This document shows positions 1-64,000 of a DNA stretch of 64,000 bases, one piece after another. Below the pieces are notes generated by a model. The model did no database searches and had not been told where the DNA came from. It saw nothing but the letters and a program-made list of their open reading frames with translations. Made by a program: the position numbers and the translations under genes. This DNA comes from Mycolicibacterium porcinum (GTDB lineage Bacteria > Actinomycetota > Actinomycetes > Mycobacteriales > Mycobacteriaceae): NCBI GenBank assembly GCA_002086835.1, contig MVIG01000010.1, positions 1-64,000 of the forward strand. Direction: 5' to 3'. The first letter of the stretch is position 1. Every line of letters begins with the position of its first letter.

Positions 1-214
1 CCCTAAACGGGAAAAAGAGCGTGGCCAAAAACAACAAACAAAAACCACCAAACACACTATTGAGTTCTCAAACAACACGCCCGAGTTTGTCGCGCAGAAA
101 TCCCGCGGCTAAAAGCCGCTGAACTTTACTGCGGGCAGTGAGAATACCCACCGTAATGGGTGTCTCTCTCGGATTTCGTCTTCGCTCTCCGGCGCTTGTC
201 CGTGTCGCTCTGAC
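1..214 (-). promoter_or_regulatory. rRNA operon leader with antitermination boxes (16S gene lies beyond the left edge)
   Basis: Read on the reverse strand, this stretch contains the mycobacterial pre-rRNA leader core at about 48-78 (TTGTTTGAGAACTCAATAG followed by TGTGTTTGG), the boxA/boxC-like antitermination region found ahead of 16S rRNA in mycobacteria. It continues into the T-rich tract TTTGTTGTTTTTGGCC that precedes 16S, a region of RNase III processing. A short stem-loop lies just upstream at 105-119 (GCGGCT/AGCCGC), and another at about 147-162 (ACCCA/TGGGT). tyrS ahead of an rrn operon is the arrangement known for the second rrn operon of fast-growing mycobacteria. The mature 16S sequence is not in the window. 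Confidence 0.88.
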
Positions 215-221
215 CTGGAAT

Positions 222-250
222 AAGTTACGTGAGCGCTAACAGCGAGTCAA
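222..250 (-). promoter_or_regulatory. Probable rrn promoter
   Basis: On the reverse strand a TTGACT -35 hexamer (245-250) and a TAACTT -10 hexamer (222-227, fitting TANNNT) are separated by exactly 17 bp. They sit between the end of tyrS and the rrn leader, which puts transcription start near position 214. The promoter begins 53 bp after the tyrS stop codon, and no convincing terminator separates them, so some tyrS read-through into the rrn operon is possible. Confidence 0.7.
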
Positions 251-303
251 ATCGCCTGGTCAGTCCGACGTTTTCCCAGGTCAGAGCCCGGTCGTCGGCG
301 GGC

Positions 304-1599
304 CTAGGCGCCCACGCGCTCGACCCCGGCAATGTGCCGCTTGCCACGTCGCAACACGAGCCAGCGCTCATGCAGAAAATCGGAATGCTGTGGTATCCAC
401 TCGTCACTTTCGATACGAATGTTGTTCACGTAGACGCCGCCCTCGGCGACGTTGCGGCGCGCGGCTCCCTTACTTGCCGCCAACCCCGTGCCGACCAACA
501 AATCGACGATCGAATCCGGACCGCCGGGCTTCAGTTCGGCGACCTGACCATTACTCGCCTCGCGCAGCGCGGCGCCGAGGGTCGATTCGTCCAGGTCAGT
601 GAGCTCGGCGCGGCCGAACAGGGCCTGGCTGGCCAGTTCGACCGCCGTCGTCGCACCTTCCCCGTGCACCAAGTTGGTGAGTTCCCTGGCCAGGCGTTTC
701 TGCGCGGCGCGCTCATGGGCCCGGTTCTGGGTGGCGTCCTCAAGGTCCGCGATCTCGTCCGACGACAGGAAGGTGAACCAGCGCAGGTAGCCGACCACGT
801 CGGCGTCCGCGGTGTTCACGAAGTACTGGTACCAGGCGTATGGGCTGGTCATCTCCGGGTCGAGCCACAGATTGCCACCGCCGGTCGACTTGCCGAACTT
901 CTTCCCCTCGGAGTCGGTGACCAGCGGAGTTGTCATCGCGTGCACGGTGGCGCCCAGCTTCTGGCGGACGAGCCGGGCGCCGGCCACGATGTTGCCCCAC
1001 TGATCCGAACCGCCGATCTGCAGCGCGCAGCCGTGCCGCTGGTGCAACTCCACGAAGTCGTTCGCCTGCAGCAGCATGTAGCTGAACTCGGTGTAGGAGA
1101 TTCCGTCGCCCTCCAGCCTGCGGCGGACCGTCTCCCGGTCGAGCATCACGTTCACCGAGAAGTATTTGCCCAGGTCACGCAGAAATTCGATGGCTGACAG
1201 CTGACCGGTCCAGGTCAGGTTGTTCTCGACGATGGCCCCGGTCGGGGTGTCGTCGAATTCGACGAATCGTTCCAGCTGGCCGCGAATTCGCCCGGCCCAG
1301 TCGGCGACGGTGTCTGCCGTGTTGAGCGTGCGTTCGCCGGTGTCGCGGGGGTCGCCGATCATCCCGGTGGCCCCGCCGGCGAGCACGATCGGCCGGTGCC
1401 CGGCCTGCTGGAACCGACGCAGCGTGAGCAGCGGCACCAGATGCCCGGCATGCAGACTCGGCGCGGTCGGGTCGAAACCCGAGTAGACGGTCATGGGTCC
1501 CTTGGCCAGGTCATCTGCCAGCGCGTCGCGGTCGGTCGACTGCGCGATCAGTCCGCGCCAGTCCAGCTCATCGAGGATTCCCATCGCTCTAGAAGTCAT
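304..1599 (-). CDS. tyrS: Tyrosyl-tRNA synthetase
   Basis: Cytosolic class I aminoacyl-tRNA synthetase that activates tyrosine with ATP and charges tRNA-Tyr. The HIGH-type motif appears as HAGHL in the N-terminal Rossmann domain. The KMSKS-type loop appears as KFGKS followed by TGGGN. An S4-like RNA-binding domain closes the protein (ASKGAARR to the RGKR tail). Length is normal for the family. The reading frame is open to ATG 1611, but homologues begin just before [10 protein letters not shown], so ATG 1599 or ATG 1584 fit better; no strong Shine-Dalgarno decides between them. It follows mpg by a few bases to about 20 bases and is probably cotranscribed with it. Confidence 0.95.
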
Positions 1600-1617
1600 G
1601 CGATCAATCATCGCGTT

Positions 1618-2229
1618 TCAATCACTGGCACCGGGCGCGGGGGCACGCGGGCTGCGCCGATACGCCGAGACCTCTCCCCTGCCGGCCAGCCACAAGCGCC
1701 ACCTCCGGTCGGCGGCCTTGCTCACGCCGACCCGTGGACCGTCGACGGACGGAACCTCCTCACCCAACGTCAACCGCACCGGACTGTCGTCGTCAAAGAG
1801 GTCAATTCCGTTGTCCTCCATGGTGATTCCCAGCGCTGAACAGAGGTTTCCCGGCCCCCGCGCCAGCGCGGCCGGGCGGATCGCCGGCCCACGTCGGCGG
1901 CCGGCGACGTCTGCCCCGGCACTCACCGCCGCCGCTCGCAGCAGCACCGCGCCCGCCACACCGTCGAATCCGCAGACCACGTTCGCGCAGACGTGGATGC
2001 CGTGACTGCGGTAGGTGTACAGGTAACCGGGCGGGCCGAACATCACCAGGTTGCGTCCACGCGGACCACGAAACGAATGCGAGGCGGCGTCAGGCCAGGG
2101 CCCGTCGGGCGGACCGCCGTACGCCTCGACCTCGACGACGACCGCGCTGACCCCGCGACCGGTCAGCTCAGCTCCCAACAGTCGGCGGGCCGCGAACACG
2201 GGGTCACCAGTCAACAGCTCGGTGCCCAT
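1618..2229 (-). CDS. mpg: 3-methyladenine DNA glycosylase (MPG/AAG family)
   Basis: Base-excision repair glycosylase that removes alkylated purines such as 3-methyladenine. Family hallmarks are visible: [10 protein letters not shown] near the N terminus (the catalytic glutamate region), the [11 protein letters not shown] and [22 protein letters not shown] segments that form the DNA-intercalating and active-site wall, and [14 protein letters not shown]. The frame is open to a GTG at 2280, but the M. tuberculosis protein as I recall it starts at the equivalent of [11 protein letters not shown] therefore place the start at ATG 2229, which has GGTGGGCG upstream. It is divergent from the ABC exporter genes and lies just upstream of tyrS, the same pairing as in M. 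tuberculosis. Confidence 0.92.
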
Positions 2230-2309
2230 CTGCACGCCCACCCGAGCGATTCTGCACTCCGCAACATCCACCGTTGACACCGGCCATCCTCGAGCGCATT
2301 ATTCATCAC

Positions 2310-3095
2310 ATGATGACTTCATCGATCGATGAATTCTCCGCCGGATTCCCCGCCGGGGCCGCTCCCCCGGCCGTCGACATCGCTGGACTGCAGGTCAACC
2401 GGGGTGGCCGGCCCGCCATCCGCAACCTCACCGTGCAGATCGCCTGCGGCACCATCACCGGTCTGCTCGGCCCGTCGGGCTGCGGCAAGTCCACGCTGAT
2501 GCGCAGCATCGTCGGGACCCAGATCGTCGCGGCGGGCACCGTCACGGTGCTCGGACACCCGGCCGGTTCGGCACCGCTGCGTCACCGCGTCGGTTACGTC
2601 ACGCAGGATCCGACGATCTACGACGACCTGCGGGTCATCGACAACGTGCGGTACTTCGCCGCGCTGTACGGAACATCGTCGGAGTCGGCCACCGGCGCCA
2701 TCCGATCGGTCGGTCTCGACGATCACCGCACCGCGTACTGCGGCAACCTCTCCGGCGGCCAGCGCACCCGGGTGTCACTGGCCTGCGCGCTGGTATCCGA
2801 GCCCGAACTCCTGGTGCTCGACGAACCCACGGTCGGCCTCGACCCGGTACTGCGCGTGGACCTGTGGCAGCAGTTCAACGAGCTCTCGCGGCGCGGCACC
2901 ACGCTGCTGGTCTCCAGCCACGTCATGGATGAGGCCGATCATTGCGGCGACCTGCTGCTGATGCGGGACGGCCTGCTGCTCGCCCACACCACCCCTGACC
3001 TGCTACGAAAGGACACGGAATGCACGTCCCTGGAGGAAGCGTTTCTCACCGTCATTCGGCGCAGCGACTCGGGCGCGACCAGCCGAACCGACTGA
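2310..3095 (+). CDS. ABC transporter ATP-binding protein (ABC-2 type exporter)
   Basis: ATPase subunit of a small drug- or lipid-type ABC exporter. It contains Walker A (GPSGCGKST), the ABC signature (LSGGQRTRVSLA), Walker B (LLVLDEPTVGLDP) and the H-loop (SSHVMDEADHC). The frame is open to a TTG at 2274, but ATG 2310 or 2313 is more natural and leaves about 80 bp to the divergent mpg start. Its 3' end overlaps the membrane subunit gene by 76 bp, so the two are translationally linked. A TetR gene follows. The trio matches the order I recall for M. tuberculosis Rv1687c-Rv1686c-Rv1685c. The substrate is unknown. Confidence 0.93.
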   Translation: MMTSSIDEFSAGFPAGAAPPAVDIAGLQVNRGGRPAIRNLTVQIACGTITGLLGPSGCGKSTLMRSIVGTQIVAAGTVTVLGHPAGSAPLRHRVGYVTQDPTIYDDLRVIDNVRYFAALYGTSSESATGAIRSVGLDDHRTAYCGNLSGGQRTRVSLACALVSEPELLVLDEPTVGLDPVLRVDLWQQFNELSRRGTTLLVSSHVMDEADHCGDLLLMRDGLLLAHTTPDLLRKDTECTSLEEAFLTVIRRSDSGATSRTD

Positions 3096-3847
3096 GCCCG
3101 GCGGCCTACCTGGCCACCACCGGCCGGATCCTGCGGCAACTGGCCGCCGACCACCGCAGTGTCGCGATGATCCTGGTGGTCCCCAGCCTGATCATCACGC
3201 TGATGTACTTCATGTTCCAGAACGCGCCGCACCAGCCGGGCCACCCGACGCCGTTCAACAACGCATGCCTTATCATGCTCGGCGTCTTCCCACTGGTCGT
3301 GATGTTCCTGATCACCTCGATCACCATGCAGCGCGAGCGCGTGTCGGGAACCCTCGAGCGCATCCTGACCACACCGTTGCGCCGCTTCGACCTGCTGGCG
3401 GCCTACGGCACCGCGTTCTCGATCGCCGCCGCCGCCCAGGCCACGCTCGCCTGTGTCGTGGCGTTCTGGTTTCTCGGTCTCGACACCGCGGGCAGCCCGA
3501 TCCTGGTGTTCCTCATCGCGATCATCAACGCCGTGCTCGGCGTGGGGCTGGGCCTGTTGTGCAGCGCGTTCGCCCGCACCGAGTTCCAGGCGGTGCAGTT
3601 CATGCCGGTGGTGATCGTGCCGCAGCTACTCCTGTGCGGCATCATCGTGCCTCGCGCCGCGCTCCCCGATTGGCTGCAGTGGATCAGCAATGTGCTGCCG
3701 GCCAGCTATGCGCTGGAAGCCCTGCAGCAGGTCGGCGCCCATTCTGAGCTCACCGCAGTCGCGGCCCGAGACATCGCGATCGTGGTGGGATTCGCCGTGC
3801 TGGCATTATGTCTGGCCGCAGCCACCCTGCGCCGCCGAACACCCTAG
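3020..3847 (+). CDS. ABC-2 type membrane permease
   Basis: Integral membrane partner of the preceding ATPase. About six hydrophobic segments are visible: SVAMILVVPSLIITLMYFMF, ACLIMLGVFPLVVMFLITSI, the AAYGTAFSIAAAAQATLACV region, ILVFLIAIINAVLGVGLG, MPVVIVPQLLLCGIIVP and IAIVVGFAVLALCLA. The conserved ABC-2 block around RERVSGTLERILTTPLRR lies between the second and third. The start at ATG 3020 lies inside the ATPase gene and is supported by AAAGGA at 3008-3013. No other ATG, GTG or TTG gives the full N-terminal cytoplasmic segment. The cargo cannot be read from the sequence. Confidence 0.92.
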   Translation: MHVPGGSVSHRHSAQRLGRDQPNRLSPAAYLATTGRILRQLAADHRSVAMILVVPSLIITLMYFMFQNAPHQPGHPTPFNNACLIMLGVFPLVVMFLITSITMQRERVSGTLERILTTPLRRFDLLAAYGTAFSIAAAAQATLACVVAFWFLGLDTAGSPILVFLIAIINAVLGVGLGLLCSAFARTEFQAVQFMPVVIVPQLLLCGIIVPRAALPDWLQWISNVLPASYALEALQQVGAHSELTAVAARDIAIVVGFAVLALCLAAATLRRRTP

Positions 3848-3853
3848 GAAGCC

Positions 3854-4480
3854 GTGAGTACCGACATCGATTCCGAACCAGAGCGCAAACGTCCCGGCCG
3901 CCCCGCCGGGCCGTCGGACAGGCGTGAACGCATCCTGACCAGCGCTCGGGAGTTGTTCGCGCGCAACGGAATCGACAAGACCTCGATCCGCGCCATCGCG
4001 GCCGATGCCGGCGTGGACGCCGCTCTGGTCCATCACTACTTCGGTACCAAGACCCAGCTGTTCGCCGCCGCGATCCACATCCCCATCGACCCCATGACCG
4101 TGATCGGAAGACTCAAGGAAGTGCCGGTCGAGCAGATCGGGCACACCTTGCCGTCAATCCTGCTGCCACTGTGGGATTCCGAGATCGGCAAGGGCTTCGT
4201 GGCGACGCTGCGCTCGATCCTGGCCGGCAACGACGTATCGCTGGTGCGGTCGTTTCTCCAGGACATCATCATCGGCGAGATCGGGCCCCGGGTCGACAAC
4301 CCGCCCGGCAGTTCCCGGGTACGCATCCAGTTCGTCGCCTCGCAACTGGTCGGGGTGGCGATGGCGCGTTACATCCTGGAGCTGGAACCGTTCGCCACCC
4401 TGCCTGCGGATCAGATCGTCGAGACGATCGCACCCACCCTGCAGCGCTACCTCACAGGTGACCTACCCGGACTCTCCTGA
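3854..4480 (+). CDS. TetR family transcriptional regulator
   Basis: One-component repressor, 208 residues. The N-terminal helix-turn-helix domain spans roughly residues 20-70 (RRERILTSARELFARNGIDKTSIRAIAADAGVDAALVHHYFGTKTQLF), preceded by a basic arm RKRPGRPAG of the kind that contacts the minor groove. The C-terminal ligand domain belongs to the group seen with ABC exporters (VASQLVGVAMARYILELEP). It starts at GTG 3854, six bases after the permease stop, and most likely autoregulates this exporter operon. Its last 18 bases overlap the end of the convergent Trm112-like gene. Confidence 0.93.
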   Translation: MSTDIDSEPERKRPGRPAGPSDRRERILTSARELFARNGIDKTSIRAIAADAGVDAALVHHYFGTKTQLFAAAIHIPIDPMTVIGRLKEVPVEQIGHTLPSILLPLWDSEIGKGFVATLRSILAGNDVSLVRSFLQDIIIGEIGPRVDNPPGSSRVRIQFVASQLVGVAMARYILELEPFATLPADQIVETIAPTLQRYLTGDLPGLS

Positions 4481-4684
4481 ACCGGCCAGATCCAGCAGCC
4501 GACGATGCTCGCTGTCGTCCTCGACGGCCACGGCCTCGTCGATCAGCAGCACCGGGATTCCGTCCTCGATCCGGTATGCGCGCCGCAGCCGGGGGTTGTA
4601 GAGCCAGTCCTTACCGGCCAGCAGCAGCGGCCCGCGGTCCTGCGGGCACACCAGGATGCTCAAGAGCTTGTCGTCGACCACCAC
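4463..4684 (-). CDS. Trm112-like zinc-ribbon-type small protein
   Basis: A 73-residue protein of the Trm112/YcaR family. Bacterial members are thought to act as small partner or activator proteins, often for methyltransferases. The family signature is present: LLSILVCPQDRGPL near the N terminus and NPRLRRAYRIEDGIPVLLIDEA. The second pair of zinc ligands found in eukaryotic Trm112 is missing, as is common in bacteria. It starts at GTG 4684, six bases after the upstream secreted-protein gene, suggesting an operon. It corresponds in position to M. tuberculosis Rv1684. A specific partner is not known. Confidence 0.85.
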   Translation of the reverse strand: MVVDDKLLSILVCPQDRGPLLLAGKDWLYNPRLRRAYRIEDGIPVLLIDEAVAVEDDSEHRRLLDLAGSGESG

Positions 4685-4690
4685 GTGAAG

Positions 4691-5200
4691 CTAGCCCAGC
4701 GGGATCTGGATCCCGCCACCGGGCTGAGCACCGCCGCCAGGAATGGGAGCGATGCCTGGATTGACGACACCCTGCTTCGGGATCTGGGCCTGGGACTGCG
4801 CCTGCAACTTGCGCTGGTACGACAGGGTGCTCTTCAGCGCGTCGATCAGCGGAACCTGATTGGGGCGCTTGTCGAGCGCCTTGGTGATGGCCTCACGGTT
4901 GGCGTTCGACGGCTTGAATCCCTGCTGACGCAGCTTGAGGATGTCGTGGATCAACGTCGAGATCTGGCCGCCGCCCTCGCCGGTGTCGTAATCCTTGGCG
5001 ATGATGGACAGAGCTTCGTCCGCGGTCATCTGCGGTGCCGCAGGCGCGTCGGCCGCCGGAGTCGGCTGCGCGGGCGCCACGGGATCGGCGGCCGCCATCG
5101 GCGCACCGGCGCCCACCAGCAGCCCCAGGGCCAGCGCACCGGCCGTCACCGATCCGGTGACGATCCGACGCCAGCTGTGCACACCCGATCCAGATGTCAT
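4691..5200 (-). CDS. Secreted hypothetical protein
   Basis: A 169-residue protein with a clear Sec signal peptide: basic start (SWRRIVTGS), hydrophobic core (VTAGALALGLLVGAGAPM) and a probable cleavage site after AAA before DPVAP. A Pro/Ala-rich linker is followed by a helical domain of about 85 residues (TADEALSIIAKDYDTGEGGGQISTLIHDILKLRQQGF onward), then a Gly/Pro/Gln-rich tail. ATG 5200 was chosen over an upstream in-frame start because GGAGGATCG sits directly in front of it. I do not recognise a family with known function. Its position between the Rv1683-type fusion gene and the Trm112-like gene suggests an operon with them. Confidence 0.8.
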   Translation of the reverse strand: MTSGSGVHSWRRIVTGSVTAGALALGLLVGAGAPMAAADPVAPAQPTPAADAPAAPQMTADEALSIIAKDYDTGEGGGQISTLIHDILKLRQQGFKPSNANREAITKALDKRPNQVPLIDALKSTLSYQRKLQAQSQAQIPKQGVVNPGIAPIPGGGAQPGGGIQIPLG

Positions 5201-5278
5201 CGATCCTCCAGTCGTTCGGCCGTCTGCCGGAGCGTAACAGCGCATTCCCGCTCCGGCACCCCGCCGACAGTCCCGGCG

Positions 5279-8200
5279 CTAGTCGGTCTCCGGCGCGTCG
5301 CCGGGGGCTCCCGCGACGAGTTCGGCCCGGCTGGCCGCCGTCAATTTCTTGTACGTACCTGTATCGGCGTCGAAGTACCAGCAGTTACGCCGGCCGGCCT
5401 TCGGGATGCCCGCGGCCCGCAGCGGACCGATGACCGGGCGGAAGGACGCGCCGAGCTCCATGTCGGCGACCACGTGCACCACATCAGGCGGATTACCGGC
5501 GGCCAGGTCATCCAGTGCATGGGTGAGATCGGCCGTCGGGACACTGCCGCCCGGCCGCAACGCCAGGGCCGTGACCGCCAGTTGGCGGCCCGCCTCCTCG
5601 ACGCCGTAGGTCACCGACATGTCCACTGCGTCCAGGCGGCCGACCGCGTCGTTGACGCTCGTCGCGAACACCGGCCCCCGCTCGGTCCGGATCACCGCGC
5701 CACGGTTGTCCACCAGCCAGTAGTCGCCGTCCTCGTCACGGCGGAACAGGAACTCGGTGGACACCCAGGTGTCGGCCGGCGCGAACACGCCCCGTTTGAC
5801 CACGGCGGTGGGATCCACCGGGCCGCGCGGGTGGGCCAGGAGCACGCCGACCTCGTTGGCCTCGGCCTTGCGGACGAACCCTTGCTCGTCCTCGAGGATC
5901 AGGTCGTCGTCAGCGTCATAGGCGGCGAGTTCGACGGTGCCGCTGCCGGGCAACGGACGCCCCTTGCTGCCGATCTTGGCGCCCGAGACGTTGGCCAGCA
6001 CGGCCTGTCCGTCAGTCGTGGCGAAGAACTCCACCACCTGGGCCGGCTCGAACACGTCGACCACGCGCTTCCACAACCCGGCGGGCATACCGGAACCGAT
6101 GAACAGGCGCACCGGGTGACTGCCGGTGAGCGAGAACGACGGATCGTCGATGACCTCCCGCAGCATGGCCCAGGTGTAGGAGACGACGGTGACGCCGTAC
6201 TGCCGGATCTCCTGCAGGAACCGGTCGGGCTGCAGCCCGCGCGACAACGCGATGCGCGACCCGCCGACCACCGCGCCGCCCAGGCTGACCAGCAGGCCTG
6301 ACTGATGATGCAGCGGGGTCAGGCAGTAGACCGTGTCGCCACGGCCGAGGTTGGCCGCCGACGCGGTGCCGAAGGCCGACAGGGCCCACCGGAAGTTGGT
6401 GATCTGCCGGGCGACGAGCTCACCGCCGACCTCGCTGAAGGCGACGAAGGCCAGGTCGCGGGCCAGACCCGGGTTGGGCCGGTACCAGCCGGGCAGCTCG
6501 ACGACGTCGGGGTCGATCTTCTCCATGTCGACAACAGACGCGACGTCGTCGTACTCCTCCAGGTGCAGATCGCGGCTCTCGCCGCCGCCGAGGACCAGAA
6601 CCCGCGTGCCGAGCGCGCGGGCCACATCGAGGTGGCTCGGGTCGGCGATGATCTCGGCCACGCCACCGAGCCGGGCGGCCTCGGCCAGATCGGCCTCGGG
6701 CAGCAGCACCGCCACCGCCCCCAACCGGGACAGCGCCGCGATCGCGACGAGTGCGCTGGGCCGGGTGTCCATCAGGACCCCGACCCGGGCGCCCTGCCGC
6801 ACCCCGACGTCGATCAGGCCGTGCACCACGTTGTTGATCCGGCGGTCCACCGCCTCGTAGGTGTGTACGCGGCCGTCGAACAGCAGCGCCTCACCGTTGG
6901 GCGCGCTGCGAGCCTGCTCGCTCATGATCCGGCCGAGCGAGATCCTGGTGTGGTCGTTGACCTGACCCAGCCGGGCCAGCCTCGGCAAGGTGCGCGCCGT
7001 CTCGATGACCAGGGTGCGGGCGTTCTTGTTCGCCGTCACCAGCGCATCGGCGGCCGAGCGCGCCACCCCGAACGCCATCTCGGTGGCCGCCGTCGCGCCG
7101 TGAGTGACACGGGCGGAGAACGACACACCACCCTCCGGATGGTCGGCCGGCTGCGATCCCATCGGGACCACACCTTCCGGCATCTGTTCTCCACCAAGCC
7201 ATTTCACCCACTGAGCCACCGTCGGCCAGGTCTGGGTGGACGCCTTGGAGCCCACGACCAGGCCGAAATGTCCTGCCCGGATCAGGTATTCGTAGACATC
7301 GGCATCGGGCGCGGCCCGCTTGATCCCCCGGACCGCGGCGGGCTGGCCGATGTCGTCGACCTCGCCGACCACCGCGAGGATCGGGCAGTCGATGTCGGAC
7401 AGCGTGACCAGGTCCCCGTGGACGGAAAAGCCTCCCGTCATCATCCGGTTGTGGGCGATGAACTGCTTGAGCAGTTCGGCGATCGCCGGCCCGGACCACG
7501 CGATCCAGCCGTCCGACGACAGGAACCGGCGCTGCTGTTCGCGCGGCAGCAGCGCTTCGCGGTCGTGCAACTGGCGCAGGAACTCCAGGCGCGACTGCGC
7601 GGTCTTGATCGGATCCAGCATCTGAAAACCGGTGCGGGCCAACCAGCCTGGGATGTCGATACGGCTGAACACGTGATCGGCCATGAAATCGGCCGCGCCC
7701 GCGGCGACGCCCGCCGGAAGGTTCATCGGCAACGCCGCCAGGGTGTCCACCGGGGACCCGAAGGCGATGATGCTGGCCAGATCCTTGGACCGCCGGTAGG
7801 CCGCGGCCTGATAAGCGAACATTCCGCCCTGCGAATAGCCGGCCAGATGCACATCGCGGCCGGTGACCTCTTTGACGATGTCGATGGCCTCCGACAACGC
7901 CACCACGTGATCGGCGAGATTGCGTTGCATCCCACCCTCGACCTTGTCCGGGGAGCCGAAGTCGATCACCCACGGGTCGATGCCCGCGGCGTGCAGGATG
8001 CCGACCGCGCCGTCGTCACGCGTCACGTCCCACATGTCGGCCGACATCATCATCGGATGCACCATCAGCACCGGCGGTCGGGGATCCTGGGCACCGGGGC
8101 GGGCGTCGGGCGGGAAGTACCGCCGCAACCGGTACATCGGCACGCTCTGGATGATCTGGAAGGGCGATGGGACCGAGCCGGTCTCCAGGCCCCCGTAGCG

Positions 8201-8299
8201 CAGCACCTCCAAACCGTTCTGCGCGGTCGCCAGCAACCGCTCGACCGGTTTGGTCACTGCCGAGAAATCCACCAGATTGCTCCCCACATCGCAGTTCAC
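5279..8299 (-). CDS. Bifunctional PhaC/lipase-like hydrolase fused to an acyl-CoA-synthetase-like domain (Rv1683 type)
   Basis: Fusion protein of 1006 residues. Residues about 75-370 form an alpha/beta hydrolase resembling PHA synthase/depolymerase: nucleophile Ser156 in GYSQG, acid candidate Asp315 (GEVDD), His344 (RAGHFG). Residues about 450-1000 have the AMP-dependent synthetase layout. The ATP loop, normally a TSGTTGxPKG-like sequence, here reads FSEVGGELVARQ (621-632), and the usual TGD reads STEF (847-850), so activation of fatty acids by this domain is uncertain. The M. tuberculosis relative Rv1683 is annotated as a lipase plus long-chain acyl-CoA synthase linked to triacylglycerol droplets. 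It starts at GTG 8299 and is divergent from an ABC-F gene. Confidence 0.88.
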   Translation of the reverse strand: MNCDVGSNLVDFSAVTKPVERLLATAQNGLEVLRYGGLETGSVPSPFQIIQSVPMYRLRRYFPPDARPGAQDPRPPVLMVHPMMMSADMWDVTRDDGAVGILHAAGIDPWVIDFGSPDKVEGGMQRNLADHVVALSEAIDIVKEVTGRDVHLAGYSQGGMFAYQAAAYRRSKDLASIIAFGSPVDTLAALPMNLPAGVAAGAADFMADHVFSRIDIPGWLARTGFQMLDPIKTAQSRLEFLRQLHDREALLPREQQRRFLSSDGWIAWSGPAIAELLKQFIAHNRMMTGGFSVHGDLVTLSDIDCPILAVVGEVDDIGQPAAVRGIKRAAPDADVYEYLIRAGHFGLVVGSKASTQTWPTVAQWVKWLGGEQMPEGVVPMGSQPADHPEGGVSFSARVTHGATAATEMAFGVARSAADALVTANKNARTLVIETARTLPRLARLGQVNDHTRISLGRIMSEQARSAPNGEALLFDGRVHTYEAVDRRINNVVHGLIDVGVRQGARVGVLMDTRPSALVAIAALSRLGAVAVLLPEADLAEAARLGGVAEIIADPSHLDVARALGTRVLVLGGGESRDLHLEEYDDVASVVDMEKIDPDVVELPGWYRPNPGLARDLAFVAFSEVGGELVARQITNFRWALSAFGTASAANLGRGDTVYCLTPLHHQSGLLVSLGGAVVGGSRIALSRGLQPDRFLQEIRQYGVTVVSYTWAMLREVIDDPSFSLTGSHPVRLFIGSGMPAGLWKRVVDVFEPAQVVEFFATTDGQAVLANVSGAKIGSKGRPLPGSGTVELAAYDADDDLILEDEQGFVRKAEANEVGVLLAHPRGPVDPTAVVKRGVFAPADTWVSTEFLFRRDEDGDYWLVDNRGAVIRTERGPVFATSVNDAVGRLDAVDMSVTYGVEEAGRQLAVTALALRPGGSVPTADLTHALDDLAAGNPPDVVHVVADMELGASFRPVIGPLRAAGIPKAGRRNCWYFDADTGTYKKLTAASRAELVAGAPGDAPETD

Positions 8300-8426
8300 C
8301 CCGACCCCCGATTGACGAGGTCATCATGGCACAACAGCAACCGATCACCGACTCGATCACCCGGACGCCGACAGCCGCCCCATGCGGTGCCGGTGCCGCA
8401 GCCGCCGAACGATAGGGTCGGCGGCG

Positions 8427-10229
8427 ATGGCACACCTGCTCGGGGGCGAAACCCTGCATCTGGAGTACCCCACCGGCGTGGTGTTCGACTCCGTCACCGT
8501 CGGCGTCAGCGAAGGCGACCGGATCGGCATAGTCGGCCGCAACGGCGACGGAAAGTCCACGCTGCTGGGCATGCTCACCGGCCGCATCACCCCGCACGGC
8601 GGCCGCGTGACGCGGCGCAGCGGGCTGCGGGTGGGATCGCTGGACCAGACCGACACGCTCGACCCCGATCACACGGTCGGCTGGTCGCTGGTCGGCGATC
8701 GTCCCGAACACGAATGGGCCGGCGACGCCCGGATCCGCGACGTGATCGGCGGTCTGGTCGCCGACATCCCGTTCGACGCGCCGGTGTCGACGTTGTCCGG
8801 TGGACAGCGCAGGCGCGTGCAACTGGCCGCGCTGCTGATCGACGACTGGGACGTCATCGCCCTCGACGAGCCGACCAACCACCTCGACATCCAGGGCATC
8901 ACCTGGCTGGCCGGGCACATCAAGCAGCGGTGGGCGCGCGGCGCAGGCGGGCTGCTGCTGATCACGCACGACCGCTGGTTCCTCGACGAGGTCGCGACCA
9001 CCACCTGGGAGGTACACGACCGGATCGTGGAGCCGTTCGAGGGCGGGTACGCGGCCTACGTGTTGCAGCGAGTGGAACGCGACCGGCAGGCCGCCTCCAT
9101 CGAGGCCAAGCGGCAGAACCTGATGCGCAAGGAGCTCGCCTGGCTGCGTCGCGGCGCTCCGGCCCGCACCTCCAAGCCCAAGTTCCGGATCGACGCGGCC
9201 AACGCCCTGATCTCAGATGTCCCGCCGCTGCGCAACACCGTCGAGTTGTCCCGACTGGCCACCGCACGGCTGGGCAAGGACGTCATCGACCTGCTCGACG
9301 TATCGGTCACCTACCCCGGCTCACCGGACCGAGAAGTGTTGCGCGACATCGAATGGCGGATCGGACCTGGCGAGCGCACCGGCATCGTCGGCGCCAACGG
9401 CGCAGGCAAGTCCACGCTGCTCGGCCTGATCGCCGGGACCGTGACACCGACCTCGGGGCGGGTCAAACGCGGTAAGACCGTGCGCCTCTCGATCCTCGAT
9501 CAGCAGTCCAGCGAGCTCGACGCGGTGGCCGGGGACATGGTCCGCGAAGTCATCGGCCGGTTGCAGACCAGCTACCAGATCGACGGCAAGGACCTCACCC
9601 CGGCGCAACTTCTGGAGCGCCTCGGCTTCGCCCGCGATCAACTGTCGACCCGCGTCGGCGAGCTGTCCGGCGGCCAGCGCCGCCGCCTGCAGCTCATGCT
9701 GGTGGTCCTCTCGGAGCCCAACGTGCTGGTTCTCGACGAGCCCACCAACGATGTGGACACCGACATGCTCACCGCCACCGAGGATCTGCTGGATTCCTGG
9801 CCGGGCACGCTGATCGTGGTGTCGCACGACCGGTACCTGCTCGAGCGCGTCACCGATCAGCAGTACGCCATCCTGGACGGCCGGCTGCGGCACCTGCCGG
9901 GCGGGGTCGACGAGTACCTGCGGTTGACGGAGCAGCGCGCGGCCTCATCCGCGGCCTCGCCCGGTTCGTCCCCGGCACGTACCGAAACCGCACCGGCACA
10001 GTCGAAGTCGGGTGCGGAGCTGCGCGCCGTGGAGAAGGAGATCTCCTCCATCGACCGGTCGCTGGCCAAGTTGTCCGACCGGATCTCCGCCAAGCACGAC
10101 GAGCTGGCCGCCCACGACCAGTCCGATCATGTCGGGCTGGGAAAGCTCACCGGTGAGCTGCGCGAGCTGGAGGCACAGGTGGCCGAGCTCGAAGCCCGCT
10201 GGATGGAGCTGTCCGAACTGCTGGAGTGA
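8427..10229 (+). CDS. ABC-F family ATPase with two fused nucleotide-binding domains
   Basis: Soluble ABC-F protein, about 600 residues. ABC-F proteins act on ribosomes (translation factors or antibiotic-resistance proteins) and are not transporters. Domain 1 has Walker A GRNGDGKST, signature LSGGQRRRVQLA and Walker B VIALDEPTNHLD. Domain 2 has GANGAGKST, LSGGQRRRLQLM and VLVLDEPTNDVD. The linker between them is charged (the RDRQAASIEAKRQNLMRKEL region). The C terminus is a predicted coiled coil (AEKEISSIDRSL-type repeats to MELSELLE). I place the start at ATG 8427 (MAHLLGGETLHLEY) because the extra 15 upstream residues are arginine-rich read-through. As I recall, the positional relative in M. 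tuberculosis is split into two genes (Rv1668c/Rv1667c); here it is intact. Confidence 0.92.
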   Translation: MAHLLGGETLHLEYPTGVVFDSVTVGVSEGDRIGIVGRNGDGKSTLLGMLTGRITPHGGRVTRRSGLRVGSLDQTDTLDPDHTVGWSLVGDRPEHEWAGDARIRDVIGGLVADIPFDAPVSTLSGGQRRRVQLAALLIDDWDVIALDEPTNHLDIQGITWLAGHIKQRWARGAGGLLLITHDRWFLDEVATTTWEVHDRIVEPFEGGYAAYVLQRVERDRQAASIEAKRQNLMRKELAWLRRGAPARTSKPKFRIDAANALISDVPPLRNTVELSRLATARLGKDVIDLLDVSVTYPGSPDREVLRDIEWRIGPGERTGIVGANGAGKSTLLGLIAGTVTPTSGRVKRGKTVRLSILDQQSSELDAVAGDMVREVIGRLQTSYQIDGKDLTPAQLLERLGFARDQLSTRVGELSGGQRRRLQLMLVVLSEPNVLVLDEPTNDVDTDMLTATEDLLDSWPGTLIVVSHDRYLLERVTDQQYAILDGRLRHLPGGVDEYLRLTEQRAASSAASPGSSPARTETAPAQSKSGAELRAVEKEISSIDRSLAKLSDRISAKHDELAAHDQSDHVGLGKLTGELRELEAQVAELEARWMELSELLE

Positions 10230-10254
10230 CGCACTCCGGCCGTTCGCGGTCCGT

Positions 10255-12968
<2,714 letters not shown>

Positions 12969-12991
12969 GAGCAATCTCCTTGTTTTGAGCT

Positions 12992-13468
12992 CTACTTCAA
13001 GTTCTCGATGGTGGTGGCAAGTTCGGCCCCGGTCATCGGGTCGCGCGCCACCATCAGGATGGTGTCGTCACCGGCGATGGTGCCGACCACATACGGCAGG
13101 GCGGCGCGATCGATCGCGCTGGCCAGGTAATGCGCCGCCCCGGGCGGGGTGCGCAGCACGGCAAGGTTAGCGCTGGCATCGGTCGAGACCAGCAACTCCC
13201 CCAACAAGCGGGTCAACCGCTCGGTGCCGCCGGACACACCCCGCACCGGGCTGCCGTCCTCGGGCACCACATACACGCCGACGCCGCCGTCGGCTCCGCG
13301 CAGTTTCACCGCGCCGAGCTCCTCCAGATCCCGCGACAGCGTGGCCTGGGTGACCTCGATACCCTCCTGGCCCAGCAGGGCGGCCAGTTCGGTCTGGCTG
13401 CTCACCTGCCGCGACGACAGCAGGGCGATGATGCGGGCCTGGCGGCCGGCGCGGGTCGGTGCGCTCAC
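12992..13468 (-). CDS. argR: Arginine repressor
   Basis: Hexameric arginine-responsive repressor of the arginine regulon. The N-terminal winged helix is visible ([52 protein letters not shown], with the SQTEL and TLSRDL motifs). The C-terminal oligomerisation and arginine-binding domain ends in [17 protein letters not shown], where the paired aspartates bind arginine. The frame is open to 13561 but overlaps argF. The GTG at 13468, one base after the argF stop, gives the expected 158-residue protein. Its operator candidates lie in front of argC, so the operon is self-regulated. Confidence 0.95.
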
Positions 13469-13469
13469 G

Positions 13470-15564
<2,095 letters not shown>

Positions 15565-15568
<4 letters not shown>

Positions 15569-16442
15569 GACGGGCTCACCACTTTCGTTCCGGTTCCTTC
15601 ATCGGTGAAAAGCTCGACCAGCACACAGTGTTCGACGCGGCCGTCGATCACGTGCGCGCTCGGCACTCCGCCGGCCACGGCCCGCAGGCAGGCCTCGATC
15701 TTGGGCACCATGCCGGATTCCAGGGACGGCAGCAGCTGCGTCAGCGCCGCGGTGTCGATCTCACTGACCAGGGACGAGCGGTCGGGCCAATCGGTGTACA
15801 GCCCCTCGACATCGGTGAGCATGATCAGCTTCTCGGCGCCCAGTGCCTCGGCCAGGGCCGCGGCCGCGGTGTCGGCATTGATGTTGTGCACCACGCCGTC
15901 AGCGTCGGGTCCGATGGTCGAGACCACCGGAATCCGGCCCGCGGCAATGAGATCCAGCAGCGACTCGGCGTTGACGTGTTCGACGTCGCCGACCAGACCG
16001 ATGTCGGTGGCCACCCCGTCGACCGTGACGCTGCGCCGCACCGCGGTGAACAGATGCGCGTCCTCGCCGGTGAGGCCGACCGCATACGGGCCGTGGGCGT
16101 TGATCAGGTTGACCAGTTCGCGGCCCACCTGACCGAACAGCACCATGCGGGCCACGTCGAGCACCTCGGGCGTGGTCACCCGGAAGCCGCCCTTGAAATC
16201 GCCCGCGATGCCGAGCCTCTTGAGCATCGCGCTGATCTGCGGCCCGCCGCCGTGCACCACGACGGGATGGATGCCGCAGTTGCGCAGGAACACCATGTCG
16301 GCGGCGAAGGCGGCCTTGAGGGTGTCGTCGGTCATGGCGTTGCCGCCGTACTTGACGACGACGATCTTGCCGTGCAGCTGCTTGAGCCACGGCAGTGCCG
16401 AGGCGAGCACCTGGGCCTTGACGCCGCGCTCGATGGCCTGGC

Positions 16443-16446
<4 letters not shown>
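15565..16446 (-). CDS. argB: Acetylglutamate kinase
   Basis: Phosphorylates N-acetylglutamate; this is usually the arginine-feedback-sensitive step in organisms that, like mycobacteria, use the cyclic acetyl route with argJ. Amino-acid-kinase motifs are visible: [10 protein letters not shown] (ATP and phosphate lysine), [10 protein letters not shown] and [12 protein letters not shown]. The N-terminal helix [24 protein letters not shown] is the kind that mediates hexamer formation and arginine inhibition. The start at ATG 16446 forms an ATGA overlap with argJ. Confidence 0.97.
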
Positions 16447-18718
<2,272 letters not shown>

Positions 18719-18737
<19 letters not shown>

Positions 18738-19612
18738 TTCATTAATAGGAGGACGCGACGTCTGCACGGAGAGCGTCGTAGACGCCAACGCTGAATCGAA
18801 CCGACCGTAGTCGTTTCGCCTGCAATTTCACCGAATAGGTCCCAATACCGACGGACGTCCGGGTTGGTGTCGGCGCCCGCGTTCCCGGTGAGCTCCCGCC
18901 GAAACGGGGCCGTGTCCGCAGCTCGCCGAGCCAGGGCGTGGGCGTCGACGAATCTGTCGACGGCGGGGCCGCCCGACGGCGAACGGCCGGAGCTCACTTG
19001 CGGCAGAGCCATGTCACACGCCTCCGCAACACCGGCGACCAGGGCGCGACGATCCCTGATCCGGGCCGGTTCGAACCGCCACAACTGCCTGGCCACCGCC
19101 GTGCCGAATGAAGGTTGCCGGGCGAGCGCCACAAGTTCGGCGTACGCGACAACGCGAGCCGGGCTCGTGGCCTCCGGCGGTTGCGGCACGGTCATCTCCA
19201 TGAACTCGTCGAACATCGCCGGCGCCGGCGCCCCGGCGAACACTCGGCGCCAGAACTCGACGAGGACGTCGTAGCCGCGGCGTCCATCCTGCGCGGTCGC
19301 CAACGCTTCCAACGAGGCACGACGCCGGGTCAGGCTGACCATCTCCGCCTCGACCGCACGTCGTTCGAGTCCCACGGCTTCACCGATCGAGACCCGGCCC
19401 ATCAGAACGTCGCCGATTGCGTTCAGACCGAGGCCGGCGGCGCGCAACCGGCGGATCAGAAGCAGGGACTCGGCCGCCGCGGAATCGAAAACCCGGTGCC
19501 CGCCGGAGCTGCGACCGGACTCCAGCAGGCCTTCGTCGCAGTAGTAACGGATCGTCCGCACTGGCACGCCGGTGAACCGCGACAACTCACCGATACTTGT
19601 GCCGTGCGTCAC
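18719..19612 (-). CDS. MerR family transcriptional regulator
   Basis: Regulator of about 297 residues. The N-terminal MerR winged helix-turn-helix is clear: SIGELSRFTGVPVRTIRYYCDEGLLESGRSSGGHRVFDSAAAESLLLIRRLRAAGLGL. A helix follows, then a long C-terminal domain of unknown ligand containing an ARRAADTAPFRREL-like helix rich in Arg. The start is GTG 19612 (VTHGTSIGEL). The last nine residues (LLMNLHLHA) are encoded within the ArgR boxes, so the authentic C terminus could be shorter in relatives. It is divergent from a DinB-like gene, and the intergenic space carries a MerR-type promoter. Confidence 0.85.
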
Positions 19613-19618
19613 AGTGCC

Positions 19619-19650
19619 TTGAACCTCCACCTGACTGGAGTTCCTAGCGT
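19619..19650 (+). promoter_or_regulatory. MerR-type promoter with dyad in a 20 bp spacer
   Basis: A TTGAAC -35 (19619-19624) and a TAGCGT -10 (19645-19650) are separated by 20 bp, longer than the optimal 17 and typical for promoters that MerR proteins activate by twisting DNA. The spacer contains the dyad CTCCA (19625-19629), six bases, TGGAG (19636-19640), with further matching bases at both flanks. It faces the DinB-like gene, which starts eight bases after the -10. The regulator gene begins just to the left. Confidence 0.72.
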
Positions 19651-19657
19651 AAGCCGC

Positions 19658-20290
19658 ATGGAGACCGAGGACATCTGGCGCGCCGTCGACACCGAGCGAC
19701 ACAGCCTGCTGCAACTACTCGAAGCGCTCAGCGCGGCGCAGTGGCGTCACGCCAGCCTGTGCGCGCGTTGGCAAGTCCGCGACGTCGTGGCTCACGTAGT
19801 GCTGTCTAGTCACGCCACCACCGGCCGGGTCCTGGTCAATCTGTTGCGCGCTCGAGGCAGCGTCGACCGCATGGTGTGCGATACCGCGATTCGCCACGCT
19901 GCGGCGACCAGTGACCACGAGCTGATCTGCGAGATGCGCGCGACGATCGGGGCACGCCTGACCGCTGTCGGCACCACACCCGCCGATCGGTTGATGGATC
20001 TGCTCGTGCACGGACAGGACATCGCTGTGCCACTCGGCCACCACCACGAAATGCCCGCCGCGGCAGCGCAGCTCGCGATCGAACGCATCTGGAATCCACG
20101 ATTCCCGTTCCGTGCGGCCACCAGGTTGGCCGGCTACCGATTGCACGCCGTGGACGTGGAGTGGGCGGCGGGCGACGGGCCGATCATCGAAGGGCCCGTG
20201 TCGGCACTGCTCCTGCTGGCGACCGGCCGACACTCGGCCGCGCTCCCGCACCTGCGTGGCGACGGGCTCGCCCGTCTGCTCGGGAGTTGA
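19658..20290 (+). CDS. Maleylpyruvate-isomerase / DinB-like family protein
   Basis: A 210-residue protein of the mycothiol-dependent maleylpyruvate isomerase/DinB four-helix superfamily, common in actinobacteria. It opens with a long helix (EDIWRAVDTERHSLLQLLEALSAAQWRHASLCARWQVRDVVAHVVLSSH). The histidine in VRDVVAHV and the block DLLVHGQDIAVPLGHHHEMP match the metal-binding histidines of this superfamily. The start ATG 19658 agrees with the MerR-type promoter; the larger upstream open frame is the antisense of the MerR gene. A mycothiol-dependent transferase or detoxification role is inferred. Confidence 0.75.
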   Translation: METEDIWRAVDTERHSLLQLLEALSAAQWRHASLCARWQVRDVVAHVVLSSHATTGRVLVNLLRARGSVDRMVCDTAIRHAAATSDHELICEMRATIGARLTAVGTTPADRLMDLLVHGQDIAVPLGHHHEMPAAAAQLAIERIWNPRFPFRAATRLAGYRLHAVDVEWAAGDGPIIEGPVSALLLLATGRHSAALPHLRGDGLARLLGS

Positions 20291-20291
20291 G

Positions 20292-22783
20292 TCAGCCGCG
20301 CAGGACCGCTCCGACGCGCTCGCCGGCCACCGCGACAGCGGCGTCCCGGGCCGCGCTGGCCTCGTCCTCGGTCAGGGTGCGGTCGGCGGCGCGGAACCGC
20401 AGCGCCAGGGTCAGTGACTTGCGCCCCTCCCCGATCTGCGGACCGGTGTAGACGTCGAACAGTCGGACGTCCTCCAGCAGCTCACCGGCCCCGTCGCGGA
20501 CGGCGTCGACGACGGCAGCCGCGGCCACCTCGTCACCGACCACGACGCTGATGTCCTGGAACACCGCCGGGAACGGCGACACCTTCGGCGCGGGCAGCGT
20601 CTCGACGATCGGTACGGCGTCGAGATCGAGTTCGACGGCGCAGGCCCCCTTGGGCAGGCCGGTCCGCTCGATGACGGCCGGGTGCAACTGTCCGGCGTAG
20701 CCGACGATCGTGTCGCCGACGAGCACCTCAGCGCAGCGACCCGGATGCCACGGCAGCTCCTGGGCCGCGCGCAGGGTGAACTCCACCCCGGCCGCACGGC
20801 CGATCACCCGAACCGCTTCGAACGCGTCGGCAGCCTCCACCGGACGTCCCTGGCCCCACGGGCCGGCGGGTTCACGCAGTCCGGCCAGCACCGCCGCGAC
20901 GTGTTGTGGCTGGTGCGGCAGTGAGGCGTCCAGCCCGGCGATCTCCTCGTCGGTGGGCCTGCGGTCGTTGGGGATGCGCTCGACGGCACGGGTCGCCTCA
21001 GTCGGATGGACCACCTGCTGGATCGCGAACAGCGCCACATCGGCGGTGCCACGGGATACGTTGCGGCCCAACGCCTCCAGCAGTCCGGGCAGCAACGTGG
21101 TGGCCAGCTGCGGCCGGTCGGCCTCCAGCGGGTTGAGCACGTTGGTGGTGTTGCGGCGGGGATCGTCGGCGGCCAAGCCCCAGGCGTCGAACACCCCCGC
21201 GGGCAGGAACGGGGTCGGCAAGATCTCCACGAACCCGGCCAGCGCCAGCGACTTTCCGATCGCCCGGCGCCGCTTCTGCACCGCACTCAGGCCGCGGCCG
21301 GCCGGTGCCGTCGGCAGCACCGACGGGATGGACTCCAGCCCCTCCAGGCGCAGCACTTCCTCCACGAGGTCGGCGCGCTGACGCAGGTCGGGCCGCCAGC
21401 TCGGCGGGGTGACGGTGAGCGGGTCGGATCCGGTGACCGTCGCACCGATCTGGCTGAGCCGCCGCGCCGTCGCGCCCGCGGCGTATTCCACGCCCGCAGT
21501 GCGGTCGGGCAGGTCGGCCGGGATCTCGATGGCCGGCTGCGACCAGTCGGTGCGGCCGTCCGCCCGCCAGTCGGTCAGCGTCGGCACGACGGTGCCGCCG
21601 GCGATGTCGGCCAGCAGGGTCGCGCAACGGTCCAGGGCCGCAACCGAAATCGCGGGGTCCACCGAACGCTCGTAACGGCGACCGGCCTCGCTGGCCAGGT
21701 GCAGACGGCGCTGGGTGCGCGACACCGCGGCCGGGTCCCACACCGCTGCTTCCAGCAGCACGTCGGTGGTGGAGTCGCGCACCTCGGTGGTGCCCGCGCC
21801 CATCACGCCGCCGATGGCGGCGGTCGCCACGTCGTCCACGATCAGCACGTCGGCCGAGTTCAAGGTGCGCTCGACATCGTCGAGCGTGACGACTTTTTCT
21901 CCGTCCCGGGCGAACCGCACCGCTAAGCCGCCGGTGATCAGGCTGCTGTCGTGGGCGTGCATCGGGTGGCCAATTTCGAGCATGACGTAGTTGGTCACGT
22001 CGACGGCCGGCGAGATGGCGCGGATACCGCTGAGCAGGAGCCGGCGCTGGAGCCACCACGGCGACACGGCGGTGGGGTCGATGCCGGTGACGGGACGTAA
22101 CCCGAAGCGCTGCACCCCGGTTCCGGGCTCCACGGTCAGCGGCCAGGCCTCACCCTGGGCGGGCAGCGGCGCCACGTCGGCCAGATCGACGAAGTTCAGG
22201 TCGTGGGCGCAGGCGATCTCGCGAGCCAGACCGCGCACCGACAGGCAGTAACCGCGATCCGGGGTGATCGCCAGGTGGAACACCACGTCGTCGAGGCCGA
22301 GCACCTCGGCGGCCGGGGTACCCGGTTCGGCGGTGCCCTCGGGCAGCACCAGGATGCCCGCTTGATCGACACCCAGGTTCATCTCGGATGCCGAGCAGAT
22401 CATGCCGTCGGACACGCGGCCGTAGGTCTTGCGCGTCGCGATGGTGAAGTCGCCCGGCAGGACGGTCCCGGGCAGTGCCACCACGACCAGGTCGCCTACC
22501 GCGAAATTGGTCGCGCCGCACACGATGTCGCGCGGTGCGCCGTCGACATTCTGGACACCGACGTCGACCTTGCAGGCCCGGATCGGCTTCTTGAACTCGG
22601 TCAGTTCTTCGATCTCGACGACCCGGCCGATGGTCAGCGGACCGCTGACCGGGCCGATCGGGATGATCTCCTCGACCTCGTGGCCGATCCGGATGAACGT
22701 CTCTTCGAGTTCCTCCACCGACGGATCCCAGTCCGGGGCACCGGCGCGGACGGCCTCACGCAGCCAACTGAACGGAATCCGCA

Positions 22784-22784
<1 letters not shown>
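20292..22784 (-). CDS. pheT: Phenylalanyl-tRNA synthetase beta subunit
   Basis: Beta subunit of the alpha2-beta2 enzyme that charges tRNA-Phe, 830 residues. It has the N-terminal EMAP/OB-like tRNA-binding domain (residues about 40-150), B3/B4 editing segments ([22 protein letters not shown]), the B5 domain ([24 protein letters not shown]), and the C-terminal ferredoxin-fold anticodon-binding domain ([14 protein letters not shown] to [14 protein letters not shown]). The start ATG 22784 shares one base with the pheS stop (TGATG), a tight translational coupling. Confidence 0.97.
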
Positions 22785-23875
<1,091 letters not shown>

Positions 23876-24763
23876 TCAGGAAGCCGGCAGCTGCCCGGAG
23901 GTTTTCACCCGGTACATCACCAGATCAGCGGGCACGCCCTCGGGCTTGGTCGAGAACATCTGACGCCGTTGACGTTTGACACTGACCCCCAGCTCGAGCA
24001 GCTGATCCTCGGAGATGCCCTCGAGCGTGGTGTGCGACACCACGAGCCCGCCGCTGTTGGCCCGGTCCATCACCCGGGCGGCGATGTTGACGTCGACGCC
24101 GAGCCAGTCCGATCCGATGCGCTGCGGACGCCCGGTATGGATACCGACGCGCATGCGCGGGGCGTAGCCGTCGATGTCGATGCCCTTCACCCCGTCGAGC
24201 GCCACGAGCATCGCCCCGAGGGCGATGGCCGGGTCGGAGAACACCGCCATCATGCCGTCGCCCATGCGTTTGACGATGTGTCCGCCCGCTTCCAGGACCG
24301 GGGGCTCGATCACCTGCGCCACGCGGCGCAACAGACGCAGCGTGGCGTCGTCGCCGGAGCGCAGCGACCATGAGGAAAACCCGACGAGATCGGTGAACAC
24401 CAGCGTCACCTCGGGATTGGCCGGGGTGCCCGACACGCGTTCGGTCAGTGCCTGCCACACCTGCAACGCACCCAGGCTCACCTCGCGCGAGGCGGCGTCG
24501 CGGTCGAGCAGCCGGTCGGCCACGCGCGCAGCCGCCCGGGGACCGCCCTCGCCCGACACCGAGAGCCGGTCACCGAAGTCCGGATCCCCGGGAAGTGACC
24601 GACGCATCCGCCGCACCAGATCGACGACTGCCGGGCTGCGGTTGGCGTTCTGCAGCCAGCCCAGCGGACCCGGCAAACCGGGTGTCCGCACTGGGCGCTG
24701 CTGCGGCGCCTGCTCGACATCCCCGACACGGCCGGACGGGTCATCGAACGGCTCGCCATCCAC
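23876..24763 (-). CDS. Class III adenylate cyclase
   Basis: Makes cAMP from ATP. The catalytic domain (about residues 115-290) has the two metal aspartates, Asp125 (VFTDLVGF) and Asp169 (KRMGDGMMAVF), and the ATP-selecting residues Lys165 and Asp224 (WLGVDVNIAARV), plus transition-state Asn226 and Arg230. This set indicates adenylate rather than guanylate specificity. The first 110 residues carry no transmembrane segment and no recognised sensor, so it is a soluble cyclase. It lies upstream of pheST on the same strand, as for M. tuberculosis Rv1647. The start is GTG 24763. Confidence 0.93.
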   Translation of the reverse strand: MDGEPFDDPSGRVGDVEQAPQQRPVRTPGLPGPLGWLQNANRSPAVVDLVRRMRRSLPGDPDFGDRLSVSGEGGPRAAARVADRLLDRDAASREVSLGALQVWQALTERVSGTPANPEVTLVFTDLVGFSSWSLRSGDDATLRLLRRVAQVIEPPVLEAGGHIVKRMGDGMMAVFSDPAIALGAMLVALDGVKGIDIDGYAPRMRVGIHTGRPQRIGSDWLGVDVNIAARVMDRANSGGLVVSHTTLEGISEDQLLELGVSVKRQRRQMFSTKPEGVPADLVMYRVKTSGQLPAS

Positions 24764-24927
24764 AGCGCAAGACTAAGTGGCGCGCGGACCGGGCGGCAAC
24801 GACGCCACGAGCGGGTTTGCCCACACGTGCCGGGCGCTCCCCCGGCGCCGGCAAACCTGGCTGGTCACAGCGCTGTGGCGCGACGATAGCCGCCGAATAA
24901 CAGTGCGCGGCGACGCGCCGCGGCGTC
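24764..24927. other. Non-coding region with hairpin repeats
   Basis: The stretch between the adenylate cyclase and the MpaB-like gene has no supported gene. It contains an inverted repeat GGTTTGCC (24814-24821)/GGCAAACC (24850-24857) enclosing a GC-rich inner stem, and a perfect 12 bp palindrome CACAGCGCTGTG (24866-24877). The 12-mer AGCGCTGTGGCG at 24869-24880 recurs as both arms of a hairpin at 34751-34792. Confidence 0.6.
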
Positions 24928-24957
24928 GTAGACAACATGCGTTGTCACTACTATCGT
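24928..24957 (+). promoter_or_regulatory. Probable promoter with palindromic operator for the MpaB-like gene
   Basis: TAGACA (24928-24933) and TATCGT (24952-24957) are spaced by 18 bp. They overlap a 16 bp perfect dyad GACAAC-ATGC-GTTGTC (24931-24946). The arrangement suggests a repressor of the TetR type competing with RNA polymerase. No candidate regulator gene is adjacent. Confidence 0.5.
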
Positions 24958-25002
24958 GGGCCTCAGCTGTGATCCATGTCATGACGAGTCAACGAGGACG
25001 CG

Positions 25003-26028
25003 ATGACCACACGAGCCACCACCGCCGGCGAGCACGACCCACTCGGCCCGGATTCGCTGACCTGGAAGTACTTCGGTGACCTGCGCACCGGGATGCTCGG
25101 CGTCTGGATCGGCGCGATCCAGAACATGTACCCGGAACTCGGCGCCGGCGTCGAGGAGCATTCGATCCTGCTGCGCGAGCCGCTGCAACGGGTGGCCCGG
25201 TCGGTGTACCCGATCATGGGCGTGGTCTATGACGGCGATCGCGCGGCCGACACCGGCGCCCAGATCAAGGGCTTCCACACCACCATCAAAGGTGTCGACA
25301 ACCAGGGGCGGCGCTACCACGCGCTGAACCCCGAGACGTTCTACTGGGCACACGCCACGTTCTTCATGCTGATCATCAAGACCGCGGAGTATTTCTGCGG
25401 CGGCCTCACCGAAGCCGAGAAGCAACAACTGTTCGACGAACACGTGCAGTGGTACCGCATGTACGGCATGAGCATGCGACCGGTCCCCAAGAGCTGGGAG
25501 GAGTTTCAGGAGTACTGGGACGCCAAGTGCCGCGACGAACTCGAGATCAACCGGGCGACCCTCGACATCTTCACCATCCGGATCCCGAAGCCGTGGTTCG
25601 TGCTGATGCCCACACCGGTCTGGGACCAGCTGTTCAAACCCCTTGTCGGAGCGCAGCGCTGGATCGCGGCGGGCCTGTTCGACCCGGCAGTGCGGGAGAA
25701 GGCCGGAATGCGGTGGACGCCGGGCGACGAGGTGCTGCTGCGGATCTTCGGCAAGGCGGTCGAGTTGGCGTTCATCGCCGTGCCCGACGAGATCAGGCTG
25801 CATCCGCGGGCCCTGTCGGCATACCGCCGCGCGGCCGGGAAGCTGCCTGCCGACGGCCCGCTGGTGGAAGCGCCCGGCTTCATGGCCCCGCCCCGCGACC
25901 GCCGGGGGCTGCCGATGCACTACCTGCCGCGCCACAAGACCCTGCTGGACCGGGCCGGGTCCCTGGTGCACACCACGTTCTCACTGCCCGCGCTGCGACG
26001 GCCGGCCCGCCGCCGCCCCGCAGCCTGA
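25003..26028 (+). CDS. MpaB / latex-clearing-protein-like oxygenase (DUF2236)
   Basis: A 341-residue protein of the ER-bound oxygenase mpaB/rubber oxygenase Lcp superfamily (DUF2236). These are usually b-type-heme proteins with oxidative functions. Typical family blocks are visible: WKYFGDLRTGMLGVWIGAIQNMYPELGAGVEEHS, IKGFHTTIKGVDNQGRRYHALNPETFYWAHATFF (with the conserved histidines) and VQWYRMYGMSMRPVPKSWEEFQEYWD. There is no signal peptide. It corresponds in place to Rv1645c. The substrate is not known. It is followed 27 bp later by an acyl-CoA dehydrogenase gene in the same direction. Confidence 0.85.
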   Translation: MTTRATTAGEHDPLGPDSLTWKYFGDLRTGMLGVWIGAIQNMYPELGAGVEEHSILLREPLQRVARSVYPIMGVVYDGDRAADTGAQIKGFHTTIKGVDNQGRRYHALNPETFYWAHATFFMLIIKTAEYFCGGLTEAEKQQLFDEHVQWYRMYGMSMRPVPKSWEEFQEYWDAKCRDELEINRATLDIFTIRIPKPWFVLMPTPVWDQLFKPLVGAQRWIAAGLFDPAVREKAGMRWTPGDEVLLRIFGKAVELAFIAVPDEIRLHPRALSAYRRAAGKLPADGPLVEAPGFMAPPRDRRGLPMHYLPRHKTLLDRAGSLVHTTFSLPALRRPARRRPAA

Positions 26029-26055
26029 CTTTTGACACCTGTCTAAGCTGTCGGA

Positions 26056-27312
26056 ATGCTTGATTGGTCTGACGTCGACATCGCTGTCCGGGACGCTGTT
26101 CGCGAGTTCGTGGACAAGGAGATCCGGCCCCATCTCGACGAGCTCGAGAGCGGCGACATGGAGCCGTACCCGATCGTGCGAAAGCTGTTCGCCGCCTTCG
26201 GGATCGACGCGCTCGCCAAGGAATCGCTGGACAAGCGGCTGGAGAAACTGCGCAGCGGTGAGGCCAAGCAGTCGGGTGCCCGTGGCGGGATGTTCGGCGG
26301 CAGCGGCTCGCCGGGCATGGGGTTCGTCCTGATCAGCGAACTGTGCCGGGTGTCGATGGGCCTGGTCACCGGGCTGGGCGTGAGCCTGGGCCTGACCGTG
26401 TCGACCATCCAGAGTCGCGGCACGCTGGCCCAGCAGGAGCGCTGGCTGCCCGGTCTGGTGACCTACGAGAAGATCGGCGCGTGGGCGATCACCGAACCCG
26501 ATTCGGGCTCGGATGCCTTCGGCGGCATGAAGTCCTACGTCACCCGCGATGGGGACGATTACATCCTCAACGGCCAGAAGACCTTCATCACCAATGGGCC
26601 CGACGCCGACGTCGTGGTCGTCTACGCCAAGCTCGCTGAGAACACGGCGGGTGATTCCGCTTCAGATCCGCGCAACCGCAAGGTGCTCACGTTTGTGCTC
26701 GACCGCGGCATGGAGGGCTTCGTACAGTCGAAGCCGTTCCGCAAGATGGGCATCCACTCGTCGCGCACCGGCGAACTGTTCTTCAACAACGTCCGGCTGG
26801 GCCGTGACCGGCTGCTCGGCGAGACCGAGGGCTCCGACACCGCGGACGGTGTCGACGAGGGCCGGGCCAGCGCCCGGTCTAACTTCTCGGCCGAACGGAT
26901 CGGGGTCGCCGCGATGGCACTGGGCGTGATCGAGGAATGCCTGCGGTTGAGCGTCGACTACGCCAAGTCCCGCACCCTTTGGGGTCAGGAGATCAGCCAG
27001 TTCCAGTTGATCCAGCTCAAGCTGGCCAACATGGAAGTGGCCCGGATGAACGTGCGCAACATGCTGTTCCGCGTCATCGAATCCGCCGAGAAGGGCGTGC
27101 CGATCTCACTGGCCGAGGCGTCGGCCATCAAGTGGTACTGCTCGCAGGCGGCCACCGACGTCGCGATGGAGGCGGTCCAGCTGTTCGGCGGCAACGGGTA
27201 CATGACCGAGTACCGGGTGGAGCAGTTGGCCCGTGACGCCAAGTCACTGATGATCTACGCCGGCAGCAACGAGGTGCAGATCACCCATGTGGCACGGGGT
27301 CTGCTGAGCTAA
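26056..27312 (+). CDS. Acyl-CoA dehydrogenase
   Basis: FAD-dependent alpha,beta-dehydrogenation of an acyl-CoA, 418 residues. FAD/substrate motifs include WAITEPDSGSDA and GQKTFITNGPDAD. The C-terminal AVQLFGGNGYMTEYRVEQLARDAKSLMIYAGSNEVQ is typical. At the usual catalytic glutamate position of short/medium-chain enzymes there is Ala402 (IYAGS). Glu280 in NFSAERIGVAAMALG instead matches the alternative base position of isovaleryl- and long-chain acyl-CoA dehydrogenases. This points to branched or long acyl substrates. Its pairing with the MpaB-like gene may reflect lipid or sterol side-chain degradation, which is inference. Confidence 0.93.
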   Translation: MLDWSDVDIAVRDAVREFVDKEIRPHLDELESGDMEPYPIVRKLFAAFGIDALAKESLDKRLEKLRSGEAKQSGARGGMFGGSGSPGMGFVLISELCRVSMGLVTGLGVSLGLTVSTIQSRGTLAQQERWLPGLVTYEKIGAWAITEPDSGSDAFGGMKSYVTRDGDDYILNGQKTFITNGPDADVVVVYAKLAENTAGDSASDPRNRKVLTFVLDRGMEGFVQSKPFRKMGIHSSRTGELFFNNVRLGRDRLLGETEGSDTADGVDEGRASARSNFSAERIGVAAMALGVIEECLRLSVDYAKSRTLWGQEISQFQLIQLKLANMEVARMNVRNMLFRVIESAEKGVPISLAEASAIKWYCSQAATDVAMEAVQLFGGNGYMTEYRVEQLARDAKSLMIYAGSNEVQITHVARGLLS

Positions 27313-27713
27313 CCCACGGCGGCCAGCGCGTCGATCTCGACCAGCATGACCTCGTGCGGGAGGTCGACGAACACCGTTGTCCGGCAGGGAAGCTGGTCGG
27401 ATGCGACGTTCTCTGCGATGAACTCGCCGTATACCTCGTTCATCGCCGGGAAGTCCTCCCGCTTGGTGAGGTAGACCCGGAACATCAGGACATCGTCGAC
27501 GCCGGCCCCGCCTGCCGCCAGGATCGCCTTGACGTTCTCCAGTGTCCGGCGGGTCTGCACCTTGACGTCGCCTTCGCCGATGTAGGTGTTGGTCGCGGGG
27601 TCCATCGGCCCCTGCCCCGACACGTGCAGCAATCCGCCCTTACGGATGCCCTGGCTGAAGGTATGCGCCGGCGCTGGTGCGTCTTCGGTGCGGATGACCT
27701 GGGAATCGGACAC
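27309..27713 (-). CDS. RidA family enamine/imine deaminase
   Basis: A 134-residue RidA/YjgF-YER057c-UK114 protein. RidA hydrolyses reactive 2-aminoacrylate-type enamines released by PLP dehydratases. Family blocks HTFSQGIRKGGLLHVSGQGPMDPATN, LENVKAILAAGGAGVDDV and QLPCRTTVFVDLP (with the conserved arginine) are present. GTG 27713, preceded by GAGGAG, is preferred to the longer frame. It lies downstream of the IclR and kinase genes and opposite the PLP enzyme of the same island, exactly the partner such an enzyme would need. Its last four bases overlap the convergent acyl-CoA dehydrogenase gene. Confidence 0.9.
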   Translation of the reverse strand: MSDSQVIRTEDAPAPAHTFSQGIRKGGLLHVSGQGPMDPATNTYIGEGDVKVQTRRTLENVKAILAAGGAGVDDVLMFRVYLTKREDFPAMNEVYGEFIAENVASDQLPCRTTVFVDLPHEVMLVEIDALAAVG

Positions 27714-27760
27714 GATGAGAACTCCTCTGCTTTCGGTGTTTTCGATGGTTTTCGGTCGGG

Positions 27761-28510
27761 CTAGGAAGGGGGCCGGTATCCGCACTCGGCCGAGATGCGT
27801 TCACCCACTGCCTGCAGCGGCGGCAGGAGTTCGAGGACCTGGTCGAAGGGCAGCACCACGTCGGGCACCGACACGGACACCGCGGCGACGACCCGGCCGT
27901 TCGCACCGCGGATCGGCACCCCCACGCAATTGATCGACGGCTCGTTCTCTTCGCGGTCCTGCGCCCAGCCCTGAGCCCGCACGGTTTCGATCTCGCGCAG
28001 GTACGCCTCCGGCGTTGTGATGGTGTTGGCGGCGCGCCGGGTGAAGTCCATCGTGGCGACGATCGACCTCAGCTCGGCGTCGGACAGGTCGGCGAGGATC
28101 ACCTTGGCGACAGCGGTCGAATTCAGGTTGGCGGTCAGGCCGATTCGCGAGTACATCCGGATCTGATCGTGCGATTCGAGCTTGTCGATGTAGACGATGT
28201 CGCCGCCTTCCATCGCGGCGAGGTGCGTGGTGCGGCCGTATTCGCGGTTGAACTCGACGAGATGGCGCGAGGCGATCTGACGGATCTCCCGCTGATCGGT
28301 GCCATGTGCGGCGAGTTCGAAGATCCGTGATCCAAGGTGGTAGCGATTGTTGTTGTCGCGGAACGTGAACCGCTCATCGGACAGGGTGCGCAGCAGCCTC
28401 ATCACGGTGGTCTTGTGCACGTCCGTGGCGGCGGCGAGCTCGTCCAGACTGGCCGGGCCATTGCCGAGCTGAATCAACAGTTGCAGTGCCCGTCCGACAC
28501 TTTGGCTCAC
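27761..28510 (-). CDS. IclR family transcriptional regulator
   Basis: A 249-residue IclR regulator. The N-terminal winged helix spans VSQSVGRALQLLIQLGNGPASLDELAAATDVHKTTVMRLLRTLSDERFTFRDNNNRYHLG. The GAF-like effector domain follows, with DKLESHDQIRMYSRIG, LNSTAVAKVILADLSDAEL and SINCVGVPIRGANGRVVAAVSVS. The start GTG 28510 overlaps the kinase stop as GTGA. IclR proteins commonly control sugar-acid catabolism; here the target is most likely the divergent promoter region near 29.5-29.66 kb, with a sugar-acid intermediate such as KDG as ligand (inference). Confidence 0.93.
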   Translation of the reverse strand: MSQSVGRALQLLIQLGNGPASLDELAAATDVHKTTVMRLLRTLSDERFTFRDNNNRYHLGSRIFELAAHGTDQREIRQIASRHLVEFNREYGRTTHLAAMEGGDIVYIDKLESHDQIRMYSRIGLTANLNSTAVAKVILADLSDAELRSIVATMDFTRRAANTITTPEAYLREIETVRAQGWAQDREENEPSINCVGVPIRGANGRVVAAVSVSVPDVVLPFDQVLELLPPLQAVGERISAECGYRPPS

Positions 28511-29505
28511 CGCCTGCTCCCGCACACGGTGAACCCGGCCTGGCTCACCGCTGTCGCAGCCCACTCCCCGTCCGTGCAGTCGAGCAGATGCTCGACTGCC
28601 GAGTCCGGCGGTGGTGGCGCCGAATCCGCCACGACGGTCAGGGTGACGGCGGCGCCGATGTGCCCGCGCCGCAGACACGATTCCGGATCGTCACCCAGCA
28701 CGACGCCGCTGAGGAAACCGGCGGCAAAGGCATCACCCGCGCCCACCGGCTCCACGACCTCGACGCGCAGGGCCGGAACGGAAATCACATCCCCGGTCCG
28801 GTCGACCGCAAGCGCCTGCTCCGCACCGTCTTTGATGACCAGGGTCTCCGGATTCGGCAGGATGCGACGCAACGCCGCCGGATCGTCGGTCCCCGCGACA
28901 CGGATCGCCTCGTCGGCGCCCACCAGCACCACATCGGCCAGGTTGGCCAGGGCCATCACCTCCGCCGGATCGCCGTCGGGCCACAGCTGTTCGCGCCAGT
29001 TCACATCGAAGCTCAGCAACCCGCTGATTCCCGGGCGGTCGGCGAGCAGCCGGCGCATCATGGCCTGGCAGGTGTCCGACAGGGCCGGGGTGATGCCGCT
29101 GCAGTGCACGACCGAGGCGCGCCCGAAGGCCGACGCGACGGCGGGCGAGTCCAGGAATCCGGGCGTCATCGCCGACGCCGCCGAGCCCGCCCGGTGGTAT
29201 CTGCTGACGCTGCGCAGCTCCCCCGCCTCGTCGGGCGCGGTGTCTTTCGAGTAGTGCCCGGTGGGCCGGGCCGGGTCGATCTCGACCGCCGAGATGTCGA
29301 CCCCGCGCTCCGTCAGCTCCGATCTGATCAGTTCCCCGTACCCGTCGTCACCGAGCCGGCCGACGAAGGCTGCGGGGATGCCCCAGGAGACGAGTCCGGC
29401 CGCAACGTTGGCTTCCGCGCCGGCCAGGTGCAGTTCAGCTTGAGCACCGGCCAGGACCAGGGGTTCCCCGACGCAGACAACTCCGCCGACGGAGTCTGTG
29501 GACAT
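28507..29505 (-). CDS. PfkB family sugar kinase, probable 2-keto-3-deoxygluconate kinase
   Basis: Ribokinase/PfkB-fold kinase of about 332 residues. The N-terminal substrate motif (GAEANVAAGLVSWGIPAAFVGRLGDDGYGE) and the C-terminal ATP/anion-hole motif (VEPVGAGDAFAAGFLSG) are intact. With a KDPG-aldolase-like gene and a GntP permease in the divergent arm, the best substrate is 2-keto-3-deoxygluconate. ATG 29505 has GGGAG eight bases upstream and is preferred to ATG 29568, whose extra codons overlap a palindromic operator candidate. It is the first gene of the kinase-IclR-RidA operon. Confidence 0.87.
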   Translation of the reverse strand: MSTDSVGGVVCVGEPLVLAGAQAELHLAGAEANVAAGLVSWGIPAAFVGRLGDDGYGELIRSELTERGVDISAVEIDPARPTGHYSKDTAPDEAGELRSVSRYHRAGSAASAMTPGFLDSPAVASAFGRASVVHCSGITPALSDTCQAMMRRLLADRPGISGLLSFDVNWREQLWPDGDPAEVMALANLADVVLVGADEAIRVAGTDDPAALRRILPNPETLVIKDGAEQALAVDRTGDVISVPALRVEVVEPVGAGDAFAAGFLSGVVLGDDPESCLRRGHIGAAVTLTVVADSAPPPPDSAVEHLLDCTDGEWAATAVSQAGFTVCGSRR

Positions 29506-29557
29506 TTCGGATACTCCCGTCCCTCGGCGTCGAACGATTGACGCGGTATTGCATGCC

Positions 29558-29608
29558 ATGTTAGACATGTCACATCGTAAATTGCAACTCCGATTGCACT
29601 ATGCGCAA
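29558..29608. promoter_or_regulatory. Candidate operators between the two arms of the sugar-acid island
   Basis: The 170 bp between the divergent kinase and PLP-enzyme genes has two palindromic elements: ATGTTAGACAT (29558-29568, perfect 4+3+4) and the 15-mer TTGCACTATGCGCAA (29594-29608, TTGC/GCAA ends with an imperfect centre). Either could bind the IclR regulator of the island. I could not assign -35/-10 boxes with confidence. Confidence 0.4.
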
Positions 29609-29673
29609 CATAGCAGCTCACGCGATTCCGGCGCTCCCCACGCGCCAGAAACACCATGGAGGACTCGATCGGC

Positions 29674-30981
29674 ATGACGACGCGAGGCGAACCCGCGCTG
29701 GACAGTCGGGCGTGGGACACGCTCCGCGCCGAACGCCTGTCGGAACTGGACAAGGCCCTTCCGGCGGCGGCCGACGGCCTCACCTCCGCCGAGTTCCTCG
29801 CCACCCAGCCCCGGCTCTCGTCCTTCGTCACACCGGTGATGACGCTGGACGATTCGGCTATCGAGGACAACGTGGCCGCCATGGCGGCGTGGTGCGCCGA
29901 GCACGGGGTGGAGTTGGCCCCGCACGGGAAGACCACCATGTCGCCGGTCCTGTGGGACCGCCAATTACGCAGCGGCGCATGGGGTATCACGCTGGCCACG
30001 CCCAGTCAGGTCCGTGTCGGGGTGAGTTTCGGCGTTCGGCGGATCCAGCTCGCGAATACCCTGGTCGACCCGACCGCCCTGCGCTGGCTGGCCCGGGAGA
30101 TGGCCGCCCGGCCCGACCTCGAGGTGCTCAGCTGGGCGGACTCGACGGAAACCGTGGACGCGATGGCTGCGGCACTCACCGAAACCTCGGTGGCACGGCC
30201 GATTCCGGTGCTCGTCGAGTTGGGTGCGCCCGGCGGCCGAACCGGCGCCCGGTCGGTCGACGAGGCCGCAGCCGTGGCCGCGCGGATCGCTGACACCGAC
30301 ACCCTGCGCCTGGCCGGCGTTTCGGGCTACGAGGGATCGCTGGCACACGACGCTTCCGAGGCCTCCCTGTCCCGCGTCAGGCACTACCTGGAGGACATGG
30401 CTCGCCTACACCAGACCATCGAGGCCGACGGGCTCTACCCCACCGGTGCCGATGTCTACGTAACCGCCGGTGGTAGCGCCTATTTCGATCTCGTGGCGGA
30501 TGTCCTGGCCCCGCTGGCCGGTGGCCGCACACACGTCGTGGTCCGCGCGGGGGCCTACATCATCCACGACGACGGCTTCTACACGGGGATCACGCCGTTC
30601 GGCCGCGGCACCGAGCCGTACCGGCTTCGGTCGGCGATGCACACCTGGGCGCGGGTGGTGTCCCGCCCCGAACCCGGACTGGCCCTGCTGGACGCCGGAA
30701 AGCGTGACGTCCCGTTCGATGAGGGGCTGCCCACGCCGCAACTGGTCGCGCCGCAACTCGGTGCACCGGCCCGACCTCTCAGGGATGCCGAGATCGTGGC
30801 GGTGAACGACCAGCACGCATTCCTGACCATCCCGCCCGACTCCGACATTCGCGTGGGCGACGTGGTCCGCCTCGGGCTTTCGCACCCCTGCACCGCCTTC
30901 GACAAGTGGCGATGGATCCCGGTGGTGGCGCAGCAGGAAACCGATCCCGTCGTCGTCGACCTGATCCGTACCTACTTCTGA
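29674..30981 (+). CDS. DSD1-like fold-type III PLP enzyme (D-serine/D-glucosaminate dehydratase-like)
   Basis: A 435-residue enzyme of the alanine-racemase-fold D-threonine aldolase/D-serine dehydratase (DSD1) group. Lys86 in LAPHGKTTMSP is the expected PLP lysine. His404 and Cys406 (LSHPC) match the zinc pair of eukaryotic D-serine dehydratase. These enzymes eliminate ammonia from beta-hydroxy D-amino acids. Beside KDG kinase and KDPG aldolase genes, a good substrate is D-glucosaminate (2-amino-2-deoxygluconate), which would give 2-keto-3-deoxygluconate. D-serine and D-threonine remain alternatives. ATG 29674 is chosen because GGAGGA lies 10 bases upstream; ATG 29656 lacks a ribosome-binding site. 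Confidence 0.85.
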   Translation: MTTRGEPALDSRAWDTLRAERLSELDKALPAAADGLTSAEFLATQPRLSSFVTPVMTLDDSAIEDNVAAMAAWCAEHGVELAPHGKTTMSPVLWDRQLRSGAWGITLATPSQVRVGVSFGVRRIQLANTLVDPTALRWLAREMAARPDLEVLSWADSTETVDAMAAALTETSVARPIPVLVELGAPGGRTGARSVDEAAAVAARIADTDTLRLAGVSGYEGSLAHDASEASLSRVRHYLEDMARLHQTIEADGLYPTGADVYVTAGGSAYFDLVADVLAPLAGGRTHVVVRAGAYIIHDDGFYTGITPFGRGTEPYRLRSAMHTWARVVSRPEPGLALLDAGKRDVPFDEGLPTPQLVAPQLGAPARPLRDAEIVAVNDQHAFLTIPPDSDIRVGDVVRLGLSHPCTAFDKWRWIPVVAQQETDPVVVDLIRTYF

Positions 30982-30994
30982 GCTCGGATCAGTC

Positions 30995-32602
30995 ATGCGC
31001 ACATTGATCCGCTCCGCCACCGTCGTCGACGGCAGCGAGTCCCCCCGGTATGACGCCGATGTGCTGATCGACGACGACCGCATCGCCGCCATCATCACCG
31101 AACCCGCGGATTCGCCGACCGCCGACCGCGTGATCGACGCCTCCGGCCTGGTGCTCGCGCCCGGATTCATCGACATGCATGCACATTCGGATCTGCAGAT
31201 CCTGCTCACCCCGGTGCACCCATCGCGCATCACCCAGGGCGTCACCACCGAGGTACTCGGGCAGGACGGGCTGTCGTACGCGCCGGTGACTCCCGAGGTG
31301 CTTGCCGTCGTCCGCCGCAAGATCGCCGGCTGGAACACCGACCCCAGCGACTTCGACTTCGACTGGCGATCCGTCGCCGAGTACCTGGACCGCCTCGACC
31401 GCGGAATCGCCACCAACGTCGCCTATCTCGTCCCACACGGCGTCGTCCGCGCCCTGGTCGTCGGCTGGGACGACGTCCCTGCCACCGCCGCGCAGATCGC
31501 CGAGATGCAAACCATCGTGGCTCGGGCCATGGCCGAGGGAGCCGTCGGCTTGTCCGCCGGGTTGACCTACACGCCAGGGATGTACGCCGACAACGACGAA
31601 CTCCTCGCGCTGTGCCGCACGGTGGCGTCATACGGCGGCTACTTCTCACCACACCATCGGTCCTACGGTGCCGGCGCCATCGAGGCGTACGCCGAGATGG
31701 TCGACCTCTCCGCCAGATCTGGCTGCCCACTGCACCTGGCCCACGCCACCCTGAACTTCGGTCCGAACAGGGGCCGGGCACCTGAACTCCTGGCCCTGCT
31801 CGACGCGGCGACCGCCGCCGGCGCAGACATCAGCCTCGACACCTACCCGTATCTGCCTGGAGCCACCACGCTTTCGGCGATCCTGCCCAGCTGGGCGTCC
31901 GCCGGAAGCACCGAAGAGACCATGGCGCGGCTCACCGACCCCGACGCGCTGGCCCGGATCCGCCACCACCTGGAGGTCAGCGGCTCCGACGGCTGTCACG
32001 GCGTGGTCGCCGAATGGGGCACCATCGAGATCAGCGGTGTCACCCATCAGGACCTGGATCACCATGTGGGCCGCACGATCGCGCAGATCGCGGCGGCCGA
32101 GCAGCGTGATGCGTTCGACGTGTGCGTCGACATCCTGCTGCGCGACGAGCTGGGTACCGGGATCTTGCAGCATGTCGGGCACGAGGAGAACGTGCAGGCG
32201 ATCATGCGGCACCCACGGCACACCGGGGGCAGCGACGGGCTGCTGGTCGGGTCTAAACCACATCCGCGCGGCTGGGGAACTTTCGCGCGCTACCTGGGCC
32301 ACTACTGCCGCGACCTCGGCCTGTTCTCGCTCGAGGAATGCGTCGGCCACCTCAGTGGGCGGGCGGCCACCCGGCTCCGGCTCGCCGACCGCGGATTCAT
32401 CCGTCCCGGGTTCGCCGCCGATCTGGTGCTGTTCGATCCCGAAACCGTCGCCGACACCGCTACTTACGAACAACCCCGCACCGCGGCAACCGGATTCACC
32501 CATGTCCTGGTGCGCGGACAGTTCGCCCTCGACGACGGCGAGCTCACCGGGGTGACAGCAGGACGGTCGCTGCGACGCGGCCCCGACGGAGGTGTGCAAT
32601 GA
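30995..32602 (+). CDS. D-aminoacylase / N-acyl-D-amino-acid deacylase-like amidohydrolase
   Basis: A 535-residue metal-dependent amidohydrolase. It has the N-terminal beta-sandwich, the HxH metal motif His62/His64 (GFIDMHAHSD), the D-aminoacylase block VGLSAGLTYTPGMYA, and a C-terminal strand domain (IRPGFAADLVLFDPETV). In D-aminoacylases a cysteine of an NCG motif bridges the metals; here the same spot reads GQDG (Asp91), so the metal site and probably the substrate differ. In this island the likely job is removal of an acetyl group from N-acetyl-D-glucosaminate or a related D-configured amide. It is 13 bp after the PLP-enzyme gene and overlaps the aldolase gene as ATGA. Confidence 0.85.
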   Translation: MRTLIRSATVVDGSESPRYDADVLIDDDRIAAIITEPADSPTADRVIDASGLVLAPGFIDMHAHSDLQILLTPVHPSRITQGVTTEVLGQDGLSYAPVTPEVLAVVRRKIAGWNTDPSDFDFDWRSVAEYLDRLDRGIATNVAYLVPHGVVRALVVGWDDVPATAAQIAEMQTIVARAMAEGAVGLSAGLTYTPGMYADNDELLALCRTVASYGGYFSPHHRSYGAGAIEAYAEMVDLSARSGCPLHLAHATLNFGPNRGRAPELLALLDAATAAGADISLDTYPYLPGATTLSAILPSWASAGSTEETMARLTDPDALARIRHHLEVSGSDGCHGVVAEWGTIEISGVTHQDLDHHVGRTIAQIAAAEQRDAFDVCVDILLRDELGTGILQHVGHEENVQAIMRHPRHTGGSDGLLVGSKPHPRGWGTFARYLGHYCRDLGLFSLEECVGHLSGRAATRLRLADRGFIRPGFAADLVLFDPETVADTATYEQPRTAATGFTHVLVRGQFALDDGELTGVTAGRSLRRGPDGGVQ

Positions 32603-33228
32603 CAGCGCTCGACGTGTTGCGGTCGGATCGTGTGCTCAGTGTGGTTCGGGCCGAGACGATTCCGGACGCGGCCGACCTGTGCCACGCGATCGCGGCGGGC
32701 GGAATCCGCACCGTCGAATTGACCTTCACCACCCCCGGGGTGCTGGACCATCTACGGTCCTGTGCCGATTCGGTGTCCGGTGCCGGGATCACATTGGGCG
32801 TCGGCACGGTGATGACCGCCGATCAGGCCCGCGCCGCCATCGACGCCGGTGCCCGCTTCCTGGTCACCCCCGGCCTGCGTCCCAAGGTCGCCGAGGTCGC
32901 CATCTCCCGATCGGTGCCGGTGTTTCTCGGCGCCCTCACCCCCACCGAAGTGGCCCAGGCGGTCGATCTCGGATCCGCTGCGGTGAAGATCTTCCCGGCC
33001 AGCAGTATGGGTCCGAAATATTTGTCGGATCTCCGTGGGCCATACCCCGACGTCGAGTTGCTGCCGTCCGGCGGGATCAACGAGGGCAATGCCCGGGCCT
33101 ATCTCGAGGCCGGCGCCCTCGCAGTGTGCGCCGGTACCGGCGTGGTCCCACCGGCCCATGTCGCCGCCGGAAACTGGGGCGAGATCACCGGCCGGGCACG
33201 CAATTTCGTCGCAGCTCTATCCCGCTGA
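32599..33228 (+). CDS. KDPG/KHG aldolase family protein
   Basis: A class I aldolase of 209 residues, the usual length for 2-keto-3-deoxy-6-phosphogluconate aldolase. The Schiff-base lysine is Lys130 (GSAAVKIFPAS). The acid/base glutamate is Glu40 (RTVELTFTTPG). The phosphate/carboxylate-binding GVGTVM and LLPSGGINEGNARAYLEAGA blocks are present. It would cleave KDPG to pyruvate and glyceraldehyde 3-phosphate, ending the pathway predicted for the island. The start ATG 32599 overlaps the deacylase stop (ATGA). Confidence 0.9.
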   Translation: MTALDVLRSDRVLSVVRAETIPDAADLCHAIAAGGIRTVELTFTTPGVLDHLRSCADSVSGAGITLGVGTVMTADQARAAIDAGARFLVTPGLRPKVAEVAISRSVPVFLGALTPTEVAQAVDLGSAAVKIFPASSMGPKYLSDLRGPYPDVELLPSGGINEGNARAYLEAGALAVCAGTGVVPPAHVAAGNWGEITGRARNFVAALSR

Positions 33229-33273
33229 GCCTCACTCCCCATCCCAGATCCTCGCCCACGCCCAGGAGGATTC

Positions 33274-34665
33274 ATGACCTCGTTCGTGCACTGGCTGCAA
33301 CACGACACGTCCGGCCTGCTGACGCTGGCCGCGGTGTCGATCGCCGTGCTGCTGTTGTTGATCATCAAGCTCAAACTCGAACCGTTCATCGCCCTGATCG
33401 TGGTCAGCATCGCGGTCGCGCTGATCGCCGGGATCCCGGTCTCCGATCTGGTCGGCACTCCCGCCAAGGCCTCGGACTCCCTGTTGGAGAAGGGGTTCGG
33501 CGGGATCCTCGGTCACATCACCGTGATCATCGGGCTCGGCACGGTGCTCGGGGCGATGCTCGAGCGCTCCGGCGGTGCCGACGCGCTGACCACCCGACTG
33601 CTGAACCTGTTCGGCCCCAAGGGCGCCCCGCTGGCTATGGGTCTGACCGGCGTCGTGCTCGGGATCCCGATCTTCTTCGACATCGGCATCTTCATCCTGG
33701 CTCCGCTGGTGTACGTGGCGGCCAAGCGCGGCGGCAGATCGCTGGTGATGTACGCGATGCCGATGCTCGCGGGCCTGTCGATGACGCACGCGTTCCTGCC
33801 GCCCCACCCCGGTCCGGTCGCTGCCGCCGGCCTGCTGCACGTCAGCCTGGGGTGGATCATCATCATGGGCCTGGCCTGCGGCATCCCGGCCTGGTTCGTC
33901 TCCGGCGTGGTCTGGGGTTCGTGGATCGGTAAGCGGATACAGGTCGAGGTTCCGGACGAGTTCATCCCCGAGGAGGACGAGGCCGACACCGCCAATCCCC
34001 CGTCGATCGGGTTGATCGCCTTCATCATCCTGGCCCCGATGGCGCTGATCCTGGCCGCGACCATCGCCGACGTCATGCTCGACGGCGGCCGGCTGCTGTC
34101 GATCCTGACCTTGGCCGGGACGCCGGCCGTTGCCCTGACCATCGCGGTGCTGCTCGCGCTCTACCTGTTGGGGATCCGCCGGGGCGTCTCCGCCTCCGAA
34201 CTCGGCAAGATCAGCGCGGCCTCACTGCGCCCGGTCGGCATGATCCTGCTGGTGGTGGGTGCCGGCGCGTTCTTCGGTGCGGTGTTGCGCGCCACCGGCA
34301 TCGGCACGGCACTCGCCGACTCCATGACCGCCATCGGCCTGCCGGTGATCCTGTCGGCCTATCTGATCAGCTGCGCGCTACGGATCGCGCAGGGCTCGGC
34401 GACCGTGGCGATCGTGACGACGGCGGGCATCATCGAGACATCCATCGCGGCAGGCAATTACAGCCCGGCACAGATCGCCCTCATCGTGGTCGCGGTGTCC
34501 GCCGGCTCCATCGTCGCCAGCCACGTCAACGACGGTGGATTCTGGATCGTGTCAAGGTATTTCAACATGTCGGTGAAGGACACCCTCAAGACCTGGACCG
34601 TGCTGGAGACCATCCTGTCGGTGGTCGGTTTCGCCATGGCCGGCCTGCTCTGGCTGGTGGTGTGA
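33274..34665 (+). CDS. GntP family sugar-acid permease
   Basis: A 463-residue membrane transporter with about 12-13 hydrophobic segments, beginning with LLTLAAVSIAVLLLLIIKLKLEPFIALIVVSIAVALIAGI. The GntP family takes up gluconate and related aldonic acids (some members take D-serine). Conserved blocks GKGFGGILGHITVIIGLGTVLGAMLERSGGAD, GIPIFFDIGIFILAPL, LPPHPGPVAAA and VSAGSIVASHVNDGGFWIVSRYF are intact. A strong AGGAGG precedes ATG 33274. As the last gene of the forward arm it presumably imports the substrate; D-glucosaminate or its N-acetyl form fits. Confidence 0.92.
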   Translation: MTSFVHWLQHDTSGLLTLAAVSIAVLLLLIIKLKLEPFIALIVVSIAVALIAGIPVSDLVGTPAKASDSLLEKGFGGILGHITVIIGLGTVLGAMLERSGGADALTTRLLNLFGPKGAPLAMGLTGVVLGIPIFFDIGIFILAPLVYVAAKRGGRSLVMYAMPMLAGLSMTHAFLPPHPGPVAAAGLLHVSLGWIIIMGLACGIPAWFVSGVVWGSWIGKRIQVEVPDEFIPEEDEADTANPPSIGLIAFIILAPMALILAATIADVMLDGGRLLSILTLAGTPAVALTIAVLLALYLLGIRRGVSASELGKISAASLRPVGMILLVVGAGAFFGAVLRATGIGTALADSMTAIGLPVILSAYLISCALRIAQGSATVAIVTTAGIIETSIAAGNYSPAQIALIVVAVSAGSIVASHVNDGGFWIVSRYFNMSVKDTLKTWTVLETILSVVGFAMAGLLWLVV

Positions 34666-34750
34666 CCCGGTCGGCTACCGAATCATCTCGCGACCCGGGT
34701 GTGCGGCCCTGCCACCCGGCCTCAGACCGGCCGTCTGCCTCCACGTGTGA

Positions 34751-34792
34751 AGCGCTGTGGCGGAGAACCGGGCCGAAAATCGCCACAGCGCT
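34751..34792. terminator. 12 bp inverted repeat after the GntP gene
   Basis: Perfect arms AGCGCTGTGGCG (34751-34762) and CGCCACAGCGCT (34781-34792) with an 18-base loop. It lies between the convergent GntP and tsnR genes, so a bidirectional hairpin terminator without a U tract is plausible. The same 12-mer occurs at 24869-24880, so it may instead be a dispersed protein-binding element. Confidence 0.5.
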
Positions 34793-34803
34793 GCATACGA
34801 GAG

Positions 34804-34832
34804 GGGCCGGCTCAGCCGAGCTGCGCCGGCCC
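34804..34832 (-). terminator. Hairpin at the end of the infC-rpmI-rplT-tsnR operon
   Basis: Arms GGGCCGGC (34804-34811) and GCCGGCCC (34825-34832) form a perfect 8 bp GC-rich stem with a 13-base loop. The stem begins at the tsnR stop codon. There is no clear U tract, which is common among mycobacterial terminators. Confidence 0.5.
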
Positions 34833-35611
34833 TAGGCGCGGTGGGCGCGGGCGCTCTGATACAGGCAGATCGACGCCGCCGAGGCGATGTTGAGGCTCTC
34901 GGAGTGACCGGGCATCGGAATGTGCACCCGATGGTCGGCAGCGGCGGCCAATTCGGTTGGCAGACCGTGGGCTTCGGGGCCGAACAGCCAGGCGGTGGGC
35001 CCGGCGAGGTCGGCATCGTCGAGGCTGACCTCGCCGTCGATCGTGGTGGCCAGCACCTGCAATCCTGCCGCCTGCAACCGTGCGACGGTGGCGGCCTCGT
35101 CGGGCTCGGCGATCACCGGCAGCGAGAAGATACTGCCCGCCGACGCCCGCAGGCACTTGCTGTTGTAGGGGTCGACGCTGTTGCCTGCCAGCACCACCGC
35201 GTCGGCACCCATCGCATCGGCCGCGCGGATCAGTGTGCCTGCGTTGCCCGGCTCCGAGGTCTGCACGGGCACCGCGATCAACCGGGGCGCGGTGGCCAGC
35301 ACGTCGTCGAGAGTGGTCTCCGGCAGCCGGCACACGGCCACCAGGCCGACGGGGGTCACGGTGTCGGACAAGGCTTTCGCCGCGCGTTCGGTCACCTCGT
35401 ACACCGGGGCGTCGGCGAGCAGATCGGCGAACCGGTCGATTGCCGCCGCGGTGGCGAACACCTCGGAAACGAGTCCGCGCCGCAACGCTGACTCGACGAG
35501 GTTGGGCCCTTCGGCGAGAAAGCGTGCGGCGCGGCGACGTGCGACGGCGCGATGCAGCTTTACGGCTGCGGCGACGCGATCAGCTCGCTCGGTGAGCGGA
35601 CTGATGGTCAG
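34832..35611 (-). CDS. tsnR: SpoU/TrmH family rRNA 2'-O-methyltransferase (TsnR-like)
   Basis: SPOUT-fold RNA methyltransferase. The N-terminal L30e-like substrate domain reads [38 protein letters not shown]. The catalytic knot has [31 protein letters not shown] and [22 protein letters not shown], which are SPOUT motifs 1-3. No ATG, GTG or TTG start includes the N-terminal domain; the first is TTG 35485. A CTG at 35611 overlaps the rplT stop as CTGA and restores the full domain, so I place the start there. The coding frame and family are secure; the start is inferred. Confidence 0.82.
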
Positions 35612-35997
35612 GCGGCCTCACCCGAAGGAGCGTTGACGTCCTCGGGAAGAGCGGCCTTGGCGACCTCGACCAGCGCGGTGAACGCGGCGGCATCGCTCAC
35701 GGCGATCTCGGCCAGGTTCTTGCGGTCGACCTCGACGCCTGCAGCCTTGAGGCCCTGGATCAGGCGGTTGTAGGTGATGTCGTTGGCGCGGGCCGCAGCG
35801 TTGATACGCGAGATCCACAGCTTGCGGAACTCACCCTTGCGGGCACGACGGTCCCGGTAGGCGTAGGTCAGCGAGTGGAGCTGCTGCTCCTTGGCCTTGC
35901 GGTAGAGCCGCGACCGCTGACCGCGGTAGCCCTTCGAGGCCTTGAGGACTGTGCGCCGCTTCTTCTGGGCGTTGAGTGCGCGCTTCACGCGTGCCAT
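35608..35997 (-). CDS. rplT: 50S ribosomal protein L20
   Basis: Binds 23S rRNA early in 50S assembly. Sequence from [38 protein letters not shown] through the [10 protein letters not shown] motif is textbook L20, 129 residues. In several bacteria L20 represses its own operon by binding the infC-rpmI-rplT mRNA, so the operon leader here may be its target. It lies 40 bp after rpmI. Confidence 0.98.
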
Positions 35998-36037
35998 GGG
36001 ATGTTCCTATTCTCGTTCGGTACAGGGAGCGGCAGTA

Positions 36038-36232
36038 CTAGCCGTTGAGCAACTTGTTGACACGCTTGGTGTCGTTGGCTGCGACCACGGTGCGGCCGTC
36101 AAGCCGGCGGGTGCGCTTGGTGGCCTTGTGCTCCAGCAGGTGGCGGCGGCCGGCCTTCTGGCGCACGATCTTGCCGGTCCCGGTCTTGCGGAAGCGCTTC
36201 GATGCTCCGCTGTGGGTCTTCGCCTTGGGCAT
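36038..36232 (-). CDS. rpmI: 50S ribosomal protein L35
   Basis: A 64-residue basic ribosomal protein ([36 protein letters not shown]). It sits between infC (23 bp upstream) and rplT, the conserved order. ATG 36232. Confidence 0.98.
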
Positions 36233-36255
36233 GAATCCTCAGTTCTGTGTTGAAA

Positions 36256-36855
<600 letters not shown>

Positions 36856-36859
36856 GGGG

Positions 36860-36865
36860 CCTCCT
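36860..36865 (-). promoter_or_regulatory. Perfect Shine-Dalgarno deciding the infC AUC start
   Basis: AGGAGG on the reverse strand, four bases before the ATC at 36855. It is the strongest ribosome-binding site in this operon and supports the non-AUG start. Confidence 0.85.
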
Positions 36866-36912
36866 ATGTTGGGTCTGCTGAGGAGACCCGCCCACCTGCA
36901 CATCTGCCCCGA

Positions 36913-36942
36913 AGAACAGAAAAGCCCTGCTCAAAGCAGGGC
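36913..36942 (-). terminator. Terminator-like hairpin (attenuator candidate) in the infC leader
   Basis: On the reverse strand, GCCCTGC (36936-36942)-TTTGA-GCAGGGC (36924-36930) forms a 7 bp stem followed by TTTTCTGTTCTTC, a good intrinsic-terminator shape. It lies about 60 bases before the infC ribosome-binding site, inside the transcript leader and with no gene end nearby, so it is an attenuator rather than an ordinary terminator. Control by L20, IF-3 or translation status is possible, as in other bacterial infC leaders. Confidence 0.72.
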
Positions 36943-37107
36943 CCAATGCCGACCGATCACGGCTTACGCCGCCTGTGCCTCCAATGGTGGAGCACAGAAA
37001 CCGGTGCCCGAGGACACCGGCGACCGGACCGTTGTACCTTGTGGCCAACGGTGGGAGTGGGACTCCACTTGCTGTCCCTGACATGAGCCGGGACGGTCGC
37101 GCATGAC

Positions 37108-37116
37108 AGTCTAGCA
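37108..37116 (-). promoter_or_regulatory. Extended -10 promoter for infC-rpmI-rplT-tsnR
   Basis: Reverse-strand TGC-TAGACT is an extended -10 (TGN TANNNT). I see no good -35, as is common with extended -10 promoters. Transcription would begin near 37100, giving a leader of roughly 245 bases before the infC AUC codon. It lies in front of the divergent DUF1844 gene. Confidence 0.55.
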
Positions 37117-37119
37117 GGC

Positions 37120-37479
37120 ATGACCGATCCGACTGAAACGCCCGACGACGCGACGCCGCAGGTGCGGGAGCTTGCCGACATTCCCGCCGTGGAAGTGATC
37201 ACCCGGGCGGCAGTCATGTTGATGAGCGCCGCGGCCGAGAAGATCGGCCTTTCCGCCGAGGATCCCGACGATAGCCCGCACCGTGATCTTGATGAAGCCC
37301 GCCGGATCATCACCGCGCTGGCCGGGCTCGTGACGGCCTCGGCCGAATATCTGGGACCGCACGCGGGCCCGGTGCGCGACGGTCTCAAGAGCCTGCAGCT
37401 GGCGTTCCGCGAAGCCAGCGCGCATCCGGACGAGCCGGGCAAAGGCCCGGGCGAGAAGTACACCGGCCCGGTCTGGTAA
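37120..37479 (+). CDS. DUF1844 family protein
   Basis: A 119-residue actinobacterial protein. The DUF1844 core is visible: VEVITRAAVMLMSAAAEKIGLSAEDPDDSPHRDLDEARRIITALAGLVTASAEYLGPHAGPVRDGLKSLQLAFREA, mainly helical. The acidic N terminus and the tail GKGPGEKYTGPVW are typical. No enzymatic motif and no membrane segment. It is divergent from infC; its function is unknown. Position next to translation genes is conserved in mycobacteria as I recall. Confidence 0.85.
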   Translation: MTDPTETPDDATPQVRELADIPAVEVITRAAVMLMSAAAEKIGLSAEDPDDSPHRDLDEARRIITALAGLVTASAEYLGPHAGPVRDGLKSLQLAFREASAHPDEPGKGPGEKYTGPVW

Positions 37480-37546
37480 TCACCTGGGCGGTGTCTGTGC
37501 GCGCGATGAACCCAATTGACGGGTTGACCGCCTATTCTCCGGGCGT

Positions 37547-40500
37547 ATGACCGTCATCAGCCGCGGCCACCGCACCGGGGTGCAGTCCGCGTCGAGGTTC
37601 TCCTGGGTTCCGGCGGCAGCCGGTTGGATCGTCGGGATCATCGCGACCCTGTCGCTGATCGCCAGTGTGTCTCCGGCGGTGCGCTGGCTGATCCAGGTGC
37701 CGCGGGAGTTCGTCAACGACTACATCTTCAACTTCCCCGACACCAGCTTCGCGTGGGCGTTCGTGCTGGCGCTGCTGGCCGCCGCACTGGCGGCCCGCAA
37801 GCGGATCGCCTGGTGGATTCTCGTGCTCTACATGGTGGGCGCGATCGGCTGGAACCTCGGCGATCTCGCCACCGGCGGCGACGCCGTCGCCGACGACATC
37901 GGCGAGGTCATCGGCGTGGTGTTCCACGTGGTGGCCATCGTGGCGCTGGTGCTGGCCCGTAACCAGTTCTGGGCGAAGGTACGTCGCGGCGCCCTGCTGA
38001 AGTCCGCCGTGGTCCTGGTCGCGGGCATGGCGATCGGCATCCTGGCCGCGTGGGGGCTGCTCGAGCTGTTCCCCGGCACCCTGGCCCCGGAGTGGCGGCT
38101 GCTGTACGCGGTCAACCGGGTGAGCGGGTTCGCGACCGTGCCGACCGAGGTATTCGAGGGCTATTCGCACACCTTCCTCAACGCCATCTTCGGGTTGTTC
38201 GGCGCACTCGCGCTGATGGCCGCCGCAATCGTGCTCTTCCAGTCGCAACGCGCCTCGAATGCGCTGACCGGTGAGGACGAATCGGCGATCCGCGGGCTGC
38301 TCGAGGTCTACGGCAAGAACGATTCGCTGGGGTACTTCGCCACCCGGCGCGACAAGTCGGTGGTGTTCGCCCCCAATGGCCGGGCGGCGATCGCCTACCG
38401 TGTCGAGGTCGGCGTGTGCCTGGCCGGCGGTGACCCGGTCGGCGATCCCAAGGCCTGGCCGCAGGCGATCGCGGCCTGGCTGCAGTTGTGCCAGACCTAC
38501 GGCTGGGCGCCGGGCGTGATGGGTGCCAGTTCGGCGGCGGCCGAGGCGTTCCGGGCCGCCGGGCTCAACGCGCTGCAACTCGGCGACGAGGCCATCCTGT
38601 ACCCGGATCACTTCCGGCTGTCCGGGCCCGACATGCGCGCGGTGCGCCAGGCGGTCACCCGGGCCCGGCGGGCAGGCACCTCGGTGCGGATCCGACGCCA
38701 CCGTGAGCTGGACCAGGCCGAGATGGCCGAGGTGATCCGCCGCGCCGACGCCTGGCGCGACACCGAGACCGAACGCGGATTCTCGATGGCGCTGGGCCGG
38801 CTCGGTGATCCGGCCGACGGTGACTGCCTGCTCGTCGAGGCGGTGCAACAGCGCCAGGGCAGCTCCGAACCCGAGGTGGTCGCGTTGCTGTCGCTGGTGC
38901 CGTGGGGCACCAACGGCGTCTCGCTCGACGTCATGCGCCGTTCCCCGCAATCCCCCAACGGCACCATCGAGCTGATGGTCAGCGAACTGTGCATGCAGTC
39001 CGAAGGCATTGGGGTCACCCGTATTTCACTGAACTTCGCGATGTTCCGGTCGGCCTTTCAGCAGGGTGCGCAGCTGGGCGCCGGCCCGGTGGCCCGGCTG
39101 TGGCGCGCCCTGCTGGTGTTCTTCTCCCGCTGGTGGCAGCTGGAAACGCTGTACCGATCGAACATGAAGTACCAGCCGGAGTGGGTCCCCCGCTATGCCT
39201 GCTACGAGGACGCCCGGCTGATCCCCCGGGTCGGGGTGGCCTCGGTGATCGCCGAGGGATTCCTGGTCCTGCCCTTCTCCCGGCGCAACAAGCAACACAC
39301 CGGTGAACACGTGGCGGCTCCCGCCGACCTGGTGGGGTCGGGCCGGCTGCACCACGACGGCAGCGCTCCGGACCTCAACGGGCTGCGCGACGATCTGGCT
39401 GACGACGACAGACAACGCCTGCCCGAGCAGGTCCGGGTCCGGATGGCCAAGCTGCGCCAGTTGCAGGAGAACGGTGTCGATGCCTATCCGGTGGGCCGGG
39501 CTCCCAGCCATACCGTCGCGGCCGCACTGGAATCCGCCGACGGTCAGACCGTCACCGTGGCCGGTCGTATCCTGCGGATCCGGGATTACGGCGGCGTGCT
39601 GTTCGCCCAGCTGCGCGATTGGTCGGGCGAAGTCCAGCTGTTGCTCGACAACGCCCGCCTGACCGATGCCCGCACCGCGGACTTCACCGCGACGATCGAC
39701 CTCGGCGATCTGATCGAGGTCACCGGTTCGATGGGGCACAGCCGCAACGGCACGCACTCACTGCTGGTCGACAGTTGGCGACTGATCGGCAAATGCCTGC
39801 GCCCGCTGCCGGACAAATGGAAGGGCCTGACCGACCAGGAGGCCCGGGTACGGGCCCGCTACGTGGACCTCGCCGTCAACACCGAGGCACGGGACCTGAT
39901 CCGGGCCCGCAGCGGCGCGCTGCACGCCATCCGGGAAACGCTGTATGCCAAGGGTTTCCTCGAGGTGGAGACCCCGATCCTGCAACAGATCCACGGCGGC
40001 GCCAACGCCCGGCCGTTCCTGACCCACATCAACGCCTACGACCTCGACCTGTACCTGCGGATCGCGCCGGAGCTCTATCTCAAGCGGCTGTGCGTCGGCG
40101 GCGTCGAGCGGGTCTTCGAACTGGGCCGTGCGTTCCGCAACGAAGGCGTGGATTTCAGCCACAACCCGGAGTTCACCCTGCTGGAGGCCTACCAGGCGCA
40201 TGCCGACTACAACGTGTGGATCGACGGGTGCCGCGAGCTGATCCAGAACGCGGCACAGGCCGCCAACGGAGCCCAGGTCTTCCAGCGGCCACGCGCCGAC
40301 GGTGTCCTCGAGCCGGTCGACATCTCGGGCCGGTGGGCGGTCAAGACCGTGCACGACGCGGTCTCGGAGGCCCTCGGCGAGCACGTCACCGTCGAGACGG
40401 ATCTGACCACGCTGCGCCGGTTGTGCGATGCCGCGCAGATCCCGTACCTGACGCACTGGGACGCCGGGGCCGTGGTGCTGGAGATGTACGAGCACCTCGT

Positions 40501-40873
40501 CGAGGACCGGACCGAGGAGCCGACGTTCTACAAGGACTTCCCGACCTCGGTGTCGCCGCTGACGCGGCCGCACCGCAGCATCCCCGGGGTGGCCGAACGT
40601 TGGGACCTGGTGGCCTGGGGTGTCGAACTGGGCACCGCCTACAGCGAACTCACGGACCCTGTCGAACAGCGCCGCCGGCTGCAGGAACAGTCTTTGCTGG
40701 CCTCGGGAGGTGACCCCGAGGCGATGGAACTCGACGAGGACTTCCTGCAAGCCATGGAGTACGCGATGCCGCCGACGGGTGGTCTCGGCATGGGCGTGGA
40801 CCGGGTGGTCATGCTGATAACTGGCCGTAGCATCCGCGAAACACTGCCGTTTCCCCTGGCCAAACCTCGTTAA
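37547..40873 (+). CDS. lysX: LysX: phosphatidylglycerol lysyltransferase fused to lysyl-tRNA synthetase
   Basis: A 1108-residue two-part enzyme that makes lysyl-phosphatidylglycerol, giving resistance to cationic antimicrobials. The N terminus has about six membrane segments (residues 20-235). A cytosolic DUF2156/GNAT-like lysyltransferase domain follows (about 250-570, [35 protein letters not shown]). The C-terminal part is a class II lysyl-tRNA synthetase: an OB fold ([27 protein letters not shown]), motif 2 ([28 protein letters not shown]) and motif 3 ([13 protein letters not shown]). It supplies Lys-tRNA for the membrane domain. The M. tuberculosis equivalent is Rv1640c. Confidence 0.96.
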
Positions 40874-40920
40874 CAGGGCGTTCACAGCCGATCACAAGAT
40901 TCGGCGACCACGATACTGGT

Positions 40921-42282
40921 GTGACGTTCACTCACCACCTGTCCTTGATGCACGGCTGGGTTCCGACCAGTGTCCAAGTCATCACCGCCGTGGTGCTGAT
41001 CGCCGCGATCGGCTGGCGTACCCGCCGCTGGGCGCTCATGTGGCTGCCGCTGGCGGCTGCGGTCGGCGGCATCCTGGTCGCCGGCACCAACTGGTACATC
41101 GAATCCGAGGGGCTGGCCGGCAACCCCGCACCCCGGTCGCTGTGGGTGTGGATCGCGCTGACGGGGGTGGCCGTGGTGGTCCTACTGGCCGGATGGCGCG
41201 GTAGCCGGTGGTGGCGGCGCGGCACCGCCGTCATGGCCGTGCCGATGACCCTGCTGTGCACGGCCCTGGCGCTGAACCTGTGGGTGGGCTACTTCCCCTG
41301 GGTGCAGACGGCCTGGAACCAGTTGACGGCCGGACCACTACCCGACCAGACCGATCAGGTCACCGTGGCCGCGATGCAGCGCCAGGGCACCATCCCCGCG
41401 AAGGGCAGCGTCGTTCCGGTCGAGATCCCCAACACCGCTTCGGGCTTCCGCCATCGCGGTGAGTACGTGTACCTGCCGCCGGCCTGGTTCGCCTCCAACC
41501 CCGCACCGCAGTTGCCGACCGTCATGATGATCGGCGGCGAGTTCAACACCCCCGCCGACTGGATGCGGGCCGGCAACGTGATCAAGACGCTGGACGACTT
41601 CGCCGCCGCGCACCACGGCTACGCGCCGGTGCTGGTGTTCGTCGACCCGGGCGGCACGTTCAACAACGACACCGAGTGCGTCAACGGCAAGCGCGGAAAC
41701 TCCGCCGATCACCTCACCAAAGACGTTGTGCCCTATATGAACACCCATTACGGGGTCAGGCCGGCCGCCGCCAACTGGGGCATCGTCGGCTGGTCCATGG
41801 GCGGCACCTGCGCGGTGGACCTCGCCGTCATGCACCCGGAGTTGTTCAGTGCGTTCGTCGACATCGCCGGAGACATGGGCCCGAACTCGGGCACCAAGGC
41901 GCAGACCATCGACCGGCTGTTCGGCGGGAACGCCGCAGCCTGGGACGCCTTCGACCCGAGCACTGTGATCAACAAGCACGGCCAGTACGACCAGACGGCC
42001 GGCTGGTTCGACGTCAACGACACCTCGACAGCAGGCAAGCCCGCAGCACGCGCCAACGATCAGGCCAAGGCCGCCAACGCCCTGTGTGCCCTCGGTTCGA
42101 AGCACGGCATCTCCTGCGCCGTCGTGACCCACCAGGGCACCCACGACTGGCCGTTCGCCAGCCACGCGTTCACCGCCGCGCTGCCCTGGCTGGCCGGCGT
42201 CCTCGACACCCCGCAGGTACCGGCGATCGGACTGCCTCAGTCATCGCCGTCGGCGACCTATATCCAGACCGCCGCCAAATAG
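40921..42282 (+). CDS. Membrane-anchored esterase (antigen 85/esterase-D-like alpha/beta hydrolase)
   Basis: A 453-residue protein. Four hydrophobic segments at the N terminus (residues about 15-120, including VQVITAVVLIAAIGW and LWVWIALTGVAVVVLLAGW) are followed by an alpha/beta hydrolase domain of the putative-esterase type. The nucleophile is in IVGWSMGGTCAVDLAV (GWSMG). A candidate acid lies downstream, and the histidine is in VTHQGTHDWPFASHAF. It begins 47 bp after lysX (GTG 40921). It resembles Rv1639c, which follows lysX in M. tuberculosis. The catalytic domain probably faces the periplasm; the substrate is unknown. Confidence 0.87.
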   Translation: MTFTHHLSLMHGWVPTSVQVITAVVLIAAIGWRTRRWALMWLPLAAAVGGILVAGTNWYIESEGLAGNPAPRSLWVWIALTGVAVVVLLAGWRGSRWWRRGTAVMAVPMTLLCTALALNLWVGYFPWVQTAWNQLTAGPLPDQTDQVTVAAMQRQGTIPAKGSVVPVEIPNTASGFRHRGEYVYLPPAWFASNPAPQLPTVMMIGGEFNTPADWMRAGNVIKTLDDFAAAHHGYAPVLVFVDPGGTFNNDTECVNGKRGNSADHLTKDVVPYMNTHYGVRPAAANWGIVGWSMGGTCAVDLAVMHPELFSAFVDIAGDMGPNSGTKAQTIDRLFGGNAAAWDAFDPSTVINKHGQYDQTAGWFDVNDTSTAGKPAARANDQAKAANALCALGSKHGISCAVVTHQGTHDWPFASHAFTAALPWLAGVLDTPQVPAIGLPQSSPSATYIQTAAK

Positions 42283-42285
42283 TCG

Positions 42286-43362
42286 TCAGTAGTCGGATTC
42301 GGCCGCGCGGATCTCGGCGAGGAACGCGTCGGATGCCCCGGCCAGCCGCGCCCGGGCGAAGGCCCGCACCCTCTCGCGGTCGGATGCGGACTCGCCGGCA
42401 CCCGGGGACCCGACCCGTACCGAGGTCTGTGACCAGTCCACGTTCCAGGCCCGAGTTTCGGTGAGCGGCTGCCCATCCGGATCACGCAACGGCAGGACGG
42501 CGCGGCCGGCCGCGTCGAGCACGCCGGAGCCGTCGCAGCCACCGGCGCGCAGCTCCACACCGATGCCTGCCGCTGAATCCCGGCCCACGAGCGCCACCCG
42601 CACCACCGCGCCGTCGGCGGTGACCGACCAGTCGACGGTGTCCTCGGCGGCGTCGAAGACTCCGGGCGGCACCGCCGACCAGTCGACGGTCGCCACCCCT
42701 CGGGCGATCAGGCCGGCTCGGTTCGGCCCGTCGCCGGCCCCGGCCGCCAGGGCGTAGTCCGCACGCCGGGCCGCCGCAGTGGCGGTGTCCGGCCAGTCCA
42801 GCCCGATCCCAGCGGCCAGCTCCCGGCATCGCCCGACCAACTCGGCAACTCTCGGATCACCTTGACCGGCCAGGAAATTCAGCGTCTCCCGATGAGGTGC
42901 CAGCAAGCCTTCCACATCGGAATCCAGAGTGTCGTCGGTGAAGAAGTCTTCGGCCGCCACTGTCAGCAGCGCCAGCTCCGCGTCGAGCACCGGGCCCTCC
43001 AGCGCCGCGATACCGTCCCGGTCGCTGGCCGGCCACCACCGGCGCAGCCAGTGACCGATTGCCAAGCGCCGCAACGCGTCCACCGAACCGGGCAGGACGT
43101 CCACCCCCGGCAGGTCGAGACGTGGCCCGGGTTCCCGGTGGCGCAGCGCGTCCAGGACCGCGACGTGGCCGGGCTCGCCGAGCACACGCCACAGCCAATC
43201 CGCACGCTCGGGGTCGGTGAAGGTGATGGAAGGTGGTTCGCCTGCGCCTCCATCGACGACCCACGACAGCACGGCGCCGCTGACCTCGAGGACAGCGACC
43301 AAGGGCGCATGCTCATCCAGCGCGCCCATGCTCCACAGGCCGGCGTCAGCACCCAGTATCAC
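42286..43362 (-). CDS. Unrecognised protein of the CHAT-associated cluster (gene A)
   Basis: A 358-residue protein that I cannot assign to a family. It starts at GTG 43362, overlapping the stop of the 452-residue upstream gene as GTGA. The N terminus (VILGADAGLWSMGALDEHAPLVAVLEVSGAVLSWVVDGG) looks like alternating beta strands. Residues 90-160 are helical with the acidic run EDFFTDDTLDSDVEGLLAPHRE. The C-terminal part has repeated strand-rich WxV segments (VDWSAVPPGVFDAAEDTVDWSVTADGAVVRVALVGRD) and ends in an alanine-rich helix. No signal peptide, membrane segment or catalytic motif seen. The larger frame reaching 44037 is antiframe of the neighbour. Confidence 0.65.
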   Translation of the reverse strand: MILGADAGLWSMGALDEHAPLVAVLEVSGAVLSWVVDGGAGEPPSITFTDPERADWLWRVLGEPGHVAVLDALRHREPGPRLDLPGVDVLPGSVDALRRLAIGHWLRRWWPASDRDGIAALEGPVLDAELALLTVAAEDFFTDDTLDSDVEGLLAPHRETLNFLAGQGDPRVAELVGRCRELAAGIGLDWPDTATAAARRADYALAAGAGDGPNRAGLIARGVATVDWSAVPPGVFDAAEDTVDWSVTADGAVVRVALVGRDSAAGIGVELRAGGCDGSGVLDAAGRAVLPLRDPDGQPLTETRAWNVDWSQTSVRVGSPGAGESASDRERVRAFARARLAGASDAFLAEIRAAESDY

Positions 43363-44717
43363 TGCGCCACCTGCACTTCCAGCATCGCCTTGATCCGCTG
43401 CCGATGGTCGAGGCTGACCGATCTGGCCACCCCTTCGAGCAGGGACCTCAGGTCGTCGATGTCGGCGCAGGATTCCTGCCACACGTCGCGGCCGTGCAGC
43501 CGCGCCCACAACCGGCTCAGATAGGGCCTGGCGAACGCGGCGAGGTCGTCGATGACCTGCTGTTGGCGGGGGTGCACCGGGGTGCCTGCCGCCAGATAGC
43601 GACGGGCATGCAGCACATAGGCCTCCTTGGCCAGCCGGGCCTGGATACGGGACGACAGTTGATGGCGGCCCGGCGCCGATGCGTCGAGCGGATGCAGGTC
43701 GATCGCCACCTCGATCCCGGTGAGCAGCGCGGCCTGTTTGTCCTCGGCGAGCAGCCCCCACGGGGCACAGGCCCGGTCCACCTCCTCGGCGCACAGCAGC
43801 GGGAGATCGGGCAGCTCGTCGCGGTCCAGGGCCCGGCGCAAGGTGGCTCGCACCCGGTCCACCACGCTGCGGTCCAGCGGCCGGTCCCCCTCGGCGGGTG
43901 CGCTGATCGGCGGAGGCTGTTGGGGCAGAACCGAACTGAGGCCGATTTCGACAATCGACCAGGGCAGGCCGGCATCGGCGCGTCGAGCCAGGGCACCCAG
44001 GTTGTAGGGCGTGGCGTCGGCCACCAACGCCGACCACACCCGCTGGCGGGCCGCCTCGCTCCGGTGGCTGTCGCCCGGGCCGAGCACGGTGGCCAATCCG
44101 GCGAAGAACGGACCGGTGATGGCGTCCGAGGCGACGACATCAGCCCAGCTGCGTTCGAGCTGGTGATGCAACCGATCGACGACCTGCGGCTCGGCCACGT
44201 AGGTGTTGAGGGCCTCGATCGCGGTGCGGTCACGACCCCCGTGCATCTCGGCCAGTACCTCGGCGGCCACCTGCGCGCGGTCGGAGGCCGGGGCGCCCCG
44301 GGTCACCGCGAGTTCGAAACACGCCGGGAAGTACAGCTCCTGGGCGTTGCCCGAGGTGATCCGCAGCCGCCTGCGCTGCCGTTTGAGCTCCGTGAACCAG
44401 GCCGCGGCGGCACGCAGGTGGGGCCCGCTGCGCACCATCTGCTCGTGCAGGTCGGCCGCCACATCGGGCGCCAGCACCGGTGCCGAGAAGTGGGTGTTGC
44501 TGCGCAGTCTGAGCACCAGGGGGTCGATGATCCGTTTGACGGTCCGACGCAGCGGCCCGCCGTCCTCACCGCTGAACACCTCGACGCCGGGGCCGAGCGC
44601 ACGCCAGGCCCGATCGATCACGGCGCGGCGGGGCTGCGCGGAACTCTGGCCCGAATTCGCGCCCGGCGCGGGGCCGGCCTGCGCCCCTGCGGTATCGGAC
44701 CCGATGCTCACCGGCAC
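43359..44717 (-). CDS. Unrecognised helical protein of the CHAT-associated cluster (gene B)
   Basis: A 452-residue, mostly helical, arginine-rich protein of unknown family. After a low-complexity start (residues 1-35) it reads as long amphipathic helices (RRTVKRIIDPLVLRLRSN, DLHEQMVRSGPHLRAAAAWFTELKRQRRRLRI, QARLAKEAYVLHARRYLAAG, QVIDDLAAFARPYLSRLWARLHGRD). No transmembrane segment, Walker motif or nuclease motif is seen. The start is GTG 44717 or GTG 44711. It is coupled to gene A by a GTGA overlap. The same direction as the TPR and CHAT genes suggests one functional unit, although a gene on the other strand intervenes. Confidence 0.68.
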   Translation of the reverse strand: MPVSIGSDTAGAQAGPAPGANSGQSSAQPRRAVIDRAWRALGPGVEVFSGEDGGPLRRTVKRIIDPLVLRLRSNTHFSAPVLAPDVAADLHEQMVRSGPHLRAAAAWFTELKRQRRRLRITSGNAQELYFPACFELAVTRGAPASDRAQVAAEVLAEMHGGRDRTAIEALNTYVAEPQVVDRLHHQLERSWADVVASDAITGPFFAGLATVLGPGDSHRSEAARQRVWSALVADATPYNLGALARRADAGLPWSIVEIGLSSVLPQQPPPISAPAEGDRPLDRSVVDRVRATLRRALDRDELPDLPLLCAEEVDRACAPWGLLAEDKQAALLTGIEVAIDLHPLDASAPGRHQLSSRIQARLAKEAYVLHARRYLAAGTPVHPRQQQVIDDLAAFARPYLSRLWARLHGRDVWQESCADIDDLRSLLEGVARSVSLDHRQRIKAMLEVQVAQ

Positions 44718-44773
44718 CAGGATAGAGCCGAAGTTGGGTTCGGTAGCGCTCCCCCGGCCGGACCCTTGGCGTC

Positions 44774-45217
44774 ATGACCGACGCCGCGCTCCTCACCGTC
44801 CTGTGCCTGCTGGGCACCGGCGCCGCACTCGCCGCCGCGCGTCGGGTGCGGTGTACCTGCCCGAACGACGAGGCCGACGAACGCCTGATCACCCTGCGCG
44901 AGCTGGTGGCCGAGTTCGATCACATGCTGGTCGGCAAGGGATTGCTGACCGGAGCGCAGGTGGCGCTGATCCGTAGCGGAACCCGGTCGCGCGGGATCGT
45001 CACCGGGATGCGGGCCACCGGGGCGAGCCGCGAGGACTACCGCGAGGTCGAACTCGATCTCATGGTGAGCCGGCGCGGCGGTGGTCAGTTCGCGGTGCGT
45101 CAGCGCGCGATGATCCCGGCCACGGCCCTGGCGAAAGTGTCACCGGGCAACGTGATCGACACGTACTACCGGCCGGGCGACGAGAGCACCGTCGCGGTGT
45201 GTGTGACCCCGGCCTGA
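44774..45217 (+). CDS. Small membrane-anchored hypothetical protein
   Basis: A 147-residue protein with one N-terminal hydrophobic segment (AALLTVLCLLGTGAALAAARRV). A short Cys pair (RCTCPND) and a compact strand-rich domain follow, with the repeat-like pattern MIPATALAKVSPGNVIDTYYRPGDESTVAVCV. That end resembles the many actinobacterial extracytoplasmic small domains with a PxG-VxVxYxPxDxS-type ending. It is on the opposite strand to its neighbours and ends one base from the CHAT gene's stop, so it is convergent with it. Function unknown. Confidence 0.7.
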   Translation: MTDAALLTVLCLLGTGAALAAARRVRCTCPNDEADERLITLRELVAEFDHMLVGKGLLTGAQVALIRSGTRSRGIVTGMRATGASREDYREVELDLMVSRRGGGQFAVRQRAMIPATALAKVSPGNVIDTYYRPGDESTVAVCVTPA

Positions 45218-45218
45218 T

Positions 45219-46415
45219 TCAGCGGGCACCGTCGACCGTGAACGTGGCCATCGCGGCCCAGTACAGCGGGCTGGCGGTGGTGTCGCCGTCGCGCCAGCGG
45301 CGCATCGTGGCGCGCTGCCAGCGGTTCACCGCCAGCCCCGCGTCATCGTCGCGATGCGCCATGTCGACCCCGACGATGGTGTCGGCCATGGGATCGGCCG
45401 AGGGTGCACCGCCGAACTGCCGGAAACCCGCAGTCGTCGGCAGCGACCACAGCGTCGCGGTGACCAGTTGCGCACCGCCGAGAATCATCGCCGCAACCAA
45501 TCCGGCGGCCTCGTCGAACCGGTAGTCGCCGCCTGATGCGCAGGCCAGCAACGCCACTCGCGGTGGCATCGGCAGTTGCGCCGCAATCAGCTCTCCCGCC
45601 GTCAGCGGCGGGCCTTCGGCCAAGTGCAGCGCCGCCCGGTCGGCATGACCTGCTGCCCCGTCTGCGGCACTGGCATGCCCGACGTAGAACAACCGGCTCG
45701 GATCCTGCGCACACGCATCGGCCAACCAGCGCCGGTCCGTGTCGGTGCGACGGAACAGCTCGACCGCCTCGTCCACCTTCGGCAGGACGGGTCCGCCGGC
45801 CACCAGATCGCCGAAATGTTCCGACAGCGGAGTCTGGGGCGACGGCCGGCCCAGCACCGAGCCCAGTGCCGAATCCGGCCGCTGCCCGGGAATCCGCGGG
45901 TCCAGCACCAGCATCGGCGGGCCACCGAGGCGGTCCTGCCAACGGGCCGGGCTGCGCGGTGCGTGAACGATGTTGGGCGGCACGGCCATCAGCACGTCCA
46001 CCAACTCCATCAACCGGAAAGTGTCCGGTCCGGGCATCGCCAGCTGCCCCCACGGCACCCGGCCCAGGCGCGGGCTCGGTGTCACGAAGAGGACCGGCCG
46101 GACGTCGGCGACGCAGTCGGCCAGCAGCTGCCAGCCGTCGATCCCGATCAGGTGCGAGCCCAGCAACCGGGCCAGGTCGAGTTCGGCCGCCGCGGTGGCG
46201 AACGCACCGGTGGTCAGGGCCCGTTCAATCGCGTCGGCAGACGTTTCGGTGCCGATCGGATCCGGCAGCGCGGGGTTGAGGACAGCCTCGACCGCCTGCA
46301 TGTGCGGTTCCTCGATCACCCAGGTGACCGAACGCTCCGGATCCCCCACCACCCGCAGGCTCACATAGGTGGCGATGCCGACGTCGGCGAACCGCAGCAC
46401 GAGAGTGTCGCTCAT
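45219..46415 (-). CDS. CHAT domain protein (caspase-like cysteine protease)
   Basis: A 398-residue protein with a C-terminal CHAT domain, a clan CD caspase/separase-like protease fold. The catalytic dyad is His247 in RLFYVGHASA and Cys292 in RVALLACASGG. PRLGRVPWGQLAMPG and GAQLVTATLWSLPTTAG also fit the fold. The N-terminal 100 residues form a beta/alpha region of unknown role. ATG 46415 overlaps the stop of the TPR gene (ATGA) and is preferred to the longer frame. CHAT proteases are usually fused to or paired with TPR proteins and often act in conflict or programmed-death systems. Here protease and TPR are separate but translationally coupled. Confidence 0.88.
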   Translation of the reverse strand: MSDTLVLRFADVGIATYVSLRVVGDPERSVTWVIEEPHMQAVEAVLNPALPDPIGTETSADAIERALTTGAFATAAAELDLARLLGSHLIGIDGWQLLADCVADVRPVLFVTPSPRLGRVPWGQLAMPGPDTFRLMELVDVLMAVPPNIVHAPRSPARWQDRLGGPPMLVLDPRIPGQRPDSALGSVLGRPSPQTPLSEHFGDLVAGGPVLPKVDEAVELFRRTDTDRRWLADACAQDPSRLFYVGHASAADGAAGHADRAALHLAEGPPLTAGELIAAQLPMPPRVALLACASGGDYRFDEAAGLVAAMILGGAQLVTATLWSLPTTAGFRQFGGAPSADPMADTIVGVDMAHRDDDAGLAVNRWQRATMRRWRDGDTTASPLYWAAMATFTVDGAR

Positions 46416-48157
46416 GGCCATGTCGTCCATTCCGCGCCTTCAGCGGTGACGGCCTGGCCGTACCGCTGCAGCGCCAGCTCCCGGTAGCGGCTCATGATGG
46501 GCCCCGAAACCGGATCCATCCGCAGCGGAGGCAACGGACCGAGCCGGGTCAGCGCAGTGTCGCCACCCACCGGCTCCGCCGCGGCCGCCACGGCGAGTTG
46601 CGGTGCGAGTTCGGCTTCGACCGGCACCACAGCCGTGGCGGTTCCGGTCCAGTCCTCGGCCAGACCGGGATCGGCTGCCGGATCGGTACTGAAAGTTCCC
46701 CTCGCGCTGTGGTATTCGACCAACTCACAGGTCAGCTCGGTATTGTCCGATTCCCAGGCCACCGCGAACGCCCCCGCCAGCAAGGGAGCCGACACTCCGC
46801 CGGCCCACCGGGCCCTGGCCCCTGCATCGGTGATGGTGTACCGCACCGAATCGACCGCCAGAGCGGCAGGGACCTTCAGGTCGATGGCGCGGTCGAGCTT
46901 GACCATCGCACGGCGGTACTCGGGCGTGCCCGGGGCGCAGTCGACCACCCCGAGCCCCGCCGCATGCCGGGCCTCGACCTCGTTCCAGTCCTGGCCCGGC
47001 TGACCGACGCCGTCGAAACCCATCTCCACGAGTGCGTCGGCTCGCCAGATGTTGCCGAGGTGCGCATCGAGCCGGGCGTACTGTAGCCAGCTGTGTCGCG
47101 GCGACGCGTCCAGATAGTCGCGGGCCTGCTCCACCATCTGAACGGCTTCGTCGAAGGCCCCGCGGAAGATCGCGATCCAGCTGCGCTGCAACAGGATCCG
47201 GTGAATATGAAGGGGCCTGCCCAGCTCCCGCCAGTGCCGCTCGGCGTGTTCCCAGCATTCATCGGCTTCCTTCAGGCGGCCCAGCCCCACCCGGATCAGC
47301 CCGAAGTACAACCAGCTGCGGGACACGTCGTGGGCGCGGGCATGTTCGGCGATCACCGGGTAGGCCGCGGTGACCAAATCCTGGGTCTCGGCGTAGCGGC
47401 CGGCCGACCAGGCCGAGGCACCGCGCTCAAGCTGGGCGCGGGCGGTGGCAAGTTTCCAGCCGCGAGCCTCGGCCCGCGCTCCGGCCCGGCGCAGCCACGG
47501 CTCGGCCTCGTCGAGGCGACCGGACTCGATGCAGAACCGGCCGTACCCCAGGCCTCCCGTCACGAAAAGGTAATCGGATTCGATGTCGTCGGCGCCGGGC
47601 GCCGCATCGTTCAGGATGTCAAGGACCTCGTCCCACACCGGCACCGATTCGGCGTACAGGTCGTCGTCACACAAACCGCTCGCGATGAGAATCCTGGTGT
47701 AGCAGATCAGGTTCCGGTGTTCGGAAACCAAATCGTCGAAATCCCCCGGGGCTTCCATCAACGTCGCCAGATGCGCAGCGGCACTGTCGTGATCGCCGCG
47801 GGCCGCGGCGAGTCCGGCGTCGAGGAACTCGACGCGGCGGGTGTATCGGCAGATCATATGGTCGATGTCGTGGTCGGACATGGTCGCCTCGGCGGCGAGG
47901 TCGGGGCGTTGCCCCGAGCGGATCGCGACGTAGATCGCCAGACAGTCGCGGATGCGGGAAATACTCTCCACCACACCCTCATACGCGGTACGCACCAGGT
48001 AGATCTCACCGAGTTGGGCGAACACCTCGAGCGCGTAGTCGTCGCGGTCGGCCTGCTCGATCAGCGGCAGCAGCGACACCAGCAGGTCGCGGGCCGCGAC
48101 CTCGTCGGCAGCCAGCGCCAGGTGACGAGCGCGGTCGAGATCGCCGGCGATGGTCAC
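46412..48157 (-). CDS. TPR-repeat protein, partner of the CHAT protease
   Basis: A 581-residue protein with tetratricopeptide-type helical repeats over about residues 1-400. Recognisable units include WLRRAGARAEARGWKLATARAQLERGASAWSAGRYAETQDLV, SRSWLYFGLIRVGLGRLKEADECWEHAERHWRELG and RGAFDEAVQMVEQARDYLD. The last 170 residues are a separate alpha/beta region without TPRs (AVDSVRYTITDAGARARWAGGV, VAWESDNTELTCELVEYHSARG). There is no DNA-binding or nucleotide motif. It starts at GTG 48157 and is the first gene of the CHAT operon, probably the sensor or scaffold for the protease. Confidence 0.85.
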   Translation of the reverse strand: MTIAGDLDRARHLALAADEVAARDLLVSLLPLIEQADRDDYALEVFAQLGEIYLVRTAYEGVVESISRIRDCLAIYVAIRSGQRPDLAAEATMSDHDIDHMICRYTRRVEFLDAGLAAARGDHDSAAAHLATLMEAPGDFDDLVSEHRNLICYTRILIASGLCDDDLYAESVPVWDEVLDILNDAAPGADDIESDYLFVTGGLGYGRFCIESGRLDEAEPWLRRAGARAEARGWKLATARAQLERGASAWSAGRYAETQDLVTAAYPVIAEHARAHDVSRSWLYFGLIRVGLGRLKEADECWEHAERHWRELGRPLHIHRILLQRSWIAIFRGAFDEAVQMVEQARDYLDASPRHSWLQYARLDAHLGNIWRADALVEMGFDGVGQPGQDWNEVEARHAAGLGVVDCAPGTPEYRRAMVKLDRAIDLKVPAALAVDSVRYTITDAGARARWAGGVSAPLLAGAFAVAWESDNTELTCELVEYHSARGTFSTDPAADPGLAEDWTGTATAVVPVEAELAPQLAVAAAAEPVGGDTALTRLGPLPPLRMDPVSGPIMSRYRELALQRYGQAVTAEGAEWTTWP

Positions 48158-48166
48158 CTCTGCACC

Positions 48167-48217
48167 ATATAAAAGGGGCGGGCGCGCCCGGCGAATGGTC
48201 TGCCAGGCACGCCCGCC
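48167..48217 (-). terminator. Rho-independent terminator after the lipoprotein gene
   Basis: On the reverse strand GGCGGGCG (48210-48217 complement) pairs with CGCCCGCC (48177-48184 complement) around a 25-base loop with further GC pairing. It is followed by CC and TTTTATATGG. It lies just after the lipoprotein stop and ends close to the TPR start, so it insulates the CHAT operon from the lipoprotein gene. Confidence 0.7.
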
Positions 48218-48228
48218 ACGTCGGGAGA

Positions 48229-48744
48229 TCAGCTGCAGGACACCGTGATGGTGAACGCCTTGTTGATCATCCCGGCCATCGGGTTCTTCATGTCGGCGCC
48301 CGACGCTTCACCGGTGATGGTGTAGGTGTCCCCGTCGACCTTGACCTCGGCCGAGCCGACCTTGACACCCATCGCCTCGCTGACCGCCAGCGCGCTGCCG
48401 TCGTAGACCAGGCCCAGCGACTCGACCTTCGGAGTGGCCTCGTCGGTCATCACCACGCCGAGACCCTGCTGGCCGCCGATCGCGGCGCTGCCGACGTTGA
48501 TCTTGCCGCCCTGCTTGACACAGGTCACCGAGCTCAGGTCCAGGCCCGCCAGATCCGATCCGTCGACCTTCACCTGGGCGTTGCTGCCCGAGCTGACCTT
48601 GGTGTCGGTCGCCTTGGTTGCGGATGCCGACGCGGCAGGCTTCTCACCGGACTTGTCGGCGGGCTTGTCGTCCGAGCAGCCCACGAGCACCACACCGGTC
48701 GCGAGCAGTCCCATGGCGCCTGCGACAACTCGATTCATGGTCAT
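48229..48744 (-). CDS. 19 kDa antigen-type lipoprotein (LpqH/LppE family)
   Basis: Surface lipoprotein, 171 residues. Signal peptide MTMNRVVAGAMGLLATGVVL ends in the lipobox LVGC, with a lipidated cysteine at about position 23. A Lys/Ala/Ser/Thr-rich linker leads to the mycobacterial 19 kDa domain (VKVDGSDLAGLDLSSVTCVKQGGKINVGSAAIGGQQGLGVVMTD to the terminal VSCS), with the conserved cysteine pair. Family members are abundant, often glycosylated, TLR2-active lipoproteins in pathogens. Confidence 0.9.
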   Translation of the reverse strand: MTMNRVVAGAMGLLATGVVLVGCSDDKPADKSGEKPAASASATKATDTKVSSGSNAQVKVDGSDLAGLDLSSVTCVKQGGKINVGSAAIGGQQGLGVVMTDEATPKVESLGLVYDGSALAVSEAMGVKVGSAEVKVDGDTYTITGEASGADMKNPMAGMINKAFTITVSCS

Positions 48745-48860
48745 TGCGTCTTCCCCTTCGTTCCGCGTTGCCCCGATGGCTCCGTCGTGCGCTCAGTCAA
48801 TGCGGGGCCACGGGCTACCGATCCCAAGAAATGTCGGTTCCCGCAGGTAACGTGGGTTTC

Positions 48861-49202
48861 GTGACCAAGGACCCAGAGCAGCCGGATCAGCCAGAAAAAG
48901 CCAAGGAGCCCGCTGCGCTCGAGGGTGAGATCGTTCCCGCGGCCCCGGCCCCGGCTCCGGCCCCGGGCCCGGCCGCGCCCGTCGAGGTGCCCGACACGGG
49001 CTACACCGCCGCCGGGGTACCGACCTTCGACGCGGTCAGAGAGAAGATCGAGACCCGGTACGGCACCGCGCTCGGGGCCTCCGAGCTGGCCGCCGAGACA
49101 CCCGAGGGCCGCTCCGTCGAGGAGCAGTACGAGAAGCGTCAGCAGGCGGCCGCCGAACGCTTGCAGCAGATCCGTGAGTCCATGCACAAGGACGACGCCT
49201 GA
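48861..49202 (+). CDS. Small acidic proline/alanine-rich hypothetical protein
   Basis: A 113-residue protein. The first half is a low-complexity Glu/Pro/Ala linker (GEIVPAAPAPAPAPGPAAPVEVPDTGY). The second half is a charged helix (FDAVREKIETRYGTALGASELAAETPEGRSVEEQYEKRQQAAAERLQQIRESMHKDD), likely a coiled coil. Start at GTG 48861 or the in-frame GTG 48852. It lies directly upstream of the AlkZ/AlkX-like gene (3 bp gap), forming an operon with it. I do not recognise a function. Confidence 0.65.
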   Translation: MTKDPEQPDQPEKAKEPAALEGEIVPAAPAPAPAPGPAAPVEVPDTGYTAAGVPTFDAVREKIETRYGTALGASELAAETPEGRSVEEQYEKRQQAAAERLQQIRESMHKDDA

Positions 49203-49205
49203 TCC

Positions 49206-50369
49206 GTGCGCACGTTCACTGTCGCCGAGCGGCGGGCCCGGCTGGCCCGGCGCCATTTCCTGAGCCAACCGGCGTCGTCCGTCGCCGACACCACGGGCAC
49301 CTTCGTCGGCCTGCACGCCACCGACCCCTCGACGCCCTATCTGTCCCTCGTTGCCCGGCTGCCGGGCTTCACCGTCGACGATCTCGACGGCGAACTGTAC
49401 CAGCGGCGCACGCTGCTCAAACACCTCGCGATGCGCCGCACGCTGTGGATCGTTCGTACCGAGGACCTGCCGCTGGTGCAGGCCGGGGCCAGTGACCGGG
49501 TGGCAGGCAACGAGCAGCGCAAGCTCGTCGGCGATGTGGAGAAGGCCGGCGTGGCCGCCGACGGCGCCCGATGGCTGGACACGGCATGCCAGGCAGTACT
49601 GGCCCATCTGCGCGAGCACGGACCGACCCCCGCGGCCCAGCTGCGCACGGCACTCCCCGAACTCGCCGGCAGTTTCGACCCGGCACCCGGAAAGCGCTGG
49701 GGCGGTGAGACCCCGCTTTCCCCAAGGGTTTTGACGGTGCTCGGGGTGCGCGGCGAGATCGTCCGCGGTCCCAACGACAGCGGCTGGACCAACTCACGAC
49801 CGCGGTGGGCGGTCACCTCCGAATGGCTCGGCACATCGGTGCCGACGGCTGAGCCGGACCATGCCCGCACCGAGTTGGTGCGCACCTGGTTGCGGACGTT
49901 CGGTCCGGCCACGGTCACCGACATCAAGTGGTGGTTCGGCAACACCCTGACCTGGGCCCGCCACGCCCTGCGCGATATCGGCGCCGTCGAGGTGGACCTG
50001 GAAGGCAGCCCCGGTTATGTCCTGCCCGACGACCTCGACATCGAGCCGGATGCCGGGCCCTGGGCCGCCCTGCTCCCTGGTCTGGACGTGACCACGATGG
50101 GGTGGTTCGACCGCGACTGGTACCTCGGCGATCACCGCCCGGAGGTGTTCGACACCAACGGCAACGGCGGGCCGACGGCGTGGTGGAACGGTCGGATCGT
50201 GGGCGGCTGGGGCCAGGATGCCGACGGCCGCGTCCGCCTTCATCTGCTGGAGGAGGTCGGCCGCGAGGGCACCCGCGCGCTGCAGCAGCGCGCCGATGCC
50301 CTCACCGAATGGCTCGCCGGCGCCCGCGCCAATCCCAGGTTCCCTTCGCCGTTGTCCAAACGCTCATGA
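49206..50369 (+). CDS. Winged-helix DNA glycosylase-like protein (AlkZ/AlkX, HTH_42 family)
   Basis: A 387-residue protein of the HTH_42 superfamily, which includes the AlkZ and AlkX DNA glycosylases that unhook interstrand crosslinks or excise alkylated bases. The early block VGLHATDPSTPYLSLVARL corresponds to the region with the catalytic Q-phi-Q/D motif, here with H and TD instead. The three tandem winged-helix segments and RRTLKHLAMRRTLWIV follow, and the C-terminal PTAWWNGRIVGGWGQDADGRV is characteristic. Whether it is an active glycosylase is uncertain because of the changed motif. Start GTG 49206. Confidence 0.8.
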   Translation: MRTFTVAERRARLARRHFLSQPASSVADTTGTFVGLHATDPSTPYLSLVARLPGFTVDDLDGELYQRRTLLKHLAMRRTLWIVRTEDLPLVQAGASDRVAGNEQRKLVGDVEKAGVAADGARWLDTACQAVLAHLREHGPTPAAQLRTALPELAGSFDPAPGKRWGGETPLSPRVLTVLGVRGEIVRGPNDSGWTNSRPRWAVTSEWLGTSVPTAEPDHARTELVRTWLRTFGPATVTDIKWWFGNTLTWARHALRDIGAVEVDLEGSPGYVLPDDLDIEPDAGPWAALLPGLDVTTMGWFDRDWYLGDHRPEVFDTNGNGGPTAWWNGRIVGGWGQDADGRVRLHLLEEVGREGTRALQQRADALTEWLAGARANPRFPSPLSKRS

Positions 50370-50935
50370 CGCGGCTCGCCGGTTGGGCCCTGTTGGTCCT
50401 GACCGGATGTGCTGTGCTGGGCCTGCTCTACGGAGCGAGCTTTCCGGGCGAGCCGTCGGACGTCCTCTACGCCGCGGTGCTGTCCCTGGTCGCGTTGTTC
50501 GTGATCTGGTGCGTCGTCGCCGTGGCGTTGCGAGGCGGGGCCGGACGCCGCGAGTGGGCGGTGCTGCTGGCGAGCCCGGCACTGGTGATCGCTGGAATCG
50601 GGCTGGCCTGCACAAGCGTTCCGCTGCAACTGCATTGGCGGGCGGCGCAGCCCTCGTTCGAACGCGCATTGCAGGCATTCGACAACGATGCCGCCTTCGG
50701 GCGACAACCCCACCGCATCGCCGGCTACACCGTTGATTCGGTAGGGCACCGGACCGACAATTTCATCGACTTCGTCCGCCACGATGATATGAACGGCTTC
50801 GACGGGTTCGCCTACAGCGCCGATGGCAGTGCACCGCGTACGGTCCACCAGCCCGCGGGCGATTACGTCATCAGCTGGGCGAAAAGGCTTGGCCCGCACT
50901 GGTTCGCGTTCCAGAGCTACCACACGATGCGGTGA
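50366..50935 (+). CDS. Membrane hypothetical protein
   Basis: A 189-residue protein with three hydrophobic segments at the N terminus (LAGWALLVLTGCAVLGLLYG, VLYAAVLSLVALFVIWCVVAVAL, EWAVLLASPALVIAGIGLAC). A soluble C-terminal domain of about 100 residues follows (AFDNDAAFGRQPHRIAGYTVDSVGHRTDNFIDFVRHDDMNGFDGFAYSADGSAP). Start ATG 50366 overlaps the preceding stop (ATGA). The order resembles small actinobacterial membrane proteins of unknown function. Nothing more can be said. Confidence 0.7.
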   Translation: MTRLAGWALLVLTGCAVLGLLYGASFPGEPSDVLYAAVLSLVALFVIWCVVAVALRGGAGRREWAVLLASPALVIAGIGLACTSVPLQLHWRAAQPSFERALQAFDNDAAFGRQPHRIAGYTVDSVGHRTDNFIDFVRHDDMNGFDGFAYSADGSAPRTVHQPAGDYVISWAKRLGPHWFAFQSYHTMR

Positions 50936-50961
50936 CCGATCCAGTCACCGCCGACGCAGAG

Positions 50962-52608
50962 CTAACGCCGCGTGCGTACCACCCGCGACTCGTCCCACAC
51001 CGGGTCGGTCGATTCGTAGACGAAGCCATCGGCTCCGAACACCAGGAAGCGGTCGAACGACCGGGCAAACCAACGGTCATGGGTGACCGCGACCACGGTA
51101 CCCGCATAGGCGGCGAGTCCATCCTGTAGCGCCTCGGCGCTGGCAAGGTCGAGGTTGTCTGTCGGTTCGTCGAGCAGCAGCAGTGTCGCGCCGCCGAGTT
51201 CGAGTAGCAGGATCTGCAGCCGGGCCTGCTGGCCTCCCGACAGGGTTTCGAAAGGCTGTTCCGCGCAAGTCTGCAGCTCGTATCGAGCCAGCGCACTCAT
51301 CGCTTCGGTGCGCAGCCTGGCGTGCTCGACCATCACGATCTCGCACGGTGTTCGGCCAACGAGATCCGGGCGCGCATGGGTTTGCGCGAACAGTCCCGGC
51401 GACACCCTGGCACCGAGTCGCGCCAGACCACTGTGCGCCACCGGCTCGGCGGCGACTGCCCCACGAGGCAGCTCGTCGGCCACCGCGGTCAACAGTCGCA
51501 GGAAATGCGATTTGCCAGAACCGTTGGAACCCAGCACCGCAACGCGCTCACCGTAAAAAATCTCCAGGTCGAACGGCTGCATCAGACCGGTGAGTTCGAG
51601 GTCATCGCAGATCACCGCGCGCCTACCGGTGCGGCCGCCGCGCAATCGCATCTTGATGTCCTGATCGCGCGGCGGCACCTCGGGAGGGCCTGCCTCCTCG
51701 AACTTGCGCAGCCGGGTCACCGCGGCCTGATACCGCGACGCCATACCGTCGTTGTACGCGGCCTTCTGACGCAGCTCGACGACGAGCGTCTTCAGCTTGG
51801 CGTGCTCCTCATCCCATCGCCTGCGCAGTTCTTCGAGGCGTTCGTTGCGGTCCCGGCGGGCCTGCGCATAACTGGCGAAACCGCCGCCGTGGATCCAGAC
51901 GTGCCGCGATTCGACCGTGACGATCCGTTCCGCGGTGCGGTTGAGCAGCTCCCGGTCATGGGTGACCATGAGGATGGTCTTGTTCGTCTCCCCCAGTCGC
52001 TGCTCCAGCCACTGCTTGCCCGGCACGTCGAGGTAGTTGTCCGGCTCGTCAAGCAATAACACCTCGTCGGGTCCGCGGAGCAGCGCCTCGAGCACCAATC
52101 GTTTCTGTTCGCCACCCGACAGCGTGTTCACCAGGCGCCAGCGACAGGACTCGTACGGTATTCCGAGCGCAGCGATGCAGCAGGCGTCCCAGAGGGTTTC
52201 GGCATCGTAGCCGCCGGCGTCGCCCCAGCCGGCGAGCGCGTTGGCGTAGCGCATCTGGCTGGATTCGTCGTCGCGCTCCATCAGGACGAGCTCGGCCGCA
52301 TCCACGTCGACCGCGGCGGCACGCAAGCGAGGCGGCGCCACCGACAACAGCAGTTCGTGGACCGACGTGGAATCGCGGATGCCACCGATGAATTGGCGCA
52401 TCACTCCCAGGCCGCCGCTGTGCGCGACCGTGCCCTGCTGGGGTACCAGGTCGCTGGAGATCAGCCGCAGCAGTGTGGTTTTACCGGCACCATTCGGACC
52501 GACAAGTGCCGCGGTCGTGCCGTCAGCGATCCGGAACGAGACATCATCGAGCAGCTGCCGGCCATCCGGCAGCGTGTGGCTGATGTGTGCGACCTCAACG
52601 TGGCCCAT
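50962..52608 (-). CDS. ABC-F family ATPase (second in window)
   Basis: A 548-residue duplicated ATPase of the ABC-F group, acting on ribosomes or the stalled translation machinery. Domain 1: GPNGAGKTT, LSGGEQKRLVLE, EVLLLDEPDNYLD. Domain 2: GSNGSGKSH, LSGGQQARLQIL, LLLLDEPTDNLD. The interdomain linker is a charged coiled coil (RDRNERLEELRRRWDEEHAKLKTLVVELRQKAAYND). The Walker A of domain 2 ends in KSH instead of KST/KSS. This actinobacterial branch includes antibiotic-resistance members, but nothing here shows a drug. ATG 52608 (MGHVEVAHISHTL) is preferred to the eight-codon-longer frame. Confidence 0.9.
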   Translation of the reverse strand: MGHVEVAHISHTLPDGRQLLDDVSFRIADGTTAALVGPNGAGKTTLLRLISSDLVPQQGTVAHSGGLGVMRQFIGGIRDSTSVHELLLSVAPPRLRAAAVDVDAAELVLMERDDESSQMRYANALAGWGDAGGYDAETLWDACCIAALGIPYESCRWRLVNTLSGGEQKRLVLEALLRGPDEVLLLDEPDNYLDVPGKQWLEQRLGETNKTILMVTHDRELLNRTAERIVTVESRHVWIHGGGFASYAQARRDRNERLEELRRRWDEEHAKLKTLVVELRQKAAYNDGMASRYQAAVTRLRKFEEAGPPEVPPRDQDIKMRLRGGRTGRRAVICDDLELTGLMQPFDLEIFYGERVAVLGSNGSGKSHFLRLLTAVADELPRGAVAAEPVAHSGLARLGARVSPGLFAQTHARPDLVGRTPCEIVMVEHARLRTEAMSALARYELQTCAEQPFETLSGGQQARLQILLLELGGATLLLLDEPTDNLDLASAEALQDGLAAYAGTVVAVTHDRWFARSFDRFLVFGADGFVYESTDPVWDESRVVRTRR

Positions 52609-52635
52609 GGGTGCCAGTCTCCAAAACCGCACAGC

Positions 52636-52667
52636 CCTGGTGCAACCGGATTATCGGCCGCACCAGG
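52636..52667 (-). terminator. Hairpin terminator after uvrA
   Basis: Reverse-strand CCTGGTGC and GCACCAGG (52660-52667 and 52636-52643) form an 8 bp stem with a 16-base loop, five bases after the uvrA stop codon. The downstream GCTGTGCGGTTTTGG has only a short T run. It lies in front of the ABC-F gene. Confidence 0.6.
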
Positions 52668-52672
52668 TTTGG

Positions 52673-55567
52673 TCAGGCGCTGACCTTGCGGCGCTTGGGT
52701 TTCGGCGCAGGCGCGTCGACCAGCTCGGCGAGGAACTGCCCGGTATAGCTGTCCGGGTTGGCCGCCACATCTTCGGGAGTGCCCTGCGCGACGACCGTGC
52801 CTCCCCCGGCGCCACCCTCGGGACCCATGTCCACGATCCAGTCCGAGGTCTTGATCACGTCGAGGTTGTGTTCGATGACGATCACCGTATTGCCTTTGTC
52901 GACAAGGCCGTTGATCACCTTCAGCAGCTTGCGGATGTCCTCGAAATGCAGACCCGTGGTGGGCTCGTCGAGGATGTAGACGGTACGGCCGGTGGAACGC
53001 TTCTGCAGTTCGGCGGCCAGCTTGACGCGTTGCGCCTCACCGCCGGACAGGGTCGGCGCCGGCTGGCCCAACCGGACATAGCCCAGGCCGACATCCACGA
53101 GGGTCTTGAGGTAGCGGTGGATCGAGCTGATCGGCTCGAAGAAATCCGCGGCCTCCTCGATCGACAGATCCAGCACCTCGGCGATGGTCTTGCCCTTGTA
53201 GTGCACCTCGAGGGTTTCCCGGTTGTACCGGGCACCCTGGCACACCTCACACGGCACATAGACGTCGGGCAGGAAGTTCATCTCGATCTTGATGGTGCCG
53301 TCGCCGGAGCAGGCCTCACACCGGCCGCCCTTGACGTTGAACGAGAACCGGCCCGGCTGATAGCCGCGGACCTTGGCCTCGGTGGTGGCGGCGAACAGGG
53401 ACCGGATCTTGTCGAACACCCCGGTGTAGGTGGCCGGGTTGGACCGCGGTGTACGGCCGATCGGCGACTGGTCGACGCGCACCAGCTTGTCCAGCTGGTC
53501 GAGCCCGTTGACGCGGGTGTGCCTGCCGGGCACCTGCCGGGCACCGTTGAGCTTGTTGGCCATCACCGAGGCGAGGATGTCGTTGACCAGAGTCGACTTG
53601 CCCGAGCCCGACACCCCGGTGACCGAGGTGAGTACCCCGAGCGGGAAGGCGACGTCGATCTCCTTGAGGTTGTTCTCCCGGGCGCCGACCACGGTGACCT
53701 GTCGACGCTTGTCCGTGGGCCGCCGGATGGCCGGCACCTCGATGCTCTCCTTGCCGGAAAGGTAAGCGCCGGTGATGGATTCGGGGTTGGTCAGCAGATC
53801 TTGATAGGTGCCGCTGTGCACGATGCGGCCGCCGTGCTCACCCGCCGCCGGACCGATGTCGACGACCCAGTCCGCATGGGCGATGGTGTCCAGGTCGTGT
53901 TCGACGACGATCAGCGTGTTGCCCAGGTCGCGCAACCGCACGAGGGTGTCGATCAGCCTGCGGTTGTCGCGCTGGTGCAGGCCGATGGACGGCTCGTCGA
54001 GTACGTAGAGCACGCCGACCAGACCGGAGCCGATCTGCGTGGCCAGCCGGATGCGTTGCGCCTCACCACCGGACAGCGTCGCGGCTGCCCGCGACAGCGA
54101 CAGGTAGTCCAGCCCGACGTCGAGCAGGAACCCGAGCCGCGACTGGATCTCCTTGAGCACCTGCCCGGCGATGGCCTGCTCACGCGTGCCCAGGGTCAGG
54201 TCGTTCAGGAAATCGGCGCAATCGGCGATCGACAGCTCGGCCACTTCGGCGATGGACTTCGCGCCGTGGTCGCCGGCGGTCATCGTCACCGCGAGAATCT
54301 CGGGCTTGAGCCGCGTGCCATTGCACTCCGGGCACGGGATGTCGCGCATGAAGCCCTCGTAGCGTTCCTTCATCTGCTCCGAGTCGGTCTGCTCCATGCG
54401 GCGCTGCAGGAACGCCATCACGCCCTCGAAATCGGCGTAGTACGACCGGGTACGGCCGTAGCGGTTCTTGTACCGGACGTGGACCTGGTGATCCGAGCCT
54501 TCCAGAATCGCCCTGCGCGCCTTGGCAGGCAGCTTCTTCCACGGGGTGTCGATGTCGAAGCCGAGTTGATCGCCCAGCCCGGACAGCATCCGGGTGAAGT
54601 ACTCGGCGCTCTGGCCCACCGCCCACGGCGCGATGGCGCCGCCGGCCAGGGTCAGCTCAGGGTCGGGCACCACCAGTTCGGGGTCGACCTCTTTGCGGAT
54701 GCCCAGACCCGTGCACTCCGGGCAGGCGCCGTACGGCGAGTTGAACGAGAACGACCGGGGTTCAAGATCATCCACGGCCAGCGGGTGGCCGTTGGGGCAG
54801 GCCAGCTTCTCGGAGAAACGCTGCTCACGGTGCGGATGGTCGTCCTCGCGGTCGACGAACTCCAGCACCACGATGCCGTCGGCCAGATTGAGCGCGGTCT
54901 CCACCGAATCGGTGAGCCGCTGCTTGGAGCTGGCCTTGACCGTCAGGCGGTCGACAACCACCTCGATGTCGTGCTTTTCCTGCTTCTTGAGCTTCGGCGG
55001 GTCCGTCAGCGAATGCACCACACCGTCCACCCGCACGCGGCTGTAGCCCTGGGTGTTGAGCTTCTCGAACAGGTCGACGAACTCGCCCTTACGGGTGCGG
55101 ACCACCGGCGCCAGCACCTGGAAACGCAGGCCCTCGTCCATGGCCAGCACCTGGTCCACGATCTGCTGCGGGGTCTGGCGGGCGATGCGCTCACCACACA
55201 CCGGGCAATGCGGGGTGCCCGCGCGCGCGTAGAGCAGGCGCAGGTAGTCGTAGACCTCGGTGATGGTGCCCACGGTCGACCGCGGGTTCCGGTTGGTCGA
55301 CTTCTGGTCGATCGACACCGCGGGCGACAGGCCCTCGATGAAGTCGACATCGGGTTTGTCCATCTGGCCCAGGAACTGCCGGGCATAGGCAGACAACGAC
55401 TCGACATAGCGGCGCTGCCCCTCGGCGAAGATGGTGTCGAAGGCCAGCGAGGATTTGCCGGACCCGGACAGGCCGGTGAACACGATCAGCGCATCACGCG
55501 GCAGATCGAGGTCGACACCTCGCAGATTGTGCTCACGCGCACCCTTCACGATCAGGCGGTCAGCCAC
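52673..55567 (-). CDS. uvrA: UvrABC system protein A
   Basis: Damage-recognition ATPase of nucleotide excision repair, 964 residues. It has two ABC ATPase modules: Walker [10 protein letters not shown] near residue 35 and GVSGSGKST in the second half, each with LSGGEAQR signatures. The C-terminal zinc module CEACSGDG...[10 protein letters not shown] is intact. The first zinc module has ACPNGHPL where the pattern CxxC is usual, followed by ACPECTGLG. Start GTG 55567. The gene stands alone on its strand with a hairpin after it. Confidence 0.98.
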
Positions 55568-55640
55568 GCGTTTCCTTTCCCACGACAGACTTCACGCCCA
55601 TGCTATGTGCGACCACCGACAAGCCCGATACGGTGGCGCT

Positions 55641-56324
55641 ATGACCAGCCCCCACATCGCGGTTGACGACACGTACACCGGTCACCAGGAACCCGGGACC
55701 GCCGCAAGGCGCACCCTCCCGAACGCCTCGATCATCAAGATGTCGGTCGGCCCCATGGACAACAACGCCTACCTGGTGACCTGCAATTCCACCGGTGAGA
55801 CGCTGCTCATCGACGCCGCGAACGACGCCGACGTACTCCTGGACGTGATCAAGCAGCAGGTACCCAAGCTGTCCCTGATCGTCACCAGCCACCAGCACTT
55901 CGATCACTGGCAAGCGCTGAAGTCTGTGGCAGACGTCACCGGGGCACCGACCGCCGCGCATGCCCTCGACGCCGGACCGCTGCCGGTCACCCCGGACCGG
56001 ATCCTGGCCGACGGGGACACCATCACGATCGGCGACCTCACCTTCGACGTGATCCACCTGCAGGGGCACACCGAGGGTTCGGTGGCGCTGGCACTGACGT
56101 CACCCGACGGCGTCACGCACCTGTTCACGGGTGACTGCCTCTTTCCTGGCGGCGTCGGCAAGACCTGGCAGCCAGGAGACTTCGAGCGACTTCTGGGCGA
56201 TGTGAGCACCAAGGTGTTCGACGTCTACGACGACCGCACAGTGGTGTATCCCGGCCACGGAGACGACACCACGCTCGGCGCCGAACGTCCCCATCTCGGG
56301 GAGTGGCGCGAGCGCGGTTGGTAG
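55641..56324 (+). CDS. Metallo-beta-lactamase fold hydrolase (glyoxalase II-like)
   Basis: A 227-residue hydrolase with the two-zinc motif SHQHFDHW (HxHxDH), further ligands in LQGHTEGSVAL, FTGDCLFPGGVGKTW and the C-terminal VVYPGHGDDTTLG. The arrangement matches the glyoxalase II-type subfamily of M. tuberculosis Rv1637c. The start ATG 55641 avoids the longer antisense-of-uvrA frame. It is divergent from uvrA, 73 bp apart. The substrate is not known. Confidence 0.9.
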   Translation: MTSPHIAVDDTYTGHQEPGTAARRTLPNASIIKMSVGPMDNNAYLVTCNSTGETLLIDAANDADVLLDVIKQQVPKLSLIVTSHQHFDHWQALKSVADVTGAPTAAHALDAGPLPVTPDRILADGDTITIGDLTFDVIHLQGHTEGSVALALTSPDGVTHLFTGDCLFPGGVGKTWQPGDFERLLGDVSTKVFDVYDDRTVVYPGHGDDTTLGAERPHLGEWRERGW

Positions 56325-56346
56325 TCGATCAGCCCGTCAGGGCAGC

Positions 56347-56790
56347 TCAGCTGGTGTGGACGATGAGCACGTCGGTCTTCGACCGGCGTGCCACGTTCGC
56401 GGGCACGGAGCCCAGCAGACGGCCGGCGATGGTGCTCAGGCCCACGTTGCCGACCACCAGCAGATCCGCCGACACATCCTCGGCCAGCTCGACGAGTGCG
56501 TCGACCGGAGCGCCGACGACCGGCCGCTCCTCGATATCGGTGGCTCCGGCGGCCTTCGCCCGGTCGGTGGCCTCGCGCAGGATGGCGTAGATCGGCGCAT
56601 TGCCTGCCATCTTGTAGCCCTCGTCCTTGAGCACATCGGCGGCACGCTGGTCTTCGCTCTGGGGGAAGTACGCGGTTGCCACGATCAGCTTGGCATTCGA
56701 GCTGGCGGCAATCTGACCGGCGCGGTCGACCGCACGCAACGACGAATCAGATCCGTCCGTGCCGACCACCACGGTTCGATACGCGCTCAT
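56347..56790 (-). CDS. Universal stress protein (Rv1636-type, cAMP-binding)
   Basis: A 147-residue UspA-fold protein. It begins YRTVVVGTDGSDSSLRAVDRA and ends GNVGLSTIAGRLLGSVPANVARRSKTDVLIVHTS, with the nucleotide-binding G-2X-G-9X-G(S/T) loop. It is very close to M. tuberculosis Rv1636, a USP reported to bind cAMP. ATG 56790 has GGGAGGG in front. An adenylate cyclase lies 32 kb away in this window, though a direct link is only suggestive. Confidence 0.95.
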   Translation of the reverse strand: MSAYRTVVVGTDGSDSSLRAVDRAGQIAASSNAKLIVATAYFPQSEDQRAADVLKDEGYKMAGNAPIYAILREATDRAKAAGATDIEERPVVGAPVDALVELAEDVSADLLVVGNVGLSTIAGRLLGSVPANVARRSKTDVLIVHTS

Positions 56791-57133
56791 CAATACCCTC
56801 CCACTGTCAGTTGCAACGCCACCCGAGACAGTAACCCGTCGCCGCTGACCAGGGGTGCGAATCACGACACCCACACGGACAACCGGCAACTGGACCTCAT
56901 TATCAGGCCCCGAACGGCGATTCGGCACTGATGTTAACCCTCGGAACCGCAAAATCGGTGCTGACCGTGACGTAGTCGACGCCGGCCGAATCAGGGTTGC
57001 CGTCAGGACGATTCGCCGTCGGTAGTGATCCATCTCATCTACCTGCGGGAGCCGATCACGCTGTCGGAGAGAGCGAGTCGGGTGGCTCAGGTTACTCTTT
57101 GCCATCGGTTGAGGGGGTGACACCGTCGCTGAC
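56791..57133. other. 343 bp divergent intergenic region
   Basis: Between the universal stress protein and the mannosyltransferase genes there is no supported gene; the long reverse frame here lacks a ribosome-binding site and is low in complexity. It must contain two divergent promoters. I can point only to TCGGCACTGA (near 56918) and CGGTGCTGA (near 56966) as loosely repeated elements. No DosR-type box was seen. Confidence 0.5.
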
Positions 57134-58672
57134 GTGGATCTATCGCTGAATGATCGTGCCGATGGCACCGACCGCGGGGCCGCTCGAGAAGCCCGGTTCG
57201 ACGCGCTGGCGGTGGCCGCATTCGCCGTGGTGTTGTGCGCTTTGGGCGCCGCGCGGCCTTCGCTCTGGTTCGACGAGGCCGCCACCATCTCGGCGGCTAC
57301 CCGATCGGTTTCCCAGCTGTGGGAGCTGATCGGCCATATCGACGCGGTACACGGCCTCTACTACCTCGGCATGCACGGCTGGTTCACCGTATTCCCGGCA
57401 ACCGAGTTCTGGTCCCGCCTGTCCAGCTGTCTGGCGATCGGAGGTGCTGCGGCCGGAGTGGCAGTGCTCGGCCGCCAGTTCTGCAACCGGACGGTCTCGG
57501 TTTGTGCCGCAATCCTTTTCGCGATGCTTCCCAGAATCACCTGGGCCGGCATCGAGGCCCGCTCGTATGCGTGGTCGACGCTGGCGGCGGTGTGGCTGAC
57601 GATTCTGCTCATCTCGGCGATCCGGCGCGACCGCGCCTGCCGGTGGGCGTCATACGGTGCGCTACTGGTGTTTTCGACGGTGTTGAACATCTTCGTGGTG
57701 CTGATGGTGATTCCACACGCCGTGGCGGTAGTCCTGCTCAGCGACGGTCGTCGTATCCGGATCAGATGGGCTGCGGTCACCGCGGCAGCCGTGTCGGTCG
57801 TCATCCCGTTCGTCTTGTGGTGCCGTTCGCAGAGCTTTCAGGTCGGCTGGATCTCGCCGCCCGGCCTGCGCACCGTCACCGAAGTCGTCCTGGAGCAGTA
57901 CTTCGACCACAGCGTGGCCTTCGCGCTGCTGGCAGCCGCGACGCTGGGTGCGCCGCTGCTGGTTCGGCGGCTGCGGCCCACCGATGGGAGCACGCGGCGA
58001 CTGGTGGTCGTGGCCGCGGTGTGGGTGGTGGCACCGACTGCGATGTTGGTGGCGTATTCGGCAGTCGCCCAACCGCTTTACTACCCGCGTTACCTCTGCT
58101 TCACCACGCCCGCAATGGCACTGCTACTCGCTGTGTGTGTGGTGGCCCTGGCGCGCAGCCGCGAATGGATCACCGCGGCGCTGGCGGTGTTCGCGTTGGC
58201 CGCGACGCCGAACTACGTCACCGTGCAACGCGGTCCATACGCCAAGGAGGGCATGGATTTCAGCCAGGTCGCCGACGTCATCACGGCGCACTCCTCCCCT
58301 GGCGACTGCGTGATCTTCGACAACACCACCGCGTGGAAGCCGGGGCCGATCCGGCCCATCACCGCCGCCCGCCCGGCCGCGTACGCCCACCTGGTCGACC
58401 CCGGTCGGGGCGCCCGGGCCTGGCAACGAAATCGGTTGTGGGATGCGCATCTCGGCATCTGGGGTGTCGCCGACGAGGTGCGCCGATGCACGGTGCTGTG
58501 GACCGTGTCCGAACGCGACCCGGCGGTGCCGAGTCACCAGAGCGGGCGAGGGCTGCCTCCCGGACCCCGGCTGGGCCGCGCTCCCGCCTACCAGGTACCC
58601 GAGAGCATGGGCTTTCACATCGTCGAACGCTGGCAGTTCAACTTCGCGCAAGTAGTGAAGTCCACCCGGTGA
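57134..58672 (+). CDS. GT-C family mannosyltransferase (Rv1635c/CapA-like)
   Basis: A 512-residue polytopic membrane protein with about ten hydrophobic segments. The first large loop has the GT-C acidic motif RPSLWFDEAATISAA (D/E pair). GLYYLGMHGWFTVFPATEFWSRLSS is the typical substrate loop. GT-C enzymes use polyprenyl-phosphate mannose. The M. tuberculosis relative Rv1635c starts the mannose caps of lipoarabinomannan. Start GTG 57134. The soluble C-terminal 130 residues (GMDFSQVADVITAHSSPGDCVIFDN onward) are periplasmic. Whether this species makes mannose-capped LAM cannot be seen here. Confidence 0.87.
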   Translation: MDLSLNDRADGTDRGAAREARFDALAVAAFAVVLCALGAARPSLWFDEAATISAATRSVSQLWELIGHIDAVHGLYYLGMHGWFTVFPATEFWSRLSSCLAIGGAAAGVAVLGRQFCNRTVSVCAAILFAMLPRITWAGIEARSYAWSTLAAVWLTILLISAIRRDRACRWASYGALLVFSTVLNIFVVLMVIPHAVAVVLLSDGRRIRIRWAAVTAAAVSVVIPFVLWCRSQSFQVGWISPPGLRTVTEVVLEQYFDHSVAFALLAAATLGAPLLVRRLRPTDGSTRRLVVVAAVWVVAPTAMLVAYSAVAQPLYYPRYLCFTTPAMALLLAVCVVALARSREWITAALAVFALAATPNYVTVQRGPYAKEGMDFSQVADVITAHSSPGDCVIFDNTTAWKPGPIRPITAARPAAYAHLVDPGRGARAWQRNRLWDAHLGIWGVADEVRRCTVLWTVSERDPAVPSHQSGRGLPPGPRLGRAPAYQVPESMGFHIVERWQFNFAQVVKSTR

Positions 58673-58673
58673 A

Positions 58674-59519
58674 TCAGCCGCGGCGGCGGCCGAAGTACAT
58701 CTCCTGGGTGGTCGAGCACACGAGCTGCCCGGCCCGGTTGTACAGGGTGGCACTGGCCAGACCGCGCCCGTTGATGCCGCTGGGTGAAACCTGGTCGGAC
58801 AACACCCAATCCGTCAGGTCGGCGGGGCGATGGAACCAGATCGCGAGGTCGATCAACGCCGAGAATGTGGTCACATGGGTGCCGCGCCGCATCGTCAAGG
58901 TCGAATCCAACAGCGATGTACCCGAAAAGTATGTCAGCAGACAGCTGTTGACGATCGGATCGTCGGTGACCGGTTCGGCGGGACGCCACCACATCCGGGT
59001 GCGCTCCGGCGGTTCCGGCAGATCGACCGCCGACCGTGGCGGCGGGTCGATGTAACGCCGCTCGATCCACTGCGGGCGCACCCAGAACCCGCCGGCCTCG
59101 TCGGCGAACGCCTGCAACTGCTCCTCGACGGGCGGCAGGGTTTCCGGATCGGGCACCTCCGGCCGAGGCTGCTGATAATCCGCGGCGTCCATGGGAACAC
59201 TGAACGAGACGAGCGCTTCCAGCAACACCTCCTCACCCTGGCGGCCGATGACCCGGCGCGTCGACAGCGAGCCACCGTCACGCAGGGTGCTCACCTCCAT
59301 CTGCACCGAATACCGGGCGTCGCCGGCCCGCAGCAGATAGACGTGCAGGCTGTGCGGCAACCGGCCGGGAACGGTGCGACTGGCGGCCATCAGCGCCTGG
59401 GCGGCGATGTGGCCGCCCACGATGTGGTGGCTGGGGTTGTCCCGCTGCTCGGCGACGAACATGCCGTCACCCGACTCCGTCAGATCGAGCGTGGACAGGA
59501 CGTCGGTAAGGGGCAGCAT
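58674..59519 (-). CDS. Acyl-CoA thioesterase II (TesB family)
   Basis: A 281-residue double-hotdog thioesterase that releases fatty acids from acyl-CoA. TesB blocks are visible: HHIVGGHIAAQALMAASRTVPG (first hotdog with the conserved aspartate/glycine region), LHVYLLRAGDARYSVQMEV, and LLTYFSGTSLLDSTLTMRRGTHVTTFSALIDLAIWFHRPADLTDWVL in the second. ATG 59519 is 13 bases after the PucR stop. It is transcribed with pucR-like, an uncommon partnership. Position resembles Rv1618. Confidence 0.9.
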   Translation of the reverse strand: MLPLTDVLSTLDLTESGDGMFVAEQRDNPSHHIVGGHIAAQALMAASRTVPGRLPHSLHVYLLRAGDARYSVQMEVSTLRDGGSLSTRRVIGRQGEEVLLEALVSFSVPMDAADYQQPRPEVPDPETLPPVEEQLQAFADEAGGFWVRPQWIERRYIDPPPRSAVDLPEPPERTRMWWRPAEPVTDDPIVNSCLLTYFSGTSLLDSTLTMRRGTHVTTFSALIDLAIWFHRPADLTDWVLSDQVSPSGINGRGLASATLYNRAGQLVCSTTQEMYFGRRRG

Positions 59520-59532
59520 GGGCACCGCAGCA

Positions 59533-60771
59533 TTATTCGGGATGGGCTCCGACTGCCGCCAACTCCGATGCCAGAACCACCAGGACACGGGCCGAGTCCG
59601 TGGGGACAGTCATGTCCAGACCGGTGAGTTCCTTGAACCGGCGGAGCCGCTTCATCACCGTGTTTCGGTGGCAGAACAGTTGGGCCGCGGTGGCGCTGGC
59701 ATCACCGTTCTGCGAGAAAACCTTGATGGTCTCCAGCAACGCCGTCAACTCTGATGGCCGGCACGCTCGCAACGGGCCCCGTATCGACTCGTCCAGCGCC
59801 GGCAACCGGGTGTGCAGGGCAGCCCCGGCCATCAGCGGCCAGACGTCCGCGATGGTCGTGGGTCCCTCATGGTCAGGATGCATGGACAGGGCGATCTCGC
59901 ACGCGACCTCGGCGGCCGAGCGCAGCTGGGCGATCCCCCGGTACAACGGCGAAACGCCGCACCGGACCGATTGCAGGTCGGCACGGTCGGGGCTCGAGGT
60001 GAATCCGTCGAGCACCCCCACCAGCCCCGAGGTGGCCGCACCGGCGACCCACACCGCCAAGATGCACTCCCCCATCACATAGGTGTAGGCCAACCGGCCG
60101 CGGCGGCGCAGACGCTCGGCGAACTGCTGCAGCGGCGCCCCCTCGGCGACCAGGGCCGCGGCGACCCACACTCCGTCGGTCTCGCGGATCGACAGCGCCT
60201 GGCCGGCCCGGGCGATGAACGTCAACGACGGATACTCATCGGTGATCAACTGTGCCAGCAGTGATTGCACGCTGAACGACCGTTCCTGGGCAATCACGAT
60301 CACTTCGTCGAAGTACGCCGCCTGGATGCTCCCCGCAAAACCGTCGACCACCCGCCACATGTCTTCGGCGTGGTGGGTCAACACGGTGGCGTCTTCATCC
60401 TCGGAGAGCTCCAGAAAGGCCGACCACAGCACCGAGAAGTCCCGGTGGATGGCGGCGGTGAGCTTCCTCGACTGCACGCCCTGTCGGGCCCGCCGCACCC
60501 CGAGTTCACGGGTGACGCGGCGGTCCTCCTCGCTGATCGGGGCGCCGGCGAGTTGCCTGAGCAACATCGTGAACGCCGTCCGCGCACTCTCCCGGAGGTC
60601 GGCGGTATCCACCCGCGATTCGTAGAACCGCCGCCCCTCGTCGATCTGCGCCATGTATGCGTCAACGAGGCGCTCGCGATGTGCGGTCACCTGGTCGACC
60701 AGCTCCATCCAACGGGTGCCCGACGGTTGATCGGTTTCAGGAGCTTTGCGCACGACCGTCACCGTAGCCAC
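59533..60771 (-). CDS. PucR family transcriptional regulator
   Basis: A 412-residue regulator with an N-terminal helical domain, a central GGDEF-like degenerate region and a C-terminal PucR HTH (SATAAQLFCHRNTVMKRLRRFKELTGLDM). PucR proteins often respond to purine or pyrimidine degradation intermediates. Its gene is divergent from the dihydropyrimidinase operon, and a pair of symmetrical dyads lies in between, so this operon is the likely target. Start at GTG 60771. Confidence 0.9.
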   Translation of the reverse strand: MATVTVVRKAPETDQPSGTRWMELVDQVTAHRERLVDAYMAQIDEGRRFYESRVDTADLRESARTAFTMLLRQLAGAPISEEDRRVTRELGVRRARQGVQSRKLTAAIHRDFSVLWSAFLELSEDEDATVLTHHAEDMWRVVDGFAGSIQAAYFDEVIVIAQERSFSVQSLLAQLITDEYPSLTFIARAGQALSIRETDGVWVAAALVAEGAPLQQFAERLRRRGRLAYTYVMGECILAVWVAGAATSGLVGVLDGFTSSPDRADLQSVRCGVSPLYRGIAQLRSAAEVACEIALSMHPDHEGPTTIADVWPLMAGAALHTRLPALDESIRGPLRACRPSELTALLETIKVFSQNGDASATAAQLFCHRNTVMKRLRRFKELTGLDMTVPTDSARVLVVLASELAAVGAHPE

Positions 60772-60796
60772 GGCGGCACCGGCCGTCTACGGCCCC

Positions 60797-60838
60797 GGTG
60801 TGCACATGCACACCGAAACTGCGAATTTTCGGTGCACC
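60797..60838. promoter_or_regulatory. Dyad operator cluster in front of the dihydropyrimidinase operon
   Basis: Three symmetrical elements overlap. GGTGTGCACATGCACACC at 60797-60814 has 8 bp arms around a CA centre. CACCGAAA (60811-60818), eight bases, then TTTCGGTG (60827-60834) follows. GGTGCACC (60831-60838) is a perfect palindrome. The site lies in the pucR-hydA intergenic region, 26 bp from the pucR start codon, and is a good PucR operator candidate. Confidence 0.6.
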
Positions 60839-61023
60839 GCGTGCTGGTTCGATGCCGGTTCGTCACTTAAGTTCGTTGTGACCGCGGCCACAGTCGAGAG
60901 CGTTCGGAGCACCGCACAGCGGTTGTGCTCGTGTACCGCGATCGGGTCCCCACTGCCGCCGGGCACGCCCCGCCATCGGGTCGACCGCACTTCGGAAGTA
61001 CGACGAGAGCGAATGAATTGGCA

Positions 61024-62433
61024 ATGAGCAGAACCCTGATCACCGGCGGCACGGTCGTCAACGCGACGGGTACGTGTACCGCAGACGTCTTGGTCGACGG
61101 CGAGCGGATCGTCGCCGTCCTCGACGCCCAGACCGTGTTGGGAGGATCGCCGGCCGTCGACCGGATCATCGATGCCACCGGCAAGTACGTCATCCCCGGC
61201 GGCGTGGACGCCCACACCCATATGGAGATGCCTTTCGGCGGTACCAACGCCTCCGACACGTTCGAAACCGGAACGCGGGCCGCGGCGTGGGGAGGCACCA
61301 CGACGATCGTCGACTTCGTCGTCCAGAAGGCCGGGGAAAATCCGCTGCGCCAGTACGAACTGTGGCACGAGAAAGCCGGCGGCAACTGTGCCATCGACTA
61401 CGGCTTCCACCAGATCCTGAGCGACGTCGATGACGCCTCGCTGGCCGCCATGGACGAACTGGTTCACGAGGGTGTCACGAGCTTCAAGTTCTTCATGGCC
61501 TACAAGGGCGTCTTCCTGTCCGACGACGGCCAGATCCTTCGGGGGATGCAGCGGGCCAGCGACAACGGTGCATTGATCATGATGCACGCCGAAAACGGCA
61601 GTGTCATCGACGTTCTCGTCCAGCAATCCATCGCCCGGGGCGATACCTCGCCCTACCACCACGGGCTGACCCGGCCCTGGCAGGCCGAAGCAGAGGCGAC
61701 CCACCGCGCAATCATGCTCGCCGACATCACCGGCGCCCCGCTCTACATCGTCCATGTCAGCGCGAAGCAGGCAGTCGAACAGATCGCCGCCGCACGCGAC
61801 AACGGACGCAATGTCTTCGCCGAAACCTGCCCGCAGTACCTCTACCTGTCCCTCGAGGAGCATCTCGGCGCGCCCGGCTTCGAAGGCGCGAAATGGGTCT
61901 GTTCGACGCCACTGCGCTCGCGCGCCGAAGGCCACCAGCACCACATGTGGCAGGGGCTGCGGACCAACGACCTGCAGGTCGTCTCCACCGACCATTGCCC
62001 GTTCTGCATGAACGGTCAAAAAGACCTGGGCCGCAACGACTTCTCCAAGATCCCCAACGGCATCGGCTCGGTCGAGCATCGGATGGACCTGCTGTACCAA
62101 GGTGTCGTGCTCGGTGAGATCTCCCTGTCCCGGTGGGTCGAGATCTGCTCGACGACACCGGCACGCATGTTCGGGATGTACGGGAAGAAGGGTGTGATCC
62201 AGCCCGGGGCCGACGCCGACATCGTGATCTACGACCCCAACGGCAAAACACACATCAGCGCCGAGACCCATCACATGAACATCGATCACTCCGCATGGGA
62301 GGGCTTCGAGGTCGACGGCCGTGTCGACACCGTGCTGTCCCGAGGCCAGGTGGTCGTGGACCGGAACACCTTCCATGGCCGAACCGGTCACGGCCAGTAC
62401 ATCAAGCGCGGCCTCAGCCAATACCTCATCTAG
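61024..62433 (+). CDS. hydA: Dihydropyrimidinase / hydantoinase
   Basis: A 469-residue amidohydrolase that opens dihydrouracil, dihydrothymine or hydantoins. Metal ligands: HTHMEMPFGG (HxH), the carbamylated lysine in VTSFKFFMAYKG, histidines in ALIMMHAENGS and YIVHVSAKQA, and aspartate in VVSTDHCPF. The stretch CMNGQKDLGRNDFSKIPNGIGSVEHRMDLLY is typical of dihydropyrimidinases. ATG 61024 is the start; the upstream open frame has no support. It is the first gene of the operon and is 30 bp before the LLM gene. Confidence 0.93.
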   Translation: MSRTLITGGTVVNATGTCTADVLVDGERIVAVLDAQTVLGGSPAVDRIIDATGKYVIPGGVDAHTHMEMPFGGTNASDTFETGTRAAAWGGTTTIVDFVVQKAGENPLRQYELWHEKAGGNCAIDYGFHQILSDVDDASLAAMDELVHEGVTSFKFFMAYKGVFLSDDGQILRGMQRASDNGALIMMHAENGSVIDVLVQQSIARGDTSPYHHGLTRPWQAEAEATHRAIMLADITGAPLYIVHVSAKQAVEQIAAARDNGRNVFAETCPQYLYLSLEEHLGAPGFEGAKWVCSTPLRSRAEGHQHHMWQGLRTNDLQVVSTDHCPFCMNGQKDLGRNDFSKIPNGIGSVEHRMDLLYQGVVLGEISLSRWVEICSTTPARMFGMYGKKGVIQPGADADIVIYDPNGKTHISAETHHMNIDHSAWEGFEVDGRVDTVLSRGQVVVDRNTFHGRTGHGQYIKRGLSQYLI

Positions 62434-62463
62434 TCGCGCCGTCGAGCAAAGAAAGGTCTACCA

Positions 62464-63483
62464 ATGGATTTCGGCATCGTGCTGCAACCCGACCCACCTG
62501 CCTCGCGTGTGGTGGAGTTGGCGGTCGCCGCGGAGAACCGGGGATTCGACTACGTCTGGACGTTCGACTCACACCTGCTGTGGCAGGAGCCCTACGTCAT
62601 CCACGGTCAGATCCTTGCGGCCACCCGCAAGGTGATCGTCGGCCCCATGGTCACCAATCCGATCAGCCGCGACGTCACGGTCACCGCCTCCACCTACGCG
62701 ACGCTGAACTCGATGTTCGGCAACCGCACCGTGTGCTCGATCGGCCGCGGTGACAGCGCCGTGCGGACGTTGTCCGGAAAGCCCTCCACCCTGGCCGCCC
62801 TGAGGTCGGCGGTCACGGTGATCTCCGACCTGGCCAACGGGCGCCCGGCCGAGATCAACGGCTCCACGGTGCGCCTGCCCTGGGCCGGCAAGTCCACCCT
62901 GGACGTGTACGTCGGCGCCTATGGACCGAAAGCGCTCGAGCTGTGCGGACAGGTCGCCGACGGATTCCTGTTGCAGTTGGCCGATCCCGACATCACCAAG
63001 TGGATGATCGAACGAGTCAAGAATGCCGCCGCCGACGCCGGACGCAATCCCGACGACGTCAAGGTCTGCGTCGGTGCACCGGCCTACATCGGCGACGACC
63101 TGGACCACCAACGCAACCAATGCCGTTGGTTCGGCGGAATGGTCGGCAACCACGTCGCCGACATCGTCACCAAGTACGGCGCCAGTGGCGCAGTGCCCCA
63201 GGCACTCACCGACTACATCAAGGGTCGCCACGGGTACGACTACAACGCACACGGACGCGCAGGCAGCTCACATTCGGACTTCGTGCCCGACGACGTCATC
63301 GACCGCTTCTGCATCCTGGGATCCGCCGATGCGCACATCGCCAAACTGCAGGAATTGCAGAAGCTCGGCGTCGACCAGTTCGCGATCTACCTGCAACACG
63401 ACGGCCAGGACCACACCCTGGCCGAGTACGGCAAAGCGGTCATTCCAGCGATCAACCGCCCCGGCGACGTCATCCTGAGCTGA
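62464..63483 (+). CDS. LLM-class (luciferase-like) F420-dependent oxidoreductase
   Basis: A 339-residue TIM-barrel protein of the luciferase-like monooxygenase superfamily, of the F420-dependent kind common in mycobacteria. It starts MDFGIVLQPDPPASRVVELAVAAENRGFDYVWTFDSHLLWQEPY and has SIGRGDSAVRTLSGKPSTLAAL with the flavin/F420-binding pattern and the VYVGAYGPKALELCGQVADGFLLQL block. GAAAGG precedes ATG 62464. Sitting between dihydropyrimidinase and beta-ureidopropionase genes, it is probably the reductase or another step of the same pathway. F420 use is inferred from family likeness. Confidence 0.87.
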   Translation: MDFGIVLQPDPPASRVVELAVAAENRGFDYVWTFDSHLLWQEPYVIHGQILAATRKVIVGPMVTNPISRDVTVTASTYATLNSMFGNRTVCSIGRGDSAVRTLSGKPSTLAALRSAVTVISDLANGRPAEINGSTVRLPWAGKSTLDVYVGAYGPKALELCGQVADGFLLQLADPDITKWMIERVKNAAADAGRNPDDVKVCVGAPAYIGDDLDHQRNQCRWFGGMVGNHVADIVTKYGASGAVPQALTDYIKGRHGYDYNAHGRAGSSHSDFVPDDVIDRFCILGSADAHIAKLQELQKLGVDQFAIYLQHDGQDHTLAEYGKAVIPAINRPGDVILS

Positions 63484-63526
63484 CCGTCGCCATCCAAAAC
63501 CATTGAACGAGAGAGGAAACGACCCC

Positions 63527-64000
63527 ATGACCACGATCAAGGCAGCCCTCACCCAGGTGGCCTGGACCGGAGACGAAGAGTCGATGGTGGCCAAACACGA
63601 GGATCTGACCCGGCAGGCCGCCGCGGCCGGCGCGCAGATCGTCTGCTTCCAGGAACTCTTCCACGGGCCCTACTTCGGCATCGTGCAGGATCGGAAGTAC
63701 TACGAGTACGCCCAAGCGGTCCCGGGTCCGCTCACCGAGCGCTTCTCGGCGCTGGCCAAGGAACTCGGGGCCGTGCTGGTGTTGCCGGTGTACGAGGAAG
63801 AGATGCCGGGCGTCTACTACAACACTGCAGCGGTGATCGACGCTGACGGAAGCTATCTCGGCAAGTACCGGAAGAACCACATCCCCCACGTCGACCGATT
63901 CTGGGAGAAGTTCTACTTCAAGCCCGGCAATCTCGGATACCCGGTGTTCGACACCGCTGTGGGCAGGGTCGGCGTGTACATCTGTTACGACCGCCACTTC
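63527..64000 (+). CDS. Beta-ureidopropionase / N-carbamoyl amidohydrolase, truncated by the window edge
   Basis: Only the first 158 codons are present; no stop occurs before the right edge. It belongs to the nitrilase superfamily. The catalytic triad is visible: Glu in CFQELFHGPYFG, Lys in KYRKNHIPH, and Cys in VYICYDRHF. The pattern FHGPYF and the HVDRFWEKFYFKPGN insertion are typical of beta-ureidopropionases, which release beta-alanine from N-carbamoyl-beta-alanine. GAGAGGA precedes ATG 63527. It ends the visible pyrimidine/hydantoin operon. Confidence 0.9.
   Translation, partial: MTTIKAALTQVAWTGDEESMVAKHEDLTRQAAAAGAQIVCFQELFHGPYFGIVQDRKYYEYAQAVPGPLTERFSALAKELGAVLVLPVYEEEMPGVYYNTAAVIDADGSYLGKYRKNHIPHVDRFWEKFYFKPGNLGYPVFDTAVGRVGVYICYDRHF

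What the first reader, a model, noticed from the sequence alone, without database searches (positions are those of the whole stretch)
27309..34665. Candidate pathway for N-acetyl-D-glucosaminate or a related 2-amino sugar acid
Seven genes fit one route. GntP permease imports an aldonic acid. The D-aminoacylase-like enzyme removes the N-acyl group. The DSD1-like PLP enzyme eliminates ammonia to give 2-keto-3-deoxygluconate, with RidA clearing the enamine. The PfkB kinase phosphorylates it and the KDPG aldolase cleaves it; IclR regulates. I recall a similar deacetylase/ammonia-lyase/KDG route in marine chitin-oxidising bacteria, but know of none described for mycobacteria. The M. tuberculosis segment, as I recall it, lacks this island.
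Basis: inference. Interest (0 to 1): 0.8.

Follow-up and report, generated by a model that had tools for sequence, protein, structure and literature searches.

The report
Oxidised-chitin sugar acid pathway in actinobacteria
A seven-gene island in this mycobacterium-like genome most likely lets the cell feed on N-acetyl-glucosaminic acid, the acid left when microbes break chitin by oxidation; the same gene set with the same DNA switch occurs in Streptomyces and other actinobacteria, and my paper searches listed no account of it there.

Summary
The proposed route is supported. A deacylase search kept 80 actinobacterial loci: the lyase is present in 80, IclR in 75, RidA and PfkB in 74, GntP in 53. 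A 15-bp palindrome (window 29594-29608) lies at the lyase start in at least 98 of 107 clusters. The same palindrome precedes a GH20 hexosaminidase gene in two Actinokineospora, sugar-ABC binding-protein genes in one Amycolatopsis and some Streptomyces, and unlinked KDPG aldolase genes in Streptomyces whose cluster lacks one. This favours a 2-amino sugar acid, most likely N-acetyl-D-glucosaminate from oxidised chitin, over D-serine or D-threonine. It works like the marine ong pathway but is not that cluster: the deacylase lacks the OngB residues and sits on another branch; importer and regulator differ. The window genome has neither LPMO nor GH20, and four related clusters tested also lie in genomes without LPMO, so the source would be external. 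No enzyme was assayed.

The parts
27309..27713 (-). RidA/YjgF-type enamine/imine deaminase (OngD-like role)
   Evidence: PF01042 105.8 bits; 33% identical to OngD of a Pseudoalteromonas ong cluster over 100 residues; in 74 of 80 relatives
27761..28510 (-). IclR-family regulator, presumed repressor of both transcription units
   Evidence: IclR_C and HTH_IclR; best NCBIfam model KdgR, below cut-off; in 75 of 80 relatives
28507..29505 (-). PfkB-family kinase, presumed 2-keto-3-deoxygluconate kinase
   Evidence: PF00294 142.9 bits; best NCBIfam model KDG/KDGal kinase, below its cut-off; in 74 of 80 relatives
29594..29608 (.). 15-bp palindrome TTGCACTATGCGCAA, presumed IclR operator of the divergent promoters
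   Evidence: only match in the window, 0.09 expected; equivalent site by the automatic measure in 98 of 107 clusters, 6 more on reading positions
29674..30981 (+). DSD1/D-serine dehydratase-type PLP lyase, presumed D-glucosaminate ammonia-lyase (2-amino sugar acid to KDG + NH3); the ORF opens at 29656
   Evidence: PF14031; PDB 3gwq D-serine deaminase E=2.1e-69; 36.5% identical to OngC; SHPC motif shared with OngC; only match in the genome at E up to 0.001
30995..32602 (+). D-aminoacylase-like amidohydrolase of an Asp-ligand branch, presumed N-acyl-amino-sugar-acid deacylase
   Evidence: Amidohydro_3; model pLDDT 84.8, top 9 PDB matches are D-aminoacylase, N-acyl-D-amino-acid or N-acyl-D-glutamate deacylase, or OngB; cluster deacylases form a clade, support 0.993, with one further member, L104
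32599..33228 (+). KDPG/KHG aldolase (Eda)
   Evidence: TIGR01182 eda 186.8 bits, cut-off 156.05; start codon overlaps the deacylase stop
33274..34665 (+). GntP-family aldonate:H+ symporter, presumed importer of the N-acyl sugar acid
   Evidence: PF02447 429.7 bits; TIGR00791 381.9 bits, cut-off 292.75; in 53 of 80 relatives
26056..27312 (+). left flank: acyl-CoA dehydrogenase, not part of the island
   Evidence: next to the SpoU methylase in 7 of 7 island-less genus genomes examined
34832..35485 (-). right flank: SpoU rRNA methylase, not part of the island
   Evidence: as for the left flank; PF00588

Best explanation
The island is a catabolic unit for an N-acylated 2-amino-2-deoxy aldonic acid, most likely N-acetyl-D-glucosaminate (GlcNAc1A), the monomer released from C1-oxidised chitin. 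GntP imports the acid; the amidohydrolase removes the acyl group to give D-glucosaminate; the PLP lyase eliminates across C2-C3 to give 2-keto-3-deoxygluconate and ammonia, with RidA hydrolysing the enamine/imine; PfkB phosphorylates it to KDPG; the aldolase yields pyruvate and glyceraldehyde 3-phosphate. The IclR protein represses both divergent units at the 15-bp palindrome until a pathway intermediate is present. In better-equipped actinobacteria the same palindrome also stands before a sugar ABC importer, a GH20 hexosaminidase or, where the cluster lacks it, a KDPG aldolase. Shown by sequence: gene families, conserved linkage, conserved palindrome and its placement before the other genes. 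Inferred: every reaction, the substrate, that IclR binds the palindrome, and that it represses.
For: (1) Family-level match to a genetically proven pathway: deacetylase, PLP lyase, RidA and KDG kinase are each essential for growth on GlcNAc1A in Pseudoalteromonas, and kdgA joins the cluster in Vibrio, Klebsiella and Serratia. (2) Linkage in 80 kept loci: lyase 80, IclR 75, RidA 74, PfkB 74, GntP 53, KDPG aldolase 21 (hits of 30 bits or more in the locus; loci cut by contig ends count as misses). (3) Operator: 98 of 107 clusters by the automatic count, and 98 of 114 hits in 1.84 Mb lie near the lyase start; one mononucleotide shuffle of the 80 loci gave 7 hits in 1.33 Mb. (4) Regulon: a second palindrome precedes GH20 in both Actinokineospora loci and the SBP_bac_1 gene in Amycolatopsis suaedae. 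The same in named S. antibioticus (aldolase), S. tendae and S. flaveolus (SBP). (5) PF10282 lactonase, sugar SBP and GH20 genes lie beside the cluster in 4 Amycolatopsis and 2 Actinokineospora loci, by Pfam or by similarity; the Vibrio ong cluster also has a GH20 and a PF10282 lactonase. (6) Variants: in G295 the lyase-kinase-aldolase core stands with an amino-acid ABC importer, with no deacylase or GntP in the 19 kb read, as free D-glucosaminate would need; a distant actinobacterium pairs the same deacylase type with a DgaE-like lyase (NF047797, 205.6 bits, cut-off 600), RidA, PfkB and Eda.
Against: The deacylase lacks the OngB determinants (Ser290, Ser292, Gln298, Glu226) and four positions reported as strictly conserved among OngB and D-aminoacylases: Cys97 is Asp, Lys254 Thr, Ser291 Ala, Leu116 Thr. 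The window genome has no LPMO_10 and no GH20 match, nor have 11 of 11 other genus genomes with the cluster or part of it. The Tsukamurella, Pseudonocardia, Arthrobacter and Nocardia genomes tested, whose clusters include the closest to the window's, have no LPMO_10 either (4 of 14). Only 3 of the 6 GH20-bearing loci have a palindrome before GH20 or SBP; L131, L137 and L140 have none there. Genome-wide the palindrome is not in excess in the window genome (8 sites against 13 with the reversed pattern). Ten of the 15 off-cluster strict sites precede nothing in my query set. 3 of 107 clusters have no site (L045, L104, L187). 6 of 80 loci lack PfkB; three (L118, L151, L168) are not cut there. Kinase and IclR scores are below NCBIfam cut-offs. 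How often GH20 or lactonase genes lie this near by chance was not computed.
Confidence: 0.74

Rival explanations
1. Catabolism of another N-acyl 2-amino sugar acid by the same chemistry: N-acetyl-D-galactosaminate, N-acetyl-D-mannosaminate, or a glycolyl-substituted form. Galactosaminate would give KDGal and KDPGal instead of KDG and KDPG.
For: The deacylase pocket differs from OngB; GH20 and the KDG/KDGal kinase model are not stereospecific labels; the best model for the two sugar-binding proteins tested is a galactooligosaccharide-binding one, far below cut-off; a Klebsiella set of the ong kind carries KDGal-type kinase and aldolase annotations.
Against: The window aldolase passes the eda model and scores lower on the 2-dehydro-3-deoxy-6-phosphogalactonate aldolase model (186.8 against 100.1 bits); the one Streptomyces aldolase tested from under the palindrome also passes eda (257.3 bits); 10 of 14 cluster genomes from other genera tested have LPMO_10 genes.
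Confidence: 0.17
2. Catabolism of N-acyl-D-amino acids (D-serine, D-threonine or a 3-hydroxy-D-amino acid): the deacylase frees the D-amino acid, the PLP enzyme deaminates it, RidA clears the enamine; kinase, aldolase and GntP serve something else.
For: The lyase is closest in the PDB to a D-serine deaminase; deacylase relatives act on N-acetyl-D-amino acids; OngC also acts on D-serine and D-threonine; lyase relatives lie with amino-acid ABC importers on a Klebsiella and a Pantoea plasmid; forms without a kinase in the locus exist (L118, L151, L168).
Against: PfkB in 74 of 80 loci; palindrome shared with KDPG aldolase, sugar SBP and GH20 genes; GntP in 53 of 80; [quoted passage not shown]
Confidence: 0.07
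3. A gluconate or KDG utilisation island (Entner-Doudoroff type) in which deacylase and lyase are passengers.
For: GntP, PfkB, Eda and a KdgR-like IclR alone would fit.
Against: None of the seven genes is a dehydratase of sugar acids or a gluconate kinase by Pfam; in the deacylase-centred set the lyase is the most constant partner (80 of 80), while GntP and Eda vary; two genus genomes lack deacylase and GntP at the locus but keep lyase, kinase, aldolase, RidA and IclR.
Confidence: 0.02

Closest known systems
ong cluster of Pseudoalteromonas prydzensis and marine Gammaproteobacteria (oxidative chitin utilisation, PMC9537276)
   Same: D-aminoacylase-like deacetylase, fold-III PLP lyase, RidA, PfkB-type KDG kinase, KDPG aldolase in some members; GH20, and in the Vibrio member fetched a PF10282 lactonase, as in some actinobacterial relatives
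   Different: Deacylase on another branch without the OngB residues; GntP instead of the SSS symporter; IclR instead of MurR/RpiR; no TonB receptors in the island. Identities to the P. shioyasakiensis set: 30.8% (deacylase), 36.5% (lyase), 33% (RidA), 25.7% (kinase). The published survey asked for at least four homologues above 30% identity to P. prydzensis, which the window cluster would probably miss.
PpOngB, PDB 9kb1/9kb3 (GlcNAc1A deacetylase, PMC12017989)
   Same: Amidohydrolase fold, His68, His70, Tyr194, His222, His252, Tyr285, Asp368, Leu370 and Arg379 (numbering of PpOngB)
   Different: Cys97 to Asp, Leu116 to Thr, Glu226 to Tyr, Lys254 to Thr, Ser290 to Gly, Ser291 to Ala, Ser292 to Thr, Gln298 position to Arg
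D-serine dehydratase/DSD1 family (PDB 3gwq; OngC)
   Same: PF14031 domain, long similarity, SHPC motif
   Different: Falls with other actinobacterial lyases, separated from OngC and its neighbours by a split of support 0.982
[quoted passage not shown]
   Same: Amino sugar acid to a 2-keto-3-deoxy product by a PLP lyase (PMC9529869, listing and start of abstract only)
   Different: There the lyase acts on the 6-phosphate and is of another family; here, by the model, lyase before kinase. A DgaE-like lyase takes the place of DSD1 in one distant relative

Membership tests
ong-type oxidative chitin pathway | PLP lyase + D-aminoacylase-like deacylase + RidA + sugar kinase encoded together | tested here: met
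ong-type oxidative chitin pathway | OngB specificity residues Ser290, Ser292, Gln298, Glu226 | tested here: not met
   Gly, Thr, Arg and Tyr in the window protein; alignment in the insertion domain is less certain; residue roles
ong-type oxidative chitin pathway | Deacylase and lyase in the OngB and OngC clades | tested here: not met
   OngB pairs with a Comamonadaceae D-aminoacylase-like protein (support 0.999), cluster deacylases form another clade (0.993 with L104); lyase split 0.982
ong-type oxidative chitin pathway | SSS importer OngIT, TonB receptors, MurR/RpiR regulator | tested here: not met
   GntP and IclR in the island instead
ong-type oxidative chitin pathway | GH20 OngA in the cluster and LPMO in the genome | tested here: not met
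   window genome: no LPMO_10, no GH20; relatives: GH20 in 6 of 80 loci, LPMO_10 in 10 of 14 genomes tested
ong-type oxidative chitin pathway | Enzymes act on GlcNAc1A, GlcN1A and KDG | not testable with these tools
   needs purified enzymes
subtype V D-aminoacylases (AfDam, BbDam) | Amidohydrolase fold with catalytic Asp and HxH | tested here: met
subtype V D-aminoacylases (AfDam, BbDam) | Cys metal ligand and Lys254 carboxylate anchor | tested here: not met
   Asp and Thr in the window protein; in alignment A1 Asp in 12 of 12 rows and Thr in 11 of 12, L103 being the exception
DSD1 zinc/PLP D-serine dehydratases | D-ser_dehydrat domain and HxC motif | tested here: met
   PF14031 79.8 bits; His410-Pro-Cys412 invariant in 13 aligned proteins; that HxC binds zinc is recalled from the chicken enzyme, from no call
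KDPG aldolase (Eda) | Passes the curated eda model | tested here: met
   186.8 bits, cut-off 156.05
KDG kinase | Passes a curated KDG kinase model | tested here: inconclusive
   best of all models is KDG/KDGal kinase but 139.1 bits against a cut-off of 400

The most novel reading that the evidence does not exclude
Actinobacteria have their own oxidative-chitin regulon, assembled separately from the marine ong pathway: another D-aminoacylase branch with an Asp in place of the metal-binding Cys was recruited as GlcNAc1A deacylase, another DSD1 branch as D-glucosaminate ammonia-lyase, and an IclR repressor with a TTGCR-N5-YGCAA operator joins them to sugar ABC import, GH20 and KDPG aldolase. Streptomyces and relatives with LPMOs would use it on their own oxidised chitin, while some mycobacteria, with no LPMO or GH20, carry only the monomer end and live on what others release.
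Probability: 0.55. Interest if true: 0.74.

Novelty: new variant of a known kind. Interest (0 to 1): 0.66.

Why it matters
LPMO genes were found in 10 of 14 cluster-bearing actinobacterial genomes tested outside the genus, yet the published route for the oxidised end product was found only in Proteobacteria (one Betaproteobacterium, otherwise Gammaproteobacteria). A conserved actinobacterial gene set with its own operator would say where that carbon and nitrogen can go in soil, would give a function to proteins now labelled D-aminoacylase and alanine racemase, and gives a precise test: one operator, one regulator, one predicted inducer. It would also add an unexpected nutrient to the diet of some mycobacteria.

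Tried and rejected
Chance clustering: rejected by conservation of the set in the genus and elsewhere. Chitin breakdown by the window organism itself: rejected for lack of LPMO_10 and GH20 matches. Membership of the ong cluster proper: rejected on deacylase residues, trees, importer and regulator. A genome-wide regulon in the window organism: not supported (8 sites against 13 with the reversed pattern). Amycolatopsis orientalis gave 50 palindrome matches, most of another repeated form (TTGCAAATTTTGCAA and close to it), so its extra sites were not used. In S. antibioticus none of the five listed palindrome sites lies by one of its four LPMO_10 genes, by comparing positions.

The first lyase tree held seven class C sequences read on the wrong strand; it was discarded and rebuilt without them. 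The first operator alignment mis-anchored locus L046; one search found its site. In one search six clusters (L097, L124, L136, L175, L181, L190) were scored as misses because the lyase ORF was over-extended; on reading positions the site is in the right gap, leaving three without a site (L045, L104, L187). L145 was dropped from the alignment used for the structure model because its given coordinates held a stop. Notes speak of 12 Streptomyces genomes; the recount gives 11 genomes of that genus plus G570 of another, and this report uses 11. Of the 14 weaker deacylase matches, six neighbourhoods were fetched (L105-L110): two have a weak lyase-like neighbour (74 and 61 bits), none has the cluster.

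Paper searches for an actinobacterial version listed none; two searches found no paper at all, and searches showed 20 of 60, 174 and 96 papers. Most subscription papers are not held. A study of N-acyl-D-amino acid deacylases including Sco4986 of Streptomyces coelicolor (recalled, from no call) was not in the library, so whether that enzyme belongs to this branch is open.

Full report
What is there. The window holds seven genes in two divergent units between an acyl-CoA dehydrogenase and a SpoU rRNA methylase: RidA, IclR and PfkB leftwards, and a DSD1-type PLP enzyme, a D-aminoacylase-like amidohydrolase, a KDPG aldolase and a GntP permease rightwards. The genome is 6.96 Mb in 102 contigs; no tool names it.

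Distribution in the genus. Of 297 genus genomes searched with the lyase, 117 have a match at E up to 1e-40. Eleven, this one included, are at 70% identity or more (one, G070, is a fragment at a contig end), two are at 57%, and the others are at 51% or less. Of the eleven, eight carry all seven genes beside SpoU, counting the window and G230 whose lyase ORF is shortened in frame; two (G021, G176) keep RidA, IclR, PfkB, lyase and aldolase there but lack deacylase and GntP at the locus; G070 could not be judged. G290 has all seven elsewhere, with none of the flanking genes in the 19 kb read; G295 has lyase, kinase and aldolase with an IclR gene and an amino-acid-type ABC importer (SBP_bac_3, two permeases, ATPase) and no deacylase or GntP in the 19 kb read. 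In seven of seven island-less genomes examined the two flanking genes are neighbours with no island gene between; in the two closest, G020 and G049, about 0.6 kb separates them.

Distribution beyond the genus. In 396 genomes of the phylum, 29 have the deacylase at E up to 1e-80. Fifteen of these, own included, are below E=1e-160; in 14 of the 15 the lyase lies next to it, the exception being L103. One plasmid of Tsukamurella and one of Arthrobacter hold all seven genes. In those 80 loci: lyase 80, IclR 75, RidA 74, PfkB 74, GntP 53, KDPG aldolase 21; 12 have all seven. Streptomyces clusters usually lack the aldolase; the Kribbella and Kitasatospora clusters have it but show no GntP.

What the neighbours say about the substrate. 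In 4 Amycolatopsis and 2 Actinokineospora loci the cluster is followed by a PF10282 lactonase, an ABC sugar-binding protein and a GH20 hexosaminidase; Actinokineospora adds a GntR/UTRA regulator (Pfam on L127, L131 and part of L176, similarity for the rest). Saccharopolyspora has the lactonase but no GH20 or SBP hit. A GH20 and a PF10282 lactonase are also in the Vibrio ong cluster fetched for comparison. GlcNAc1A exists as the open acid and as its 1,5-lactone, so lactonase plus hexosaminidase plus deacylase fits oxidised chitooligosaccharides. A distant actinobacterium (L103) has the same deacylase type with a DgaE-like lyase, RidA, PfkB, Eda and a galactonate dehydratase: another lyase, same logic.

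The operator. Aligning the kinase-lyase gap in the genus showed a conserved palindrome. TTGCANNNNNYGCAA occurs once in the window, at 29594-29608, with 0.09 expected. With TTGCR-N5-YGCAA over 107 clusters (27 from earlier calls and the 80), 98 have a site within -250 to +200 of the lyase ORF start, and these loci give 114 hits in 1.84 Mb. Six of the nine misses are over-extended ORF starts with the site in the right gap; three have no site. One mononucleotide shuffle of the 80 named loci gave 7 hits in 1.33 Mb.

The regulon. In both Actinokineospora loci a second palindrome stands just before the GH20 gene, and in Amycolatopsis suaedae before the sugar-binding-protein gene; the other three GH20-bearing loci (L131, L137, L140) have none there. 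Eight sites are at the cluster. Of the other 15, three precede a KDPG aldolase gene and two a sugar-binding-protein gene; the other ten gave no hit to my query set, and one of these (G538) lies between a TetR gene and a phosphoketolase gene. In the eight named genomes the list was cut, but among the loci returned the aldolase site recurs in S. antibioticus and the binding-protein site in S. tendae and S. flaveolus. The four aldolase genes match PF01081, and the one tested passes TIGR01182. So a gene missing from those Streptomyces clusters carries the cluster's palindrome elsewhere in the genome. I regard this as the strongest evidence that the route runs through KDPG.

The enzymes. The deacylase model (pLDDT 84.8, pTM 0.87) matches D-aminoacylases, other N-acyl-D-amino-acid deacylases and OngB in its top nine PDB hits. 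Against PpOngB numbering it keeps His68, His70, Tyr194, His222, His252, Tyr285, Asp368, Leu370 and Arg379 but has Asp for Cys97, Thr for Leu116 and Lys254, Tyr for Glu226, Gly, Ala and Thr for Ser290-292, and Arg at the Gln298 position. The insertion-domain positions rest on a divergent alignment. The cluster deacylases form a clade of support 0.993 with one further member, while OngB pairs at 0.999 with a protein that has AfDam-like residues. The lyase shares 36.5% identity with OngC and the SHPC motif; actinobacterial lyases, the lone genus paralogue included, are split from OngC and its neighbours at 0.982. I read this as separate recruitment, with the caution that the trees are unrooted and approximate.

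Ecology. LPMO_10 is absent from the window genome and from 11 of 11 other genus genomes with the cluster or part of it, and present in 10 of 14 cluster genomes from other genera, chosen from the 80; the four without it are the Tsukamurella, Arthrobacter, Nocardia and Pseudonocardia tested, among them the clusters nearest to the window's. GH20 gave no match in 16 of 16 genus genomes tested, 12 with the cluster or part of it and 4 without. The mycobacterial island therefore looks like the monomer end only, and the link to chitin is clearest in other genera.

Known and new. The marine pathway is published (PMC9537276: outline, abstract, passages and sections 13 and 17 read; PMC12017989: outline, abstract, parts 1 and 2 of 4 of section 3, section 10 and passages read). 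Its survey found Gammaproteobacteria and one Betaproteobacterium, using at least four homologues above 30% identity. Window identities to the ong proteins of P. shioyasakiensis are 36.5, 30.8, 33.0 and 25.7%, so that criterion would probably miss it. Passages of PMC12343721 (haloarchaea), PMC8222616 (IclR motifs) and PMC11653859 (Aeromonas) were read and do not describe it. Ten searches, some with capped lists, showed no actinobacterial version.

Verdict. New variant of a known kind, with real interest because it predicts a regulon for oxidised chitin across actinobacteria.

Noticed in passing
L047, L048, L055; by identity about 100 of 297 genus genomes: A second DSD1-like lyase, 44-51% identical to the window's, is common in the genus; in the three loci read it stands beside a gene like lysyl-tRNA synthetase, and in L047 beside pantothenate genes, without kinase or deacylase. 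Its role is unknown.
   Followed up: partly
G683 (Amycolatopsis orientalis), many contigs: The palindrome TTGCAAATTTTGCAA and close forms make up most of 50 matches in this genome against 3-4 for the reversed pattern; a different repeated element or the site of another regulator.
   Followed up: no
L309:3036 and L313:2981: The same palindrome TTGCATGGTATGCAA stands in two probable Streptomyces genomes; in L309 it lies between a TetR-type gene and a phosphoketolase gene.
   Followed up: no
L103 (G660), 960-18575: Cluster with two deacylases (one Asp-type, one Cys-type), DgaE-like lyase, RidA, PfkB, KDPG aldolase, a galactonate dehydratase and a sugar ABC importer.
   Followed up: partly
L086:3171-9146 and L087:3299-9260: A Klebsiella variicola and a Pantoea plasmid carry a DSD1-like lyase with RidA, IclR and a complete amino-acid ABC importer, possibly for free D-glucosaminate or a D-amino acid.
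   Followed up: no
L114:6565-13826: A Klebsiella pneumoniae record has an ong-type set with kinase and aldolase annotated for the galactonate series, and its deacylase lies in two ORFs.
   Followed up: no
L046:8793-9920 (G230): The lyase ORF of one genus genome is open but lacks an internal stretch, a net loss of roughly 84 residues by the two match positions.
   Followed up: partly
L038:11315-11797: In G021, which lacks deacylase and GntP at the locus, a hemerythrin-domain gene stands between aldolase and SpoU, where GntP lies in the window.
   Followed up: no
L111:15846-16874: The Vibrio ong cluster carries a PF10282 lactonase; the words lactonase and lactone do not occur in the main text of PMC9537276.
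   Followed up: partly
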